Shown here one piece after another: positions 1 through 64,000 of a DNA stretch of 64,000 nt. Every line of letters begins with the position of its first letter. Within the stretch, counting starts at the first letter, position 1. The translations under genes and the position numbers were made by a program. The notes beneath the pieces are model-generated. The model was given only the letters and a program-made list of their open reading frames with translations. It was not told where the DNA came from and searched no databases. The stretch lies in the NCBI RefSeq assembly GCF_003432065.1, contig NZ_QWDE01000003.1, positions 248,001 to 312,000 of the forward strand. The letters run 5' to 3'. This DNA is from Mucilaginibacter terrenus. Lineage in GTDB: Bacteria > Bacteroidota > Bacteroidia > Sphingobacteriales > Sphingobacteriaceae.

Positions 1-401
1 CTCACCAACTGGTAACGGGATCCCTCTTTACGTGCTTCACGGAAAATACGGGAGTACTCGCGTGCTGGTCTGTCGCCAAAGTACTGCGACATTTTCATCG
101 CCAAAGAATCTATCTTTTCGTCAAATGCTTTATCATCAGCAATGCCTCCGGCAAGCATGTCCATATGTAATTCATATTCAGGAACCGATGTTGCAAGTAA
201 AGCTCCATCATCAGAAAAGATGTTACCTCTTGCCGCTTCAATAGTGCGGTAGCGGGTAGACATCTGCTGAGCCATACTCTTCCATTTTTCGCCCTGCGCA
301 AGCTGCACCCGGCATAATTGAAAAACCACAGCCGCTGCAAAAAGCAGGATCAAGCCGAAAGCAAGATAAACCCTAAGTAATATATTAGTCCTGATACTCA
401 T
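1..401 (-). CDS. ftsI: Penicillin-binding protein FtsI/PBP3, N-terminal part (cut by window edge)
   Basis: Septal peptidoglycan transpeptidase; only about the first 133 codons are present, so the catalytic domain lies outside the window. The ATG is at 399-401 on the minus strand and overlaps the stop of the FtsL-like gene as ATGA. The visible part has a short cytoplasmic start, one membrane segment at about residues 7-28, then the class B PBP dimerisation region including the motif AARGNIFSDDGALLA, typical of FtsI/PBP2 proteins ('R G x I x D R/D x G x x L A'). Position directly after mraZ-rsmH-ftsL supports FtsI rather than an elongation PBP2. Confidence 0.9.
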   Translation of the reverse strand, partial: MSIRTNILLRVYLAFGLILLFAAAVVFQLCRVQLAQGEKWKSMAQQMSTRYRTIEAARGNIFSDDGALLATSVPEYELHMDMLAGGIADDKAFDEKIDSLAMKMSQYFGDRPAREYSRIFREARKEGSRYQLV

Positions 402-802
402 TGCTGCGCGCCCTCCTTCACTACTATTTTTTGTGGCGGCTGCTCAGATGCTCTTATACCTAAAGTATCTGCACGTTTAGCTACCTCAGTCAAAGTGCTT
501 TTAAATGCAAGTTCAGCCTTGGTGCTTTTGTATTCCCAGCTCAATTCTTTAACTTCTTTACCTATTTTATCAATATCCCGCACAGTGTTATCGGCCATGT
601 GCCTGTTACCTATGTAAAGCATGCCCAATAACACCAGGAACAGCACAAACGGCAAAGCACGGGTAGCATCATCTGTAGTAATAACCCCGTTCTTTAGAAA
701 CTGAGTGATAAAATTGTCCGGAATTTCCCTTACAGGCTTCTCCTCAACTACCAGCTCCTTTTCAGCTTCCTCTTCCTGAATTTCTGTGCGTAAACGGTTC
801 AT
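398..802 (-). CDS. ftsL: FtsL-like division protein (Bacteroidota type)
   Basis: 134-residue bitopic membrane protein: acidic cytoplasmic N-terminus (residues 1-45), one hydrophobic segment at about 49-65, then a periplasmic helix that looks like a coiled coil (about 70-112). This is the topology of FtsL, which links FtsQ/FtsB to the FtsW-FtsI synthase. Sequence similarity to classical FtsL is low, so the call rests mainly on topology and on its place between rsmH and ftsI. It overlaps rsmH by 4 bp and ftsI by 4 bp, indicating translational coupling. Confidence 0.75.
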   Translation of the reverse strand: MNRLRTEIQEEEAEKELVVEEKPVREIPDNFITQFLKNGVITTDDATRALPFVLFLVLLGMLYIGNRHMADNTVRDIDKIGKEVKELSWEYKSTKAELAFKSTLTEVAKRADTLGIRASEQPPQKIVVKEGAQQ

Positions 803-1701
803 TTCTTTACAGCTATTCTGAGTTTTGCACTGCGTGCCCTGTTATTGTTTTGTATCTCGTCTGCAGTTGCAGTTATTGCGCCGCGGCTTACCGCGTCAAA
901 CGGCTTATTATCGTTACCATAAAGGTCCTTCTCCACCTCACCACTGAACTTTCCCTTTGCTATGAAATTTTTCACCAACCTATCTTCAAGTGAGTGGTAA
1001 CTCATTACCACCAACCTGCCACCTACAGCTAATACTTCTGCTGACTGCATCAGGAAATCTTTTAACGCTTCCAACTCCTGATTAACCTCAATGCGAAGCG
1101 CCTGGAATACCTGCGCCAGGTATTTGTTCTCTTTTCCGCGAGGGATAAGGTTTTGGATTGCATTCTTCAGATCAGCAACCGTGTTTATAGGTCCGTTTAA
1201 CCTGGCCGTTACTATTGTTTTTGCAAGTGATTTAGCATTCTGAATTTCACCGTACATTCCAAAAATGCGGTGAAGATCAGCTTCGCCATAGTTATTAACC
1301 ACCTCCTTAGCGCTAAGCTCCGATGACTGGTTCATACGCATATCAAGCTCAGCATCAAAGCGGATAGAAAAACCACGCTCGGCCTGGTCAAACTGATAGG
1401 ATGATACTCCCAAATCGGCCAGTATACCATCAACTGGTATAGCATTATGCAGGCGGCTAAAGTTCTTCAGGTACCTGAAATTCTGATCAATAAAGGTGAA
1501 TCTGCTATCGTTAATTTTATTCTGCTGCGCGTCGGCATCCTGGTCAAATGCCAGCAACTGGCCATCATCACCCAGGTGCTTAAGTATCTCACGCGAATGG
1601 CCACCACCACCAAAAGTAACATCAACGTAAGTACCGCCGGGCTTTATGTTTAAAGCCTCAATACATTCGTTCAGCATAACAGGGGTATGATAATTACTCA
1701 T
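799..1701 (-). CDS. rsmH: 16S rRNA m4C1402 methyltransferase RsmH (MraW)
   Basis: 300 residues, the usual length. It N4-methylates C1402 in the decoding centre of 16S rRNA using S-adenosylmethionine. The SAM-binding motif TFGGGGHS is at about residues 29-36; other family signatures are ADLGVSSYQFD, the RGFS segment and the late VVMSYHSLEDR block. The ATG at 1699-1701 lies inside the last codons of mraZ (8-bp overlap). It forms part of the mraZ-rsmH-ftsL-ftsI operon. Confidence 0.97.
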   Translation of the reverse strand: MSNYHTPVMLNECIEALNIKPGGTYVDVTFGGGGHSREILKHLGDDGQLLAFDQDADAQQNKINDSRFTFIDQNFRYLKNFSRLHNAIPVDGILADLGVSSYQFDQAERGFSIRFDAELDMRMNQSSELSAKEVVNNYGEADLHRIFGMYGEIQNAKSLAKTIVTARLNGPINTVADLKNAIQNLIPRGKENKYLAQVFQALRIEVNQELEALKDFLMQSAEVLAVGGRLVVMSYHSLEDRLVKNFIAKGKFSGEVEKDLYGNDNKPFDAVSRGAITATADEIQNNNRARSAKLRIAVKK

Positions 1702-2155
1702 TTACCCTCCTTTTATTACCCATTACTTCTTCGGCCAGTTCAGCAAAATTTTCAGGCTCGTTCGCTATCATCACCTTGTGAGCATTCAAGTCCCAAACCT
1801 CTATTTTATTAAGCATACAGGTAAGCACCACATCACCGGTTATACCCGCATGTTCCATCAGGTTTTTTGGCAGGTTAATCCGCCCGGCACTGTCAGGGAT
1901 CATGGTAGTTGCTCCACCGGTAAAATATCTCACAAACTGAATGCTTTTTCTATCGTATTCGTTAAGTTTGCTTAGTTCGTCCAAACGTTTGTCCCACTCT
2001 TTTTTGGTATAAATTACAAGGTAATTCTCGAGCCCGCGGTTGATCACAAGACCCTCAGCATCAGCTTCTGGAAGCTGTTTTTTGAGGCCTGCAGGGATCA
2101 TCATCCGCCCCTTGGCATCTAGTTTACACTCGTATTCACCGGTTAAGTAGGACAT
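1694..2155 (-). CDS. mraZ: Transcriptional regulator MraZ
   Basis: 153 residues from the ATG at 2153-2155, chosen because the protein then begins MSYLTGEYECKLDAKGR, the standard MraZ start; an upstream in-frame ATG at 2215 would run through the putative operator. Two SpoVT/AbrB-like swapped-hairpin domains are visible, each with a DxxxR signature (DAKGRM near residue 13, DSAGRI near 90). In E. coli MraZ represses its own dcw cluster by binding TGGGN direct repeats; a comparable array of three decamers sits just upstream here. Confidence 0.95.
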   Translation of the reverse strand: MSYLTGEYECKLDAKGRMMIPAGLKKQLPEADAEGLVINRGLENYLVIYTKKEWDKRLDELSKLNEYDRKSIQFVRYFTGGATTMIPDSAGRINLPKNLMEHAGITGDVVLTCMLNKIEVWDLNAHKVMIANEPENFAELAEEVMGNKRRVNE

Positions 2156-2200
2156 TCTTAATGGTCGACAATTTTTGTAACGTAAAAGTAAATTACTTTT

Positions 2201-2230
2201 CCCACTTTCTAACACTTTTTACCACCAAAA
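2201..2230 (-). promoter_or_regulatory. Putative MraZ operator: three direct repeats at 10-bp spacing
   Basis: On the minus strand three words with GTG at exactly 10-nt steps, GTGGTAAAAA, GTGTTAGAAA and GTGGGAAAAG, lie about 45-75 nt upstream of the mraZ ATG. Seen on the plus strand they are CCAC/ACAC/CCAC motifs at the same place in three consecutive ten-base blocks. A fourth GTGTTGAAAA lies 17 nt further upstream, out of phase. Known MraZ boxes in E. coli are TGGGN repeats with 10-nt periodicity, so this fits autoregulation; binding is inferred. Confidence 0.5.
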
Positions 2231-2320
2231 AGTTTTCAACACTTTTATGGCTTGAAAGCCTGTGACTTAAGGCCAATAATTATAGCTTTACCGCCAATGA
2301 TTTTACCCCCTTTTTAAGTG

Positions 2321-3145
2321 ATGATTATTGTAATACAGTGTACCGATCAAATAGGGCTTGTAGCTGCCATTTCCGCGCTGCTTGCTGAAAAAAAGATGAA
2401 CATAACAGCCATGCAGGAGCATGTTGACAATGTAGAAAAGCTATTTTTTATGAGGCTTGAAGTTGATGGTGCAACGGTAGATCACTCAATATATAAAGAC
2501 CTGGAGCAAATACTTCCCAAAGGTGCTTTAATTAAGATAAACCCGGGCACAGCAAAAAAGATTGTTGTATTAGTTACAAAAGAATATCATTGCCTTGCGG
2601 ACATATTGATACGCAACCATTTTAATACCCTTAGTGCTGCAGTACAATGCGTAGTTGGCAACCATATAGTCCTTAAAGATATTTGCGACAGATTTGATAT
2701 TCCATTTCACTATGTTCCGTTCGAGGGAGATGCTGTTGATTTCGAAAATAGGCTACTGAACACTGTTGAGTCTTATGAATTTGATTACCTCGTCCTGGCT
2801 AAATTCATGCGGATACTGTCCGGGGGATTTGTAGAACGTTTTAGCCGAAGGATCATCAACATCCATCATTCATTTCTGCCCGCATTTGCAGGGGCCAGCC
2901 CGTACAGGCAAGCTTATGAGCGCGGCGTAAAGCTGATTGGCGCAACTGCTCATTATGTTACCAATGAGTTGGATGAGGGGCCGATTATTGCCCAGCAGAT
3001 TATACCGGCTGGCCACTCCTTCACCGTAGCAGATATGGTAAAAGCCGGCCAGGAAATTGAAACCGCCGTATTGGCGAGAGCTTTGAAACTGGTATTCGAC
3101 GACCGGGTGTTCGTGTTTAAGAACAAAACGGTGGTATTGGAATAA
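2321..3145 (+). CDS. purU: Formyltetrahydrofolate deformylase
   Basis: Hydrolyses 10-formyl-THF to THF and formate, balancing one-carbon pools and supplying formate to PurT. N-terminal ACT domain (about residues 1-75, QCTDQIGLVAAIS) is followed by the formyltransferase-fold domain with VTKEYHCLADIL, the catalytic region IINIHHSFLPAF and GATAHYVTNELDEGPII. Length 274 fits the family. An in-frame GTG directly precedes the ATG at 2321; the ATG is preferred. It is divergent from mraZ and convergent with the GH32 gene, whose stop is 23 bp away. Confidence 0.95.
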   Translation: MIIVIQCTDQIGLVAAISALLAEKKMNITAMQEHVDNVEKLFFMRLEVDGATVDHSIYKDLEQILPKGALIKINPGTAKKIVVLVTKEYHCLADILIRNHFNTLSAAVQCVVGNHIVLKDICDRFDIPFHYVPFEGDAVDFENRLLNTVESYEFDYLVLAKFMRILSGGFVERFSRRIINIHHSFLPAFAGASPYRQAYERGVKLIGATAHYVTNELDEGPIIAQQIIPAGHSFTVADMVKAGQEIETAVLARALKLVFDDRVFVFKNKTVVLE

Positions 3146-3168
3146 TCAGCACCCTGCAAGTTTCAGCA

Positions 3169-4680
3169 CTACCAAATGGATTTTAATGGAGTGATGCTGA
3201 CCTTGTTTACTACTGAACCTTTCGCAGTTTGAATACTGATGTGATTGTATGGCTTAGCCGCAAAGAATATGCTGGTTAAATTACTTAGACCACCATCTGC
3301 AAACATTTCTACAGAAGTTCCGTCCACAACAATATCTACATCTAATGTTTCTTGACCAGAGAACCTGGGAACATATGCCAGTTTGCTGAAATTCTTGTTG
3401 AAATCGGTCTTGCCCGACTTATCCCTTTCAATGAAATAGCGGTCACTCTTCTTGTTATAACCAATCACAAGCGATTCCCCGGCATCGTTAAAGAGATTGA
3501 TAAACAGGTCTTCTTTAGCAGCAGAAAGTTTTAAGCGATAATATGAAGGCATTTTGATAAACGATGCCACATCCCGGCCATTTGCTAGTATCGCAGTAGG
3601 GACATTTATTGATTTTATTGCAATGCTTGCCAGTTCCTTTGCCGGCGTAGAGGTAAGATATACTTCGCCGTTTACCTCTTTTAACCCAAGTTCGCGGGGA
3701 ATTGTCATGGTGCTGCGCCAGGTACTTGCCGGAACCTGGTTAGCGTATTCCCAGTTACTCATCCACCCCAGGAATATACGCCTGTTGCCTGTATTACTCC
3801 AGGTTATGCCCGCATATTCATCAGGCCCAAAGTCCGCCCACTTTACGTTTTCGTTCATTGGAGTGAACGTTTTGCCATTAAAATCGCCTATAAAGTATTG
3901 TGTAGCCGAGCCGCCGTTTGGCCCGCCGGGATTAATGTTGACAATAAGCACCCAGTGCTGTTTGCCTTTAAGCGTCATTGGGAAAAGATCCGGGCACTCC
4001 CAAACACCGCCATGGGCACCCAGGTGTTCACCAAACTCACTCTCTTTTTTCCATGTTTTTAGATTCGGTGACGAGTAAAACGTTATGCGATCTTTAGTTG
4101 CCAGCGTCATTATCCACTTATGCTGAGGCTCGTACCAGTAAACCTTTGGGTCTCGAAAGTCTTTTATTCCGGGGTTCTTTAAAACCGGGTTACCAGCATA
4201 TTTCGTCCAGGTTTTACCCTCATCGAGACTGTAGGCTATACTTTGATTTTGGAAATTATCTTTACCGGCCTTTTCACCTACAGGGTCATGATGGGTGAAT
4301 ATAGCTACCATCGGCACCTTGCCGTTTTTACCAAAACCAGATGTGTTATTTACATCAATTACCGCGCTGCCGCTGAAGATGTACCCGAGTTTATCCGGAT
4401 AAAGCGCGATTTTCTGCTCTTTCCAGTGAATCATATCTTTACTGGTAGCATGGCCCCAGTGCATAGGCCCCCACACTATGCCGTCTGGATAATGCTGATA
4501 AAACAAGTGATACACACCTTTATAATACACCATTCCGTTAGGGTCGTTCATCCAACCCGATTTGGGTGAAAAGTGGATCTGCGGACGGTATTGTTCGTGA
4601 TATAACTTTCCTGCTTTTTGGGCAAATGCATTAGCAGCTACAAGCAGCGCAAGAAATGGCAACAGGTATTTATACTTCAT
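3169..4680 (-). CDS. Secreted GH32 fructan hydrolase (levanase/invertase type)
   Basis: 503 residues from the ATG at 4678-4680, which starts a clean signal peptide (MKYKYLLPFLALLVAANAFAQ region); an upstream in-frame ATG at 4731 would bury it. GH32 signatures: WMNDPNG with the nucleophile Asp at about residue 46, FRDPKVYW (transition-state stabilising Asp), and WECPDLF with the acid/base Glu. A five-bladed propeller domain is followed by a C-terminal beta-sandwich. The likely substrates are levan, inulin or sucrose; specificity cannot be read from sequence. No SusC/SusD, fructokinase or regulator gene is adjacent, so it is not in a visible utilisation locus. Confidence 0.92.
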   Translation of the reverse strand: MKYKYLLPFLALLVAANAFAQKAGKLYHEQYRPQIHFSPKSGWMNDPNGMVYYKGVYHLFYQHYPDGIVWGPMHWGHATSKDMIHWKEQKIALYPDKLGYIFSGSAVIDVNNTSGFGKNGKVPMVAIFTHHDPVGEKAGKDNFQNQSIAYSLDEGKTWTKYAGNPVLKNPGIKDFRDPKVYWYEPQHKWIMTLATKDRITFYSSPNLKTWKKESEFGEHLGAHGGVWECPDLFPMTLKGKQHWVLIVNINPGGPNGGSATQYFIGDFNGKTFTPMNENVKWADFGPDEYAGITWSNTGNRRIFLGWMSNWEYANQVPASTWRSTMTIPRELGLKEVNGEVYLTSTPAKELASIAIKSINVPTAILANGRDVASFIKMPSYYRLKLSAAKEDLFINLFNDAGESLVIGYNKKSDRYFIERDKSGKTDFNKNFSKLAYVPRFSGQETLDVDIVVDGTSVEMFADGGLSNLTSIFFAAKPYNHISIQTAKGSVVNKVSITPLKSIW

Positions 4681-5062
4681 AACGGTTTGTTGGTTTGGTA
4701 AAACTACATCATGCACACCAAAAAACATCATGGCACAACTAATTTAATGCGCCGGATCGGCAACGGGTGTTTCGTTTCGCATACGCGAAACACCCGAAAC
4801 AGCAATTTAGATAAAACACTGTACTACAGACACATGTAAATTAAAGCGAAACAACCCGAAACAGTCTAAAAATTGGCGTCTAAATAACATATCGTTGACA
4901 ATCAACTATTTATATCTGAATGCAATTTTATGAGTGCTAGACCGAAACACTTTTGGTGAAACACTTCTTAACGAGCCTTGGATACGAGATTACGCTAATA
5001 AGCTACCACAATAACACGCGACAAGCATTTATCTTCAAAGATTCCATGCTTATGCAGGTTCT
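4681..5062. other. 382-bp gene-free stretch with GAAACA repeats
   Basis: Upstream region of the GH32 gene and downstream of the glyoxalase-like gene. I see no convincing ORF or RNA gene. It holds a perfect 10-bp inverted repeat (4765-4795) and three paired GAAACA words described separately. No full Bacteroidota promoter pair was recognised; the closest -7-like word on the minus strand is TAGTTTTA near the GH32 start. Confidence 0.6.
4765..4963. repeat. Inverted repeat plus three GAAACA-n-GAAACA pairs
   Basis: GGGTGTTTCG (4765-4774) and CGAAACACCC (4786-4795) form a perfect 10-bp inverted repeat around an 11-nt centre that itself contains part of a second nested repeat (GTTTCGC/GCGAAAC). The word GAAACA then occurs in pairs: 4787-4801 (3-nt spacer CCC), 4848-4863 (spacer ACCC) and 4944-4963 (8-nt spacer). 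The pattern could be an operator array for GH32 or a degenerate repeat element; function is unknown. Confidence 0.55.
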
Positions 5063-5512
5063 TTATAATATTTGATTAAACTCCAACCGCTCACCATCCG
5101 GACCTGTAATATTGAAGTACTTGCAGCCCCTCTCCCAAAATTGTAAAAAGACAGGTTCAGGTTCTATGATGTTAAAGCCTGCCTCTTTAATGGAGTTATA
5201 AGCAACTTCAATATCCTCTACATCGAAAGCTACGTGGTCGATATGACCATTGCTGCGGGAACGAATCTCATTTAACCCACTTTCCGGCAACTCATAAAGT
5301 TCCATGATCATGTTATCCCGCTTCATCATTACGCAGGTGCCCGGCTCGCCCTTTTCATCAAAAGTCGCTTGCATCACGTTAGCAAAACCAAGACGTTCGT
5401 AAAACGTCTTCGAGCGCTTGAGGTCGGTCACAGGTATGCCGATGTGCTGGATGGCGTTGATCTTAATATCTAAGCTTCTCAAACTCGTAATTGCTTTAAG
5501 TTTATAATACAA
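5063..5512 (-). CDS. VOC-family (glyoxalase I-like) metalloprotein
   Basis: 149 residues with one VOC module pair. Candidate metal ligands appear at the expected places: His in QHIGIPV (about residue 23), Glu in IMELYEL (about 72), His in IDHVAFDV (about 93) and Glu in RLEFNQ near the C-terminus. This is the pattern of lactoylglutathione lyase and related dioxygenases/isomerases. Substrate is unknown. The N-terminal 18 residues precede the fold, so the true start could be slightly inside. It lies 8 bp after the 5521-5925 gene and is probably co-transcribed with it. Confidence 0.8.
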   Translation of the reverse strand: MYYKLKAITSLRSLDIKINAIQHIGIPVTDLKRSKTFYERLGFANVMQATFDEKGEPGTCVMMKRDNMIMELYELPESGLNEIRSRSNGHIDHVAFDVEDIEVAYNSIKEAGFNIIEPEPVFLQFWERGCKYFNITGPDGERLEFNQIL

Positions 5513-5520
5513 GGGAACTG

Positions 5521-5925
5521 TTAAAGTTCGCCCTCATCATCACTATACTTCTCAGTTATTCTTTTAACGCCGATACCCTGCATATTTCTACAAGTCTGCG
5601 CTATGTTTTTATCATTCCATCCGAGCTTACCAGGCATTAACATACCAACGGTTTTTTGCGCAGTATCTATTATACAAACTTTGGGACGGTTATCGTGAAA
5701 AAAACCTTGCCCCTGGTACCTTGATATGTTTCGTTTACGGTAGCTAAAGTAAATATCAGCGGCTTGGTATTGCTCCTTCATCACTTTGCCAAAAGCATTC
5801 TTATTAACAAATTCAATTGTCTTTGTTTCGTTATTTATGTTAATGACTTTCGTTTCATACGACGTCAATCGCCTGTACATTACTGCAACTACAATAAAGG
5901 CAGCAAACAATAGGAACAAGATCAT
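5521..5925 (-). CDS. Unknown membrane-anchored protein
   Basis: 134 residues. One N-terminal membrane segment (about residues 1-17, all hydrophobic) is followed by a soluble part with alternating beta-like stretches (ETKVININNETKTIEFVN) and a basic middle. I do not recognise the family and see no catalytic motif. It is followed after 8 bp by the VOC-family gene on the same strand, and preceded by a 34-bp gap from the CocE-type hydrolase, suggesting a small two-gene transcription unit. Confidence 0.6.
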   Translation of the reverse strand: MILFLLFAAFIVVAVMYRRLTSYETKVININNETKTIEFVNKNAFGKVMKEQYQAADIYFSYRKRNISRYQGQGFFHDNRPKVCIIDTAQKTVGMLMPGKLGWNDKNIAQTCRNMQGIGVKRITEKYSDDEGEL

Positions 5926-5959
5926 ACGGGCTTTTAAGCACTATTATAGCGTAATTAAC

Positions 5960-7816
5960 TCACAACACCTTTACCCTTAAATAGCTTGGGGTAGTTTTAG
6001 AGGTATATACCCTGTGCGTTGCTTTTTTAAAGTCGGTGTCCTTAGCTTTCATGATGTCCTGGAATTGCTGGGTGTTGCGGTCTATCAGCGGGAACCAGGT
6101 GCTCTGGATCTGTATCATGATGCGGTGTCCCTTTTTAAAGGTGTGCAGCACATCCTGCAATTCCCAGTTCACAGCGGTTACCTTGCCCGGCACAAATGGC
6201 TCGGGTTTTTCAAAGCTGTTGCGGTACTTGCCACGTATAGGTTCGCTGCGTACCATCTGCTCGTAACCAGCCATTTTCACCTCTTTACCAGTAAACTGGT
6301 TGTTGGTAGCAGTATCCGGGTATACATCAAGCACTTTAACAACCAGGTCGGCATCTGTACCGGTGGTAGAAAATTTAATGTTTGCCCAAATGTTGCCGGC
6401 AAGGGTAACATCCTTATCCAGCACATCTGTTTTGTAGGTAAGCACATCAGGCCGTTTTTCGGCGAAGCGCTGGTCGGCAGTCATGTACTCGCGCGTCATA
6501 TCGAAGTCTGTACCCGCAATAAATGGCACGGGGTTCATCGGGTCAGACACGTATTCTTTGTAGTCGACCATGGTATTAGCCGGCGCAAAGAAGGACAGCT
6601 TACCGCCGGGCAGCAGGTACAATTTCTGTTCCTTAGCCTCAATCGGCGGCCATTGCTTGTAGGCTTTCCACTGGTTTTCACCTGTTTGGAAAGTGGACAC
6701 CTTCGGCAGGTCCAGCGGGGTACCTTTAAGGTAATGGCTAAAAAATGCGAATTCTATTTTATCGCGATAGAACGGACCTGTCGGGCCGCCAAAACTTACA
6801 TCTCCTAAATGGTCGCCGTTACCACGTGCCCAGCCGCCGTGCACCCATGGCCCCATAGCAAAGTAAACCGGAGTATTCGGATTTTTCTGAGCTAAAGTTT
6901 TATAGGTGTTTATGGCGCCATAAAGGTCTTCGGCATCATACCAGCCGCCTGTCACCAGGGTTGGTGTTTTAATGTCGTGCAGGTGGGTAAGCACGTTACG
7001 GTCTTTCCAATGCTGATCGTAATTTGGGTGATCCATCATCTCGTTCCATAAACGTATGGTGTCTTTGAAGTATTTATCGTTGGTATTCCTCATAGAACCC
7101 ATGTCCATAAAGAATTTGTAACCATCGTTTGTACCGGGATCAAATCTGCCGCCGCGGCGCTGTGTTGGTTTATCGTCCTGCCGGTTGGTAAAGCCCGGGT
7201 AAAAGCCAAAGTTTGCCACCAAAAAGAACGCGCCGTTATGAAATGCATCATCGCGCCACAAATCGGCTATGGGTGCCTGCGGCGATGCTGCCGCTAGTGC
7301 GGGGTGACGGCTTAATAAGGCTGTAGTGGTGTAAAAGCCGGGATAAGAAATACCCCATACACCTACTTTGCCATTATTGTTAGGCACGTTCTTGAGCAGC
7401 CAATCAATTGTGTCGTAAGTATCGGTACCCTCATCAACATCCTTGTTGGTTTTGTGCTGCTCCAGTTCAGGCGTCATTTCCTCGTAAATACCTTCGCTCA
7501 TCCAGCGGCCGCGCACATCCTGGTAAACAAAAATGTAACCATCACGCAGAAACGCGGGCGACGGGCCAAGGCTGCCCTTGTACTTATCGGGCCCGTATGG
7601 CGCCACACTGTAGCAGGTACGGTCCATCATAAAAGGATACTTCTTTGATTGATCTTTAGGGACGTAAACCGATGTGAACAGCTTTTTGCCATCGCGCATG
7701 GGTATTTGGTACTCGTATTTGGTGTAGTTATCTTTTATGTAAGCGGCATCGCCCTGTGCGCATGAATAAAGCGCGAAAACAAGCATGCAGCAGGTGAAGA
7801 ATAATGTTCTTTTCAT
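5960..7816 (-). CDS. CocE/NonD-family hydrolase (X-Pro dipeptidyl-peptidase-like), probable lipoprotein
   Basis: 618 residues. The N-terminus is a signal sequence ending LYSC, so Cys19 is a plausible lipobox cysteine. The alpha/beta-hydrolase domain has the nucleophile motif GISYPG with Ser157, an acid region GGWYDAEDLYG and the His region GPWVHGGW. A C-terminal jelly-roll domain (about 370-618) completes the X-Pro DPP/CocE layout. Relatives cleave acyl esters such as cocaine or glutaryl-7-ACA, or peptides; the substrate here is unknown. It is probably in the periplasm or outer membrane. Confidence 0.9.
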   Translation of the reverse strand: MKRTLFFTCCMLVFALYSCAQGDAAYIKDNYTKYEYQIPMRDGKKLFTSVYVPKDQSKKYPFMMDRTCYSVAPYGPDKYKGSLGPSPAFLRDGYIFVYQDVRGRWMSEGIYEEMTPELEQHKTNKDVDEGTDTYDTIDWLLKNVPNNNGKVGVWGISYPGFYTTTALLSRHPALAAASPQAPIADLWRDDAFHNGAFFLVANFGFYPGFTNRQDDKPTQRRGGRFDPGTNDGYKFFMDMGSMRNTNDKYFKDTIRLWNEMMDHPNYDQHWKDRNVLTHLHDIKTPTLVTGGWYDAEDLYGAINTYKTLAQKNPNTPVYFAMGPWVHGGWARGNGDHLGDVSFGGPTGPFYRDKIEFAFFSHYLKGTPLDLPKVSTFQTGENQWKAYKQWPPIEAKEQKLYLLPGGKLSFFAPANTMVDYKEYVSDPMNPVPFIAGTDFDMTREYMTADQRFAEKRPDVLTYKTDVLDKDVTLAGNIWANIKFSTTGTDADLVVKVLDVYPDTATNNQFTGKEVKMAGYEQMVRSEPIRGKYRNSFEKPEPFVPGKVTAVNWELQDVLHTFKKGHRIMIQIQSTWFPLIDRNTQQFQDIMKAKDTDFKKATHRVYTSKTTPSYLRVKVL

Positions 7817-7841
7817 TGGTTGGTTTTAGTGCTTAAAAGTA

Positions 7842-7867
7842 GCTGATTTTAGTGAAAAAAAATCAGC
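7842..7867. repeat. Nine-bp inverted repeat between GNAT and CocE genes
   Basis: GCTGATTTT (7842-7850) and AAAATCAGC (7859-7867) are perfect complements around an 8-nt loop. On the minus strand this hairpin lies 90 nt after the GNAT stop and 26 nt before the CocE ATG. It lacks a clear U-tract after the stem, so it may be a weak terminator or a leader hairpin of the hydrolase gene. Confidence 0.4.
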
Positions 7868-7955
7868 ATGTTGGCGTTGGGGAATAGCGCAACAAGCTTT
7901 TTACAGAAACTGCTATTACCGGGCTTGCTACTGTACTCTATAAAGTATGATCTAC

Positions 7956-8390
7956 CTAGCGGCTTACAAATAAAAAGTACGGACCCTGATCGCCTATGCT
8001 TCTCCGTTTTATCTGCCAGCCTTGTGCCGTGTAAAAGTCGCAGGCGTTTTGGTTCATTTCGAGGCACTTTAAACTAAACGGCTTTGGTGAAGCTTGCAGG
8101 ACTATATTCAACAAGGCTTTCCCAATGCCCCGCTTTGCAAAAGCCTGGTGCACGTACAGGTGGTGGACAAAAGTATCAGCCATTGAAAAAGCTACAAAAC
8201 CGACTATAACACCACCAACTTCCGCAACAAATATCCGTTCGCCAACGGTATCCTTTTCAAAATCGTTCAGTTTAAACATTCGCGTATTTAGCCAGCTAAA
8301 GGTGTTAACACGACAGTGTAGGTACAAAGCCTTTACCGCGAACCGGTCAGCCTCAACAAACTCGCGTATAGTTGCGGGGCTTACTTCCAT
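7956..8390 (-). CDS. GNAT-family N-acetyltransferase
   Basis: 144 residues with the GNAT fold. Motif A, the acetyl-CoA pyrophosphate loop, is visible as the segment HHLYVHQAFAKRGIGKALL (about residues 75-93), followed by a motif B region around NACDFYTAQGW. The acceptor substrate is unknown. Its start overlaps the end of the YcxB-like gene by 10 bp, so the two are translationally coupled. Confidence 0.88.
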   Translation of the reverse strand: MEVSPATIREFVEADRFAVKALYLHCRVNTFSWLNTRMFKLNDFEKDTVGERIFVAEVGGVIVGFVAFSMADTFVHHLYVHQAFAKRGIGKALLNIVLQASPKPFSLKCLEMNQNACDFYTAQGWQIKRRSIGDQGPYFLFVSR

Positions 8391-8923
8391 TTCCAGTTAG
8401 GTTCATGCGTAACCAATATATCAGGATTTTGCATTACAGACATAACATCGTCTACAAAGGTTGGGGTGGCTACGCTTGTTTTAGGAACAACCAGTCCGTC
8501 GCCACTTTTAAGCCTGATAAAGTAGTGGCTTGCAATCTCGTTTATCTCTGCTACTTCGCTGGTATTTATCCTGCTTTCGCCTGTAATATCCTTGGTTTCT
8601 ATATATTCCGTGCCAAATTTTAATATTGACTCTTTGCCGATCTTATAAGCCATTTTATCCCTGACAAATTTACGATAGTTCTTTTTATAGCTATATCGTT
8701 GCAGCAGCGGGTAAAACACCAGGCTCATTAATCCGGCGGCAAAAAAGTAATAGCTATAAAAGCCATCATTGCTAGTTAGCATCGCAGCTCCCATAACAAG
8801 TAACAAGCCCGATATAGTTAACCATGCCTTACGCCGGGTACCTTGCGCACGCTTACTTTTTGATGCCGAATACAGCAGGTAAGTTAAATAGTCCTCCTCA
8901 GTCAAAACGATTGTTATGGTCAT
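8381..8923 (-). CDS. YcxB-like membrane protein
   Basis: 180 residues from the ATG at 8921-8923. An upstream in-frame ATG at 8953 would begin at the edge of the pgk terminator hairpin, so the inner start is preferred. Two adjacent membrane segments lie at about residues 37-53 and 59-75, flanked by an N-terminal strand region (ITIVLTEEDYLTYLLY) and a C-terminal soluble domain with a PH-like beta pattern ending in a proline-containing helix. This matches the YcxB-like family, of unknown function. Confidence 0.65.
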   Translation of the reverse strand: MTITIVLTEEDYLTYLLYSASKSKRAQGTRRKAWLTISGLLLVMGAAMLTSNDGFYSYYFFAAGLMSLVFYPLLQRYSYKKNYRKFVRDKMAYKIGKESILKFGTEYIETKDITGESRINTSEVAEINEIASHYFIRLKSGDGLVVPKTSVATPTFVDDVMSVMQNPDILVTHEPNWKWK

Positions 8924-8953
8924 CGGGCAATTAGGTAAACAAAATGTTATCAA

Positions 8954-8984
8954 AAAAGAAAGCCCCTGTACGGGGCTTTCTTTT
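8954..8984. terminator. Strong hairpin terminator after pgk
   Basis: AAAAGAAAGCCCC (8954-8966) and GGGGCTTTCTTTT (8972-8984) are a perfect 13-bp inverted repeat with a 5-nt loop. The A/T ends give a U-tract on either strand. On the minus strand it lies 16 nt after the pgk stop codon, so it is the probable intrinsic terminator of pgk; it could act in both directions. Confidence 0.85.
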
Positions 8985-8999
8985 AAGCTGGTGCTTATG

Positions 9000-10190
9000 T
9001 TATTCGTTTATAGCTTTTACGCCGGGTAATTCTTTACCTTCCATGTATTCAAGCAGTGCGCCACCTCCGGTTGATACATAGCTTACCTCGTCGGTCATGT
9101 CAAACTTAGCAACTGCCGCGGCAGAATCGCCGCCGCCTATCAGCGAGAAGGCACCGTTGTCGGTAGCCTTTGCTACAGCCTCGGCGATAGATTTAGTACC
9201 TACCAGGAATTTTTCCATTTCAAATACACCCATCGGACCGTTCCATAAAATGGTTTTAGATTCTTCTACCACCTTGCTGAACAAAGCAACAGTTTCAGGG
9301 CCAATATCCAGGCCCATCCAGCCAACAGGTATCTGGCCTGTTTTGGCGGTGTTTGTGTTGGCATTGTTATTAAAATCATCGGCTATAACATTATCTACCG
9401 GCAATAACAGGTTCACACCTTTCTCTTTTGCTTTTTGTTTAAGGCTTATAGCCAGATCAAGCTTATCTGCCTCTACCAATGATGTACCTATGTTGCCACC
9501 ATCAGCTTTAGCAAATGTGTAAGCCATGCCGCCGCCAATAATAAGGTTATCAACTTTATCCAAAAGCTTTTCAATCAGCAAGATCTTGTCAGACACCTTT
9601 GAGCCACCCATAATAGCGGTGAATGGCTTTGCAGCGCCGTTCAATATCTTCTCTGCATTGGTAAGTTCGGCTGCCATAAGGTAACCAAAGTATTTGGCGT
9701 TGGGGAAGAACTGTGCTATTATAGCAGTTGATGCATGCGCGCGGTGTGCTGTACCAAAAGCGTCATTCACGTATATATCACCAAGCTTTGACAGTTTCTC
9801 GGCAAAGTCTTTATCACCCTTTTCCTCTTCTTTGTAGAAGCGCAGGTTTTCCAGCAATAAAACTTCGCCTTTGTCCAGGGCTTTTGCTTTCTCTATAGCT
9901 TGTTCGCCAATGCAGTCATCAGCAAACTCTACTTGCTGGCCTAAAAGGTCAGACAAGTGTGGTACAATGTGTTTTAAAGAATATTTATCAGTAGGGCCGT
10001 CTTTTGGCCTGCCCAGGTGCGACATCAATATTACAGCACCGCCATCCTTTAGTATCTTTTTTATGGTTGGCAAAGCGGCGGTCATGCGGTTATCATCGGT
10101 AATGTTAAAATCGCCATCCAATGGAACGTTAAAATCTACCCGGATAAGCGCTTTTTTACCGTTGAAGGTTATCTGATCAATGGTTTTCAT
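9000..10190 (-). CDS. pgk: Phosphoglycerate kinase
   Basis: 396 residues from the ATG at 10188-10190, which gives the normal N-terminus [20 protein letters not shown]; an upstream ATG at 10262 would lie on the wrong side of the promoter box. Converts 1,3-bisphosphoglycerate and ADP to 3-phosphoglycerate and ATP in glycolysis. Signatures: [31 protein letters not shown] and the nucleotide loop GGGDSAAA. It is monocistronic by appearance: own promoter box upstream and a strong terminator downstream. Confidence 0.98.
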
Positions 10191-10229
10191 ATTGTTAAAT
10201 GTAAATTGATGAATGGGCGGCAAATTGTA

Positions 10230-10237
10230 CAAATTTA
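10230..10237 (-). promoter_or_regulatory. Bacteroidota -7 box for pgk (TAAATTTG)
   Basis: The minus strand reads TAAATTTG, matching the Bacteroidota -7 consensus TAnnTTTG, 40 nt upstream of the pgk ATG. A TTTG word occurs upstream but with a 22-nt spacer, longer than the usual 19, so the -33 element is uncertain. Confidence 0.45.
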
Positions 10238-10288
10238 TTCTAAAACCCAACCCTAAATTCAAAAAGCAGCGGTGTTTGGCTTAAAATT

Positions 10289-10723
10289 TCATTGTATTTT
10301 AACATACATTACATAGTGCGGCCCAATGCCCGGTACCTCAAACTCGGGCGAGATGATCTCGAACCCCGTTCCCATATAAAACTTCACGGCTACCTTACGC
10401 GCATTACACCACAAGTAATTTACTTTTTGGCCCCTGAGGTAAGTAATGGCAAAGTTAACCAGCATGTTACCGTATCCTTTACCACGATGAGTAGCTGCGG
10501 TTGCCATACCGCGCAGCTGGTAAGCTTTCCCATCATAACCTTTATACCCTACCGGGTGAAAAGATGCCACACAAACCAACTCTTCACCCACAAAATACCC
10601 AAGATGGAATGATCCTTCGGCATCGTCATTTTCGAACCGGCATTCGTCAAGTGTAAGCCGCCCTTCACGCAGAACCTCGTTGCGCAGCGGCAATACATCA
10701 TCTGGCTTTATAAACTTTATCAT
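10289..10723 (-). CDS. GNAT-family N-acetyltransferase coupled to gap
   Basis: 144 residues with acetyl-CoA motif A visible as LRGMATAATHRGKGYGNML (about residues 69-87) and a motif B region VKFYMGTGFE. Its ATG overlaps the gap stop as ATGA, so it is very probably translated from the gap transcript. Substrate unknown. The link to glyceraldehyde-3-phosphate dehydrogenase may be only transcriptional convenience, or it may acetylate a small molecule or protein; no sequence evidence decides. Confidence 0.87.
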   Translation of the reverse strand: MIKFIKPDDVLPLRNEVLREGRLTLDECRFENDDAEGSFHLGYFVGEELVCVASFHPVGYKGYDGKAYQLRGMATAATHRGKGYGNMLVNFAITYLRGQKVNYLWCNARKVAVKFYMGTGFEIISPEFEVPGIGPHYVMYVKIQ

Positions 10724-11718
10724 CTTGGCAGCAGGTTTATTTTTTCTACCAGATCTGCCAAACGGCTGGAGTAGCCCATCTCGTTATCATACCAGCCAAC
10801 AACCTTAACCAAACCGCCAACAATTGAAGTTAAATGCGCATCAAAAATGCAGCTATGCGGGTTGTCCAATATGTCGGTGGAAACAATAGGGTCTTCGGTG
10901 TATTCTAAAACGTTCTCCATCGGCCCATTGGCAGCTGCCTTAAAGGCTCTGTTAATCTCTTCAACTGTCGGGAGCTTTTTCAAGCTGCAGGTAAAGTCAG
11001 TAAGGGAGCCGTTCAACACCGGCACGCGTATGCCTGCACCACCAAGATGCCCATCCAAATGAGGAAATATTGCAGTGATAGCCTTGGCGGCACCGGTCGT
11101 AGTAGGGATGATAGACGCCGAAGCAGCCCTTGCCCGCCGAAGGTCTTTGTGAGGCGCGTCATGCAGGTTCTGGTCGCCCGTCATGGAGTGTACCGTAGTG
11201 ATATAGCCTTCGGTAATACCCCAGTTATCGTCCAGGATTTTCACCATTGCAGCAACATTGTTGGTTGTACAAGATGCATTAGACAATATGGGCGACCGCA
11301 GGTCTACCTCATTATCATTAACGCCCAGCACAACGGTAGGTACAGTTTTGTTTGATGGCGGAGCGGAAATAATTACCTGCCTGGCACCAGCTGCAAGGTG
11401 CTTTGCGGCGCCCTCTTCGGAAATAAACTTACCTGTAGATTCTATCACCAGGTCAATTCCTAGTTCTTTCCAGGGTAAGTTCTGCGGGTCTTTTTCCTGG
11501 TATGTTCTTATGGCGAGATCGTTTATGAACAGGTGGCCTTCACCTGCGCTTACCGCCCCCTTAAACCCGCGGTGTACCGAATCGTACTTGAAGAGGTGCG
11601 CCAAGGTTTGCGTATCTGCAAGATCGTTAATGGCTACAACCTCTATATTGCTGCGGGTAAGGATGGTTCGTAAAAATATACGCCCTATACGGCCAAACCC
11701 ATTTATTGCTATCCTCAT
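10720..11718 (-). CDS. gap: Glyceraldehyde-3-phosphate dehydrogenase, type I
   Basis: 332 residues. Oxidises glyceraldehyde-3-phosphate to 1,3-bisphosphoglycerate. The Rossmann motif INGFGRIGR starts the protein; Asp in AINDLAD suggests NAD preference. The catalytic Cys is in SNASCTTNN (about residue 152) with the partner His in the TVHSMTGDQ segment. The C-terminus WYDNEMGYSSRLADL is canonical. It is the first gene of a two-gene unit with a GNAT gene; pgk lies further downstream as a separate unit. Confidence 0.97.
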   Translation of the reverse strand: MRIAINGFGRIGRIFLRTILTRSNIEVVAINDLADTQTLAHLFKYDSVHRGFKGAVSAGEGHLFINDLAIRTYQEKDPQNLPWKELGIDLVIESTGKFISEEGAAKHLAAGARQVIISAPPSNKTVPTVVLGVNDNEVDLRSPILSNASCTTNNVAAMVKILDDNWGITEGYITTVHSMTGDQNLHDAPHKDLRRARAASASIIPTTTGAAKAITAIFPHLDGHLGGAGIRVPVLNGSLTDFTCSLKKLPTVEEINRAFKAAANGPMENVLEYTEDPIVSTDILDNPHSCIFDAHLTSIVGGLVKVVGWYDNEMGYSSRLADLVEKINLLPR

Positions 11719-11735
11719 GACTTAAAATCAGGATG

Positions 11736-11743
11736 CAAAATTA
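11736..11743 (-). promoter_or_regulatory. Bacteroidota -7 box for gap (TAATTTTG)
   Basis: The minus strand reads TAATTTTG, a full TAnnTTTG match, 18 nt upstream of the gap ATG. No clear TTTG is seen at the -33 position. Confidence 0.45.
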
Positions 11744-11773
11744 GAAAATATAGATTAGAATAGCTTATAGAGC

Positions 11774-12874
11774 TTAGGCGAACAAAAAGCGGATAGTAAA
11801 GCGTTCCCGCTCGCGGCAACGCAGGCAAAAGGTAATGCCCCAGTTGAATAACAGCGAGATGCCAAATATTACGCCCATTAAAGCAAAGTTGCCAATGAAA
11901 CTAAACCTCAGCACCATTACTATGGTAATAATATTAATGCCTGCCAAAATAAAGGTAGTTTGCAAATGGTTAAACCCAAGCCTAAGCATACGATGGTGAA
12001 TGTGGTTGCGATCGGCACCGAAAGGAGATGTACCCTTAGCTATGCGTAAGATAAACACTCTCAAAGTATCAAAAATAGGCCCGATAAGAATAGCAAAGGC
12101 TACAGCAGGAGCAGAATATATAGCAGGGGAATTGTTAGCGGTAAGCTTGTTAGCCTCTATAAACTGCAACGCCATTACAGCCGATATTAAGCCGATGAGC
12201 AATGAGCCCGTATCGCCCATGAATATTTTAGCGGGCGTAATATTAAACCGGAGGAAACCAATTACTGCTCCAACAATCGCAAGGGAAATGGCTGCCAGTT
12301 CGTAACGTTTCATGTAAACAAACAGAATAGTAAACGTTCCGTTTACTATTACACAGGTGGTGCCGGCAAGGCCGTCTATGCCGTCTATAAGGTTGAATGC
12401 ATTAACAATAAGGATGATAAACAATATAGATATGGCGGCGCTTTCGAAGTAGCTGAGATCATATATCCCAAACACGCCGTAAAGGCTGGTTAAGCGGATA
12501 TCGCCAAGCAAAACCAACAGGGCACCTACAAAAAACTGGATGACGAATTTGGTGCTGGGATTAACACCGGATAAATCGTCCTTTAAACCCATTGCAAAAA
12601 GGATGATACTAGATGTAAGGATATAGGTTAGCGGAACGCTTTTATCAACCATGCTAAAAATAAGCAGTGTAAGATTGAAGCTGGCAAAGATAGCCACCCC
12701 ACCCAAACGCGGTATACCATGGTCATGCTGTTTGCGAAAATGGCCAACATCATCATAAAGGTGACGGGTACGTGCAACATGTAAAATTGATGGAATGGAG
12801 AGTAATGTTGTCAGAATTGAAAACACTACTATACAGAGATAGTATAAATAATGAATATTAAAATATTCGGGCAT
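11774..12874 (-). CDS. WecA/TagO-type undecaprenyl-phosphate glycosyl-1-phosphate transferase
   Basis: 366 residues with about 10-11 membrane segments. It transfers a HexNAc-1-phosphate from a UDP-sugar to undecaprenyl phosphate, starting a lipid-linked glycan. Family motifs: GLKDDL (Asp pair, about residue 97), NAFNLIDGIDGLAGT (about 158), FMGDTGS (about 214) and the WecA-type cytoplasmic loop GADRNHIHHRM with its His cluster. The loop separates it from MraY. It lies next to a large exopolysaccharide locus on the opposite strand and is the only visible initiating enzyme for it. Confidence 0.92.
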   Translation of the reverse strand: MPEYFNIHYLYYLCIVVFSILTTLLSIPSILHVARTRHLYDDVGHFRKQHDHGIPRLGGVAIFASFNLTLLIFSMVDKSVPLTYILTSSIILFAMGLKDDLSGVNPSTKFVIQFFVGALLVLLGDIRLTSLYGVFGIYDLSYFESAAISILFIILIVNAFNLIDGIDGLAGTTCVIVNGTFTILFVYMKRYELAAISLAIVGAVIGFLRFNITPAKIFMGDTGSLLIGLISAVMALQFIEANKLTANNSPAIYSAPAVAFAILIGPIFDTLRVFILRIAKGTSPFGADRNHIHHRMLRLGFNHLQTTFILAGINIITIVMVLRFSFIGNFALMGVIFGISLLFNWGITFCLRCRERERFTIRFLFA

Positions 12875-12918
12875 AAAATATAAAAGTTAGGGGATCTTGT
12901 TATATCTCTGTTTCATCG

Positions 12919-12926
12919 CAAATATA
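12919..12926 (-). promoter_or_regulatory. Bacteroidota -7 box for the WecA-like gene (TATATTTG)
   Basis: The minus strand reads TATATTTG, matching TAnnTTTG, 45 nt upstream of the ATG at 12874. A TTTA word about 19 nt further upstream is a near match to the -33 TTTG. Because the box lies between the GT2 gene and this gene, the WecA-like gene can be transcribed by itself. Confidence 0.45.
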
Positions 12927-12943
12927 ATTATATAAATGTAGAT

Positions 12944-13711
12944 TTAAATAAATTGCCGCAGTTTTGTTGTTCTTTTAAGAACTAAAGCCAACAACCTGTT
13001 TCTCAGATTATTCCTACTCATTGCTTTATAATCCAATACCAACGCTTTCAATCGTTGCAGTAATGTAGCGTTACTAATGCCTCCTACCAACATATAGATA
13101 AATACCCTTGGTATATATGTAATACTTATTTGCTTTAAATGAACAAACCGCAGCATTAATTCATAATCCGCTGCTGACCCAAAACGCTGATCGTAATTAC
13201 CATATGTAGAATAAAGCTGTCTTTTGCAATAGAAAGTGGGGTGCGGCGGCATCCATCCTTTGTTAAACAACCCTTGGACATATTCTCCGGATTTCCATTT
13301 ACGAAAAACTTCGCCATTAAGTTTCAAATAAGTTAAATCAGCATAAATGGCATCTGTATAAGTGTTTTCAAATGTATGAGCTATATCTGCAAGAACATTT
13401 TCATCAGCAAAAACATCGTCGGCATTTAGCATTCCTATAAAATCGCCGGTCGCCAGTGCAATCCCCTTGTTCATGGCGTCGTATATACCACCATCCGGCT
13501 CGGACACGACAATGCTGATATGCTCGCTGTATCGGTTTACAATGGCCATGGTATCATCAGTAGAAGCACCATCTATGATAATATATTCGATATTTTGATA
13601 CCGCTGAACCAAAACAGACTTGATAGTACGCTCGACAGTATCTTCGGCGTTAAAACAAACGGTAACAACGGTAATCTTTATTTGATGCACGGTTAAAATT
13701 AAATTTTTCAA
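12944..13711 (-). CDS. GT2 glycosyltransferase (WcaA-like)
   Basis: 255 residues, GT-A fold. Signatures: TVVTVCFNAEDTVERTIKS at the start, IIDGASTDDT, EPDGGIYDAMNKG and the metal-binding NADD (about residue 110). It resembles transferases of colanic-acid type loci that add a hexose to a lipid-linked unit. The start is uncertain: the longest frame begins at a TTG (13711), while a GTG at 13690 gives a more usual N-terminus. It is divergent from the OPX exporter gene and precedes the WecA-like gene on the same strand. Confidence 0.85.
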   Translation of the reverse strand: MKNLILTVHQIKITVVTVCFNAEDTVERTIKSVLVQRYQNIEYIIIDGASTDDTMAIVNRYSEHISIVVSEPDGGIYDAMNKGIALATGDFIGMLNADDVFADENVLADIAHTFENTYTDAIYADLTYLKLNGEVFRKWKSGEYVQGLFNKGWMPPHPTFYCKRQLYSTYGNYDQRFGSAADYELMLRFVHLKQISITYIPRVFIYMLVGGISNATLLQRLKALVLDYKAMSRNNLRNRLLALVLKRTTKLRQFI

Positions 13712-13722
13712 CCGTAAAAATG

Positions 13723-13730
13723 TATTTTTG
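13723..13730 (+). promoter_or_regulatory. Candidate -7 box for the exopolysaccharide operon (TATTTTTG)
   Basis: TATTTTTG matches TAnnTTTG and lies 33 nt upstream of the OPX gene ATG, in the 51-bp divergent gap between the two strands of the locus. The -33 region reads TAAA/TTTTT, not a clear TTTG. If used, this single promoter could drive the 34-kb plus-strand unit. Confidence 0.4.
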
Positions 13731-13762
13731 AATTCGCTGACTCATAACTAGCAGCAAGCTTT

Positions 13763-14554
13763 ATGCGTTTTAGATATTCTTTTTACGTTTTATCTGTACT
13801 ATTTTTTTGTATCTCCTGCTCTTACCGGCAAAGTCAGGCTTTGTTTCAAAACAAAAGTGCTACTACTGTTTTACACGATACATCTGCTGCAAGCAAATTC
13901 CCTGTTAAGAGTACCTATCGTATACAACCCCGAGACATTTTACAAATAAGGAACCTTCAAAACATAAAGTATATAGTAGACGATGTGGCCCAAAGCTCGT
14001 CGGGCGTATCAGGTAGCGGCACCGCTGGCCAGGGCCAAACGTTTGAAGTTGACGAAGACGGAACGGTTGCGCTACCAGCAATTGGGCATATAGCAGTAAG
14101 TGGCCTTACCCGCGTAGAGGCTACCCGTAAAATTGAAGGCTTATATCGTAAAGAACTTCTGAAGGATCCTATTATTGAGCTTAAGATTACTAATCTTAAG
14201 GTAACCATTTTGGGTGAGAGCGTGGCCCAGGGAAACTTCCCGTTATTAAAAGATAATACCACTTTGGTGGAAATGATTGGCCAAGCGGGTGGATTAACTA
14301 AAAGCGCGAATGAGAAAAATGTTAAGATTATACGAGGAACGGGTACAAACAAAAGCGTTACCGAAATAGACCTTAGCGATATAAGCTCCATATCAGACCC
14401 AAGAGCGATATTACAAAATGGCGATATCATTTACATTGCACAAAATAAACGCGCAATACGCAGCGATAAATTGCAAAATATTAATACTTACGCGCAGCCA
14501 GTTACCTTATTACTTAGTACAGCTTTAATTATCTATTCGCTGAGCCGGCAATAA
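13763..14554 (+). CDS. Outer-membrane polysaccharide export protein (Wza-like OPX lipoprotein)
   Basis: 263 residues. The signal sequence ends ISC with Cys19 as lipobox cysteine. A polysaccharide-export (PES) domain follows (about residues 53-140: RIQPRDILQIRN, EVDEDGTVALPAIG), then one SLBB domain (about 145-235). A C-terminal hydrophobic helix (about 243-260) resembles the membrane-spanning helix of Wza. It would form the exit channel for the exopolysaccharide. The kinase gene starts on the next base after its stop. Confidence 0.92.
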   Translation: MRFRYSFYVLSVLFFCISCSYRQSQALFQNKSATTVLHDTSAASKFPVKSTYRIQPRDILQIRNLQNIKYIVDDVAQSSSGVSGSGTAGQGQTFEVDEDGTVALPAIGHIAVSGLTRVEATRKIEGLYRKELLKDPIIELKITNLKVTILGESVAQGNFPLLKDNTTLVEMIGQAGGLTKSANEKNVKIIRGTGTNKSVTEIDLSDISSISDPRAILQNGDIIYIAQNKRAIRSDKLQNINTYAQPVTLLLSTALIIYSLSRQ

Positions 14555-16978
14555 ATGGAAGAGACCAATAATATAACGCAACGACTGCCTAACCAGGAAA
14601 TAGACTACTTTAAAATTGGCAGGATACTTATAAGCCGTTGGTATTGGGTGGTGGGATCTTTGGCGGTTTTTACCATATGGTCTTACGTGTACCTATGGTA
14701 TACGCCTAAAATATATTCTACCGCCGGCACCATGAAACTGGAGGACCGTAAATCTGAAATAGGCGACCTGGCAAATGTGGTATCGGGATCTGATAGGGGG
14801 CAGTCGAGAATACAGAGCGAAACATCTGTATTGCAGAGTCACGACGTAATCCTGAATGCTGTTACCGACTTGAACTACCCGGTTAGTTTCTACGTAGAAG
14901 GACGTGTGCGCACCAGCGAGCTTTACCCCCAAAAACCGCTTACAATAGATAAGATACAGTTTGACAGCCTCAATTTCTTCAGAGAGATTATAACTTTCAA
15001 GCCCGTAAATCGTACATCTTACAACTTAACTTATAAGCTTAACGGTAAAGAGGCATCTGCCAATTACGCGTATAATACGCCGGTTACACTTGGGCCTACC
15101 ACATTCAGCATTAAATACCCGGACAACATCAATAAAAATACGGTACTGCTGTTTAAATTTAATACGCCCGAAGATTTTGTAGGCCGTGTTCGCGGTGGGT
15201 TACGTGCAAGCGAAACGGTGAAAAACTCTAACATCCTTTCGGTACAGATGACTGATGCTAATCCGCAATTCGCTGCAGATGTACTGAACGCGGTAATGAA
15301 GGAGTACCTTATATACGATCGCAACCGTAAAACGCAGTCAGCTTCGCAAATGATCAACTTTATAGATGATCAGCTAAAATATTTGTCAAGTGAAGTAAAA
15401 GGCTCAGAAAAATCTATTCAATCATTTAAACAGAAGAACAGGCTAATGGAAGTAAGCGCCGCCGCTGACGCAGCGCTGGACAAGGCTAAAGACCTGGAGT
15501 CGCAACAAGCTGTACTTAAGCTTCAATTACTGGCCATAAACGAGACTAAAGAAAACATCAGTAAAGAGAAAAACAATGTAAACCTGAACTTTGACGCCGG
15601 CAGCGGACAGGTTGATCCAAATTTGCTAACGTTAATTAGCAAGCTTGATGGTTTGCTTAACCAGCGTACCGACCTACTGAAGACCTATAATTACAATTCG
15701 CAACCGGTACAAGATATAAACAAAGCAATTCTGCAGGTAAAGAATACCGCTATAAACAGCTTAAACTCTGCTTATAACAGTGTTAAAAGAAACCTTGATT
15801 TTATAGCAGCGCAACTGGGCCAGGTAAACCAGCAAATATCCGTGCTACCCGGTGCAGAACGCGACTTGGTAAGCCTACGCCGGGATTTTGAAATAAACGA
15901 AAAGGTTTACTCCTTTTTATCCGAAAAGAAGCTGGAAGCCCAGATCAGCCGTTCCGGCATCTTACCGGGTGCAACTATAATTGAACAAGCACAGCCGAAC
16001 TACTCACCGGTATCGCCTAACGAGCATGATATACATCGCACAGCCATCATCTTCGGATTGGCAGTTGGGTTAGGGCTCATTGTTCTTATCCGGGTGTTGA
16101 ATCCGTACATATACGACAAGGAGACTATAGAAAGCCTTACAACCATACCTATTATTGGTGTTATAAGAAAATTCCCGTCTACGTTAGATGAAGACAACAT
16201 TCAGGTTCTAGCCATAAATCGTCCAAAGTCGATATTTGCTGAATCAGTGCGATCAGTAAGGACCAACTTGAACTTCATTGCGGCGGAAAAAGCCAGTAAA
16301 GTAATCTGTATTACGTCAGAAGTTGCAGGAGAGGGTAAGTCTTTTGTAGCAACCAACCTGGCAAGCACACTTTCATTAATCGATAAAAAGGTAATATTGA
16401 TAGGTGCCGATTTGAGGCGTTCCAAACTGCACAAAACCTTTAAGGTACCCAATGAAAAGGGATTAAGTAATTACCTTTCACATCAAACCACACTGGACGA
16501 GATCATACTACATTCAGAGCAGGATAATCTTGATTTCATTGTGTCGGGCCCGGTTCCGCCAAATCCGTCAGAACTCTTGCATACTCAACAACTGAGGGAC
16601 ATGATCGATGTGCTTAAAACCAGGTACGACGTGATAATGGTAGACACAGCACCTATCGGCCTGGTGTCTGACGCGATACCGCTTATAAGAATCAGCGATA
16701 TAAACATCTTTGTTATTCGTTCGGGTAAGTCAAAATACTACGCTGCTACTGTACCACAACGGATAGCACAGGAGTATCACTTAGATAATACCGTAATAGT
16801 TTTAAATGCTTTTGAAGAAGATTTATTGCATTCCAGATACTACACAACCAAATTTACCGGTGATTATAGTACCAGGTACTATTATTACTCCGACTATAGC
16901 AGCGGGTACCAGGCATCCGGCTATTATGTGGATGACGAGAAAAAGAAGTGGTGGGACTTTAAACACTGGTTTAAGTAG
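14555..16978 (+). CDS. Wzc-like polysaccharide co-polymerase with tyrosine-kinase domain
   Basis: 807 residues. Wzz-type N-terminal domain with a membrane segment at about 30-48, a long periplasmic coiled-coil stretch (about 260-470), and a second membrane segment near 505-522. The cytoplasmic BY-kinase domain has Walker A VAGEGKS (about 590), Walker A' ILIGADLRR and Walker B VIMVDTAP (about 693). The tail is tyrosine-rich (YYTTKFTGDYSTRYYYYSD region), the autophosphorylation cluster that controls chain length and assembly cycling. It directly abuts the OPX gene, giving the usual Wza-Wzc pair. Confidence 0.95.
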   Translation: MEETNNITQRLPNQEIDYFKIGRILISRWYWVVGSLAVFTIWSYVYLWYTPKIYSTAGTMKLEDRKSEIGDLANVVSGSDRGQSRIQSETSVLQSHDVILNAVTDLNYPVSFYVEGRVRTSELYPQKPLTIDKIQFDSLNFFREIITFKPVNRTSYNLTYKLNGKEASANYAYNTPVTLGPTTFSIKYPDNINKNTVLLFKFNTPEDFVGRVRGGLRASETVKNSNILSVQMTDANPQFAADVLNAVMKEYLIYDRNRKTQSASQMINFIDDQLKYLSSEVKGSEKSIQSFKQKNRLMEVSAAADAALDKAKDLESQQAVLKLQLLAINETKENISKEKNNVNLNFDAGSGQVDPNLLTLISKLDGLLNQRTDLLKTYNYNSQPVQDINKAILQVKNTAINSLNSAYNSVKRNLDFIAAQLGQVNQQISVLPGAERDLVSLRRDFEINEKVYSFLSEKKLEAQISRSGILPGATIIEQAQPNYSPVSPNEHDIHRTAIIFGLAVGLGLIVLIRVLNPYIYDKETIESLTTIPIIGVIRKFPSTLDEDNIQVLAINRPKSIFAESVRSVRTNLNFIAAEKASKVICITSEVAGEGKSFVATNLASTLSLIDKKVILIGADLRRSKLHKTFKVPNEKGLSNYLSHQTTLDEIILHSEQDNLDFIVSGPVPPNPSELLHTQQLRDMIDVLKTRYDVIMVDTAPIGLVSDAIPLIRISDINIFVIRSGKSKYYAATVPQRIAQEYHLDNTVIVLNAFEEDLLHSRYYTTKFTGDYSTRYYYYSDYSSGYQASGYYVDDEKKKWWDFKHWFK

Positions 16979-16992
16979 ATCTTCTTTACTAT

Positions 16993-17508
16993 ATGGCTAT
17001 AAATACCGATGCGGGCGTATTGAAATGGTACCCGGTATACACACATCCAAGGGCTGAGAAAAAAGCTTTCAGCGCTCTGGTAGACAAAGGGATAGAGGCT
17101 TACCTGCCGCTGCAAAAGAAGTTGAAACAATGGAGCGACAGAAAAAAGTGGGTAGAGGAGCCACTTCTAAAATCCTACATTTTCGTGCGGATAACCAACA
17201 ACCACCAGGCTGATGTTTTGATGAGCCGCGGCATTGCAAGGTTTATCTATTTCTCAGGCAAAGTAGCAACTATGCCCGACAGACAAATAGAGGAACTTAA
17301 ATTATTAATGGCAAGCTCTCTGGACCTGGAAGTAACTGAAGAGGATTTACAGGCTGGGGAAAAAATTAAAGTAAAGGCCGGGCCTTTAAAAGGCTTAACC
17401 GGCGAAATTATATCCTACCGTTCGCAAAAACAGTTATTATTACGGTTAGAAGGTATTGGCTGCTCCATTATAGTAAATGTTGCAGCCGCTTTTATTAACA
17501 GGCTATAG
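16993..17508 (+). CDS. NusG-like transcription antiterminator (UpxY/RfaH type)
   Basis: 171 residues: NusG N-terminal domain (about 8-105; WYPVYTHPRAEKKAF, WVEEPLLKSYIFVRI) and a C-terminal KOW domain (about 115-171; VKAGPLKGLTGEI). Specialised NusG paralogs in Bacteroides capsule loci (UpxY) and RfaH in enterobacteria let RNA polymerase read through long polysaccharide operons. Here it is the third gene of a 34-kb unit, so locus-specific processive antitermination is the natural inference. The 14-bp gap after the kinase gene suggests co-transcription. Confidence 0.9.
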   Translation: MAINTDAGVLKWYPVYTHPRAEKKAFSALVDKGIEAYLPLQKKLKQWSDRKKWVEEPLLKSYIFVRITNNHQADVLMSRGIARFIYFSGKVATMPDRQIEELKLLMASSLDLEVTEEDLQAGEKIKVKAGPLKGLTGEIISYRSQKQLLLRLEGIGCSIIVNVAAAFINRL

Positions 17509-17526
17509 CTGTTTTTGGGACATATT

Positions 17527-17546
17527 CAATTATGTATAAATAATTG
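17527..17546. repeat. Small inverted repeat before the amidotransferase gene
   Basis: CAATTAT (17527-17533) and ATAATTG (17540-17546) flank a 6-nt loop in the 102-bp gap between the NusG-like and asparagine-synthase-like genes, the longest gap inside the plus-strand unit. It is A/T-rich and has no U-tract. It may be a pause or loading signal for the antiterminator, or chance. Confidence 0.25.
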
Positions 17547-17610
17547 ACATATAATAAGTTACAAATACACAATGTGACTTACGGGGCGAAGCTATGGAGA
17601 AACGACAAAC

Positions 17611-19395
17611 ATGTGCAGGATAGCTGGACTGATAGCTGAAGGGCTAAATCAGTCGCAAATAAGGGCTTCTGTGACGGCTATGTGTAATACTATGCAACAT
17701 GGCGGTCCGGACGATGAGGGGATATATGAAGATGAGAGCGCAGGCCTGGCTTTCGGGCACCGAAGGCTGTCTATTATTGATTTAAGCAAAAATGGCCATC
17801 AACCTATGACAGACCCGCGTAATAGGGTTTGGATTACATTTAACGGCGAAATATACAATTATCGCGAGTTAAGGGCAAATCTGGAACGGTCGGGAGTAAC
17901 CTTTAATACACAAACAGACACAGAAGTACTAATACAAGTTTATTGTAAATGGGGAACATCCGGGTTCAATAAACTACGAGGAATTTTTGCTTTTGCCCTG
18001 TACGATTCGGCGAGATTTGAGACCTACCTTGTACGCGATTCCAGTGGCGTAAAACCACTGTATTATTCATCAAATAGGCAGCGCCTTGCATTCGCATCAG
18101 AGATCAAAGCGTTTAAAGCTGCGGGCATTGCCACACAACCAAATACGGTTTGGCCTGTATTGTTGTTAGCATACGGCCATATTCCTGAGCCACAAACCAC
18201 ACTGAAAGATGTATACAGCTTGCCCAAAGGACATTACTTGTGCAGGAACAAAAACGGAAGCGTTAAACTTGAGAAATATACGTGCGAAGTAATTGGCGAC
18301 CAGATTTTAACTATCAACGGCGCAGAGGATGGTATACGGCACTTGCTTAATGCTTCGGTAAAAAGACAAATGTTATCAGACGCCCCTATCGGTGTTTTCC
18401 TGAGCGGTGGAATAGACTCATCTATCCTGTCATTGCTGGCCAATGAAGAAGGGGGTGAACAGCTTAAAACGATCTCCATTTTCTTTAATGAAAAACAATA
18501 CAACGAACGGCAGTATCAAAATGCAGTACTGAAAAAAATAGCCGGTAATACCAATACGCACCTGGTAACCGAAAGGGATTTCAGCAAGCATTTCCCCGAT
18601 ATACTTGCCGCTATGGATATGCCTACCACTGATGGCATAAATAGCTGGTTCATTAGCAAATATGCCCATGACACCGGTTTAAAGGCTGTACTATCAGGTA
18701 TTGGAGCGGATGAACTTTTTGGCGGGTACCCATCGTTCAAAAGAATTCGTTTCATTAAGCAATTAAGGCGATTTCCTGCGTCACTGTTGCTAAAAACAAG
18801 TCGTCTTAGCATTGGCAATTTTAAACGGCTTTCGTACCTTGCTTATGATCATTCGGCAGCAGATTACCTTTTCTTACGCGGACTTTATACCGTTAGTGAT
18901 ATAGCGCTGATATTGAATATACATGAGGCTGAGGTAAGTCAGATCCTCTTTGATCAGAATACTCATTCACGATCCGGAAATTACGATAAACTACATGCCG
19001 CCTGGTACGAAACAAACATCTACATGCAAAATCAGCTACTACGCGATACCGATGTAATGAGCATGTGCCACGGGCTCGAAGTAAGAGTCCCGTTTTTAGA
19101 TGAAGATTTACAGGCTTTCACATCCCATATTGACCCGGCGATTCGATTTGAAAAAGGCCGGCCAAAGCAGTTGTTAATAGACAGTTTCAAAGACATCTTG
19201 CCTCAAGCTGTGTGGAACAGGCCCAAAATGGGCTTCACTTTTCCGCTTCAGCAGTGGATGAAAAACAACCCGGATGTGGTTAACACCGGGAGATACAAAG
19301 GAAGCTTTGCTAAGAAAACAATAGAAGGTTTTAAATCAGGTACAACTCATTGGTCACAAGCATTTGCGCTTTATCAGGTACAAGCTCATGTCTAA
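17611..19395 (+). CDS. Asparagine-synthase-like glutamine amidotransferase of polysaccharide loci
   Basis: 594 residues. Cys2 of MCRIAG is the N-terminal nucleophile of a class II glutaminase domain (residues 1-190; GHRRLSIIDLS, FNGEIYNYRE). The synthetase domain has the ATP-binding loop LSGGIDSS (about 266). True AsnB makes asparagine from aspartate, but paralogs are common in exopolysaccharide and exosortase loci, where they probably amidate a sugar carboxylate or supply amide groups. Position 3 is Arg rather than the Gly of housekeeping AsnB. Which role applies here cannot be decided from sequence. Confidence 0.88.
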   Translation: MCRIAGLIAEGLNQSQIRASVTAMCNTMQHGGPDDEGIYEDESAGLAFGHRRLSIIDLSKNGHQPMTDPRNRVWITFNGEIYNYRELRANLERSGVTFNTQTDTEVLIQVYCKWGTSGFNKLRGIFAFALYDSARFETYLVRDSSGVKPLYYSSNRQRLAFASEIKAFKAAGIATQPNTVWPVLLLAYGHIPEPQTTLKDVYSLPKGHYLCRNKNGSVKLEKYTCEVIGDQILTINGAEDGIRHLLNASVKRQMLSDAPIGVFLSGGIDSSILSLLANEEGGEQLKTISIFFNEKQYNERQYQNAVLKKIAGNTNTHLVTERDFSKHFPDILAAMDMPTTDGINSWFISKYAHDTGLKAVLSGIGADELFGGYPSFKRIRFIKQLRRFPASLLLKTSRLSIGNFKRLSYLAYDHSAADYLFLRGLYTVSDIALILNIHEAEVSQILFDQNTHSRSGNYDKLHAAWYETNIYMQNQLLRDTDVMSMCHGLEVRVPFLDEDLQAFTSHIDPAIRFEKGRPKQLLIDSFKDILPQAVWNRPKMGFTFPLQQWMKNNPDVVNTGRYKGSFAKKTIEGFKSGTTHWSQAFALYQVQAHV

Positions 19396-20506
19396 AAAAG
19401 TGATCTTATTAAGCCTGCAAACTTTCAGCGCCACCGGTGGCATACAAAAAATGACACGTACGATGGCGCACTCCCTGCAGCAAATCTGCGTAGAAAAAGG
19501 ATGGAAGTTAAGGCTACTATCCCTTTATGATTCTGATTACGACCTGCAGCAACAATACATAAAGGCAGAAAACTTCAGGGGATTTCAAAAAAATAAATTT
19601 GGTTTTATTTTAAGTATTTTATCAACCGTAAACAATGGTGATACGCTTATCCTCAGTCACGTAAACTTTGCAATAATTGGCCTGTTGATTAAAATTTTCA
19701 AGCCTAAAGCTGATGTTTGGCTTATTGCACATGGTATTGAAGTTTGGCGGCCGTTTTCTGCCCAGCGTAAATTATTTCTTAAATACTGTGATAAAATTGT
19801 TAGCGTAAGCGAGTACACACAAAATGAGATGATAAAACGGCATAATGTTGATCCGTTGAAGTGTGTTGTTCTCAATAATGCTATCGACTCTTTTATAAAC
19901 ATCCCGAAAGAGATTTCAAAACCCCAAAACCTACTTAGCCGATATCGCATTAACAAGCAAACACCAGTTGTATTCACGCTAACCCGCCTGGCATCCAGCG
20001 AGAAGTATAAAGGATACGATACTTTAATTGCAACTATAGGTAAGTTAAAGGCCAAGTTCCCTGATGTTAGATACGTTCTTTCGGGCAAGTACGACCAAAA
20101 AGAAGGGCTGCGGGTAAAGGAACTTATTGCAGAGCACGGGGTCATGGGTAGTGTTATACTTACCGGCTTTATTGATGAGCGTGAACTGGCAGACCATTTC
20201 CTGCTTGCAGATCTCTTCGTGCTACCCAGCAAGAAAGAAGGATTTGGAATAGTGTTTATAGAAGCACTTGCCTGCGGCCTGCCTGTAATTTGTGGCAATG
20301 CAGATGGCAGCGTAGATGCCGTCCGGAATGGGGAGCTAGGTATAGCCATAAACCCCGATGACCCTGAAGAATTGCAGTTAGAAATTTCAAAATATCTTTC
20401 ACATCCGCTAAATACAAATGAGCGAAAAGCATTGCAGCAGAAATGCCTGCAATACTTCAGCGAAGACGTGTATAGAAAAAAGCTGCAAACTTTGTTAGCT
20501 GGTTAA
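19388..20506 (+). CDS. GT4 glycosyltransferase
   Basis: 372 residues from the ATG at 19388, which overlaps the amidotransferase gene by 8 bp; a longer reading from 19364 lies fully inside that gene. GT-B fold: N-terminal domain with TGGIQKMTR near the start, C-terminal domain with FTLTRLASSEKYKGYDTLI and the donor-binding EX7E region KKEGFGIVFIEALACGLPVI (about 288-307). Probably a cytoplasmic retaining transferase building the repeat unit. Donor and acceptor unknown. Confidence 0.9.
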   Translation: MSKKVILLSLQTFSATGGIQKMTRTMAHSLQQICVEKGWKLRLLSLYDSDYDLQQQYIKAENFRGFQKNKFGFILSILSTVNNGDTLILSHVNFAIIGLLIKIFKPKADVWLIAHGIEVWRPFSAQRKLFLKYCDKIVSVSEYTQNEMIKRHNVDPLKCVVLNNAIDSFINIPKEISKPQNLLSRYRINKQTPVVFTLTRLASSEKYKGYDTLIATIGKLKAKFPDVRYVLSGKYDQKEGLRVKELIAEHGVMGSVILTGFIDERELADHFLLADLFVLPSKKEGFGIVFIEALACGLPVICGNADGSVDAVRNGELGIAINPDDPEELQLEISKYLSHPLNTNERKALQQKCLQYFSEDVYRKKLQTLLAG

Positions 20507-20523
20507 CCTAACTATCCTCATAA

Positions 20524-21798
20524 ATGCCTCCGGTAATAAAGGTCAAAAACTTATCTAAAGCATATCAACTGGGTACATTTGGTACAGGCACCATATCGCG
20601 TGATCTTGAGCGTTACTGGGCACGCATCAGAGGTAAGGATGATCCCTTTCTTAAAATTGGAGAAGTAAACGATCGCACAACCAAAGGCCAAAGCGATATG
20701 GTTTGGAGCCTTAAAGACCTAAATTTTAATATAGAACAGGGGGGTGCTGTAGGTGTTATTGGCCGTAACGGGGCGGGTAAGAGCACCTTGCTAAAAATAT
20801 TAAGCCGCATCACCTCTCCCACTACCGGTACGGTAAAGGTAAAAGGAAGAGTAGCCAGTTTACTTGAGGTAGGCACGGGCTTTCATCCCGAATTAAGCGG
20901 CCGGGAAAACATATACCTCAACGGTGCTATACTGGGTATGCGTAAAGCCGAAATAAAGCGGAAGTTTGACGAGATAGTAGACTTTGCAGGCGTAGAGCGC
21001 TATATAGACACACCTGTAAAACGTTATTCATCAGGGATGTACGTGCGCCTGGCATTTGCTGTAGCCGCTCACCTTGAATCAGAGATACTGGTGATTGATG
21101 AGGTACTTGCAGTAGGCGACGCCGAATTTCAAAAAAAGTGTCTCGGCAAAATGGGCGATGTAAGCCGTGGGGAGGGCCGCACGGTACTATTTGTTTCTCA
21201 CAATATGGGGAGCATCTTACAGCTCTGTAACACCAGCATGCTGCTCAACAACGGCAAAATCATGTTCATAGGCCCTACTGAGGCTACTGTTAAAACTTAC
21301 ATGAGCAGCGCCGTTACCGACAGATCGGGCATCAAGGCCATCGGCACATTGAAGGACACCATAAAAGTAACATCGCTTACTGTAAATGAGACCCCAATTG
21401 ATGCTCTGTTAATGCCACATGATGAGGTACTTATCAAAGTCAATTATGAGTGTACCAAGCCGTTAAAAGAATTCAGAATCTCAATTAACGTGTTTAAAGA
21501 GGGCACAACTGTGCTCACCATGCATGATTTGGAGGTTGGCAGGCCCATTGAGCCTGGTAAGTACGAATCTATCATCAGGATACCGGCTTTCTTCCTGCGC
21601 CCGGGTGGATATACCCTGGCGGTTGGAGGGCATAACTCTAATTTTAAGAACCTGACAATTGAAAATCTGGAGTGGTTTTACATTCCGGATATCAGTGCTT
21701 TTGAGATACTGGAAGCCTGGAGTGAAAACTTCGATTTTAACAACAAGGGCCTTATAAATCTCCCGAATACAGGCGGGAAACGCACTTTTCTGGGTTGA
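20524..21798 (+). CDS. ABC transporter ATPase of polysaccharide export (Wzt-like)
   Basis: 424 residues. ATPase domain (about 1-245): Walker A GRNGAGKS (about 82), signature RYSSGMYVRLAF, Walker B ILVIDEVLAVGD, H-loop VSHN. The C-terminal part (about 265-405) is a beta-rich domain like the Wzt glycan-binding domain that recognises the finished chain end. Such ATPases work with a Wzm-type permease that carries the polymer across the inner membrane. No permease gene is present in this window. Confidence 0.92.
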   Translation: MPPVIKVKNLSKAYQLGTFGTGTISRDLERYWARIRGKDDPFLKIGEVNDRTTKGQSDMVWSLKDLNFNIEQGGAVGVIGRNGAGKSTLLKILSRITSPTTGTVKVKGRVASLLEVGTGFHPELSGRENIYLNGAILGMRKAEIKRKFDEIVDFAGVERYIDTPVKRYSSGMYVRLAFAVAAHLESEILVIDEVLAVGDAEFQKKCLGKMGDVSRGEGRTVLFVSHNMGSILQLCNTSMLLNNGKIMFIGPTEATVKTYMSSAVTDRSGIKAIGTLKDTIKVTSLTVNETPIDALLMPHDEVLIKVNYECTKPLKEFRISINVFKEGTTVLTMHDLEVGRPIEPGKYESIIRIPAFFLRPGGYTLAVGGHNSNFKNLTIENLEWFYIPDISAFEILEAWSENFDFNNKGLINLPNTGGKRTFLG

Positions 21799-21832
21799 AA
21801 GCTATACCAAAACCTTCAGAAACCACACTTTA

Positions 21833-22729
21833 TTGAAACTCTATATTCTTGATACGCCGTCAATTTTAAAGCCGGATCATCAACGGTTAAAATACCCGTC
21901 GCACAACCGTGACTATGGCATAGAACAGGACTTTGAGATTTGGCTGCGTAAACAAAAAGAACTGCTCACCCCCGATCCTGCTGAGGCTACATGGCACTAC
22001 CTGCCGGTGTATTGGACGCGCTGGCACATCAACCATAATTTCGCAGCGCATGGCGAAGGCTTGGCAGAATTACAATCAGCCGTAAACAATATCATTATAG
22101 ATGACCAGCGCACCTTTACCATAACACAGTTTGATGGTGGCACACTGGTTAATCTGGGTAGAGCAACAGAGTTCACCGCTGCACGGACCACCAACGCGGG
22201 TATAGATGTACCGATACTTTGCAGTCCGCACCGCAAGCCTCCGGTCATGCCGGCAAAAACACTTAAGGCAAGCTTCAACGGATCATTCGATACCCACCCT
22301 ATCCGGGTAGAAATGCAAAAACGGTATGCCGGGAGCACCGGTGTTATTGTTGGCGGCAGCCTACCTACCAGGTTTTACAAACGCTGGTTTTGGGCCATGA
22401 ACTATAACCTGAATACCATGGCGTCGTACATAGCCTTGTGCCCAAGAGGAACCAGTTGTAATTCGTTCCGGTTTTTTGAGGCAATGCAATTGGGCACAGC
22501 GCCCTGCCTTATTGGGGATGCTGACGTACGTCCTTTTAAAAAGTTTATCCCTTGGGAAGAGATAAGCTACTACGCAGCTACGATTGACGATCTGGACAAT
22601 ATTCTTACCTCCATCAACAAAACAGAAGCGCTGGAAAAAGGGCGCAAAGCTTACCAGTACTGGAAGAATGAACTCTACTACCAGCAATGGTGCAAATACG
22701 TGATAAAAGAACTTGAGCACCTTGGTTAA
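21833..22729 (+). CDS. Exostosin-like glycosyltransferase (GT47 type)
   Basis: 298 residues, TTG start. The C-terminal half carries the exostosin-type donor-site pattern ALCPRGTSCNSFRFFEAM, followed by LGTAPCLIGD and PF. In eukaryotes such enzymes extend heparan chains and xyloglucan; bacterial members occur in polysaccharide loci with unknown specificity. N-terminal residues 1-110 are less conserved to my eye. It overlaps the following acyltransferase by up to 17 bp. Confidence 0.78.
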   Translation: MKLYILDTPSILKPDHQRLKYPSHNRDYGIEQDFEIWLRKQKELLTPDPAEATWHYLPVYWTRWHINHNFAAHGEGLAELQSAVNNIIIDDQRTFTITQFDGGTLVNLGRATEFTAARTTNAGIDVPILCSPHRKPPVMPAKTLKASFNGSFDTHPIRVEMQKRYAGSTGVIVGGSLPTRFYKRWFWAMNYNLNTMASYIALCPRGTSCNSFRFFEAMQLGTAPCLIGDADVRPFKKFIPWEEISYYAATIDDLDNILTSINKTEALEKGRKAYQYWKNELYYQQWCKYVIKELEHLG

Positions 22730-23951
22730 AAAGCTGGATTACCTGCCCGGACTGGATGGCATACGTGCTATAGCTGCCATGCTGGTGATCATGACCCATT
22801 GGCCAAATAATTCCATTTCATTGAAATTCGGCTGGATCGGTGTCAACATCTTCTTTGTGCTGTCTGGCTTTCTTATTACGCGCATACTGGTGAACGAAAA
22901 GCCAAAGCCGTTTAAGCAGTACATTGGCAACTTCTTCTATAAACGAACCCTGCGCATATTCCCGGTATATTATCTTTTCATAGCCGCTACAAGTGTACTT
23001 CTTATGGTAAGTCGCTATGCTATACCGCAGTTGGCCGACAACGTGATCATTGCCTCGGGCATAAACGCGCTTAAAAATGCCTGGCCCAGCTACCTTACTT
23101 ACACCTATAATATACGCCTTAACCTGCGGTATTTTTTCCAATGGGATGATACATCTAACCAGTTCTTCGGTCATCTATGGTCGCTATCGCTGGAAGAGCA
23201 GTTCTACCTTGTCTTCCCTTTTGTTGTTTACTTCACTAGCATCGCCACGCTGAAGAAAATAGTTTTAGGCTTAATTGTTTTATGTCCGCTTATACGGCTG
23301 TGGACTGCTGTTTATGGAGTCGGCATGGTAACTGATAAATACTGGCTTGGTGAATTGCTGTACACCAACACGCTATGCCAGGCCGACGCGCTGGCTATGG
23401 GCGCAGCGCTGGCTATATTTCCTTTTACCTTACAACACCCTTATCGCAACTTCCTTTTAGCAGCGTTTATTTGGTTAGGTGTTGGGCTTACCTGTTTATA
23501 CTTTTTAAGAAAAGCAGGGTATTTTCTGGTAGAGGGGAAAAGCTTTGGGTATGACTTCCCGGGCTTTTGGTTTGACGAAAAGACGCCACATTTCCTAATC
23601 AACATCCGTGCCGCCTACCAGTATACCCTTGTCAATATTTTGGCGGTTTGCCTGGTTGCACCCGCGGTTATAAAAAGACCATTATTCCCGGCTATCCTGC
23701 AGTCAAAACCAGTAGCCTACCTGGGCAAAATATCTTACGGCATATACCTGTTCCATAATCCGCTTATCGCATTTTTTATGACTGGTGGTGCATTCTTTGG
23801 AGGGTGGTTCAAGCTAACAGAAAACCCATTGGTGCACATATTTCTTTTTATCTTGTACATGATCATATTGGTGGGACTTGCGCACCTTAGCTATAAATAC
23901 TTTGAACAAAAGATCATCAGCAGGTACAAAACAAGAACAGTTGGTGTCTAA
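22713..23951 (+). CDS. Membrane acyltransferase (AT3/OafA family)
   Basis: 412 residues, about 10 membrane segments. Family signatures: LDGIRAIAAMLVIMTHW at the N-terminus with the catalytic His, GWIGVNIFFVLSGFLITR, and LWSLSLEEQFYLVFP. Such proteins O-acetylate or O-acylate surface glycans from the cytoplasmic or periplasmic side. The start is TTG at 22713, or TTG at 22722; both overlap the previous gene. It is the first of three AT3 genes in this locus. Confidence 0.9.
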   Translation: MSTLVKKLDYLPGLDGIRAIAAMLVIMTHWPNNSISLKFGWIGVNIFFVLSGFLITRILVNEKPKPFKQYIGNFFYKRTLRIFPVYYLFIAATSVLLMVSRYAIPQLADNVIIASGINALKNAWPSYLTYTYNIRLNLRYFFQWDDTSNQFFGHLWSLSLEEQFYLVFPFVVYFTSIATLKKIVLGLIVLCPLIRLWTAVYGVGMVTDKYWLGELLYTNTLCQADALAMGAALAIFPFTLQHPYRNFLLAAFIWLGVGLTCLYFLRKAGYFLVEGKSFGYDFPGFWFDEKTPHFLINIRAAYQYTLVNILAVCLVAPAVIKRPLFPAILQSKPVAYLGKISYGIYLFHNPLIAFFMTGGAFFGGWFKLTENPLVHIFLFILYMIILVGLAHLSYKYFEQKIISRYKTRTVGV

Positions 23952-24873
23952 CATCTCATTTTTCATTCCCGCTTTTAACTGTGCTGCTACTATAGCGGAA
24001 TCGGTCGGTTCAATAATGGAGACTAACTTCGCCAAGGGCGATGAACTGATTATTGTAAACGACTGTGCAACGGATAACACTGCCGAAGTGCTGCTTGCAT
24101 TGCAAGAAAAATACCCTGCCATACAGGTTTACGAACATAAAAGGAACAAGGGCGGTGCCGCTGCACGCAATACTGCTGTAGAGAACTCGGCCAACAATCT
24201 ACTGTTTTGCCTTGATGCCGATAATATACTCGCGCCGGATTCCATTGCAGCACTAAAGCAATACCTGGCAGAGACCGGTGCCGATGTAGCTTCGTTTCAG
24301 TACCAGCACTTTTTCCTTAATGATATTAATAAACCGGAATACGTGTGGTCGCTGCCCGAAGGGGTGTTTGACATAAACGGTTACCTTGCCGGCGAAAACA
24401 CACCAGGCCAGCATGGCAACTACCTGTTCACTAAAGAAAGCTGGATAAAAGCCTGGGGGTATGCAGAAGGTACCGGCGCGCTGGATACCTGGACCTTTGG
24501 TGCGCGGCAAGCTATATGCGGTGCCAAAGCCGTGGTGCTTAAAGATTCGTTCTATTATCACCGGTTAGATTATGAGAACTCCTATTGGATGCGCGATGCC
24601 GAGGCCAACCTGTGGTCGGTATCAGTCAAAGCTACGTATGGCCTCACCCCGTTCTTCGACAGGATTGACGAAGATTTTCTAAAATATATGCTGGGTAAGG
24701 GCCGATACACTTGGTTCCACACCCGCAGCAAAAAACCGTTAAAGCTGGTAGATAAAGACGAAAAAGCTGCATTCTACAAAAAGCTGCATAAGAAAATAGT
24801 GAAGCGTATTTATCCTAAACCAACATTGTTGCACCGCGGCATAAATAAAATTAAACGGACCCTGAAGAAATGA
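23941..24873 (+). CDS. GT2 glycosyltransferase
   Basis: About 310 residues if started at TTG 23941 (or GTG 23944), giving MVSNISFFIPAFN; an ATG at 23878 lies 74 bp inside the acyltransferase gene and is less likely. GT-A motifs: SFFIPAFNCAATIAES, VNDCATDNT, NKGGAAARNTA and the DAD of CLDADN (about residue 93). The C-terminal 60 residues are basic (KKLHKKIVKRIYPK). Overlaps the next gene by ATGA. Confidence 0.87.
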   Translation: MVSNISFFIPAFNCAATIAESVGSIMETNFAKGDELIIVNDCATDNTAEVLLALQEKYPAIQVYEHKRNKGGAAARNTAVENSANNLLFCLDADNILAPDSIAALKQYLAETGADVASFQYQHFFLNDINKPEYVWSLPEGVFDINGYLAGENTPGQHGNYLFTKESWIKAWGYAEGTGALDTWTFGARQAICGAKAVVLKDSFYYHRLDYENSYWMRDAEANLWSVSVKATYGLTPFFDRIDEDFLKYMLGKGRYTWFHTRSKKPLKLVDKDEKAAFYKKLHKKIVKRIYPKPTLLHRGINKIKRTLKK

Positions 24874-25724
24874 TTGCTGTGGAACTGGAAGGACGTCTTG
24901 GCAATCAGTTATTTCAATACGCATTTATATATGCCACAGCACGCAGGCTTAATGTTAAGTTCTACCTGGATAAAAATGTGGAAGAGTTTATCCCGGCTAA
25001 GTACTTTAACCTTAAGCATGATGCCTTAAGGCCGCTTGACGAAGGCCTGTTTGCCGTTGCAGGATTTAAGAACATCTTCCGGTTTCATCTTAAAAGGCGT
25101 TTTTATCGTTTGTTGAATGCCGTCTTCCTGAACAGGCAGCAAATGGTAATTGGCAACAACGAGGAACCCGCTGAGGCTATACAAAAGCTGCAAGATAAAA
25201 GAATGTATAAGGGTTACTTTCAATCGGAACGATACTTTGAGGAAGTAAAGGTGGACCTTAAACAATTACTAACAATTAAACCCTCATACCGGCAGGAGTT
25301 TGAACGGATATTATCAGGACTTACTGCCGGACCAAAAGCTGTTATACATATCAGGCGGGGCGACTACTCCGATTTGAACATGGCGCTTCCAATCAGCTAC
25401 TATAAAAAAGCTTTAAGCCATATAGCCGATAATAACATGCAGTACGTCTTTATTAGCGATGATCCCGGCTATGTAGAAAAGGAATTTGCATTTGTAAGGA
25501 ACAAGTACATCTCCACTCATGATGAAATTACCGATCTACAATTTCTAATGAATGCAGATGTTTGTGTACTATCCTGCAGTTCATTTAGTTGGTGGGGCGC
25601 CTGGCTAAACAACAAACCGGGCAAAGTGGTATATGCCCCTAAAAACTGGCTTGGATATAATACCGCTCAGGAGTATCCTACAGGAATCTCCTATAATCAA
25701 TCTATAAACTGGATAACCGCATGA
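24870..25724 (+). CDS. GT11 alpha-1,2-fucosyltransferase-like
   Basis: 284 residues. GT11 hallmarks: ELEGRLGNQLFQYAF near the N-terminus, HIRRGDY (about 165-171), VFISDDPGYVEKEF and SCSSFSWWGAWLN (about 232-244). These transfer L-fucose from GDP-fucose to a galactose-type acceptor in alpha-1,2 linkage; some bacterial relatives use other sugars. It is flanked by ATGA overlaps on both sides. Together with the GT10 gene at 30030 it suggests a fucosylated glycan, yet no GDP-fucose synthesis genes are in the window. Confidence 0.9.
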   Translation: MIAVELEGRLGNQLFQYAFIYATARRLNVKFYLDKNVEEFIPAKYFNLKHDALRPLDEGLFAVAGFKNIFRFHLKRRFYRLLNAVFLNRQQMVIGNNEEPAEAIQKLQDKRMYKGYFQSERYFEEVKVDLKQLLTIKPSYRQEFERILSGLTAGPKAVIHIRRGDYSDLNMALPISYYKKALSHIADNNMQYVFISDDPGYVEKEFAFVRNKYISTHDEITDLQFLMNADVCVLSCSSFSWWGAWLNNKPGKVVYAPKNWLGYNTAQEYPTGISYNQSINWITA

Positions 25725-26410
25725 AGCAGTTCTTGAGAAAATTGCTTGCCAGCATACTTACAGCTACTTTTGGGCGCCAAAAGCTAATGTTCCTGCTTAG
25801 TGAACCGGAGGACAATGCGCTACTCGGCTTTAAACGGGACGGCTACCTGCATGACATTGGTTGGGTAAACTCTATAGCGAACAACGCCATTATAGATGTT
25901 ACCGGCCAGCCACTCCCCTGGGTAACTTACCCATTCATTCACTTTATAACGCCAAGGCTGCAGGAAACCTTTGCGCTTTTTGAATTTGGAAGCGGCAACT
26001 CAACCCTCTACTACAGCAAGAGAGTTGCACAGGTAGACAGCGTAGAGAACGACCGGCATTGGTACGAAAAGATCAGGAACACCATGCCTGTAAATGTTAA
26101 TCTTTTTTATTGCGAGATGAAAGCAGGCGGCAGGTATAGCCGTTACGCGCTGGAAACTGAAAAGAAATATGATGTTGTTATAGTAGACGGACGCGACCGT
26201 GTAAATTGCTGCAAGAACAGCATCCCTGCCTTAACAGAGAACGGAATTATTGTGTTGGACGATTCAGAAAGAGCAGAGTATAGCCAGGGTACAGATCACC
26301 TAAAAGCTGCCGGATTTAAGCAGCTGGACTTTTGGGGATTGGCTCCTGGTGTAACCTATCTTAAGTGTACCAGCATATTTTACCGGGACAATAACTGCCT
26401 TAATATTTAA
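25721..26410 (+). CDS. SAM-dependent methyltransferase-like protein
   Basis: 229 residues. A Rossmann-type SAM motif FEFGSGNST (about residues 89-97) is followed by an acidic beta2 end (VDSVENDRHWYEK) and by DVVIVDGRDR and GIIVLDD. The first 60 residues are helical and less conserved. It may methylate a sugar or a nucleotide-sugar; the target is unknown. Translationally coupled to the GT11 gene (ATGA) and to the following fusion gene (TAATG). Confidence 0.7.
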   Translation: MKQFLRKLLASILTATFGRQKLMFLLSEPEDNALLGFKRDGYLHDIGWVNSIANNAIIDVTGQPLPWVTYPFIHFITPRLQETFALFEFGSGNSTLYYSKRVAQVDSVENDRHWYEKIRNTMPVNVNLFYCEMKAGGRYSRYALETEKKYDVVIVDGRDRVNCCKNSIPALTENGIIVLDDSERAEYSQGTDHLKAAGFKQLDFWGLAPGVTYLKCTSIFYRDNNCLNI

Positions 26411-28134
26411 TGCCTTTAGCTCCTATTGTTCTTTTTGTTTATAGTCGTCCTGAACACACCAGGCAGGTGCTGACTGCATTGGCAGCTAATGAACTTGCAA
26501 ATGACTCGACCCTGTACATTTTTGCTGATGGGGCAAAACATGACGCGGATGCAGAAGCACTAAAGAATATTGAAGAAACCCGCAAAGTTATAAGGGAGAA
26601 GCAATGGTGCCGGGAGGTTTTCATTACTGAGTCTGTAGCCAACAAGGGACTAGCCGGTTCTGTTATTTCCGGTGTTACCCAGGTGGTAAATAAACATGGC
26701 GCTGTAATCGTTTTGGAAGATGATCTGATCACTTCCAGGTACTTCCTGCGCTTCATGAACGAAGCACTTACAACTTACCGCGAAGAGCAAAATGTATTAA
26801 GCATTGGGGCGCTCAACTTTTTCGCCGCAGATGATGCCGTAAGTGACACGTTTTTTGTACCAATACCCGACTGCTGGGGCTGGGCTACCTGGGCGGACAG
26901 ATGGCAGCTATTTGAGCCTAACCCTCAAAAACTATTAAATCAGCTTAGGGAGCAAGGGCTTATAAGTAAATTCAACCTCCACGGAGCTTACCGCTTTGAA
27001 GACATGCTGATTGACCAAATAAAAGGCAATGTCAACTCCTGGGCCATACGCTGGCAGGCAGTGGCCTATCTGGAAAATAAACTAACCTTGTATCCAAAAC
27101 ATTCGGTCACTAAAAATATTGGCTTTGGTGCCGGCGGAACTCACGGCGGGAACGACCAGTATACCGGTAAGATAAAGTTTGCCGAAACGCCTGTAAAGGT
27201 GAAAAAACTCCTTGTTGCAGAAAATGAATCTATCACGCGGAAAATGATAGAGGGATATCGCGAGGTTACCTTACCGTCCCAAAAAGCAAAGGCAAAACGA
27301 GCCATTCGCGAACAGGTAAAACAACTCATCCCACCGGGGCTTAGCAGTTTGTACAGAAAAGCACGCCCACACAAGGGAAGCTCGGTAATGTGGGCCGGTA
27401 ATTACAAAAACTGGGAGGAAGCGCAAAAAGAAACATCGGGTTATGAAGATGCTTCCATCCTTCAAAAAACGAAGGCGGCCATACTGAAGGTGAAGAACGG
27501 TGAGGCGGCCGGTGAGCGCGATTCGGTATTGTTCGACAAAGTTCCTTACAGTTGGCCGGCAATTGCCGGTCTGCTAAAAGCAACCGCAGAGAACGACAAT
27601 AAATTAAATGTAATAGATTTCGGAGGTGCCTTAGGTTCCAGCTATTTTCAGTTTAAAGCCATAGCACCATTTGGTGCCAAACTTCAATGGACGGTAGTAG
27701 AGCAGCCCGCTTATGTAGACCCAGGCAATGCAGATGTAGCAGACGGAGTATTAAATTTCGCCTACACCATTGACGAGGCACTGCAAAACAACAAGGCAAA
27801 CGTATTGCTGCTATCCAGCGTGCTGCAATACTTGCCAAACCCTTACGGGTTTGTTGCTTCGTTAAGTAGTTATAACTTTAAATACATACTTATCGACAGA
27901 ACATCATTTATAGCTGGTAACGAGCAGCGCTTAACTATACAAAACGTACCATCGAGCATTCACCGGGCATCATACGCCTGCTGGTTCTTTAACGAAGAAG
28001 TGTTTATTGCCGTCTTTAAAAACAATTATCAACTTATAGCAGATTTTGACAGCCATATAGATTACCCGTCCAAAGCTGAAGATGGTGCAAAGCTATATTG
28101 GAAAGGCTTTTTATTTAAACTGAATGAAGCTTAA
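26410..28134 (+). CDS. Two-domain protein: GT2/GNT-I-like transferase fused to a TIGR04325-type methyltransferase
   Basis: 574 residues. The N-terminal half (about 1-290) is a GT-A domain: VLFVYSRPEHTRQVLTAL, VANKGLAGSV, VLEDD (about 107-111) and DCWGWATWADRW. A basic linker (about 290-325) leads to a C-terminal domain (about 330-574) with SAM-like VIDFGGALGSSYFQFK, VVEQPAYV and LLLSSVLQYLPNPY, the pattern of the LIC12133-type putative methyltransferases. The continuous frame shows a true fusion, suggesting that sugar addition and modification are linked. Domain family names are from memory. Confidence 0.78.
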   Translation: MPLAPIVLFVYSRPEHTRQVLTALAANELANDSTLYIFADGAKHDADAEALKNIEETRKVIREKQWCREVFITESVANKGLAGSVISGVTQVVNKHGAVIVLEDDLITSRYFLRFMNEALTTYREEQNVLSIGALNFFAADDAVSDTFFVPIPDCWGWATWADRWQLFEPNPQKLLNQLREQGLISKFNLHGAYRFEDMLIDQIKGNVNSWAIRWQAVAYLENKLTLYPKHSVTKNIGFGAGGTHGGNDQYTGKIKFAETPVKVKKLLVAENESITRKMIEGYREVTLPSQKAKAKRAIREQVKQLIPPGLSSLYRKARPHKGSSVMWAGNYKNWEEAQKETSGYEDASILQKTKAAILKVKNGEAAGERDSVLFDKVPYSWPAIAGLLKATAENDNKLNVIDFGGALGSSYFQFKAIAPFGAKLQWTVVEQPAYVDPGNADVADGVLNFAYTIDEALQNNKANVLLLSSVLQYLPNPYGFVASLSSYNFKYILIDRTSFIAGNEQRLTIQNVPSSIHRASYACWFFNEEVFIAVFKNNYQLIADFDSHIDYPSKAEDGAKLYWKGFLFKLNEA

Positions 28135-29146
28135 CTTCTGCACTTTGTTCAACACAGCCTACCTTGCAAAGGGCATAGCACTGTACGAGTCGCTGCAGCA
28201 GCAATGTGCTTCCTTTCACTTATACATTGTTGCTTTTGATGCTAAAACGTACCAGATATTAACAGAGCTGGCGTACCCCGATGCAACTATAATCAGCCTG
28301 GATCAACTGGAGAACAAGGAACTGCTAGCTGTAAAACCGGGCCGCTCGGTTGCCGAATATTGCTGGACCTGTACACCAGCAACCGTGAGATATTGCATAG
28401 ATAACTACAACCTGGATAACTGCACTTACCTGGATGCTGACCTTTACTTTTACTCTGACCCGACGACGCTAATCCATGATATGGGTGAAAGCTCTGTGTT
28501 GATTACCCCTCATAACTATCACCCAGCTTATGACCAGAGCGCCGCAGCAGGTATATATTGCGTTCAGTTCGTAACGTTTAAGAATACAGTTGACGGTAAT
28601 ATCGTATTAAACTGGTGGCTGCAAGCATGCCTTAACTGGTGTTATGCGCGATACGAAGATGGGAAAATGGGTGACCAGAAATACCTGGACAGCTGGCCAT
28701 ACATGTTTAATGGCATATACATCTGCCGCAACGCGGAAGCCGGCCTTGCCCCATGGAACGCACTTAATTATAAATATTCGGAACATAACGACAACCTCGG
28801 GGTAGATGGTAACAAGTTAGTGTTTTATCATTTTCACGACCTTAAATACCTTTCGGACGGCAGATGGTTTTTAGGCGGATACGATTTACCAGGCGACGTA
28901 ATAGAAAAGGTTTATAAACCTTACCTCGCAAGGCTGGAGAGTATCGATAAAACTATAAAACAGCAATACCCGGGCACAGACAGCCTTAACGCGCTTGACG
29001 TGCAGCAAGTGACTGCATTAAGCAGCAAATACAAACTGGGTATCTATAAGATGGATCTGAAAAAATCTGCACGGCAATTCTTTTCGGATGTATTCTTTGC
29101 TTCAAAAAGAAAATATTACCAAAAGAACTACATTAAAATAGATTGA
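28124..29146 (+). CDS. GT8-like glycosyltransferase
   Basis: 340 residues. N-terminal MKLNFCTLFNTAYLAKGIALYES is typical of GT8-like transferases that scan 'start from a position and many small transfers'; the DxD metal motif is in YLDADLYFY (about 104-112). Later blocks are GIYCVQFVTFKN and KLVFYHFHDL. It overlaps the fusion gene by 11 bp and is followed by a TTGA overlap. Donor unknown. Confidence 0.72.
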   Translation: MKLNFCTLFNTAYLAKGIALYESLQQQCASFHLYIVAFDAKTYQILTELAYPDATIISLDQLENKELLAVKPGRSVAEYCWTCTPATVRYCIDNYNLDNCTYLDADLYFYSDPTTLIHDMGESSVLITPHNYHPAYDQSAAAGIYCVQFVTFKNTVDGNIVLNWWLQACLNWCYARYEDGKMGDQKYLDSWPYMFNGIYICRNAEAGLAPWNALNYKYSEHNDNLGVDGNKLVFYHFHDLKYLSDGRWFLGGYDLPGDVIEKVYKPYLARLESIDKTIKQQYPGTDSLNALDVQQVTALSSKYKLGIYKMDLKKSARQFFSDVFFASKRKYYQKNYIKID

Positions 29147-30033
29147 TCGAGCTGTCCTACATTATCGCTACCCGCAACCGCTTGCTATTTCTGCGCATTA
29201 CACTGGAACGATTGATAGCAAACCTACAACCCGGGGAAGAGATTGTGGTGGTGGACGGTGATAGCAGAGATGGCAGCAAAGAATACCTGCAAGGATTGTA
29301 TACTGATGGCCGTATACAGCAGTTTATATCCGAGCCGGACAAGAACCAAGCGCACGGGTGGAACAAAGCAATGTTGATAGCGCGTGGCGAGATCATCAAG
29401 AAAATAATTGACGACGATGTGTTCTGTTACGCCGCCATTCGCCAATGCAAAGCTTATATGCTGCAACATTCGGAAGTGGATGTCGTGATCTCTAATGACC
29501 TTGGCTCCTCGCTTAACAATCCGGCGCAAATTGAAAAGTACAGCCGTTTGCCGCAGTTCAGTAAATGGCAGCAAGGCGACGTACCATCTTTTACCTTTGG
29601 CGACGTGCACATGCTGATCCGGCGAAGCGCTTTGGCCTATGTAGGATTATATAACACCTCCTTTGTTATGATGGACTGGGAGTACTCGCTGCGCATTAGT
29701 TATCTTAAAGCCAGTATCATCTATTATACAGGCTACAACGCGTTGAGCGTAGCACATGAACAATCGGTAACTTCTCATAAGAACCAACAATTAGTTCAAG
29801 ATCAAGGGAAATTAGGCATGCTAATGTACAACTACGCAGGTGATGGTGCGGAGATAAGCAACTGGTCTAAACTGAAGATTTTTGCAGGCAAAAAGCTTTA
29901 CGGTAAAACACAAATCTCATCGCAACAAGTCGCATTAAACACTGATACTCTTAAAGAAATCTACAATAGTTATTACCTGTACATAGATGATTGCAACATG
30001 CAGGATAGCTTTGAATTTATCACCGGAACATGA
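29143..30033 (+). CDS. GT2 glycosyltransferase
   Basis: 296 residues, TTG start overlapping the previous stop (TTGA). GT-A motifs: SYIIATRNRLLFLRITLE, VVVDGDSRDGS, EPDKNQAHGWNKA and the acidic IDDDVF (about 88-93). The later YVGLYNTSFVMMDWEYSLR segment fits the acceptor-side region of GT2 enzymes. Cytoplasmic, building the repeat unit; donor unknown. Confidence 0.87.
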   Translation: MIELSYIIATRNRLLFLRITLERLIANLQPGEEIVVVDGDSRDGSKEYLQGLYTDGRIQQFISEPDKNQAHGWNKAMLIARGEIIKKIIDDDVFCYAAIRQCKAYMLQHSEVDVVISNDLGSSLNNPAQIEKYSRLPQFSKWQQGDVPSFTFGDVHMLIRRSALAYVGLYNTSFVMMDWEYSLRISYLKASIIYYTGYNALSVAHEQSVTSHKNQQLVQDQGKLGMLMYNYAGDGAEISNWSKLKIFAGKKLYGKTQISSQQVALNTDTLKEIYNSYYLYIDDCNMQDSFEFITGT

Positions 30034-31016
30034 AGCATTTAATAAAGCTTCGGTTTCAAAACGGCCTTAACTTCAGCGATTTTAAACGTGATGTGTTTGA
30101 CGTTAACGGAGTTAGCGAACTATTTAATTTTGAAGAAGCAGTACATCCGGACTTTGTAATATTTGGGCCTTATGGTAATGACCTGCCTCCAAAGGGCAAC
30201 TATAAACGCATAGGGTATTATTGTGAAAACATAAAGCCCGATCTTTCTATCTGCGAGTATGCGTTTGGCGTTCCAAGGGAAGAGGAGGTGAAGAACAGCA
30301 GATATACTCGTATTCAGTGGCATGGTACCCGGCCAGAAGACCTGCTTAAACCAGTGAACTATAACGCAAAAAAGATATTATCGCAAAAAACCGGCTTCTG
30401 TAACTTCCTGTATTCACACCGGGTACCCTACCGGGAGGAATTCTTTAAGCAGTTGTCTAAATACAAAAAAGTTGATGCGCCGGGGAAATCCATGAACAAT
30501 ATGGGCAGCATAGATAAGAGTTACACCGGCAGTATGTGGGAGCGCAAGCGCCGGTTTTTAGGTGAATACAAGTTTACCATTGCCTTCGAAAATGACGTTT
30601 ATCCGGGATACCAAACAGAAAAACTCTACGATGCAATGCGCGCCGATAGTTTACCCATTTATTGCGGTGACCCTTTCGTAGGCGATATTTTCGATACAAG
30701 CAGCTTTATAAACGTGAATGATTACATGGACAAGCACTGGATCAACACTAAGTTGTCGAAGTTCGGCCTGATGGATTTTGAAGATATCCGCCCTCAGTAC
30801 TTAAACGGTCCTGTTCACCGTATTAAAAGAAAGTTGAAGTCGTTAGCCCGTGAAAAGAAATACAGAAAACCGGACTTCTCTGCAGTGATCGATCGCATAA
30901 TAGAACTGGATAACAACCCTGAACTTTATTTAAAATACCTGAGTGAACCGTGGTTGAAAAACAACGTTTTGCAAACCTCCCGGGAAAAATGGGCCGGAAT
31001 CTTTAACAATGTCTGA
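30030..31016 (+). CDS. GT10 alpha-1,3/4-fucosyltransferase-like
   Basis: 328 residues, GT-B fold. The C-terminal donor-binding signature of GT10 is clear: KFTIAFENDVYPGYQTEKL (about 185-203), followed by RADSLPIYCGDP. Family members such as H. pylori FutA and animal Lewis-type enzymes transfer fucose from GDP-fucose to GlcNAc or Glc. The preceding KSMNNMGSIDKSY region is also typical. ATGA overlap upstream; 8-bp overlap downstream. Confidence 0.9.
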   Translation: MKHLIKLRFQNGLNFSDFKRDVFDVNGVSELFNFEEAVHPDFVIFGPYGNDLPPKGNYKRIGYYCENIKPDLSICEYAFGVPREEEVKNSRYTRIQWHGTRPEDLLKPVNYNAKKILSQKTGFCNFLYSHRVPYREEFFKQLSKYKKVDAPGKSMNNMGSIDKSYTGSMWERKRRFLGEYKFTIAFENDVYPGYQTEKLYDAMRADSLPIYCGDPFVGDIFDTSSFINVNDYMDKHWINTKLSKFGLMDFEDIRPQYLNGPVHRIKRKLKSLAREKKYRKPDFSAVIDRIIELDNNPELYLKYLSEPWLKNNVLQTSREKWAGIFNNV

Positions 31017-31980
31017 GCCGAAAGTATCAATCATCATCCCGGCTTATAACGCTGCTGAATACTTGCGCGAAACCATTGAAAGTGCACTTGCTCAAACTTG
31101 GTTGAATAAAGAGGTGATTGTAGTCGACAATAATTCTGCAGACGATACCTATAACGTAGCTGCGAGTTTCGGCAGCGCTATACAACTGTTAAAAGAAGTT
31201 AACCCAGGTGCGAGCTTTGCACGTAACAAAGGGCTGTCGGTTGCCACTGGCGATTACCTCCAATTTTTAGATGCCGACGATTTGCTTGCTGATAACAAGA
31301 TAGAACTTCAGGTAAACAGTATAGGTCACTTGCGAGGAATAATAGCATATGGGAAACACGTCAACTTTTTTGATGATAGCGACAAGAACACCAATATGCC
31401 AGAAAGTTATTTGTCTGCTGATTATCCCAACGGAACAACGCTGTTATACGATTTGTATGGCGGAAACGATAGCATGCTTGCAGGCGGGATGATCCCGCAG
31501 CACAGCTGGTTGGTGCCCCGTTCCGTAGTTGACGATGCTGGGTTATGGAATACAATGCTGACAGTTGATGACGATGGCGAGTTTTTTTGCAGGGTTGTTT
31601 TGAGGTCGTCCGGTATGAAATACGTGCAGGATTCAGTATGTTACTACCGCAGGCACAAGCACCAAAATAACTTAAGTGCGCAAAAACAAAGTGCCGCCTT
31701 GCATAGCGCGTTCAGATCTATTCAGCTTAAGGAGCAGCACATTAAAGATCCATCTATTGATAAGTTGCTAGCTAATCAGGCTATGCATTTGCTGAGTAAC
31801 GCTTACCCAGCCCATCCTCAGCTCTGTAGTGAAATTGAGCAGTTTATAAAAGAGAGGGGGGGGGCTACCTGGTTGCCATATCAAGAAGGCTTGCATAAAC
31901 AATTGAGAAAGTTATTTGGCTGGAAAGCTGTAAGGCTGCTTAGCTATTACAAAAACGGCGGGCACAAGAATGAACTTTAA
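31009..31980 (+). CDS. GT2 glycosyltransferase carrying a nine-G tract
   Basis: 323 residues. GT-A motifs: VSIIIPAYNAAEYLRETIE, VVDNNSADDT, GASFARNKGL and LDADD (about 88-92). A run of nine G (31856-31864) encodes the ERGGA segment at about residues 282-286. In the given sequence the frame is open; adding one G would stop after about 14 further codons and losing one G after about 16, removing the last 40 residues. This makes the gene a candidate phase-variable transferase. It overlaps the GT61 gene by 11 bp. Confidence 0.88.
   Translation: MSEPKVSIIIPAYNAAEYLRETIESALAQTWLNKEVIVVDNNSADDTYNVAASFGSAIQLLKEVNPGASFARNKGLSVATGDYLQFLDADDLLADNKIELQVNSIGHLRGIIAYGKHVNFFDDSDKNTNMPESYLSADYPNGTTLLYDLYGGNDSMLAGGMIPQHSWLVPRSVVDDAGLWNTMLTVDDDGEFFCRVVLRSSGMKYVQDSVCYYRRHKHQNNLSAQKQSAALHSAFRSIQLKEQHIKDPSIDKLLANQAMHLLSNAYPAHPQLCSEIEQFIKERGGATWLPYQEGLHKQLRKLFGWKAVRLLSYYKNGGHKNEL
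31856..31864 (+). repeat. Homopolymeric G9 tract inside a glycosyltransferase gene
   Basis: Nine consecutive G bases within coding sequence, the longest G run I noticed in the window (others reach six). Poly-G tracts of this length in surface-glycan genes are a classical substrate for slipped-strand mispairing in Campylobacter and Helicobacter. Length variation here would truncate the GT2 product and change coupling to the overlapping GT61 start at 31970. Confidence 0.8.
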
Positions 31981-33103
31981 TTCGCTTAAAAATATTGCTA
32001 AGCAATTTCCTTTTGTTTATCCTGCCCGGCTTGTTAATTCAGTTAAGGAATGGATAGATCGGGAAAATGCAAAAAGCGGAGTTTACAAAAGTGTACGCAA
32101 CCATTCTTATCTACAGCTTGAACATAGTGAGCACCACACGCATACTCTACCGGACGGGAAAGATGGCGATAAACAAAAGTTTAGCTCAAATTTGTTCTAT
32201 CAAACTGCCCCGGGCTATTTATATAACATCAAAGACTGTTACTTTTACAAACAGCATGGTTTAGTGCTCAGCCGCCGTAATGAATTGTTTACTGAGTTCA
32301 CGCATAACTTCAATATAAGTTCTCTTCGAAAATTTATCATTAGGCACCCATTTTTCACGTTCTCTACCAACGTAAAAAAAATAACGGGCACAGGTGCAGT
32401 ATTAGTATCGCCACAAAGCCATAACTATTATCACTGGTTGTTCGATGTATTGCCAAGGATCAAACTCTATAAGTCGGTCCATGAGCAAATTGATTGCTAC
32501 TGCATATCATCAGCAGTTCCTGAAAAATTTCTGGAGATTTTAACATTGTTCGGAATATCCAAAGAAAGAATACTACTTGTAAATAACCATGTTAAACTGC
32601 ACTTTGATAACTTATTCCTGGCATCGTTGCCGGGGAGCGAAGGGCGAACACCTGGCTGGGCAGTAAGTTATCTACGCGGAGTTCTACTTAATGGTACTTT
32701 AACGGATCCCAATAAAAAAAAGGTCTACTTTAAAAGAGGTGAGAATGCCGGACGCAAAGTACTTAACGAAGCAGAAGTCATCCTTCTCCTGCAAAAGGAA
32801 GGCTTCGAGATAGTTGAGCCTGATATGTTGAGTATTGCAGAACAAGCCGCGCTAACGCAAGCTGCTTCTGTTGTGGTAGGTGTACATTCCGCCGCCCTGG
32901 CAAATATCTTATTTGCCAAAGAGGGTACTACCGTGATCGAAATATTTTCTCCGGATTACTTTCGCACCGATTGCTATTTCACCCTCGCACGCATATTAAA
33001 GCTTAACTATCATTATATGGCAGGTGCAAAGCCGCAAAACGCTGCATGGGGTAACATCATCGTTGATTTAAACGAATTGAAAGACTTGTTACCCAATGAT
33101 TAA
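31970..33103 (+). CDS. GT61 glycosyltransferase
   Basis: 377 residues. The DUF563/GT61 pattern is visible: SPQSHNYYHWLFDVLPRI (about 145-162), YFKRGENAGRKVLNEAEV and GVHSAALANILFAKEGTTV (about 304-322). Eukaryotic relatives add xylose or arabinose to cell-wall glycans or O-GlcNAc; bacterial members occur in capsule and exopolysaccharide loci. Starts inside the end of the GT2 gene that holds the G9 tract. Confidence 0.88.
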   Translation: MNFNSLKNIAKQFPFVYPARLVNSVKEWIDRENAKSGVYKSVRNHSYLQLEHSEHHTHTLPDGKDGDKQKFSSNLFYQTAPGYLYNIKDCYFYKQHGLVLSRRNELFTEFTHNFNISSLRKFIIRHPFFTFSTNVKKITGTGAVLVSPQSHNYYHWLFDVLPRIKLYKSVHEQIDCYCISSAVPEKFLEILTLFGISKERILLVNNHVKLHFDNLFLASLPGSEGRTPGWAVSYLRGVLLNGTLTDPNKKKVYFKRGENAGRKVLNEAEVILLLQKEGFEIVEPDMLSIAEQAALTQAASVVVGVHSAALANILFAKEGTTVIEIFSPDYFRTDCYFTLARILKLNYHYMAGAKPQNAAWGNIIVDLNELKDLLPND

Positions 33104-34169
33104 AAAGGGTTCTTTAATTACTATCGATCTTTTACGTGCTGCAGCAGCTCTTGGGGTGTTCTATTATCATCAGCATGTTGGCTCCTTGCTTGCTAAGTAC
33201 ACCAGGTGGCAGGCATTGGCGCATACAGATAATTTTGGTGCAACTTATGCAGTTCCGCTTTTCTTTTTGCTTAGTGGATACTGTATTCATCTTTCAAATC
33301 TGAAATATCTTCAAGCCAACAAACCGCTGCCCTTAAAAGAGTATTACATAGCTCGTTTTCTACGGATTTATCCTCCGTATCTCTTTGCATTACTGTTTGC
33401 CATAGCTGTACAATATTTCACTTATGGTAAGTCGCCCAGTACCGGTGATTTTTTATGGCACCTGTTAGCCCTTCAAGGATTTAGCAGCGCATACTTTAAC
33501 ACCATTAATGCGGTGTTATGGACTATTACTGTAGAAATCGCTTTCTACTTAATTTATCCATTGTTTTATGCGGTTAGGCAAAAGGGTTCGCTTACAAAGG
33601 CTTTAATATTTACCTTTATAGTAAGCGTAACAAGTATATTAATCTGTTCATATCACGATGGTCTTACTTTCCCGACGCGCTTTTTGATTACCAACCTTTG
33701 GTTTGCCTGGTGTTGGGGTGCGTACCTTGCAGATAACGATCAACCCTTATGTTTGCACCTGCAAAAACCTTGGTTTTTAGCCTTTAATTTACTGGTGATA
33801 GTGGCTTTTGCAGCAATACGGATCATTCCAGACAACTTGCCCATTGTGTTCGATCAATTGAACATTCTTATATGGACATTGCCGTTCTTATGGGTTATAT
33901 CCAACGAGCAGTGGATTCGTTCGCATTCCAGTTTACCAGTGCGGATTTTTAGTGCTATAGGCTTGTCAAGCTATTCACTTTACCTGCTTCATCAACCATT
34001 AATCATATTAAAAAATTATTTAACGCACCGCTTTGTACCAGAGCCGCTGCAATTACCTGTACTATCAGCCGGGATAGTCGCTATACCTGCTATTTGTTGG
34101 TTAAGTTTCAAATACATAGAAACGCCTTTTACTAAAAGAAAAAAAGTTCTTGCCACAACAGCCGCTTAA
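33096..34169 (+). CDS. Membrane acyltransferase (AT3/OafA family), second copy
   Basis: 357 residues, about 10 membrane segments. Signatures: ITIDLLRAAAALGVFYYH with the conserved His, AVPLFFLLSGYCIHLSN, and LWTITVEIAFYLIYP. Predicted to O-acylate the glycan or its lipid-linked precursor. Overlaps GT61 by 8 bp and the following GT8-like gene by 20 bp. Confidence 0.9.
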   Translation: MIKKGSLITIDLLRAAAALGVFYYHQHVGSLLAKYTRWQALAHTDNFGATYAVPLFFLLSGYCIHLSNLKYLQANKPLPLKEYYIARFLRIYPPYLFALLFAIAVQYFTYGKSPSTGDFLWHLLALQGFSSAYFNTINAVLWTITVEIAFYLIYPLFYAVRQKGSLTKALIFTFIVSVTSILICSYHDGLTFPTRFLITNLWFAWCWGAYLADNDQPLCLHLQKPWFLAFNLLVIVAFAAIRIIPDNLPIVFDQLNILIWTLPFLWVISNEQWIRSHSSLPVRIFSAIGLSSYSLYLLHQPLIILKNYLTHRFVPEPLQLPVLSAGIVAIPAICWLSFKYIETPFTKRKKVLATTAA

Positions 34170-35130
34170 TGTACTTACCCTAGCTACCGGGAAACAGCTG
34201 TATATAAATCTGGCTGTAAACCTCGCAAGGTCGTTCCGTTGGTGGAATAAGGATAGTGGTATAACGTTTTACCTTGTTACCGACATGACAGATGATCTGC
34301 CGCCGGACGTAAAAAGTTACGTGAATATTATACAGATAGCTTCTGATGAGCTTGGTAAAGGATTTTCTCCTAAGCTGCATCTGGATAAAATAGCACCGAT
34401 GGGGCGCACGTTGTTCATAGATAGCGATTGCCTCGTATATGGCAGCTTGTTGCCTGTATTTGAGCGGTTTAAGGAGCGCCATGTTTCTGTAATTGGGACG
34501 CCTATACAAGACGGCGAATGGTTTGGTGACATTGCTGCGGTTTGCAAAAGATTTAGCATCGGGCAGTTGCCGAAATTTAATGGAGGCGTATACTACCTGG
34601 AGGAGGGCGAAACGGCAGGTAAAGTTTATCAAACTGCACGCGAGCTGGAGCCGCAGTATGATGCTATAGGGTTTAAACGACTCCGTAACCGTCCTAATGA
34701 CGAGGTGCTGATGGCCCTTGCTATGGAGCTGCATCAGCAACGGCCCGTTGTTGAAGATGGAACTGTATTAGCAGAATTTGTAAATTATCAATCAGGTATA
34801 AAGTCCGATGTTTTAACTGGCAAAGCGGTTTTGTTCAATACACCCGGCCACGTAAACTACCAACCTAACTGGCCGTTAACCATTGCCCGCCCACTTATCG
34901 TTCATTTTCTTGGCCATCACAATCAAACGTTGCCTTACCTTAAAGAAGCAACGCAACTGGAATATATGTTTAGCAACAACTATAGTATAGCCAAAGCCAG
35001 GTCACTTACCTTTTTAAAAGTTACCGCACCAGCTTTACTAAAGAGTACTTTAAAAAATATCCTGCGGCCGCTTTATCGTACTATAGCGGGGACACGTCAA
35101 GTTCCCCCGTCTGAAAGGATAATTGAGTAA
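34150..35130 (+). CDS. GT8-like glycosyltransferase
   Basis: 326 residues, TTG start. DxD motif in TLFIDSDCLVYG (about 92-103), then LPKFNGGVYYLEEG, matching the GT8/GT-A arrangement with NGG acceptor-loop motif; a late IVHFLGHHNQ segment supplies the C-terminal metal-ligand His seen in GT8 enzymes. The C-terminus is basic and helical, possibly membrane-associated. Substrate unknown. Confidence 0.75.
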   Translation: MPQQPLNVLTLATGKQLYINLAVNLARSFRWWNKDSGITFYLVTDMTDDLPPDVKSYVNIIQIASDELGKGFSPKLHLDKIAPMGRTLFIDSDCLVYGSLLPVFERFKERHVSVIGTPIQDGEWFGDIAAVCKRFSIGQLPKFNGGVYYLEEGETAGKVYQTARELEPQYDAIGFKRLRNRPNDEVLMALAMELHQQRPVVEDGTVLAEFVNYQSGIKSDVLTGKAVLFNTPGHVNYQPNWPLTIARPLIVHFLGHHNQTLPYLKEATQLEYMFSNNYSIAKARSLTFLKVTAPALLKSTLKNILRPLYRTIAGTRQVPPSERIIE

Positions 35131-36059
35131 TGGTCGACGTAAGCATTATAATACCTACCTATAATCGCCTTTGGAGTCTGCCAAAAGCAATAAGTAGTTG
35201 TCGCGAGCAAGGCCCAACAACAGAGGTGATCGTAATAGACGACGGCAGTACCGATGGTACTTGGGAGTGGTTACAGCAGCAACAGGACCTTACATTGCTT
35301 CGCCAGGATAACCAGGGTAAGGACTGGGCTGTTAATAAAGGGTTTGCTCTTGCAACAGGGAAATACGTTCGCTTTTTGGACTCAGACGACTGGCTGCTGT
35401 CCGGCTCTACAAAGGCGCTGTTTGAAGCTGCAGAGCGGGGCGAACTTGATGTAACCTGTGCGGGTTATCAGGTATTTACAGAAGACGAACAGTTAATAAA
35501 AGAAATACAATGGACTGTTTGCGACGACTTTTTGGCGCAACAACTTGGCGAGTGCGACTCCTCGCACTACAGTGCTTATCTTTTCAGGAAGAGCTTTATA
35601 GAAGACATACCCCACCGGCAGGAATTTGCAGCGCTAGATGATCGGCAATTCATCATAGAAGTTGCCCTAAAGTTGCCCAAAATTGGGTACGTACAGCAAA
35701 GCACCTTTGCTCACCGGGCACACGGCCGGCAAAGGCTTCAAAATGCTTCGGGGTTGACAGAAGCCGCCAGCCATTTGGCCCAACTGAATATCTATAAAAA
35801 ATGCTTTGAAAAGCTGGAGCAGGAAGGCAGGCTCACGCAGCGTTACAAGAGTGCAGCCAGCAACAAACTTTGGCACCTGGCGCATTGGATTGCTAAAACA
35901 GATATTAACACAGGCCGTGAGGTTTATAATTGGCTATATCAATTAAGTCCGGCTTTTATTCCTGGAGAGAACAGAGGTATAGCGCGCATGTACAAGTTAA
36001 TGGGCTTTGCAGCAACAGAACGGTTACTTACCATACGGCGCTTATTAAATGCCAGATAA
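35130..36059 (+). CDS. GT2 glycosyltransferase
   Basis: 309 residues, ATG sharing one base with the previous stop (TAATG). GT-A motifs: DVSIIIPTYNRLWSLPKAI, VIDDGSTDGT, and LDSDDW (about 87-92). The later LDDRQFIIEVAL region fits the ED-type catalytic base block. Overlaps the next gene by 11 bp. Donor and linkage unknown. Confidence 0.88.
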   Translation: MVDVSIIIPTYNRLWSLPKAISSCREQGPTTEVIVIDDGSTDGTWEWLQQQQDLTLLRQDNQGKDWAVNKGFALATGKYVRFLDSDDWLLSGSTKALFEAAERGELDVTCAGYQVFTEDEQLIKEIQWTVCDDFLAQQLGECDSSHYSAYLFRKSFIEDIPHRQEFAALDDRQFIIEVALKLPKIGYVQQSTFAHRAHGRQRLQNASGLTEAASHLAQLNIYKKCFEKLEQEGRLTQRYKSAASNKLWHLAHWIAKTDINTGREVYNWLYQLSPAFIPGENRGIARMYKLMGFAATERLLTIRRLLNAR

Positions 36060-37044
36060 GCCGTTAAATATTTTTTATGCAGAACCTGACCCGGACAGGT
36101 GGATCAGGTTTGACCGGTATCCGAGGCGATTTATTCGCAGGGTAGTCAGAGGAAAACAACGACCCGGCGGGGTGATGACCGTAGCGCTCAACCTCATGCG
36201 GGGATTGGACAAGATGAACGTACCCTATCGGTTTAATGATTACAGGTATCTTAAAAAACATCCGGAGGAGATTGCCTGCATTATAGGCAAGCCACACTTG
36301 TTATTTGAACGACAATGGAATAACCCGGTAATTTTAGGAGCAGGCATCTACTCCCATCCTATTGACAGGCCAAACCTTTTTACAGAGTTCCCCAACGTTA
36401 AACGATTTTTGGTACCCGGGGAGTGGATGCGGGAAATGTGCGCGCCTTACTACGGCGATAAAGTACTGGCTTGGCCAACAGGAATAGACACAGACATTTG
36501 GACCACAATACCAGGCGAAAAAACTACTGACTTCCTGATATATGATAAGGTAAGATGGGAACGGGAAAGGCTTGAACAGGAACTTATTGAACCTTTGAAA
36601 CAAACGCTTTCTAACAAAGGCCTCATAACCGAGTACATTAAATACGGGAACTATACACACGACGAGTTACGGGACAAACTCTCACGGGCAAAAGCAGTAT
36701 TGTTTTTATGCGAGCACGAAACGCAAGGATTGGCTTACCAGCAAATATTGGCAACAAATACACCTATTCTTGCCTGGGACAGAGGTGGCTACTGGCAAGA
36801 CCCGGAATACTACCCCGAAAGGGTGAAGTATCAGCCTGTAAGTTCCGTCCCTTATTGGGATGAACGGTGCGGTGAGAGATTCACGGACATGAATGACTTT
36901 GAAGCTTCGCTGAATACCTTTCTACAAAACATAGATAGATTTTCGCCAAGAAATTACGTGCTGGAGAATTTAACGTTAGAGATATGCGCGAAAAAGTATT
37001 TGCAGATAGCTGAGGATGTTTACAAAGAACTGAATGCTAGATGA
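36049..37044 (+). CDS. GT-B glycosyltransferase (GT1/GT4-like)
   Basis: 331 residues. N-terminal basic segment, then GGVMTVALNLMRGLDKMN (about 41-58) as in GT-B acceptor domains, LVPGEWMREMC and WPTGIDTDIW at the interdomain junction, and CEHETQGLAYQQILATNTPILAW (an EX7E-like donor site, about 220-242). Assignment to a specific CAZy family is uncertain. ATGA overlap with the next gene. Confidence 0.72.
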   Translation: MPDKPLNIFYAEPDPDRWIRFDRYPRRFIRRVVRGKQRPGGVMTVALNLMRGLDKMNVPYRFNDYRYLKKHPEEIACIIGKPHLLFERQWNNPVILGAGIYSHPIDRPNLFTEFPNVKRFLVPGEWMREMCAPYYGDKVLAWPTGIDTDIWTTIPGEKTTDFLIYDKVRWERERLEQELIEPLKQTLSNKGLITEYIKYGNYTHDELRDKLSRAKAVLFLCEHETQGLAYQQILATNTPILAWDRGGYWQDPEYYPERVKYQPVSSVPYWDERCGERFTDMNDFEASLNTFLQNIDRFSPRNYVLENLTLEICAKKYLQIAEDVYKELNAR

Positions 37045-38063
37045 AAATCCTGTTGATAATGGATCCGGGCATACCTGTACCGCCAATGCTATACGGCGGA
37101 CACGAACGACTGGTATACCTTTTTGCTGAAGAGTATCACCGTCTGGGGCATGAGGTGACCTTATTAGCGGGGCCAGACTCTTACTGCAACGGAACAACAA
37201 TCACCTTTGGCACCAATGACCTGGAACGTTCGAATGCGACAAAGAACAAGGAAATCGTTTCTGTTTGGAAGTACCTGCATCACAACAAAAAAAGCTTCGA
37301 TCTGGTACATAATTTTGGCAGGCTGATCTATCTGTTGCCGATCCTCAACGGCAATTTAAAAAAGCTAATGACCTACGGGCGGCCGGTATCACGAAAGGGG
37401 ATTAAGTTGTTTACAACTCTGCCGAACCGTAATCTGTTATTTACCGCCTGCAGTAACTATTGTGTATCTACCGGTAACGTGGCCGGCAGCTGGAACACCG
37501 TTTACAATGCGATAGACTTTAGTCGCTACGAGGTAAATGATGTGCTTAATTTTAATATGCCGTTGATGTTCCTGGGCAGGCTGGACAAGATTAAGGGAGT
37601 ACACACAGCTATTGAAGTAGCAAAGGCAACAGGCAACAACCTTATCCTTGCGGGTAACGTGTCACACACCTCTGATAACCTGGCGTACTTTAAAACCCTG
37701 ATAGAACCACAGATCGACGGTGAACAAATACGGTATGTTGGCCCACTAAATGATCTACAAAAGAACAATTACCTGCGACAATCAAAGGCCCTTTTGTTCC
37801 CTATAGAATGGGATGAACCATTTGGCCTGGTAATGATAGAAGCGATGGCCTGCGGCACGCCTGTGATTGCTTTTAAGCGCGGTTCCGTGCCGGAAGTAGT
37901 TCAGGAAGGTGTTAACGGCTTTGTTGTACAGGATAAAGCGGGAATGGTAAAAAAGACATCAGAACTGGCGAAAATAGATCGGTTAAGGTGCCGCCAAAAT
38001 GCGGAGAGCAGATTTGATGTTAAAGTGATAGCCTCCGAATATCTTTCACTTGTTAATGGCTAA
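37041..38063 (+). CDS. GT4 glycosyltransferase
   Basis: 340 residues. Starts MKILLIMDPGIPVPPMLYGG with the GGHERLV acceptor-domain motif. Donor domain: FLGRLDKIKGVHTAIEVAK and EWDEPFGLVMIEAMACGTPVI (EX7E, about 252-272), RGSVPEVVQEGVNGFVV. It belongs to the GT4 group common in exopolysaccharide loci. Followed by an 8-bp overlap (ATGGCTAA) with the next GT4 gene. Confidence 0.92.
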   Translation: MKILLIMDPGIPVPPMLYGGHERLVYLFAEEYHRLGHEVTLLAGPDSYCNGTTITFGTNDLERSNATKNKEIVSVWKYLHHNKKSFDLVHNFGRLIYLLPILNGNLKKLMTYGRPVSRKGIKLFTTLPNRNLLFTACSNYCVSTGNVAGSWNTVYNAIDFSRYEVNDVLNFNMPLMFLGRLDKIKGVHTAIEVAKATGNNLILAGNVSHTSDNLAYFKTLIEPQIDGEQIRYVGPLNDLQKNNYLRQSKALLFPIEWDEPFGLVMIEAMACGTPVIAFKRGSVPEVVQEGVNGFVVQDKAGMVKKTSELAKIDRLRCRQNAESRFDVKVIASEYLSLVNG

Positions 38064-39294
38064 GAAAGTATTGTTGATCACATCAGGGCAACCTTCTCTA
38101 AATCCCAGGTTGGTTAAAGAGGCTGACGCCCTTACCGATGCAGGATACCATGTTACCGTGCTTTATGCGTATTGGAATAACTGGGGTACAGAACTCGACA
38201 CCAAACTGCTGACGCAAAAAAAATGGATGGCCATAAGGGTTGGCGGTGATCCTGTTGACAAACCATTAGCTTTTCTAAAAAGCCGTATGTTGTTTAAAGC
38301 GTCCAGGCTTATCGCTGAGAAAAGCGGTTATAAAATCATCTCCAAATATGTTATCGCCCGCAGTTCTAAAGCGCTTATTGAGGAAGCTAAAAAACACAAT
38401 GCAGACCTTTATATAGCACATAACCTGGGTGCGTTGCCGGCAGCTGTTGAAGCTGCAAAGCGTCGTACCAAGCCCTGCGGCTTTGATGCCGAGGATTTTC
38501 ACCGGCATGAAACAAGCAACAATGTTGCTGATAAAGATGTAATCTTAAAAAGCTCAATTGAGGACAGGTATTTACCACAGGTAAATTATGTTACGGCCAG
38601 CAGCCCGCAAATAGCAGAAGCTTATCAAAAAATATATCCAAACCTGGATCCGGTAATTGTATTGAATGTATTTCCAAAAACGAGTAATCCAATTACTAAA
38701 CCTGAACAATCCGGTGTTATAAAGCTATTCTGGTTCTCACAGACGATTGGTAATAATCGCGGAATAAATGATGTTGTAGACGCACTAAAAACACTGCCCA
38801 ACGAGCACTTCGAATTACATCTATTAGGAGATGTGCCGGCCAGCAGCGAACAATTTGTAAGCTTAATTAAAGATAGCGGCATCAACGTTCAGTTCCATTC
38901 AACAATGGAAGCCGATAAACTTACTGAATTTTCACAGCAGTTTGATGTAGGATTGGCGTTAGAGCCCGCGTTTACCATTAATAACGATATTGCATTAAGC
39001 AACAAGCTTTTCACTTATATGCAGGCAGGCCTCGCTGTGATTGCAAGTGACACAAAAGCGCAGCGTGCCTTCATGCAAGCTAATCCTGATCTGGGCGAGG
39101 TTTACCCCAAGGGAGATTATAAATCTCTTGCGGAGATACTAAGCCGCTATTATGAAGATAGCGGCCGTCTTCAACTTCATAAAGCTACCTCTGCCAACCT
39201 TGCTGCCGACCGCTACAACTGGGAAACAGAAAGTAAAAAGTTTTTGAAGGTAGTGGAAACAACTATAAGCAACTTCAATGACGTTAGCAGGTAA
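38056..39294 (+). CDS. GT4-like glycosyltransferase
   Basis: 412 residues from ATG 38056; a TTG two codons earlier is possible. GT-B fold: KKVLLITSGQPSLNPRLVKEA at the start, YIAHNLGALPAAVEAAK, and a donor domain with FWFSQTIGNNRGINDVVDAL and ALSNKLFTYMQAGLAVIAS. The EX7E motif is replaced by a variant around LEPAFTINND, so catalytic details may differ. Overlaps neighbours by 8 and 17 bp. Confidence 0.82.
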   Translation: MAKKVLLITSGQPSLNPRLVKEADALTDAGYHVTVLYAYWNNWGTELDTKLLTQKKWMAIRVGGDPVDKPLAFLKSRMLFKASRLIAEKSGYKIISKYVIARSSKALIEEAKKHNADLYIAHNLGALPAAVEAAKRRTKPCGFDAEDFHRHETSNNVADKDVILKSSIEDRYLPQVNYVTASSPQIAEAYQKIYPNLDPVIVLNVFPKTSNPITKPEQSGVIKLFWFSQTIGNNRGINDVVDALKTLPNEHFELHLLGDVPASSEQFVSLIKDSGINVQFHSTMEADKLTEFSQQFDVGLALEPAFTINNDIALSNKLFTYMQAGLAVIASDTKAQRAFMQANPDLGEVYPKGDYKSLAEILSRYYEDSGRLQLHKATSANLAADRYNWETESKKFLKVVETTISNFNDVSR

Positions 39295-40306
39295 ACGCTC
39301 CACTAATTGGTTTTACGGAGTAGACAGCATCCGCTTTGTGCTGGCCTTTATTGTAATGCTATCGCATTTTGATAATGTATGGGCCGAAAGTCTTAAGAAT
39401 TCTGCTATACTTCCTGTTAAACTGGCTGGCGCCTTTCTTGCAAACGCCTTTGATGGCACATCTGCGGTAATAGCTTTCTTTATTATTTCGGGCTTTGTTA
39501 TACATTATCCTTGCAAAGGCGGGATAGCTCATGTAGGTCGCTTCTGGATTCGGCGTTTTGTTAGAATTATTATTCCCTTAGCATTGATTTGTATAGCAGG
39601 ATCAGCTTTCAATCATCCGGAAAAGACAGTAACGTGGAGTTTGTATTGTGAGTTAATTTACTATGCAATCTACCCTGCCTTGCTGAGCATTAACTTAAGT
39701 TGGAAAAACAAGTTCATCCTTTCTTGGCTGGTTGCAGCAGTGTTCATCCTGGTAGCTGCTAAGCATGATATTTTCGCATTGGTAAGGCAAACAGGTATCG
39801 GTTATCATGGCTACTACTGGCAATTTGGAAACTATTTTACCTGGATAGTGGGCTTGCCTTGCTGGCTGCTGGGGGTGTTGATAGCCGAGAATATAGATCA
39901 GGCAAAAGAAATTAAATTCTCGCGACTGCAAGGTTATCGTACTCTTGTTTTCTTTGTTAGTTGCCTTTGCAGCGTGGCTAAGTTCCATGCGCATTTAAGT
40001 TATATCATCTCCATGAATCTGTTTGCACTATTACTGTACAAGTGGATAGAAGCAGAAATATCTTACTACAAAAATCACTCACCTTATTCTTCTCTTGAGC
40101 GGATGGGGAAATTCTCATACTCATTATACTTGTGTCACCCGCTGGTTTTCTTGTTACTAAAACGATGGTTGATAATAGATAATGCTACTTATATCCTCTT
40201 TGTGGTACTAACAATAGTTGCCGCATACCTTTTTTATCTGGTGATAGAAAAACCATCTCATAAACTGGCCCGGCACATCAACGGGCTGCTATTCTCAACT
40301 GATTGA
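39278..40306 (+). CDS. Membrane acyltransferase (AT3/OafA family), third copy
   Basis: 342 residues, about 9-10 membrane segments. Signatures: VDSIRFVLAFIVMLSHF with the conserved His, AFFIISGFVIHYP, and VTWSLYCELIYYAIYP. Predicted to O-acylate the locus glycan. Three AT3 proteins in one locus suggest several distinct acylation sites. TTGA overlap with the next gene. Confidence 0.88.
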   Translation: MTLAGKRSTNWFYGVDSIRFVLAFIVMLSHFDNVWAESLKNSAILPVKLAGAFLANAFDGTSAVIAFFIISGFVIHYPCKGGIAHVGRFWIRRFVRIIIPLALICIAGSAFNHPEKTVTWSLYCELIYYAIYPALLSINLSWKNKFILSWLVAAVFILVAAKHDIFALVRQTGIGYHGYYWQFGNYFTWIVGLPCWLLGVLIAENIDQAKEIKFSRLQGYRTLVFFVSCLCSVAKFHAHLSYIISMNLFALLLYKWIEAEISYYKNHSPYSSLERMGKFSYSLYLCHPLVFLLLKRWLIIDNATYILFVVLTIVAAYLFYLVIEKPSHKLARHINGLLFSTD

Positions 40307-41583
40307 AACGCGTTCTTATTATCTCTCCTTACTTTCCTCCTTCCAACATGCCTGATATGCAGCGTGTGAGAATAAGCCTACCCTTTTTTAAAGAAAATGG
40401 TTGGGAGGCCGAAGTACTAACAACAGACCAACAGCTGAGTGACGCTCCAAAAGATCCATTACTAACAAAAAGTATTCCCAAAGACATACTCGTACATACG
40501 GTTAAGGCATTAAACAAGAAGTGGACAATGAGAATAGGCTTTGGTAATATAGCTTATCGTTCCTGGTGGTTTTACAAACAAAAGGGGAATGATCTGCTAA
40601 AACAGAAACAATTTGACCTGATATACTTTTCAACCACTCAGTTCTCGGCGTGCACTCTTGGTGCTTATTGGCGGCGGCGATTTGGTATACCGTACGTTAT
40701 TGACATGCAGGATCCCTGGCATACGGATTATTACCTTAATAAACCGAAACATGAACGCCCCGCCAAACACTGGCTATCCTATCGGGTTAATAAATGGCTG
40801 GAGTCAAAAGCCATGAAGGATGTTGGAGGATTGATAAGCGTCTCTCCGCAGTACATCGCAGATCTAAAGGCAAGGTACCCTGAAATAAAAGATATTCCGA
40901 CTGCGATTATTACGTTTGGTAGTTCCGATCAAGACATGGCGATTGCAAAAAAACACGGAGACGACTTCCCCAAGCTACTTAATCCTACCTATAAAAACGT
41001 TGTTTATATAGGGCGGGGTGGTACTGATATGCATAAAGCTATAACGCCTTTTTTTGAATCAATTAAGCAGGGGCTGTCTCAGCAGCCAGAAGCATATAAC
41101 AGACTGAGGTTGCATTTTATAGGTACCAGCTACGCCCCACAGGATACTGGCACCCCTACAATACTCCCTCTTGCGAAAGAGTACGAGTTAGAAGGGATAA
41201 TTACTGAAGTAACAAACAGGATAAGCTATTATCACGCGTTAAGCACAATTAAGCAGGCCGATGCGCTTTTTATTCCAGGCTCAGATGATGCTAAGTACAC
41301 CGCATCTAAAATTTACCCGTACTTACTCAGCAAAAAGCCTCTGCTTGCTATTTTCCACAGGCAGAGCCCGGCTATAAGCACCTTAAAAGAGTTTGACGCG
41401 ACAGATGTACATAACTTTGACAATGATGCACACTTACAGGAACACATAAGAAGATTTTTGATGTCTGTGTTAGAAGGCAAAGCCATCCCCCCGGTTTATA
41501 ATGCTGACGCTTTGGTGAGATACTCCGCAAAAGAGCTTACACGGAAACAGTGCGAACTTTTCGACAGCGTAATAGAATCTTAA
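40303..41583 (+). CDS. GT4-like glycosyltransferase
   Basis: 426 residues, TTG start overlapping the previous stop (TTGA). N-terminal KRVLIISPYFPPSNMPDMQR, then GIPYVIDMQDPWHTDYY (about 126-142), a block seen in many Bacteroidota transferases of this group. The C-terminal domain has VVYIGRGGTDMHKAI and a less typical donor site (LFIPGSDDAKYTASKIYPYL). Function in chain assembly is likely, sugar unknown. TAATG junction with the next gene. Confidence 0.8.
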   Translation: MKRVLIISPYFPPSNMPDMQRVRISLPFFKENGWEAEVLTTDQQLSDAPKDPLLTKSIPKDILVHTVKALNKKWTMRIGFGNIAYRSWWFYKQKGNDLLKQKQFDLIYFSTTQFSACTLGAYWRRRFGIPYVIDMQDPWHTDYYLNKPKHERPAKHWLSYRVNKWLESKAMKDVGGLISVSPQYIADLKARYPEIKDIPTAIITFGSSDQDMAIAKKHGDDFPKLLNPTYKNVVYIGRGGTDMHKAITPFFESIKQGLSQQPEAYNRLRLHFIGTSYAPQDTGTPTILPLAKEYELEGIITEVTNRISYYHALSTIKQADALFIPGSDDAKYTASKIYPYLLSKKPLLAIFHRQSPAISTLKEFDATDVHNFDNDAHLQEHIRRFLMSVLEGKAIPPVYNADALVRYSAKELTRKQCELFDSVIES

Positions 41584-42746
41584 TGAGTATAAATTATCCG
41601 AAGAAACTCGCTATAATTACAACGCACCCCATACAGTATTATGCGCCTGTATTCCGGTTATTGGCGCAGCAACTGGACCTGAAAGTATTTTATACCTGGG
41701 GAGAAGCTTCGTTAAGTAAACATGATCCTGGGTTTGGTAAAAAAATCAAATGGGACATTGACCTTTTAGACGGATACAAATACGAATGGGTTCACAACTC
41801 AGCCTGTGACAAAGGTTCACACCACTATAAAGGCATAAAAAATCCTTCCCTTATAACAGAACTGGAACAATGGCAGCCTGATGCAATTTTGGTTTACGGT
41901 TGGGCTTATCACAGCCACTTACGTGTTATCAGGCATTTTTCAAAAAAGATCAAACTCCTGTTCCGTGGCGACTCTACCTTGCTTGATGATAGTAACGGTG
42001 TAAAAAGCCACCTTAAAGCTGTTTTTTTAAGATGGGTTTACAACCACATTGATATTGCTATTTATCCCGGCCAAAATACCATGGCTTACTTTAAGAAGTA
42101 TGGTGTTGAAGATCATCGCCTTGTTTTTGCACCCCATGCTGTAGAAAACAGCAGGTTTGCAGAAGACAGGTCCGTTGACGCTGCTGCTATTAGGGCGTCA
42201 TTATATATCGACAATGAAAGGCTCATGATATTATTCGCCGGAAAGTTTGAGAAGAAAAAAGACCCTTTGCTGCTGTTGAAAGCTTTTCAACAGCTTAGCC
42301 AACCTAATATACACCTGTTGTTTGTTGGGAACGGTCCATTAGAAAAGGAATTAAAACAACACGCTAACTGCTGGGCTAATATCCACTTTCTAAACTTTCA
42401 AAATCAGTCGGCAATGCCTGCAGTATACCAGGCTTGTGATCTATTCTGCCTGCCATCAATGGGACCGGCGGAGACCTGGGGATTAGCCGTTAATGAAGCC
42501 ATGGCTTGTTCCAAAGCCATTATTGCTTCTGATAAAACTGGGTGCGTTCCCGACCTGGTTGTAAATGGTCGCAATGGCTTTATATTTAAAGCCGGCGATG
42601 TTACTTCATTACTCGAAAAGTTAAATTTGGCGGTTGAACAAGGCAAAATGGGATTAACGAGTATGGGAAAAGTGTCGAATGAAATGATAATACCCTGGAA
42701 TTTTGAGGTACAGGCTGAAGTGATTGTAAAACAGGTAAATGGCTAA
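41583..42746 (+). CDS. GT4 glycosyltransferase
   Basis: 387 residues from ATG 41583, which shares a base with the preceding stop; a GTG at 41550 would lie within the previous gene. KKLAIITTHPIQYYAPVFRLL is a typical opening. Donor domain: LFAGKFEKKKDPLLLLKAF, FVGNGPLEKELK and LPSMGPAETWGLAVNEAMAC with the EX7E glutamates (about 302-310). Ends with an 8-bp overlap (ATGGCTAA) into the polymerase gene. Confidence 0.92.
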   Translation: MSINYPKKLAIITTHPIQYYAPVFRLLAQQLDLKVFYTWGEASLSKHDPGFGKKIKWDIDLLDGYKYEWVHNSACDKGSHHYKGIKNPSLITELEQWQPDAILVYGWAYHSHLRVIRHFSKKIKLLFRGDSTLLDDSNGVKSHLKAVFLRWVYNHIDIAIYPGQNTMAYFKKYGVEDHRLVFAPHAVENSRFAEDRSVDAAAIRASLYIDNERLMILFAGKFEKKKDPLLLLKAFQQLSQPNIHLLFVGNGPLEKELKQHANCWANIHFLNFQNQSAMPAVYQACDLFCLPSMGPAETWGLAVNEAMACSKAIIASDKTGCVPDLVVNGRNGFIFKAGDVTSLLEKLNLAVEQGKMGLTSMGKVSNEMIIPWNFEVQAEVIVKQVNG

Positions 42747-44151
42747 GCGTACCGCAAATCCTATTGAGCGGTATATTGTACTATATATACCATGGCTGTT
42801 ATCGTTGCTTTTTGCTAATGATGCCATAGTATCGTACTTTATTGCCTGGTTGGGTTCGTTCTTTATATTTTTTATATGCTACTCCGGATATATTAAGCCA
42901 ATACCAACCGACAGGAACATTGGCGAGCAACTAATGCGACCGATTTTCCTCGTTCAAATTGTATTTGTGGGTTATATGGCGTGCAGCTCCATTTTTTACT
43001 TTCTGAACTTGCTTGGGGTAAACGATCTCTCTGGCCAGGGCATATACTTTATTGTCGATAAGGAAAAACTTGCGCTTACTGCTAAATGCCAGCAGTACTA
43101 TGCACTGGGCCATGCGGCTTTGGCTTCGGGCATGATACTGTTCATGAACTACGACTTTAAGCCCCAATACAGGACGGACAGAAACAAACTCGCCAACGTT
43201 ATCTTCCAGATAGCAGTCATCTCGCTTCCCATTTCCATACTGTCCATCCGTATTCCGGGGTTGAGCCAATTCTATTTTCAGTTTAGTTCACTGAGCTTTA
43301 TAGCGGGCACATTAGCCCTTGCTTTTGCTATTCCATTAAAAAAAGCAGCGACTATATTTTTCAGTTTACTGCTATATATTTCCAACTTTTACCAGGCGCT
43401 TACCTCCGGTTTCAAAGAACCGATCATAATAAGTGTTTTAGTATTAGGTATATTTCTCTATCCCAATTACAAAAAAATAGTAACACTTGTGTTCGGGCCG
43501 GCACTATTGTTACTGTTTATCTTTTTGCCCACCTATAACCACGTTTTCCGTGAGAATGCGTGGGGAGATAATGTCGATTCTGACGAGGCTTATAAACTAG
43601 CACTAGACGCAACGATAAATGGCGATGAGGAAGAGGATAACTCAACCTGGGGTTTCCTGGTATTCAGGTTAAGCGAAGTGGATATGTTTACAACGTACCT
43701 GCAATCCACACCGGCAAATGTAGGATACTATGGCTTTACGCTTGTAAAGCAATCGGCAGTGGCAATAGTGCCCCGTATAATTTGGCCTGGCAAACCTATT
43801 ACAGAGGATTGGGTAATGGAGCGCGTTTACAATGCCGGTGTTGTAAAACGAGGTTCTACCGTGTCTGCCAAGCCCGCCTATATTGTTGATGGCTACCTAT
43901 CATGGGGTATCCCAGGGGTTTTCTTTTCGCTGTTTATTTTTGGTGCACTGGCACAGTCAATCTCTGTTAAAGCTGAACAGCTTTTTGGTGGATATATATT
44001 GGGGACGGCACTTATATACAGCGGCTTATTCCAAATATTTTGGCGTGGACTAAGCTTTGAATTTTTAGTAAATTCTGTTTTTTGGAGTTATGTTACCATG
44101 CTGATGGTGCATAAAATATTGTTGAAAAAACGCATCCTTGAGAAGATTTGA
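42739..44151 (+). CDS. Wzy-like polysaccharide polymerase (exosortase-Y-associated type)
   Basis: 470 residues with about 11-12 membrane segments and a large periplasmic loop (about 270-360) containing HVFRENAWGDNVDSDEA, FRLSEVDMFTTYL and VPRIIWPGKP. This layout is that of O-antigen/exopolysaccharide polymerases, which join lipid-linked units in the periplasm. From memory, databases name relatives next to this exosortase group 'exosortase Y-associated Wzy-like protein'. It lies four genes before the exosortase. No flippase (Wzx) gene is seen in the locus. Confidence 0.8.
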   Translation: MAKRTANPIERYIVLYIPWLLSLLFANDAIVSYFIAWLGSFFIFFICYSGYIKPIPTDRNIGEQLMRPIFLVQIVFVGYMACSSIFYFLNLLGVNDLSGQGIYFIVDKEKLALTAKCQQYYALGHAALASGMILFMNYDFKPQYRTDRNKLANVIFQIAVISLPISILSIRIPGLSQFYFQFSSLSFIAGTLALAFAIPLKKAATIFFSLLLYISNFYQALTSGFKEPIIISVLVLGIFLYPNYKKIVTLVFGPALLLLFIFLPTYNHVFRENAWGDNVDSDEAYKLALDATINGDEEEDNSTWGFLVFRLSEVDMFTTYLQSTPANVGYYGFTLVKQSAVAIVPRIIWPGKPITEDWVMERVYNAGVVKRGSTVSAKPAYIVDGYLSWGIPGVFFSLFIFGALAQSISVKAEQLFGGYILGTALIYSGLFQIFWRGLSFEFLVNSVFWSYVTMLMVHKILLKKRILEKI

Positions 44152-45278
44152 AGATACTGCACATAACACCTGCTTATAAGCCTGCCTACGTGTATGGTGG
44201 GCCTACTATGTCAGTAGCAATGTTGTGCGAAGAGCTTACAAAAACAGGTGTTTTTGTAGACGTTTTTACTACTACCGCCAACGGCAACACCGAACTTGAT
44301 GTTACTCCAAACGTGCTGCAAAATGTAGACGGGGTTGATGTGACCTACTTTAAACGTATTACTAAAGACCACACCCATTTTTCGCCTGCTTTACTAAAGC
44401 ACTTGAATGGACACGTCAGGAACTATGACGTGGTTCATATTCATGCCTGGTGGAACCTTGTTTCCGTTCTTTCCTGCTTTGTTGCTGTAAAGAACGGCAT
44501 TCCTGTTGTAATCTCGCCCAGAGGTATGTTGAGCTCCTACTCATTTGATAACGGTATTAAAGGTATTAAGTCAATTTTACATAATAGCATAGGTAAAAGG
44601 TTGCTCAGTAAGTGCCACATTCATGCGACATCTGATTATGAAGCGGCGGTCATTAAAAGGTTAATCAATACAGATCGCATACACGCCTTACCAAACTTTG
44701 TTAAGCTATCTCATTCTGAAAACAACACTAGTCCAATGCCAACTAAAGAACTAAAGCTTCTCTTCTTTTCCCGTATTGACGAGAAGAAAGGGTTGGACAT
44801 TTTATTGGAGTCGTTAAAAATTTTGACGCTACCTTTTCAATTAACCATTGCCGGTGATGGCAATCCGGTTTACATTGAAAAACTTAAACAGCTAAGTACA
44901 GTCATTCAGGACAAAATCAGTTGGGTTGGGTTTATAAAGGAAGACAAGTTCAATCTGATTGCAAAACATGATCTCCTGGTATTGCCGTCGCACGACGAGA
45001 ACTTTGCCAATGTTGTAGTAGAAAGTTTAAGTGTAGGTACCGCTGTTTTGTTGAGCGAAAATGTGGGGCTTGCCGATTACGTCCTCGACAATAACTTTGG
45101 ATGGGTTTGCAAAACTACTCCATCATCAATTACTGAAAATATAGCCAATGTAGCGGCTAATAAAGTTTTATTAGAAGACATCAGAACAACAGCACCCACC
45201 AGGATAAAACAAGACTTTACAGGGGAACCATTAACAAAACAATATATCGATCTTTACCAGCATGTTATTGATCAATGA
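44148..45278 (+). CDS. GT4 glycosyltransferase next to the polymerase
   Basis: 376 residues, TTG start (TTGA overlap). Opening KILHITPAYKPAYVYGGPTM, IHAWWNLVSVL, ISPRGMLSSYSF, then donor domain LLFFSRIDEKKGLDILLESL and LPSHDENFANVVVESLSVG (EX7E, about 278-296). Its place between the Wzy-like and methyltransferase genes near the exosortase fits the XrtY-associated glycosyltransferase described for this family; that naming is from memory and uncertain. Confidence 0.9.
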   Translation: MKILHITPAYKPAYVYGGPTMSVAMLCEELTKTGVFVDVFTTTANGNTELDVTPNVLQNVDGVDVTYFKRITKDHTHFSPALLKHLNGHVRNYDVVHIHAWWNLVSVLSCFVAVKNGIPVVISPRGMLSSYSFDNGIKGIKSILHNSIGKRLLSKCHIHATSDYEAAVIKRLINTDRIHALPNFVKLSHSENNTSPMPTKELKLLFFSRIDEKKGLDILLESLKILTLPFQLTIAGDGNPVYIEKLKQLSTVIQDKISWVGFIKEDKFNLIAKHDLLVLPSHDENFANVVVESLSVGTAVLLSENVGLADYVLDNNFGWVCKTTPSSITENIANVAANKVLLEDIRTTAPTRIKQDFTGEPLTKQYIDLYQHVIDQ

Positions 45279-45895
45279 GCGACTATAAAGATTACGGCTT
45301 TCAGGAAAATACCATTACGCATAACCTCAGGTACATGCTTAAACCACTGCTCGGTATGCTTGACAAAGGTAAGAACCGGTGCATACTGGATCTGGGCTGC
45401 GGCAACGGCTACCTTGTAAATCATCTGGTATTATTAGGGTACAACGCCTACGGAACAGATGCCTCACAAGAAGGCATTGCTATTGCCAAACAGTCTAATC
45501 CGGACCGCTTTTTTGTGCAAGACCTATCCAGCAACGAGTTGCCTGAAGAATTACGGAAGATCCACTTTGACACAGTGATATCTACAGAAGTAATAGAGCA
45601 CTTGTATGACCCGGATGCATTTATAAATTTTTGCAGGCAACAACTTAGCCCGGGAGGTGAGCTCATTATTTCAACGCCATATCATGGTTATTTAAAAAAT
45701 CTTCTCTTGAGCGTCACTGACAGTTGGGACAAACATCAAAATCCGCGTTGGCTGGGCGGGCACATAAAAATGTGGTCGGTAAGAACATTAACCGGTTTGC
45801 TTGTTGATAAGGGTTTCACCGTAACCAACTTTGCTGGCTGTGGTCGGATACCTTATGTTTGGAAAAGCATGATCATTAAAGCCCGTCTAAGTTGA
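45275..45895 (+). CDS. Class I SAM-dependent methyltransferase
   Basis: 206 residues. Motif I DLGCGNGYL (about 35-43), motif II region GTDASQEG, post-II DTVISTEVIEHLYDP and motif III LSPGGELIISTPYH. This is the UbiG/UbiE-like arrangement; in polysaccharide loci such enzymes usually O-methylate sugars. ATGA and TTGA overlaps on its two sides show coupling with the GT4 and GT2 genes. Confidence 0.85.
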   Translation: MSDYKDYGFQENTITHNLRYMLKPLLGMLDKGKNRCILDLGCGNGYLVNHLVLLGYNAYGTDASQEGIAIAKQSNPDRFFVQDLSSNELPEELRKIHFDTVISTEVIEHLYDPDAFINFCRQQLSPGGELIISTPYHGYLKNLLLSVTDSWDKHQNPRWLGGHIKMWSVRTLTGLLVDKGFTVTNFAGCGRIPYVWKSMIIKARLS

Positions 45896-46767
45896 ATACG
45901 GAGTTTTCCTTTATCATTCTCACTTATAATGAGGAGGTACATCTGCCACGTTTGCTGGCGTCAATTAAAGACTTGGATGCCGAAACGTTCGTGCTAGACT
46001 CTTTCAGTAACGACAACACCTTGCAGCTTGCAACAGCTGCAGGAGCCAAAGTGCTACAGCATAAATTTGAAAACCACCCAAAGCAATGGCATCACGCGTT
46101 AACCAACTTTAAAGTAGTTACGCCATGGGTATTCTGCCTCGACGCAGACCAGGTGATTACACCCGAGCTAAAGCAGCTACTGCGTAGCTTTACAGATTCA
46201 GATTATGCCGGTATTAACGGCATTTACTTCAACCGTAAAAACTTCTTCAAGGGCAGGTGGATAAAACACGGTGGCTATTACCCTTTTTACCTGCTTAAAA
46301 TGTTCCGCTTCGGTGTTGGCTATTCTGATCTAAATGAGAACATGGACCATCGGTTCATTGTACCCGGCAACACCGCCGTCTGGAAGAAGGGTTACATTTT
46401 GGAAGAAAATTTAAAAGAGAACAACATCCGCTTTTGGATAGAAAAACACAACCGGTACAGTGACCTGCTTGCTTTGGAGGAAACCGAGAGAAGACGGGGA
46501 CTACGGATGCAAACTTTACAACCAAAATTTTGGGGTACACCAGACGAACGCACAGCGTGGCTTAAATTGCGCTGGTGGCACATGCCGTTGTACCTTAGGC
46601 CGGTACTCTACCTCTTTTACCGCCTGATTTTCAAATTGGGGATATTAGATGGACGCACGGGTATTATTTTCCATTTTATGCAGGCGTTCTGGTTTCGCCT
46701 GGTAGTAGATATTAAAATAGATGAACTAACAAAGACAGTAGATAATGCAAATAGGGATAAAAAATAA
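45892..46767 (+). CDS. GT2 glycosyltransferase (WaaE/KdtX-like)
   Basis: 291 residues, TTG start. Motifs: FIILTYNEEVHLPRLLASI, VLDSFSNDNT, HPKQWHHALTNF and LDADQV (about 79-84), followed by GIYFNRKNFFKGRWIKHGG, a block typical of the WaaE-like beta-1,4-glucosyltransferase group. A C-terminal basic-hydrophobic region (LYLRPVLYLFYRLIFK) may associate with the membrane. Overlaps the exosortase gene by 23 bp. Confidence 0.88.
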   Translation: MNTEFSFIILTYNEEVHLPRLLASIKDLDAETFVLDSFSNDNTLQLATAAGAKVLQHKFENHPKQWHHALTNFKVVTPWVFCLDADQVITPELKQLLRSFTDSDYAGINGIYFNRKNFFKGRWIKHGGYYPFYLLKMFRFGVGYSDLNENMDHRFIVPGNTAVWKKGYILEENLKENNIRFWIEKHNRYSDLLALEETERRRGLRMQTLQPKFWGTPDERTAWLKLRWWHMPLYLRPVLYLFYRLIFKLGILDGRTGIIFHFMQAFWFRLVVDIKIDELTKTVDNANRDKK

Positions 46768-47311
46768 CGTAGCTGTAAGGTTTGGCATTACTTTCCTTAT
46801 ACTATTCGTGCTGTTCTATTATGCCAACATTATCTTCTTTGGCCTTACTACCCGTCACAACAACTACAGTCTTTTCTTAAGTGAGCATTTAAACTATATA
46901 GCCTGGTTAAGGCATGCTTTGCTGACCAGTTCCTCTACAGTACTAAACTGGCTAGGCTATTCATCGGTTGCAAGCGATACCCAACTAATGGTGGCCGGAC
47001 ATGGACGTATAGAAATGGTATATACCTGCCTTGGGCTAGGCGTAATGAGCTTTTTCGCAGCTTTTGTAATTGCTTACCCAAAAAAAATTAAAGCTAAATT
47101 AATCTTCCTATTTACAGGACTACTATCCATACAAATCTTAAATGTTTTCAGATTAATGCTGCTGGCTTTATTCTGGACCAAATCCAAGAACCGAATTATA
47201 GATCACCACATTATCTTCGATGTAGTGATTTATATATTGATCTCCGTGGCCTTATACTACTGGATAAACAACAAAGCAACAAACACCAATGGGCACCACC
47301 AAACTGTCTGA
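46745..47311 (+). CDS. xrtY: Exosortase (XrtY-like)
   Basis: 188 residues, about 5-6 membrane segments. The exosortase/archaeosortase triad is visible: Cys95 in YTCLGLGVM, Arg136 in LNVFRLMLL and His154/155 in RIIDHHIIFD. These membrane transpeptidase-like enzymes cut proteins with a C-terminal sorting signal (motif, membrane helix, basic tail) and pass them on, usually together with exopolysaccharide production. The length and setting beside a Wzy-like protein and a WcaF-like acetyltransferase suggest the XrtY group of Sphingobacteriaceae. No protein with a matching C-terminal signal is seen in the window. Confidence 0.88.
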   Translation: MQIGIKNNVAVRFGITFLILFVLFYYANIIFFGLTTRHNNYSLFLSEHLNYIAWLRHALLTSSSTVLNWLGYSSVASDTQLMVAGHGRIEMVYTCLGLGVMSFFAAFVIAYPKKIKAKLIFLFTGLLSIQILNVFRLMLLALFWTKSKNRIIDHHIIFDVVIYILISVALYYWINNKATNTNGHHQTV

Positions 47312-47840
47312 ATATGATAACGCTCCTTACCATCCGGGTGGAAGTGCAATTAAACGTTTGCTTTGGTTTTACGTCAATGCTATTGTGTTTAAAACAAGTT
47401 TGCTCCCCATTAACGCAATTAAAGTGGCTTTACTGAAGTTGTTTGGAGCAAAATTAGGCAGCAGGGTTGTTATTAAGCCTTGCGTAAATATTAAATACCC
47501 GTGGCACCTTGTTGTAGGTAACGATACCTGGATAGGCGAAGGTGTTTGGATAGACAACCTGGTACCTGTAACTATAGGCAGCGATATTTGCATTTCACAA
47601 GGAGCCATATTGCAAACAGGTAGTCACAATTACAAACAGCGCACGTTTGACCTGATTACAGGCAATATTGTGTTGGCTGATGGTGCTTGGATAGGATGCT
47701 GTGCCATCATCAACCAGGGAATAACGGTAGGATCACACGCGGTGTTAACCGCAGGATCTGTAGCGACGAAAAATTTAGATGCTTTTGGTATTTACCAGGG
47801 CAACCCGGCAGTAAAAGTGCGGGAGAGAACTATTGAATAA
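47289..47840 (+). CDS. WcaF-like acetyltransferase (left-handed beta-helix)
   Basis: 183 residues with hexapeptide repeats from about residue 55 to 165 (VVIKPCVNIKYPWHLVVG, GNDTWIGEGVWIDN, ICISQGAILQTGSHN, ADGAWIGCCAIINQGI, VGSHAVLTAGSVATK). The SHNY segment holds the catalytic His typical of the colanic-acid WcaF type. Predicted to O-acetylate a sugar using acetyl-CoA. Overlaps the exosortase gene by 23 bp, so it is part of the same unit. Confidence 0.9.
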   Translation: MGTTKLSEYDNAPYHPGGSAIKRLLWFYVNAIVFKTSLLPINAIKVALLKLFGAKLGSRVVIKPCVNIKYPWHLVVGNDTWIGEGVWIDNLVPVTIGSDICISQGAILQTGSHNYKQRTFDLITGNIVLADGAWIGCCAIINQGITVGSHAVLTAGSVATKNLDAFGIYQGNPAVKVRERTIE

Positions 47841-47842
47841 CT

Positions 47843-48304
47843 ATGGTAACATTAAGCAAGTCATCGAGTAAACTCATCTACCTAGCTATAATCTTCGGGA
47901 TGATAATGTTGGCAGGAATATTTATTATAACTAAGAACCGACCTAAGCACTTGGAAGACCCACGTGAAAAAGGCAGAACGGCAGATGCAGCTAGCATCCA
48001 TGAAATTGCTTTACTTGATAATGCAAATACAAACGCGGTGTTTGTTTTCACCAAAGATTACCCGCAGTTTAATAACTTGAAAAATAAGGTTATACACATG
48101 AAGCCGCTTAACCTTGATCTGAGTCTAGATTTTGACAAGGCTGTTCATAAAGGCTTTATGGGGCCTATATACATACTGCTCCCATCCTACTATGTAGGTG
48201 TTCGCGCATCTGTAATTATGAAATGCTTCCCAGGCTATAAAGGTTTTAAACTAAAGGAGCTCAGCAACAACTACGTGCTTTATTATTCCAATCAGCCGCG
48301 GTAA
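47843..48304 (+). CDS. Unknown membrane-anchored protein ending the exosortase locus
   Basis: 153 residues. One membrane helix at about residues 10-30, then a soluble domain of about 120 residues, probably periplasmic, with a beta-rich centre (NAVFVFTKDYPQFNNL, MGPIYILLPSYYVG) and a C-terminal strand (ELSNNYVLYYS). I do not recognise the family. It follows the acetyltransferase by 2 bp and is the last gene of the unit; its stop directly abuts the obgE stop on the other strand. Linkage to the exosortase suggests an accessory role in sorting or glycan attachment. Confidence 0.7.
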   Translation: MVTLSKSSSKLIYLAIIFGMIMLAGIFIITKNRPKHLEDPREKGRTADAASIHEIALLDNANTNAVFVFTKDYPQFNNLKNKVIHMKPLNLDLSLDFDKAVHKGFMGPIYILLPSYYVGVRASVIMKCFPGYKGFKLKELSNNYVLYYSNQPR

Positions 48305-49303
48305 TTACTGGTTTATGGCCCGCCAGAGCAGGTCTTTTAACTCGTTGATGTTCTTTTGCGCCACAGAAGAAATAAACACGTAAGACATTCCTTCAGGTAC
48401 GTCCCTCTTCATCTCTGTCTGCAACTCCTCATCCAGCATGTCCGATTTGGTTATGGCAAGCACGCGTGGCTTATGCATCAGTTCCGGGTTATACTCGTTT
48501 AATTCGTGCAACAGTATTTCGTACTCTTCCTTTATGGTTCTACCAGTGTCGGCCGGCACCATAAACAGTAAAACGGAATTTCGCTCTATATGACGAAGGA
48601 AACGTATACCCAGCCCTTTCCCTTGTGAGGCTCCCTCTATAATGCCTGGAATATCCGCCATCACAAATGACTTGTTACCGCGGTAAGATACAATGCCAAG
48701 ATTTGGCACCAGCGTGGTAAAGGCATAGTCTGCAATCTCCGGCTTGGCTGCAGAGATAACCGAAAGCAATGTTGATTTACCTGCGTTTGGAAAACCAACC
48801 AAACCCACGTCAGCCAATATTTTTAACTCCAGTACGTTCCATTTTTCACGCCCGCTCTCGCCAGGTTGCGCAAATCTAGGAGTTTGCCGGGTAGCCGTTT
48901 TAAAGTGCCAGTTGCCCAAACCTCCTCTACCACCTTCGGTAAGTATTTTAGTCTCGCCGTCTTTTGTTATTTCAAACAGTACCTCCCCCGTTTCTGCATC
49001 GCGGGCTATGGTTCCTAAGGGCACTTCCAGTATCTCGTCACGACCAGTCTTACCTGTACTTAACGAACTACCTCCCGGATCGCCATCCCCCGCAATAACG
49101 TGCTTACGATATTTTAGGTGCAGCATAGTCCACAACTGGGCATTCCCTTTTACAATTACGTGCCCGCCGCGGCCACCGTCGCCACCATCGGGGCCACCTG
49201 TAGATGTAAATTTATCGCGGTGCAAGTGCGATGAGCCAGCGCCTCCGTGTCCGGAGCGGCAGCATATCTTCACATAATCAACAAAATTCGATCCTTGGGA
49301 CAT
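48305..49303 (-). CDS. obgE: GTPase ObgE/CgtA
   Basis: 332 residues. Glycine-rich Obg domain (about 1-160) is followed by the G domain with G1 GFPNAGKST (about 168), G3 DIPGI (about 215) and G4 ITKSD. Essential GTPase of 50S ribosome assembly and stress signalling. It lies downstream of adk on the same strand, separated by a 96-bp gap holding a long stem-loop. Its stop codon touches the stop of the exosortase-locus gene with no spacer. Confidence 0.97.
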
Positions 49304-49332
49304 ATTATTTAATTCAGTAAGCCCGAAAGTCA

Positions 49333-49379
49333 GTAAAGTCCGGAAGCAAGGAATAATGCTCCTTACTTTCGGACTTTAC
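49333..49379. repeat. Long imperfect stem-loop between adk and obgE
   Basis: GTAAAGTCCGGAAGCAAGGA (49333-49352) and TCCTTACTTTCGGACTTTAC (49360-49379) pair over 20 bp with two mismatches around a 7-nt loop. A further CCGAAAGTCAG copy of the same word lies just beside it. On the minus strand it sits between adk and obgE; it could attenuate or terminate adk transcripts, stabilise mRNA, or be a repeat element. Confidence 0.6.
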
Positions 49380-49399
49380 AAATTCTACTTACGTATGTT

Positions 49400-49981
49400 T
49401 TACTGTTCTGACCACGATGATATAATGGATACAATCTGGTCGAATATCTCGTCAATCGTACCTATACCATTAATGCTTTCGAACTTGCTTTGGTTTTTGT
49501 AAAAACCTGCCACCGGGGCAGTTTTATCATTGTATTCTTTAATGCGCTTGCGGATAACTTCCGGGTTAGCATCATCCGGCCGGCCTGAACTCTCACCTCG
49601 TAGCAGTAACCGGTGCTCTAATTCATCATCAGTCACTTCCAGCGCTATCATACCGGATATTGATGAATTCTTGGACTCCAATAAACTGTCAAGTGCCTCT
49701 GCCTGTGCTACCGTGCGGGGAAAACCGTCAAAAATAAACCCTTTGGCATCTTTATTTGCTTCAAGTTTATTGCTTATCATGCCAATAACCACAGCATCCG
49801 GTACTAACTTACCGTCATCCATCAGTTTCTTGGCTTCTAAACCCAATTCTGTTCCCTGGCTGATCTCGTTACGCAACAAGTCGCCTGTTGAGAGGTGAAT
49901 TAGCCCGAATTTTTCGATAAGCTTTTGTGATTGTGTACCCTTCCCTGCTCCGGGGGGACCAAACAGTACTAAGTTGAGCAT
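49400..49981 (-). CDS. adk: Adenylate kinase
   Basis: 193 residues. Converts ATP and AMP to two ADP. P-loop GPPGAGKGTQ at residues 8-17, AMP-binding STGDLLRNE and FDGFPRTVAQA, and a short lid RLLLRGESSGRPDD without the zinc-binding cysteines, which explains the length below the 214 residues of E. coli Adk. Followed by obgE on the same strand. Confidence 0.96.
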   Translation of the reverse strand: MLNLVLFGPPGAGKGTQSQKLIEKFGLIHLSTGDLLRNEISQGTELGLEAKKLMDDGKLVPDAVVIGMISNKLEANKDAKGFIFDGFPRTVAQAEALDSLLESKNSSISGMIALEVTDDELEHRLLLRGESSGRPDDANPEVIRKRIKEYNDKTAPVAGFYKNQSKFESINGIGTIDEIFDQIVSIISSWSEQ

Positions 49982-50006
49982 CCAGTAATGTGATTAAAAA
50001 TTAAAA

Positions 50007-50035
50007 AAGCCTTTGGGAACAATACTCAGAGGCTT
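50007..50035. terminator. Hairpin terminator between tRNA-Arg and adk
   Basis: AAGCCTTTG (50007-50015) and CAGAGGCTT (50027-50035) form a 9-bp stem with one G-T pair and an 11-nt loop. U-tracts follow on both strands (AATTTTTTT to the right, TTTTTTAATTTTT on the minus strand). It lies downstream of the tRNA and just upstream of the adk start on the minus strand, so it probably ends the tRNA transcript. Confidence 0.6.
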
Positions 50036-50090
50036 AATTTTTTTGGTCACTTAGCAGTATGTAAGACCTCTGCTGCGTGGGTTGAAAAAG

Positions 50091-50164
50091 TGCACTTGTA
50101 GGGATTCGAACCCCAAACCTTCTCATCCGTAGTGAGATGCTCTATCCAATTGAGCTACAAGTGC
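50091..50164 (-). tRNA. tRNA-Arg (anticodon ACG)
   Basis: 74 nt without encoded CCA. The acceptor arm pairs GCACTTG with CAAGTGC, discriminator A. D-arm GCTC/GAGC, anticodon stem TCTCA/TGAGA with loop CTACGGA, so the anticodon is ACG (read as ICG after deamination), and the T-arm holds GGTTCGAATCC. All invariant positions I checked fit. It lies alone between the peroxiredoxin and adk genes, all on the minus strand. Confidence 0.95.
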
Positions 50165-50267
50165 GATTTATATTAAAGCTTAATTTGCCACTTACCGGCA
50201 AATGCACCGTTTTTTAACGGACTGCAAAAATAGAATTCTTTTGCAAAGCCTCCAAACTTTTTTAAAA

Positions 50268-50729
50268 TTACTTTACTTTTTCTGCAATCGCTGCAAAATC
50301 AGGTAAATCTCCGGCGTTCTCCAGCACTTCTGCATACACTACATTTTGCTCTTCATCTATAACAAACGCCGCCCGTTTAGACACTCCTTTCATTCCGAAA
50401 GCAAAAGTCTCGTACAATGCTCCGTAAGCAGCAGAGGCCTCTTTATTAAAATCTGACAACAGCGGGAACTGATAACCGTTCTCTTCTTTAAACTTAGCCA
50501 GGGTAAATGGTGAATCTACAGAGATACCTAAGATCTGCGCGTTCAATCCGTCATAGTAGCCAAAGCTATCACGCATGGTACAAAGCTGTGTGGTGCAAAC
50601 ACCGGTGAACGCGAGAGGAAAGAAATGAACAACAACTTTCTTGCCTTTAAAATCATTGAGAGAAACTTCTTTCAAATCTGATGAAGTAAGGGTAAACTGG
50701 GGAGCAGACTGGCCGGCTTGTACTGACAT
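50268..50729 (-). CDS. Peroxiredoxin (AhpC/TSA-Bcp-like)
   Basis: 153 residues, thioredoxin fold. The peroxidatic Cys is in PLAFTGVCTTQLCTMRD (about residue 45), with a second Cys five positions later, as in Bcp/AhpE-like enzymes that can form an intramolecular disulphide. Reduces hydrogen peroxide or organic hydroperoxides, probably with thioredoxin. It has its own -7 box upstream and is divergent from the quinone oxidoreductase gene, which may also be a redox-response gene. Confidence 0.93.
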   Translation of the reverse strand: MSVQAGQSAPQFTLTSSDLKEVSLNDFKGKKVVVHFFPLAFTGVCTTQLCTMRDSFGYYDGLNAQILGISVDSPFTLAKFKEENGYQFPLLSDFNKEASAAYGALYETFAFGMKGVSKRAAFVIDEEQNVVYAEVLENAGDLPDFAAIAEKVK

Positions 50730-50755
50730 ATGTGGTTTGTTTGAATTTGTAGACG

Positions 50756-50763
50756 CAAACTTA
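50756..50763 (-). promoter_or_regulatory. Bacteroidota -7 box for the peroxiredoxin gene (TAAGTTTG)
   Basis: The minus strand reads TAAGTTTG, a full TAnnTTTG match, 27 nt upstream of the peroxiredoxin ATG, within the 63-bp divergent gap. No clear TTTG at -33. Confidence 0.45.
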
Positions 50764-50792
50764 TATAATTAAAATGGGTTATCTTAAGCGTT

Positions 50793-51779
50793 ATGAAAGC
50801 CATTGTTATTACCCAGCCCGGCGGACCTGAAGTTTTACAATCTGCTGAAAGACCGGTGCCGATTTTTGCTGATGACGAGGTGCTGGTGCGGATTATGGCA
50901 GCAGGCATTAACCGGCCGGATGTATTTCAACGTAAAGGCAACTACCCGCCACCGCCAGGTGCATCAGCAGACATTCCGGGACTTGAGTTAGCTGGAGTTG
51001 TCGAAAAAGTTGGAATTGCGGTTACCCGATGGAAACCGGGAGATAAGATTTGCGCTTTGGTAGCAGGTGGGGCCTATGCTGAATACTGCACCGTACCTGC
51101 GGATCAGTGCCTGCCTGTTCCGGATGGATTATCTTACGAACAAGCTGCATCTCTGCCCGAAACATTTTTTACAGTTTGGAGCAACGTATTTGACCGGGGA
51201 AAACTGCAGCCGGGTGAAAGCCTGCTTGTACACGGAGGCAGTAGTGGCATAGGTGTAACGGCAATCCAGATGGCTAAAGCTCTTGGCAATTATGTTTACA
51301 CTACTGCAGGAAGCGATGAAAAGTGCAGGTTTTGCGAGCAGCTTGCTGCAAATAAAGCCATCAACTACAATAACGAGAGCTTTGCAGAAGTTATAGCCAC
51401 CCTTACAGATAATAAAGGCGTAGACGTAATACTGGATATGATTGGTGGTGACTACATGCCACTGAACATCCAATCGCTTGCAACGGACGGTAGGTTGGTA
51501 ATGATTAACGCAATGAAAGGGAAAGATGTAAATATCGACCTATCGGTTGTAATGCGTAAGAGATTGTACATAACCGGATCAACGCTACGATCACGGGAAG
51601 TGACGTTTAAAGCAGCAATAGCCAGACAGCTGGAGGAAAAGATCTGGCCCTTGATTGCTAACGGACAAATAAAGCCGGTGATCTACAAAACTTTCTCGTT
51701 TAACGAAGCTGCTAAAGCTCACGAGTTAATGGAAAGTGGCGACCACATGGGAAAGATTGTTTTAACAATGGGTGGTTGA
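50793..51779 (+). CDS. NADPH:quinone oxidoreductase-like MDR protein
   Basis: 328 residues, medium-chain dehydrogenase/reductase fold without zinc ligands. N-terminal MKAIVITQPGGPEVLQ, GroES-like domain with GINRPDVFQRKG, NADPH-binding HGGSSGIGVTAIQMAK (about 148-163) and the GGDYM segment. This is the PIG3/zeta-crystallin-like group, which reduces quinones or enones with NADPH. Divergent from the peroxiredoxin gene. Confidence 0.92.
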   Translation: MKAIVITQPGGPEVLQSAERPVPIFADDEVLVRIMAAGINRPDVFQRKGNYPPPPGASADIPGLELAGVVEKVGIAVTRWKPGDKICALVAGGAYAEYCTVPADQCLPVPDGLSYEQAASLPETFFTVWSNVFDRGKLQPGESLLVHGGSSGIGVTAIQMAKALGNYVYTTAGSDEKCRFCEQLAANKAINYNNESFAEVIATLTDNKGVDVILDMIGGDYMPLNIQSLATDGRLVMINAMKGKDVNIDLSVVMRKRLYITGSTLRSREVTFKAAIARQLEEKIWPLIANGQIKPVIYKTFSFNEAAKAHELMESGDHMGKIVLTMGG

Positions 51780-51839
51780 CAGCTCTGAGTGCTGGACTAG
51801 GTCGATATTTTAAAAAGAAAAAGCGTTATTTATAAACAT

Positions 51840-51875
51840 GTTTGCAGTAGGTATTGCTAGTTACCCACTGCAAAC
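51840..51875. repeat. Palindrome between convergent genes
   Basis: GTTTGCAGTAGGTA (51840-51853) and TACCCACTGCAAAC (51862-51875) match in 13 of 14 positions around an 8-nt loop. It lies between the 3' ends of the quinone oxidoreductase and SGNH genes. No U-tract follows, so it is either an atypical two-way terminator or a repeat element. Confidence 0.5.
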
Positions 51876-51892
51876 TGTAAGCGGCAAGCTAA

Positions 51893-53224
51893 TTACGGGA
51901 ACTTCACACCGTTGTAAGCAGAAACACTTGCAAGTGGTATGGTTGAGCCATATTGCTTGTTTATTGCCTTTATAAATTCGTTTGCCACAATAGCATAACC
52001 TCTTGGAGTAAGGTGCACGCCATCAAGCGAAAATATCCCACCACTGATGTAGTTAGAATTTACGTTTACCCCATCCACAATCATTCCGTTTGCTTTAAGA
52101 TTATTAAGGAAGGTGTATGCGTCGAATACTGCTAATCCTTTTGCAGCAGCTGCTGCTTTTATAGTGGTGTTATAAGATGTGACGTAATCTTTAACAAGGG
52201 TAGCTTCGTTGGCATCTAATACATACTGGTTCTCTATAGGAGTAAATTGGGTTAAACCGTACGGCAGATTACCAAATGGAGTACTTACGGGCTGACCTAT
52301 CTTTTTTGTATCAAAGGTGAGTACAACCAAATCTGCAGCTGTTGCAGGGCGTGCCTGGTACGAGGCGGCGGGCGGTGTAGCTGTCTGGCGCGCATTCACG
52401 TACAAAGTGGTTACGCTGGGGTTAGCCGCCTTTACAGCAGCTAAAATTGCATCAATAGTAACTGTGTTAAAATATGGAATAGAAGTAACATCGGGTATAG
52501 TAGCAACTGCCCCCTTTGCTCCCGATGCGGTTAGTTTTGCTATTGTTAAATTATACAAACCACTGAACTGGTCTTTATCTGTTAACGCATCGCTTGCGCC
52601 GCCGGCTGTCGCGTAACCTAAGGCATCATTATTACCCAACCAGTTTGTAAAAAAGGTAAACGGCTTGGCTGTTACAAAATCCAGGTACGTAGTGTTGTTA
52701 GTACCCGCGTTGCCCGGAAGCAGCCTTTCAAAGTATCCGTTCAGGTTGCCATAAGGCGCATAGGTAATCTGCTGCAGCTTAATGCCCGGTACACCATAGT
52801 TGTTAATTTCACCGGCATATTTGGTGTAAAGTATTACGTTACCGAAACCCGGAATAGTTGCCTGGCCTCTTACTGCCAAATTAGTATTAACCTGCGTGGT
52901 TATCGGCGTGCCGGTTGCAGTAAATCCGGAGAGCTTGAGGTATCCCGATCCATTAGACTGATCAGCGTTGAACAGCGGCTGTGTAAATTCCCCGCCACCC
53001 GCCTGCTGCATTTGCTTGGCAATAATGCTCGGGTACGAATTCATTTGCCCTTCCAGGTAAAGGCCGCCATCAGCAAAGCCTGCGGTTAACGAGTTACCAA
53101 CGGCAATGTACCTTGTAAAATCAGCACTGCCTTTTGTTACGGGAGCAGTTTGTATTTCGGGCTTGCACGATGCTAACGCAAGCAAACCCGCGGATATATA
53201 TAAGTATTGTTTTAACGATCTCAT
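51893..53224 (-). CDS. SGNH/GDSL-family lipoprotein hydrolase
   Basis: 443 residues. Signal sequence with lipobox LASC (Cys20). SGNH blocks: block I VGNSLTAGFADG with Ser45 (a GNSL variant of GDSL), block III WLGNNDALGY, and block V DGVHLTPRGYAIVANEF with Asp and His. Between them is a long beta-rich insertion that extends the usual 200-residue core. An esterase or lipase role at the outer membrane is likely. It follows the FadL-type gene by 15 bp, suggesting joint handling of fatty-acid esters. Confidence 0.88.
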   Translation of the reverse strand: MRSLKQYLYISAGLLALASCKPEIQTAPVTKGSADFTRYIAVGNSLTAGFADGGLYLEGQMNSYPSIIAKQMQQAGGGEFTQPLFNADQSNGSGYLKLSGFTATGTPITTQVNTNLAVRGQATIPGFGNVILYTKYAGEINNYGVPGIKLQQITYAPYGNLNGYFERLLPGNAGTNNTTYLDFVTAKPFTFFTNWLGNNDALGYATAGGASDALTDKDQFSGLYNLTIAKLTASGAKGAVATIPDVTSIPYFNTVTIDAILAAVKAANPSVTTLYVNARQTATPPAASYQARPATAADLVVLTFDTKKIGQPVSTPFGNLPYGLTQFTPIENQYVLDANEATLVKDYVTSYNTTIKAAAAAKGLAVFDAYTFLNNLKANGMIVDGVNVNSNYISGGIFSLDGVHLTPRGYAIVANEFIKAINKQYGSTIPLASVSAYNGVKFP

Positions 53225-53239
53225 GTGATTAAATGATAG

Positions 53240-54463
53240 TTACCAGTGGTAAGTAAGTGATATACCAGGGATGTAAACATTGCTTTGGAACGTGCCCGAA
53301 AGCTGTGTCTCGATGTTGGTTTGCGTACGCTTGTACAAATGCTCATATTCGAACGAGAAATCCAGATCAAGCTGTTTGGTTAGCTTTGCGCCAACGCCGG
53401 CAGTAGCATACCACCTGTTTGCGTCAGGTACTTCTGGTGTTACGTAACCATCTCGTACCGCTGTGGAAGCGTAGCCTCCACCAAAGCGCAGCGCCACCTT
53501 TTCTATACCCTTGTATTCGGCACCGGCCCTTAATGCATAAGCATTCTTGTAGTTGCGTGGCGAGTAAGTATCCTGCAAGTTGGTTGTATTGGTGGCATAA
53601 TCAAAAGCCAGGGCTTTGTACGAGCTCCAGCCTACAAGGTTGGCATCAAATGCTACCAGCCATTTTTTGCTAACCGGATAGCCTAATCCCAAAGAAAGTG
53701 TCGCGGGCAGCGGAATACCCGAAGAGAATGTATTTGGCTGTGGGAAACTGGTCTGTAAAGAAGATGGCACAGTAAATATTGCATCGCCTTTATCAATATT
53801 GGTCTTAACTTTAGAACGGTAGCTTACCCCAACGTTAACACCCGATTCTGTTTTGAAGAACACGCCGGCATTCCACCCGTAACCTTTACCGGTTCCGTTT
53901 AGTCGTGCCTGGCCGGGGTTGCCATTCGCGTCGGCAAGAGGTATAGCACGCTGCAGATCAACAGAAGCGTGGTTGTAAACAAAACCCGCGCCAATGCTCA
54001 GGAAATCTGCAAGCTTTACGCTTATAGTAGGCTGTATAAATATCGCTTTCAGGTCAAGGCTTTCCAGCGCGTACCTGCCTGTCCACTCGTGTCCCCAATC
54101 GGTTAACCCGCCAAAAGGAGTATATACACCAAGTCCAAGTTTCCATGCTGCAGATTTTGGTCCCCAAATGGCGTAAGCATTAAATGGCGTCGCTACCCTG
54201 TTTTTAACAGAGTATTGGGCGTTTGAACCTGTTGGATTAAAAGTTGATTTAAACCACAGCGGGCTAATGCCGGCCTGTACGGAGTTTGATGGAAGCATAG
54301 CCACCGCACCAGGGTTAAAGAATACCGAGGCTCCATCCTGCAACAAGCCAGTACCGGTGTGGCCCATGGCAATCTGTTTTTGGCCACCAAGGTTCACCTG
54401 GAAACCTTGCGCGAAAGCAGATACAGGGCTACACCACATTAACAGTAGTAATAGTTTTTTCAT
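53240..54463 (-). CDS. OmpP1/FadL-type outer-membrane transporter
   Basis: 407 residues from the ATG at 54461-54463, which begins the signal peptide MKKLLLLLMWCSPVSAFAQ; an upstream ATG at 54511 lies inside the promoter box. After the signal the hatch region GGQKQIAMGHTGTGL and SVFFNPGAVAML is typical of FadL, followed by alternating beta strands and a terminal aromatic (YHW). Predicted to import hydrophobic compounds such as long-chain fatty acids. Operon partner: the SGNH lipoprotein. Confidence 0.92.
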   Translation of the reverse strand: MKKLLLLLMWCSPVSAFAQGFQVNLGGQKQIAMGHTGTGLLQDGASVFFNPGAVAMLPSNSVQAGISPLWFKSTFNPTGSNAQYSVKNRVATPFNAYAIWGPKSAAWKLGLGVYTPFGGLTDWGHEWTGRYALESLDLKAIFIQPTISVKLADFLSIGAGFVYNHASVDLQRAIPLADANGNPGQARLNGTGKGYGWNAGVFFKTESGVNVGVSYRSKVKTNIDKGDAIFTVPSSLQTSFPQPNTFSSGIPLPATLSLGLGYPVSKKWLVAFDANLVGWSSYKALAFDYATNTTNLQDTYSPRNYKNAYALRAGAEYKGIEKVALRFGGGYASTAVRDGYVTPEVPDANRWYATAGVGAKLTKQLDLDFSFEYEHLYKRTQTNIETQLSGTFQSNVYIPGISLTYHW

Positions 54464-54508
54464 TAACTGTAAGTTTAAGTATCTAATTTTAAATTTATAA
54501 TTGGGCAC

Positions 54509-54516
54509 CAAACTTA
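54509..54516 (-). promoter_or_regulatory. Bacteroidota -7 box for the FadL-SGNH operon (TAAGTTTG)
   Basis: The minus strand reads TAAGTTTG, a full TAnnTTTG match, 46 nt upstream of the chosen FadL ATG. Its position excludes the longer reading frame start at 54511. No clear -33 TTTG at 19 nt. Confidence 0.5.
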
Positions 54517-54586
54517 CTAAAAATGTTTTATAATATTCGTTGTGAAAAATCTTACCTTAAGTATGTAAATATTTGGTTATAAAACC

Positions 54587-54594
54587 TAACTTTG
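54587..54594 (+). promoter_or_regulatory. Bacteroidota -7 box for atpD-atpC (TAACTTTG)
   Basis: TAACTTTG matches TAnnTTTG, 74 nt upstream of the atpD ATG, giving a leader of about 65 nt. A TTTG word lies upstream but with too short a spacer (11 nt). Confidence 0.5.
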
Positions 54595-54664
54595 CGCCTC
54601 TGAAATAGTACCGTTTTGTAAGGAAGGTATCTGTTTCATTTAAAATTCTTTAAATACCAGGTAA

Positions 54665-56173
<1,509 letters not shown>

Positions 56174-56187
56174 TAGAATCAAGAAAT

Positions 56188-56243
56188 AAGAATCAAGAAT
56201 TAAGATAGCGGGCGGTTGTCCAAACTCTTAGGTCTTGATTCTT
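56188..56243. repeat. AATCAAGA-type inverted repeat between atpD and atpC
   Basis: AAGAATCAAGA (56188-56198) and TCTTGATTCTT (56233-56243) are perfect 11-bp complements around 34 nt. Further partial copies of AATCAAGAA lie on the left side and CTTGAATCT on the right, so the 84-bp gap is largely built from one word and its complement. It could set the atpD:atpC ratio through RNA structure, or be a repeat element. Confidence 0.55.
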
Positions 56244-56257
56244 GAATCTGACCAGAT

Positions 56258-56509
56258 ATGACATTAGAAATTCTTACTCCTGATAAAAAAGTATTCGAAG
56301 GCGAAGCAGCTTCCGTTGTGTTGCCGGGTGCTTTAGGTTCATTCGAAATATTAGATAACCACGCTCCTATCATTTCAACTTTAAATGATGGCAAGCTAAC
56401 TATCAGAACCAAGACAAAGCAAGAGGATATCTTTTTTATAAAAGGTGGTGTAGTAGAAGCTGTAAACAACAAAGTAACTGTGCTTGCTGAGGGTATCACC
56501 CACAAGTAA
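56258..56509 (+). CDS. atpC: F1Fo ATP synthase subunit epsilon, short form
   Basis: 83 residues: MTLEILTPDKKVFEGEA, LPGALGSFEILDNHAPII and VLAEGITHK. This is the N-terminal beta-sandwich of epsilon only; the C-terminal two-helix domain of about 45 residues that inhibits ATP hydrolysis in many bacteria is missing. The stop is followed by a clear terminator, so the shortness is not a frameshift by appearance. It couples the central stalk to the c-ring. Confidence 0.93.
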   Translation: MTLEILTPDKKVFEGEAASVVLPGALGSFEILDNHAPIISTLNDGKLTIRTKTKQEDIFFIKGGVVEAVNNKVTVLAEGITHK

Positions 56510-56530
56510 GAGACAGACGCTTAGATATTG

Positions 56531-56561
56531 AAACGCCTGGGCATATGCCCGGGCGTTTTTG
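56531..56561 (+). terminator. Terminator of the atpD-atpC operon
   Basis: AAACGCCTGGGCA (56531-56543) and TGCCCGGGCGTTT (56546-56558) pair over 13 bp with one T-G pair, around CATATG, followed by a T-rich tract. It lies 22 nt after the atpC stop and also before the 3' end of the convergent gene at 56571. Confidence 0.85.
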
Positions 56562-56570
56562 TTTGTAAAA

Positions 56571-57482
56571 CTATCTAGTACTACTTGATATGTTAAACAA
56601 CATTTCAACAGGGAACTTAAGCCCGCCTGGAAATTGTGGACAGTCTTTTATATCTCCTGTTGCTTTAAGGTTTCTTACTACGCTTATATTTACAGGCCAT
56701 CCGGTATTTGAATTTATTACGATTTTCTTTTTAATGGTTCCACCTACATCAATCATTCGCATCATCAAGCCATTTGAACTCCGGTAATCCGGTGAGGGTC
56801 CTGCTCTTAAAGTACCCTCACCAGTAATTACACATACATTATTATTGACTGCTGATAAAAAGTATTTTGTATCCATTGTCGCCCGGACGCTCGATTCTAA
56901 ATTCTGGTTAACTGTCCAGGAGTAATTTAAATCTACAGCATCCTTAGGTACTAATGTAAAAGCGTCAAAATACGTGTTCCTTATAACACGTTTATCAAAC
57001 AAGCTACGTACAGCTGTTAGTAGTTGCAGTTTTTTCTGATCACTCAAATTAGAAACACTATCAAAGGATGAATTAAATAGTTTATCAGCATCTTCCACTG
57101 CCATCAAACTGCCATATCGACTAACTACAATGTGAAAAACCTTGTGCTTCATTAATGACGCTAGTTCTGTAAGTGTTCCGCTCATGTCTGGCATTTCGTT
57201 TAAAATCAAACCGTCTATATTTATCTTAACGGATAGTCGTTCGAACTGAACCTCCAACCGGTAGGCGGTATCTAGTACATCAGTTACTTTGTGAGATGAA
57301 AGCGAAGATATTTGCACCCCTGCCATTGTTTTTTTTCCCGGAAAATACTGGTTTGTTGTCATTGCAACATTTGTGTTAAGATAATAAACACTATCTTTTT
57401 TCAGTCGCAGAGTAAGTCGAGCTTGCTGTCCGTTTACGCAAACGGCAGTAAATAGTAATACAAAGGTTAGGTATATCTTCAT
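56571..57482 (-). CDS. Secreted protein of unknown function
   Basis: 303 residues with a signal peptide (MKIYLTFVLLFTAVCVNGQ, likely cleaved after Gly/Gln). The mature part is beta-rich: LRLKKDSVYYLNTN, a ValPheHis block around KVFHIVVSRYGSLMAVED, and a C-terminal region with TIKKKIVINSNTGWPVNI. The pattern resembles DUF6263-like Bacteroidota proteins, but I am not certain. No catalytic motif is visible. It is convergent with atpC and divergent from ilvD, with its own upstream region. Confidence 0.7.
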   Translation of the reverse strand: MKIYLTFVLLFTAVCVNGQQARLTLRLKKDSVYYLNTNVAMTTNQYFPGKKTMAGVQISSLSSHKVTDVLDTAYRLEVQFERLSVKINIDGLILNEMPDMSGTLTELASLMKHKVFHIVVSRYGSLMAVEDADKLFNSSFDSVSNLSDQKKLQLLTAVRSLFDKRVIRNTYFDAFTLVPKDAVDLNYSWTVNQNLESSVRATMDTKYFLSAVNNNVCVITGEGTLRAGPSPDYRSSNGLMMRMIDVGGTIKKKIVINSNTGWPVNISVVRNLKATGDIKDCPQFPGGLKFPVEMLFNISSSTR

Positions 57483-57873
57483 TATTATAATAAGCTTGTC
57501 TAAGATGGGATTTTCTTTTAACGTCTGAAATCAGCTAAACACCCTAATGCGAATTTTTTTCTGAAACGCGAAAAATTTTTCTCAACCGGCTCCATTTCAC
57601 GCAGAATTTTGGCATGTTGCTATGCATGCATAAAAATTATACCGAATACCGTTTTAAACTTTGGTATAAGGTGTAAAATATTTAATTTTGTTAAATACCG
57701 ATTTAAAAGAATTATAAACTAAATAAATATATTATAAAAAACTTAATTCTTATTTCACTTTTTTGTTTTAGCGTATTGCTATTCGAAATGGCTATACCTA
57801 CCTTACAAATACACAATTGAACCTTAATATTTAACAAGTTTATCAGTTTACGCAGATCGTAACTATACAAAAA
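57483..57873 (+). other. 391-bp intergenic region with the ilv promoter and a long leader
   Basis: A/T-rich gap. It holds the ilvD promoter (57660-57690) and a leader of about 180 nt. In the leader an 8-bp stem (AAGAATTA 57707-57714 / TAATTCTT 57744-57751) is followed by a T-rich stretch, and a 10-codon ORF (57788-57820, MAIPTLQIHN) with two Ile and one Leu codons lies upstream of ilvD. TTATACC (57637-57643) and GGTATAA (57663-57669) flank the -33 box as a possible operator. Regulatory roles are inferred. Confidence 0.5.
57660..57690 (+). promoter_or_regulatory. Perfect Bacteroidota promoter for ilvD (TTTG-N19-TAATTTTG)
   Basis: TTTG at 57660-57663, exactly 19 nt, then TAATTTTG at 57683-57690. 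Both boxes and the spacer match the Bacteroidota primary sigma consensus. Expected start of transcription is about 57696, leaving a leader of about 178 nt before the ilvD ATG. Confidence 0.75.
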
Positions 57874-59580
57874 ATGAGTTCATCATCAGATACCTCGTCG
57901 GCTGTAGAATTAAATAAGTACAGCAAAACTTTTACACAAGACCCTACCCAACCGGCCGCTCAGGCCATGCTTTACGGCATCGGCTTAACGGACGATGATA
58001 TGAAGAAAGCACAGGTAGGTGTAGTGAGCATGGGATACGATGGTAACACCTGCAACATGCACCTTAATGATCTTGCCCAGTTGGTAAAACAAGGGGTATG
58101 GGATGAAGATCTTGTGGGTCTAATTTTCCATACCATTGGCGTAAGCGATGGCATGAGCAATGGCACGGAAGGTATGCGTTACTCGCTGGTGAGCCGCGAT
58201 ATTATTGCAGACTCGATAGAAGCGGTTGTGGGCGCACAATATTATGACGGACTGATAGCTCTCCCCGGCTGTGATAAGAACATGCCCGGGTCGGTAATGG
58301 CAATGGGCCGATTAAACCGCCCATCTATAATGGTGTATGGCGGTACTATTAAGCCGGGCCATTGGAAAGGTGAAGACCTTAACATTGTATCAGCCTTTGA
58401 AGCGCTGGGTAAAAAAATAGCCGGACAGATTGATGACATCGATTTTATGGGTGTTATTAAAAATGCTTGCCCCAGCGCCGGTGCTTGCGGTGGTGTTTAC
58501 ACTGCAAATACTATGGCGGCGGCTATTGAAGCATTGGGTATGAGCTTGCCTTACTCCTCTTCAAACCCTGCATTAAGTGAAGCAAAAAAAGCCGAGTGCC
58601 TGGCAGCAGGTAAGGCTATAAAGATATTGCTGGAGCGCGACATCAAGCCGTCGGACATCATGACGCGTGACGCGTTTGAAAACGCTATGGTGATAATTAT
58701 GGTACTGGGCGGATCTACAAACGCCGTGCTGCACCTTATTGCTATGGCTAAAAGCATAGGCGTAAAACTTACCCAGGACGATTTTCAGGAAGTAAGTAAC
58801 CGCATACCGTTGTTGGCTGACATGAAGCCAAGCGGCAAATATATGATGGAAGACCTGCACAATGTAGGTGGTGTTCCGGCCGTGATGAAGTACTGCCTGC
58901 AACAGGGTTGGCTGCATGGAGATTGCCTTACCGTAACCGGTAAAACCATTGCAGAGAACCTTGCAGAAGTACCAGAACTGGACTTCGAAACACAAAAAAT
59001 CATATTGCCTGTAGAGAAGCCGATTAAAGCTACAGGCCACTTGCAAATATTATATGGCAACATTGCCGAAGGTGGTAGCGTAGCCAAGATCACCGGTAAA
59101 GAAGGTGAGCGCTTTGAAGGCCCTGCCCGCGTGTTTGACGGCGAGTTTGAACTGATTGCCGGGATACAGAGCGGTCGCGTTAAACAAGGCGACGTTGTAG
59201 TAATCCGCAATGTTGGGCCTAAAGGTGCCCCTGGTATGCCCGAAATGCTAAAGCCAACTTCGGCCATATTCGGTGCAGGCCTGGGTAGTTCGGTAGCATT
59301 GATCACTGATGGACGCTTTAGCGGTGGTACACACGGCTTTGTGGTTGGCCACATCACACCGGAAGCTTACGACGGCGGTGCTATAGCACTTGTAAAAGAC
59401 GAGGACCGCATCCTGATAGATGCTGTTAACCGCACCATCAATTTGATGATAAGCGACGAAGAAATGGCGTCCCGTAAGGCAGCATGGCAGCAACCACCGC
59501 TTAAGGTAAGCAAAGGTTTGCTATACCGGTATGCCAAAACCGTTACTAACGCGGCAGAAGGTTGTGTAACCGACGAATAA
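57874..59580 (+). CDS. ilvD: Dihydroxy-acid dehydratase
   Basis: 568 residues. Dehydrates dihydroxy-isovalerate and dihydroxy-methylvalerate to the 2-keto acids of valine/leucine and isoleucine synthesis. Iron-sulphur and active-site motifs: [19 protein letters not shown] (about 130-148), [16 protein letters not shown] (about 202-217) and [14 protein letters not shown] near the C-terminus. First gene of the ilv-leu operon; the ilvB start follows after 82 bp. Confidence 0.98.
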
Positions 59581-59662
59581 ACACTGCCTTACTTAATAAA
59601 ACAGACAAAACACCCAAATACAATTATACCGGTGAAATACAGTAGCCATAATTATTAATCCA

Positions 59663-61411
59663 ATGGAAGTAGCACAGCAAGAGATAGGTGCAGTTGCAGT
59701 TCAGCCAGCAACGGTACCGGTAACACAAGTATCAGGTTCAGTAGCTTTACTGGAAGCACTGATTGTGGAAGGCGTGGATACTATTTTTGGCTATCCAGGT
59801 GGCGCTATTATGCCTATTTACGACGCGTTGTATGACTATAAGGAAAAACTTAACCACATACTGGTACGCCATGAACAGGGCGGCATACATGCAGGCCAAG
59901 GTTATGCGCGTACTTCCGGCAAAGTGGGTGTGGTATTTGCAACCAGCGGCCCGGGTGCAACCAACCTGGTTACCGGCCTTGCAGATGCGCAGATAGATAG
60001 CACACCGCTGGTATGTATTACCGGGCAGGTATTTGCACACCTGTTAGGTACCGATGCTTTCCAGGAGACAGATGTAATTAATATAACCACACCGGTAACT
60101 AAATGGAATTACCAGGTTACAGATGCTAACGAGATTCCTGAAGTTATTGCTAAAGCCTTCTACATCGCTAAAAGCGGACGTCCGGGGCCTGTGCTTATCG
60201 ACATAACTAAGAACGCTCAGATTCAGAAATTCGACTACCAGGGTTACACGCCTTGCAAGCATATACGCAGCTACAGGCCAAAACCTATCGTTAGGTCTCA
60301 ATACATCCAGCAGGCAGCAGAGCTTATTAACCAGGCTAAAAAGCCATTTGTTCTATGGGGTCAGGGCGTGATATTGGGCAGTGCGGAACAGGAGTTTAAA
60401 ACATTCATAGAAAAGAGCGGCATCCCTGCTGCATGGACAATACTAGGCGCGGGTGCTATCCCTACAGATCATGAACTTAATGTAGGCATGCTGGGCATGC
60501 ACGGCAATTACGGTCCTAATGTGCTTACTAACGAGTGCGATGTACTTATTGCGATAGGCATGCGTTTTGACGACCGCGTAACCGGCCGGCTGGACAAGTA
60601 TGCTAAGCAGGCTAAGGTGATTCATTTGGATATAGATCCGGCGGAGATTGACAAAAATGTAGTAAGCACCGTACCTGTATGGGGCGACTGCAAAGAAACC
60701 TTACCGTTGTTAACCCAACTGGTAGAAGCTAAACAGCATACCGAATGGGTAAATAAATTCAAAGAGTTTGCTGATAAAGAAATTGAAGCCGTAATATTTG
60801 ACGAGTTAAACCCCGGCGATGGCGAAATGACCATGGGCGAGGTAATTAAGCACCTTAATGATCTCACCGGTGGTGAGGCTATTATCGTAAGCGACGTTGG
60901 CCAGCACCAGATGGTGGCCTGCCGTTACGCCAGGCTCAACAACACCCGCAGTAATGTGACCAGCGGTGGCTTAGGCACGATGGGCTTTGCCCTTCCTGCT
61001 GCTATTGGTGCCAAGTTTGGCGCACAGGACCGCGATGTGGTCGCCATTATAGGCGATGGCGGTTTCCAGATGACCTTACAGGAACTGGGCACCATCATGC
61101 AAAGCGGCATCAACGTAAAAATTATCATTCTCAATAACCGCTTCCTGGGCATGGTGCGCCAGTGGCAGGAACTTTTCAACGAGCGTCGCTATTCGTTCGT
61201 GGATATCCAAAGCCCCGACTTTGTTACCGTTGCTAAGGGGTATGGCATTGCAGGCAAATCAATAGATGACCGTGCAAACCTTTCTTCATCGTTGAAAGAA
61301 ATGCTGGAGCATAACGGCTCGTACCTGCTGGAAGTTATGGTACGAAAAGAAAACAACGTGTTCCCGATGGTACCACAGGGATGCAGTGTAGCAGAAATAA
61401 GGTTAAAGTAA
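59663..61411 (+). CDS. ilvB: Acetolactate synthase, large subunit
   Basis: 582 residues, TPP- and FAD-dependent. Condenses two pyruvates, or pyruvate with 2-ketobutyrate. GYPGGAIMPIYDAL, the catalytic Glu in HEQGGIHAGQGYAR (about 74), central FAD-fold domain with ECDVLIAIGMRFDDR, and the TPP/Mg2+ motif GDGGFQMTLQEL (about 469) with LNNRFLGMVRQWQ. The regulatory subunit gene follows after 26 bp, so the two are likely made together. Confidence 0.97.
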   Translation: MEVAQQEIGAVAVQPATVPVTQVSGSVALLEALIVEGVDTIFGYPGGAIMPIYDALYDYKEKLNHILVRHEQGGIHAGQGYARTSGKVGVVFATSGPGATNLVTGLADAQIDSTPLVCITGQVFAHLLGTDAFQETDVINITTPVTKWNYQVTDANEIPEVIAKAFYIAKSGRPGPVLIDITKNAQIQKFDYQGYTPCKHIRSYRPKPIVRSQYIQQAAELINQAKKPFVLWGQGVILGSAEQEFKTFIEKSGIPAAWTILGAGAIPTDHELNVGMLGMHGNYGPNVLTNECDVLIAIGMRFDDRVTGRLDKYAKQAKVIHLDIDPAEIDKNVVSTVPVWGDCKETLPLLTQLVEAKQHTEWVNKFKEFADKEIEAVIFDELNPGDGEMTMGEVIKHLNDLTGGEAIIVSDVGQHQMVACRYARLNNTRSNVTSGGLGTMGFALPAAIGAKFGAQDRDVVAIIGDGGFQMTLQELGTIMQSGINVKIIILNNRFLGMVRQWQELFNERRYSFVDIQSPDFVTVAKGYGIAGKSIDDRANLSSSLKEMLEHNGSYLLEVMVRKENNVFPMVPQGCSVAEIRLK

Positions 61412-61437
61412 TACCCTGACGGGAATAAAACTTAAAA

Positions 61438-62043
61438 ATGGAAACATTAGAGAACCAAAAGCAGGAGTTTAATATCACGGTTTATACCGAGAACCAAATA
61501 GGTTTGCTTAGCCGCATTGCAATTATATTTACTCGCCGCAAGATTAATATTGATAGCCTTAATACCTCACCATCAGAGATAGAAAGTATCCACCGCTTTA
61601 ACATTGTAATAAACGAAAGCGAAGAGGTAGTACGTAAGCTTACCCGCCAGATAGAAAAACAGGTAGAGGTACTTAAAGTGTATTACCACACCAATGATGA
61701 CGTGGTTTGGCAGGAGCTGGCGCTCTACAAAATGTCTACAGATGTTATTGCTGAAAAAATCAGCGTAGAGCGTTTACTGCGCGAGAATGGTGCACGTGCT
61801 GTGGTTATCCGTAAAGACTATACCGTATTTGAGGCAACGGGTCATCGCGAAGAAACAGATAACCTGATCAAGATCCTGCAGCCTTATGGTCTTATAGAAT
61901 TTGTACGCAGCGCACGTGTAGCTATCATTAAACAAAGCGACGGTTTTAACCGCAAACTTCGCGAATTTGAAAGGCTTGAACCAGGCGAGGATGTAGTAGA
62001 GAACGAATACCTTAACCAGGGACAGAAGGTCTTTACCATGTAA
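61438..62043 (+). CDS. ilvN: Acetolactate synthase, regulatory subunit
   Basis: 201 residues. N-terminal ACT domain (about 10-85: NITVYTENQIGLLSRIAIIFTRR, EVLKVYYHTN) binds valine and sets feedback inhibition of IlvB; the C-terminal domain (about 95-180; AVVIRKDYTVFEATGHREET) contacts the catalytic subunit. The length is larger than E. coli IlvN and similar to IlvH-type subunits, so it is probably valine-sensitive. Confidence 0.95.
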   Translation: METLENQKQEFNITVYTENQIGLLSRIAIIFTRRKINIDSLNTSPSEIESIHRFNIVINESEEVVRKLTRQIEKQVEVLKVYYHTNDDVVWQELALYKMSTDVIAEKISVERLLRENGARAVVIRKDYTVFEATGHREETDNLIKILQPYGLIEFVRSARVAIIKQSDGFNRKLREFERLEPGEDVVENEYLNQGQKVFTM

Positions 62044-62122
62044 TCGTAGTAAATAAATAAACGTTATAAATCACAATAAATTAGTGAAATCACCTTAACG
62101 GGTGTAATCAAAAACAAAAACA

Positions 62123-63181
62123 ATGGCAAAATTAAATTTCGGCGGTACCGAAGAAAATGTAGTTACCCGCGACGAGTTCCCTTTATCAAAAGCGCAGGAA
62201 GTATTGAAGGACGAAGTAGTAGCCGTTATTGGCTATGGCGTTCAGGGTCCGGGCCAGGCGCTTAATCAAAAAGACAACGGCATTAACGTAATTGTTGGCC
62301 AGCGTAAAAATTCAAAAACCTGGGATAAAGCTGTAAGTGACGGCTTTGTACCGGGCGAAACCCTTTTTGAAATTGAAGAAGCCCTTGAAAAAGGTACCAT
62401 CATCTGCTACCTGTTAAGCGATGCCGCTCAAATTGAACTTTGGCCAACTGTTAAAAAGCACCTTACCCCTGGTAAAGCGCTTTATTTCTCACATGGTTTT
62501 GGTATTACCTTTAACGAGCAGACCGGCATAGTCCCTCCTGCTGATGTGGATGTGTTCCTGGTTGCCCCTAAAGGTTCAGGCACTTCATTGCGCCGTATGT
62601 TCCTGCAGGGCCGTGGCTTAAATTCAAGCTACGCTATTTTCCAGGATGCTACAGGCAAAGCACAGGAGCGCGTTATTGCCTTGGGTATTGCTGTAGGCAG
62701 CGGTTACCTGTTCGAAACCGATTTCAAAAAAGAAGTATTCAGTGACCTTACCGGCGAGCGTGGTACTTTAATGGGCTGTATCCAGGGTATTTTTGCTGCA
62801 CAGTACGAAGTATTGCGCACCAACGGGCACTCTCCTTCAGAGGCATTTAACGAAACCGTTGAAGAACTTACACAGTCGCTTATGCCATTGGTTGCCGAGA
62901 ACGGTATGGACTGGATGTACGCCAACTGCTCTACCACTGCACAGCGTGGTGCGCTGGACTGGTGGAAGAAATTCCGTGATGCTACCAAACCAGTGTTTGA
63001 AGACCTTTACAAGAGCGTAGCTACGGGTGTTGAGTCACAAAAATCTATCGACTCTAACAGCAAGTCTGACTACCGCGAAAAATTAAACGAAGAATTACGC
63101 GAACTACGCGAAAGCGAAATGTGGCAGGCAGGCAAAACTGTACGCAGTTTACGCCCTGAGAACCAGGCTGTAGAAGCGTAA
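62123..63181 (+). CDS. ilvC: Ketol-acid reductoisomerase
   Basis: 352 residues, class I form. Rossmann motif GYGVQGPGQALN (about 37-48) followed by the cofactor loop VGQRKNSKTW, whose basic/Ser residues suggest NADPH. The C-terminal knotted domain has the Mg2+ ligands in DLTGERGTLMGCIQG and the Glu in EELTQSL. Fourth gene of the operon; an 83-bp gap with a hairpin separates it from leuC. Confidence 0.97.
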   Translation: MAKLNFGGTEENVVTRDEFPLSKAQEVLKDEVVAVIGYGVQGPGQALNQKDNGINVIVGQRKNSKTWDKAVSDGFVPGETLFEIEEALEKGTIICYLLSDAAQIELWPTVKKHLTPGKALYFSHGFGITFNEQTGIVPPADVDVFLVAPKGSGTSLRRMFLQGRGLNSSYAIFQDATGKAQERVIALGIAVGSGYLFETDFKKEVFSDLTGERGTLMGCIQGIFAAQYEVLRTNGHSPSEAFNETVEELTQSLMPLVAENGMDWMYANCSTTAQRGALDWWKKFRDATKPVFEDLYKSVATGVESQKSIDSNSKSDYREKLNEELRELRESEMWQAGKTVRSLRPENQAVEA

Positions 63182-63187
63182 TAAATA

Positions 63188-63245
63188 GTAGCAGTGGTAG
63201 TTTCAGGTAGCAGTTATTAAGTGCTGCTGCAACCGCCACTGCTAC
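63188..63245. repeat. GTAGCAGTGG inverted repeat between ilvC and leuC
   Basis: GTAGCAGTGG (63188-63197) and CCACTGCTAC (63236-63245) are perfect 10-bp complements; a second pair of the same word (GGTAGCAG, CTGCTGC) lies inside. The whole 83-bp gap is made mostly of this word. It may act as an RNA-processing or partial terminator element between ilvC and leuC, or be a repeat element. Confidence 0.55.
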
Positions 63246-63264
63246 TTTCATAATTTGTAAGAAC

Positions 63265-64000
63265 ATGGCAAAAACATTATTCGATAAAATTTGGGATGCG
63301 CACGTCGTCAGCAGCGCTGAGGGCTTTCCCGACGTTTTATACATCGACACTCATTTCATTCATGAGGTAACCAGCCCGCAGGCATTTGACGGCTTGCGCC
63401 AGCGGGGCTTACCGGTTTTCAGGCCGAAACAAACCGTTGCCACGGCCGACCACAACGTCCCTACCTGGGACCAACACCTCCCAATTAAAGAAGAACTTTC
63501 GCGCTACCAGGTTGATATGCTCACCAAAAACTGTAAAGAGTTTGGCATCGAGCTATATGGCCTTGGGCACCCTTACCAGGGTATAGTGCACGTTATAGGC
63601 CCCGAACTGGGCATAACCCGCCCGGGCGGTACTTATGTTTGCGGCGACAGCCATACCTCAACACATGGCGCTTTTGGCGCTATTGCTTTTGGTATCGGCA
63701 CATCGCAGGTAGAACAGGTGCTGGCTACGCAGTGCTTACTGCAGTCGCGCCCTAAGCGCATGAAAATAGAAGTTAACGGCCAACTGCAAAAAGGCGTTGG
63801 CGCTAAAGATATCATCCTGTACATCATTGCGCAGATCTCTGCCGCGGGTGGGACAGGTTACGCGGTTGAATACGCCGGCGATACCATACGCTCCCTGAGC
63901 ATGGAAGGCCGCATGACCATCTGCAACATGAGCATTGAAATGGGTGCACGCTGCGGCTTGATCGCTCCGGACGAAACCACCGTTAACTATGTTAAAGGCC
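63265..64000 (+). CDS. leuC: 3-isopropylmalate dehydratase large subunit, N-terminal part (cut by window edge)
   Basis: About 245 codons visible from the ATG at 63265; no stop before the end. [43 protein letters not shown] and [20 protein letters not shown] with the first cluster-related Cys are diagnostic of LeuC and separate it from aconitase. With LeuD it isomerises isopropylmalate in leucine synthesis. Other leu genes (leuD, leuA, leuB) are expected beyond the edge. Confidence 0.96.

Follow-up and report, generated by a model that had tools for sequence, protein, structure and literature searches.

Coupling of a GT2 glycosyltransferase to the exosortase XrtY in a polysaccharide gene cluster of Mucilaginibacter terrenus

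The exosortase XrtA/EpsH of the PEP-CTERM system lies, like XrtY, within an EPS locus, and its catalytic triad resembles that of XrtY. The fusions of XrtA/EpsH set out in the relevant passages of Haft 2006 (PMC1569441) are with EpsI-like and CAAX-protease-like domains and not with a GT2. XrtG of Lactobacillaceae is a variant exosortase with dedicated glycosyltransferases, as XrtY is with its GT2; its system is described as including two glycosyltransferases and a single Firmicu-CTERM cargo. However, the XrtG cargo is linked whereas none was found linked to XrtY, and a fusion is not mentioned for XrtG in the passage on the system (PMC12854382). The archaeosortase gene artA adjoins pssA and pssD in several Methanosarcina, and pssA/pssD were shown to be needed for lipid modification of an ArtA substrate in Haloferax. 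The gene of a transferase thus neighbours those for the synthesis of its presumed acceptor in these Methanosarcina, although that pathway leads to a phospholipid whereas the XrtY partner makes a glycosidic bond (excerpts of PMC7157517). XrtF of Flavobacterium is, like XrtY, a Bacteroidota variant exosortase without known targets and is required for F. johnsoniae biofilm, according to the part of PMC10936215 that deals with it; its partner is the exosortase F system-associated protein and not a GT2. The exosortase acceptor itself is termed 'an unidentified compound' where a review sets out the model (PMC7468200).

The window analysed here is the whole 64,000-nucleotide stretch of M. terrenus contig NZ_QWDE01000003.1 (positions 248,001 to 312,000). 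Between 13763 and 48304 it contains 33 ORFs that overlap or are near-contiguous, the largest gap being 102 bases. The seven ORFs of the polymerase-exosortase module, which close this run of ORFs, are all on the + strand, and their coordinates were confirmed. The features are as follows:

40303..41583, +, GT4-like glycosyltransferase, belonging to the conserved module on its upstream side (PF13439, 31.0 bits; near XrtY in 59/86 loci with full flanks)
41550..42746, +, GT4 glycosyltransferase, likewise on the upstream side of the conserved module (PF00534; near XrtY in 66/86 loci with full flanks)
42739..44151, +, XrtY-associated Wzy-like polymerase, 470 aa (NF046084, 717.7 bits, cut-off 420)
44148..45278, +, GT4 glycosyltransferase XYAG1, 376 aa, TTG start (NF046085, 562.3 bits, cut-off 400)
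45275..45895, +, SAM methyltransferase, 206 aa (PF13489 over cut-off; near XrtY in 45/86 loci with full flanks)
45892..46767, +, GT2 glycosyltransferase, 291 aa (PF00535 over cut-off)
46745..46767, +, 23 bases shared by the GT2 gene and the XrtY gene (gap -23); fusion point in relatives
46745..47311, +, exosortase XrtY, 188 aa (NF046083, 237.3 bits, cut-off 160)
47027..47029, +, catalytic Cys95 codon (invariant in 59/59)
47150..47152, +, catalytic Arg136 codon (invariant in 59/59)
47207..47209, +, catalytic His155 codon (invariant in 59/59)
47289..47840, +, WcaF-family acetyltransferase, 183 aa (NF007797, 227.3 bits, cut-off 192)
47843..48304, +, ORF153, C-terminal periplasmic domain of a GT-C glycosyltransferase, detached and anchored in the membrane (alignment to a relative in locus L062)

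The successive gaps from the Wzy-like gene to ORF153 were -4, -4, -4, -23, -23 and +2, in agreement with a preliminary description of the seven genes as overlapping or near-contiguous. The Wzy-like, GT4, methyltransferase, GT2, exosortase and WcaF-like acetyltransferase assignments made there all matched NCBIfam or Pfam models over cut-off, and the placing of the exosortase in the XrtY group named in databases was borne out by NF046083. The XrtF model matched this exosortase more weakly, at 55.7 bits, below its NCBIfam cut-off of 90. An alignment of the window XrtY with those of 58 of 59 loci (L035, a near copy of L036, being omitted) showed Cys95, Arg136 and His155 to be invariant in all 59 sequences; the triad had previously been given as Cys95, Arg136 and His154/155, and the neighbouring His154 is at least 90% conserved. 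XrtY had no sequence relative in the PDB. A further exosortase match in the genome, at C3:181991, was rejected as its translation looks like an MFS-type transporter.

With NF046083, NF046084 and NF046085 all matched over cut-off, the window carries the XrtY locus of NCBIfam, in which names already exist for the exosortase, for the Wzy-like protein and for the GT4. The model names make no mention of the GT2, a GT2-XrtY fusion, a GT-C tail or a mechanism; new here are the GT2 as the most constant partner of XrtY and ORF153 as a GT-C tail. Neither the XrtY locus nor the fusion was found in the portions of the exosortase literature covered (XrtY, Mucilaginibacter, glycosyltransferase fusion, Wzy, Bacteroidetes and variants), and the main text of PMC8205485 does not mention an exosortase.

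Comparison of 117 distinct XrtY loci revealed GT2 and XrtY to be encoded as a single polypeptide in 56, while in a further 55 a separate GT2 gene lay directly upstream of XrtY, overlapping it in 45. The GT2 was thus fused or directly upstream in 111/117 loci, and it was present in 82 of the 86 loci with full flanks. In the fused relatives a linker connects the C-terminus of the GT2 with the N-terminus of XrtY. The fused or split state required at least nine changes on the XrtY tree, three of them forced by well-supported branches, and 10 on the GT2 tree; both trees were built quickly, drew long-branch warnings and have many weakly supported branches. The GT2 proteins fall into two subfamilies, of 96 and 15 rows, which a single split separates on the GT2 tree (SH-aLRT 99) and which yet needed eight changes on the XrtY tree; fused forms occurred in both. 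Along the XrtY tree the two subfamilies have replaced each other several times: the partner is exchanged and the coupling stays. A structure search with a model of a fused relative showed a GT-A-like fold in the GT2 part, with ThuS/SunS at Z 17-19; the matches listed were GT2 chains, none of them informing on the XrtY part. These SunS/ThuS-type enzymes are the nearest solved relatives, and no match supported an earlier labelling of the GT2 as 'WaaE-like'.

The Wzy-like family showed a nearly one-sided co-occurrence with XrtY. Of the 301 family genomes, 104 gave an NF046084 match over cut-off; 102 of these also have XrtY and 2 do not, so that this family is nearly dependent on XrtY. Conversely, 28 of 130 XrtY genomes had no NF046084 match at cut-off, 9 of these 28 having a lower-scoring one. 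The preliminary description had coupled the exosortase to the glycan through the polymerase; the glycan coupling is supported, and more strongly than could be seen there, by the repeated GT2 fusion and the 102/104 Wzy genomes with XrtY. The polymerase is not, however, the tightest partner, as XrtY occurs without it at cut-off in those 28 genomes and is paired most constantly with the GT2.

A cargo protein was sought by hydropathy, in three scans for ORFs that end in a helix and a basic tail. The strict scan, run on 1205 ORFs from the window and 59 loci, returned six rows: contig-edge ORFs in L047 and L054, one ORF in L067, the end of a Wzy fragment in L077 and two small proteins in L092. The scan was relaxed because this version missed a full-length VIT protein linked to an XrtN-like exosortase; the relaxed version, which allowed other helices in proteins of at least 110 aa with 90 soluble residues ahead of the helix, finds it. 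Across 139 loci (2437 ORFs) the relaxed scan gave 10 rows, some of them export-protein-like or NusG-like by eye. The loosest scan, from 60 aa, passed 106 of the 2437 ORFs, with eight recurring groups of at least two distinct proteins. The largest of these, with 36 distinct proteins in 39 loci, was the end of the Wzy protein itself, and six further groups looked by eye like multi-helix or export proteins. The candidate group (L073, L078, L092 and others) comprised small proteins that combine a signal peptide with WYxQPW, a helix and a basic tail; their genes lie downstream of the cluster, in housekeeping surroundings. A profile built from five members matched 50 of the 301 family genomes, not including that of M. 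terrenus, and none of the matches listed was of the genus Mucilaginibacter. It was rejected as cargo, since XrtY was present at 100 bits or more in 8/50 carriers against 130/301 genomes overall. Across the 139 XrtY loci these scans yielded no recurring C-terminal single-helix signal tracking XrtY. Within the window operon, where no linked cargo was found, the sole ORF passing the crude filter was NusG-like.

The scan of the M. terrenus genome covered 1.664 of 4.615 Mb (36%) and 1624 ORFs, of which 16 passed. Pfam assigned these as NusG-like, two export proteins, Wzz-like (below cut-off), metallo-beta-lactamase, DUF4349, two complex I domains, BatA, VIT, MFS, KdpC and SIS/GATase. Four of the 16 were without a Pfam family. 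Two of these, L200 10130-11413, which has a PEP-like end, and L200 11708-12166, were dismissed as each was present in 1/100 genus genomes, its own, while XrtY is over cut-off in 70/100; the others were L185 395-784 and L239 4116-4463. No conserved unexplained cargo candidate was found among the 16 in this 36% of the genome. Unlike the XrtA/EpsH system, the whole genome gave no match over cut-off to PF07589 (PEP-CTERM), a model that also missed the XrtN-linked signal. The one convincing exosortase-type signal in the sampled 36% is that of the VIT-domain protein, at whose end a PEP motif is followed by a helix and a basic tail; it is encoded beside the XrtN-like exosortase, not XrtY. The preliminary description had suggested that a cargo protein is attached to, or released with, the polysaccharide, to be checked by a search for proteins ending in a motif, a helix and a basic tail. 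In the 36% of the genome covered, that search recovered only the XrtN-adjacent VIT protein, and no cargo held up near XrtY or in the sampled part of the genome.

The coupling of GT2 and XrtY is well supported and suggests that the job of the exosortase is bound up with the sugar chain. As a tentative reading, possible but short of probable, we propose that GT2-XrtY is a membrane-spanning unit whose glycan product serves as acceptor for a rare, unlinked cargo. The two proteins would work as one across the inner membrane, and in about half of the relatives examined they are a single polypeptide. The cytoplasmic GT2 would transfer a sugar onto a lipid-linked pathway intermediate, building or completing the glycan, and its product must then be flipped, because the GT2 works in the cytoplasm. 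XrtY would act as a sortase-type thiol transferase, with Cys, Arg and His on the periplasmic face, and would join the new C-terminus of the cargo to the glycan product, leaving the cargo surface-bound or polysaccharide-bound. We infer the topology, the GT2 as acceptor maker, the cleavage and transfer and the existence of a cargo, and the reaction of XrtY and the involvement of any protein are meant in the same conditional sense. This reading has precedents in the artA-pssA/pssD neighbourhood, in XrtG, in XrtF and, in the same genome, in the XrtN-like exosortase beside its VIT protein; the lack of a cargo that held up in the scans and the 28 XrtY genomes without the Wzy family at cut-off speak against it. 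The fusion is evidence of coupling, not of the GT2 making an acceptor, but its persistence while the type of GT2 is exchanged points to the cluster's own sugar chemistry as acceptor or substrate. GT2-XrtY is, moreover, a two-domain protein of soil bacteria that would allow a direct test of the exosortase acceptor question.

It is rather unlikely, though in keeping with the scans of the XrtY loci and of 36% of the genome, that XrtY sorts no cargo and acts instead on the glycan, a lipid-linked intermediate or a resident machine such as the Wzy-like polymerase, for example in chain transfer or release or in gating of the polymerase, with GT2-XrtY purely biosynthetic. Its partner is a glycosyltransferase in 111/117 loci and the Wzy family is rarely without XrtY; the Wzy protein as substrate would also fit the largest group with a helix and basic tail, although such an end is also expected of a multi-helix protein. 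Against this, the triad of protein-processing exosortases is invariant in XrtY, the null result in the M. terrenus genome covers just 36% of it, and deletion of a Nostoc exosortase lowered several extracellular PEP-CTERM proteins, cleavage itself being unseen, in the portion of PMC12188702 on this mutant. A doubtful, more specific form is that polysaccharide synthesis has recruited XrtY, an enzyme of exosortase fold, without any cargo to sort, the thiol site of a bifunctional, membrane-spanning GT2-XrtY handling the glycan, lipid carrier or polymerase after sugar addition by the GT2; if true, this would be new chemistry for the exosortase family.

In another reading XrtY would be a conventional exosortase that joins an unlinked cargo to an ordinary lipid acceptor, and its fusion to the GT2 would reflect mere co-expression or co-localisation with EPS export. 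EpsH-type exosortases are nearly always among EPS genes, as far as the relevant part of Haft 2006 (PMC1569441) goes, the XrtN-like enzyme of the same genome looks ordinary and overlapping genes readily fuse. However, at least nine fusion or split changes, the GT2 swaps and fusions in both subfamilies exceed what a chance neighbour would give, and the Wzy co-occurrence is nearly one-sided; we regard this explanation, too, as improbable. That the fusions are annotation or sequencing artefacts is highly implausible: the split genes overlap out of frame and one indel could join them, but in 56 distinct fused proteins the frame stays open over 459-502 aa and the linkers are alike, and fused forms are common to neighbouring rows of the XrtY tree.

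ORF153 had been described as an unknown anchored protein. It is anchored, but it is a relict GT-C domain and not a cargo. No Pfam or NCBIfam family matched it at E 0.01, and its amino acids 48-153 aligned with amino acids 419-524 of a 524-aa protein that occupies the same position in locus L062 (56% identity). The predicted structure of this relative (51-row alignment, pLDDT 85) showed the GT-C fold common to the superfamily of ArnT, STT3/PglB and AftA/AftD, with 8agc at Z 16.4 (rmsd 5.0, 429 aligned) and ArnT 5f15 at Z 14.7 (rmsd 4.8, 425 aligned). In contrast to that superfamily, the window retains the C-terminal periplasmic domain only; in the M. terrenus genome ORF153 was the sole match, covering amino acids 418-524 of the relative, and the membrane catalytic part was not found. 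ORF153 is thus the detached periplasmic tail of a GT-C glycosyltransferase of about 524 residues that relatives encode in this position and whose membrane part is gone in the window's clade. A role as cargo was rejected by its alignment with the C-terminal part of the GT-C protein, and one as an EpsI/DUF3485 exosortase partner by the lack of a model match at E 0.01. Short GT-C forms in L103, L111, L142 and L174 were dismissed as contig ends. The periplasmic domain thus persists without the catalytic membrane part: of seven members of the window's clade, five have a lipobox-like signal as the new anchor of the tail and two a membrane helix, and one pair of ORF153 relatives gave a dN/dS of 0.18.

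Analysis of the window revealed a polysaccharide cluster of 33 ORFs on one strand (13763-48304), with further content of glycosyltransferases, acyltransferases and methyltransferases; the block between 42739 and 48304 formed its distal end.

13763, Wza, first gene of the polysaccharide cluster
14555, Wzc, polysaccharide cluster
16993, NusG-like protein, polysaccharide cluster
46745-47311 (+), exosortase XrtY (NF046083)
47843-48304 (+), ORF153, last gene of the block

Three of the block proteins carry XrtY-derived names in NCBIfam, so the locus type was already familiar to curators. The strongest new fact is that the coupling of XrtY to a glycosyltransferase is constant though the partner is exchangeable. 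Loci of relatives came from two sources. Regions picked in family genomes with XrtY matches supplied 59, and selection of the first 20 regions had favoured long open frames, presumably fusions; a scan that retained the 80 best of 165 relatives supplied the rest. Together with the window, the 139 loci were reduced to 117 rows by removal of 23 in which the XrtY-bearing protein was identical to a counted one or the XrtY match was uncalled; thirty 3.5-kb loci from the family-genome search were left out. GT2 and XrtY formed a single polypeptide in 56 of the 117 rows, a share that describes the sample and not nature, as loci were picked partly for long frames. The GT2 lay immediately upstream in 55 rows, where it overlapped XrtY in 45 and stood apart from it in two, by 475 and 732 bases; six rows had no GT2. 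In the 86 loci whose flanks reached 6.5 kb or more upstream and 3.5 kb or more downstream, GT2 was present in 82 (fused in 39), which makes it the steadiest of the neighbours counted (XYAG1, 71; WcaF, 69; Wzy, 67; the GT4 of 41550, 66; the GT4 of 40303, 59; GT-C protein or tail, 46; methyltransferase, 45).

The GT2s comprised two subfamilies, 15 rows below and 96 above 45% identity to the window GT2, a threshold chosen post hoc with the data already seen; they represent a single split on the GT2 tree (SH-aLRT 99), and fused forms occurred in both (5/15 and 51/96). Both trees were quick ones, weakly supported at many branches and flagged for long branches, so exact counts are soft; on them, switching between fused and split forms required at least nine changes on the XrtY tree (three forced by well-supported branches) and at least ten on the GT2 tree, and subfamily assignment required eight on the XrtY tree. 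No report of the fusion, of GT2 swapping or of the detached GT-C tail described below came up in the open-licence papers searched, which were judged partly from listings. The available text of PMC12854382 describes a variant exosortase, XrtG, with glycosyltransferases and cargo, and XrtY resembles it in being accompanied by glycosyltransferases.

XrtY exceeded the cut-off in 70 of 100 genomes of the genus (Mucilaginibacter), 114 of 301 of the family (Sphingobacteriaceae) and 7 of 296 in a phylum sample, all seven belonging to the same family. At E 0.001, 89 of the 296 matched the model, mostly weakly; these weak matches are probably other exosortases. Internal stop codons were seen in the XrtY matches of three genomes (G188, G245 and G610), which may point to loss of XrtY in certain species. 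Alignment of 59 XrtY sequences showed Cys95, Arg136 and His155 to be invariant, together with Tyr41, Gly97, Asn133 and Tyr163. Secondary structure taken from a fused-form model (pLDDT 89, pTM 0.71), read with the positive-inside rule, suggests four membrane helices with both termini cytoplasmic, which would place Cys95, Arg136 and His155 at helix ends facing the periplasm.

Cargo, a presumed substrate ending in a motif, membrane helix and basic tail, was sought at three scales. In the window operon a crude filter passed only the NusG-like ORF, and in the 139 loci no recurrent single-helix C-terminal signal tracked XrtY. The most frequent recurring end near XrtY was that of the multi-helix Wzy protein, which is no evidence of sorting, yet Wzy stays a possible XrtY substrate. 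In the own genome, the window and 80 further stretches, together 1.664 of 4.615 Mb (36%), yielded 16 of 1624 ORFs passing the filter. The sole convincing exosortase-type signal there, used as positive control, was a VIT-domain protein ending in PEP, helix and basic tail beside a second, XrtN-like exosortase; the two are likely an enzyme-cargo pair.

L001 (own-genome stretch) 916-2253 and L212 (own-genome stretch) 7873-10383, C1, ~2.048 Mb: XrtN-like exosortase, 445 aa (PF09721, 58 bits), and VIT-domain protein, 836 aa
L092 15027-15735, L078 846-1549 and L073 14772-15017 (XrtY loci of relatives): WYxQPW family members

The best cargo candidate, a small WYxQPW protein, was rejected: it occurred in 50 of 301 family genomes, just eight of these with an XrtY match of at least 100 bits. 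The family (81-130 aa; signal peptide, WYxQPW, helix, basic tail; at times tandem pairs) has tripartite C-terminal ends and occurs mostly in genomes without XrtY. Two neighbouring orphans in the own genome (L200, 10130-12166) were also set aside, each being present in one of 100 genus genomes; they are of 427 aa (Lys/Gly-rich repeats, PEP-like end) and 152 aa, both with C-terminal helix and basic tail. Two further ORFs that passed the filter (L185 395-784 and L239 4116-4463) likewise matched no Pfam family. Across the whole genome PF07589 gave nothing above cut-off, a model that also misses the XrtN-linked signal, and seven type IX sorting tails exceeded theirs, so an alternative surface route is present. 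It is unlikely that XrtY serves many cargos; a lone dedicated cargo is possible within the 64% of the genome outside the scan.

The XrtY-associated Wzy exceeded its cut-off in 104 of 301 family genomes, 102 of which also had XrtY (97 above cut-off, five at 100-160 bits). Conversely, of the 130 family genomes whose XrtY match reached 100 bits, 28 had no such Wzy at cut-off, nine of those 28 carrying a match below it. Dependence thus runs one way: this Wzy is almost never without XrtY, which is itself also found with different polymerases or with no recognised one. Tandem copies of the Wzy gene were seen in L054 (three), L084 and L092 (two each), all XrtY loci of relatives.

We tentatively favour a reading by analogy with ArtA, in which GT2 would make or complete a lipid-linked glycan as acceptor and XrtY would couple a protein to it. 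In the available text of PMC7157517, artA adjoins pssA and pssD in several Methanosarcina, lipid modification of the ArtA substrate in Haloferax requires the PssA/PssD enzymes, and the proposal is made that an amine lipid resolves a thioester intermediate. That XrtY instead acts on glycan or polymerase with no cargo is less likely; the lack of an acceptable cargo at XrtY loci and in the 36% of the genome scanned, and the Wzy dependence, speak for it, the invariant Cys/Arg/His triad against it. About as likely as this is that the GT2-XrtY fusion reflects co-localisation and nothing more, a view to be set against a coupling that persists across both GT2 subfamilies.

ORF153, named an unknown anchored protein in the preliminary description, aligned (56% identity) with the last 106 residues of a 524-residue protein downstream of WcaF in L062, a relative's XrtY locus; versions of more than 500 aa were found at 50 loci among the rows. 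An AlphaFold2 model of the full-length protein (51 rows; pLDDT 85, pTM 0.86) had a GT-C fold, matching STT3 (8agc; Z 16.4, rmsd 5.0, 429 aligned) and ArnT (5f15; Z 14.7, rmsd 4.8, 425 aligned). Sequence models did not identify GT-C, the top Pfam match of one member being PMT_2 at 15.6 bits (cut-off 26.1). D36, just past the first helix, was at least 90% conserved, at the place of the catalytic acid in GT-C enzymes. The soluble tail alone was retained in the window and six relatives, its start judged by eye to be lipobox-like in five (L061, L065, L066, L096 and L097) and a membrane helix in two (window and L063), and the domain is thus re-anchored by two routes following enzyme loss. These seven loci and L062 formed one well-supported set of eight on the XrtY tree, and the full-length protein as query matched nothing in the own genome beyond ORF153. 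The one computed pair with unsaturated synonymous change (dS 1.3) gave a tail dN/dS of 0.18, against 0.05-0.09 for three neighbour genes; the tail is under constraint, weaker than theirs, and so is retained without the catalytic membrane part, perhaps for binding glycan or docking a partner.

Additionally, the cluster containing the Wzy-like polymerase encoded a Wzt-type ABC ATPase (20524-21798) with a Wzt_C-like end (26 bits, under the 30.4 cut-off); no ABC permease was found among the subset of window ORFs scanned. An asparagine synthase-like amidotransferase (17611-19395) also scored 347 bits to the XrtA/PEP-CTERM amidotransferase TIGR03108 (cut-off 816.9). A 574-aa protein (26410-28134), without a Pfam match at E 1e-4, carried a TIGR04325 methyltransferase at residues 327-570, its C-terminal part, and its N-terminal part was judged by eye to be glycosyltransferase-like.
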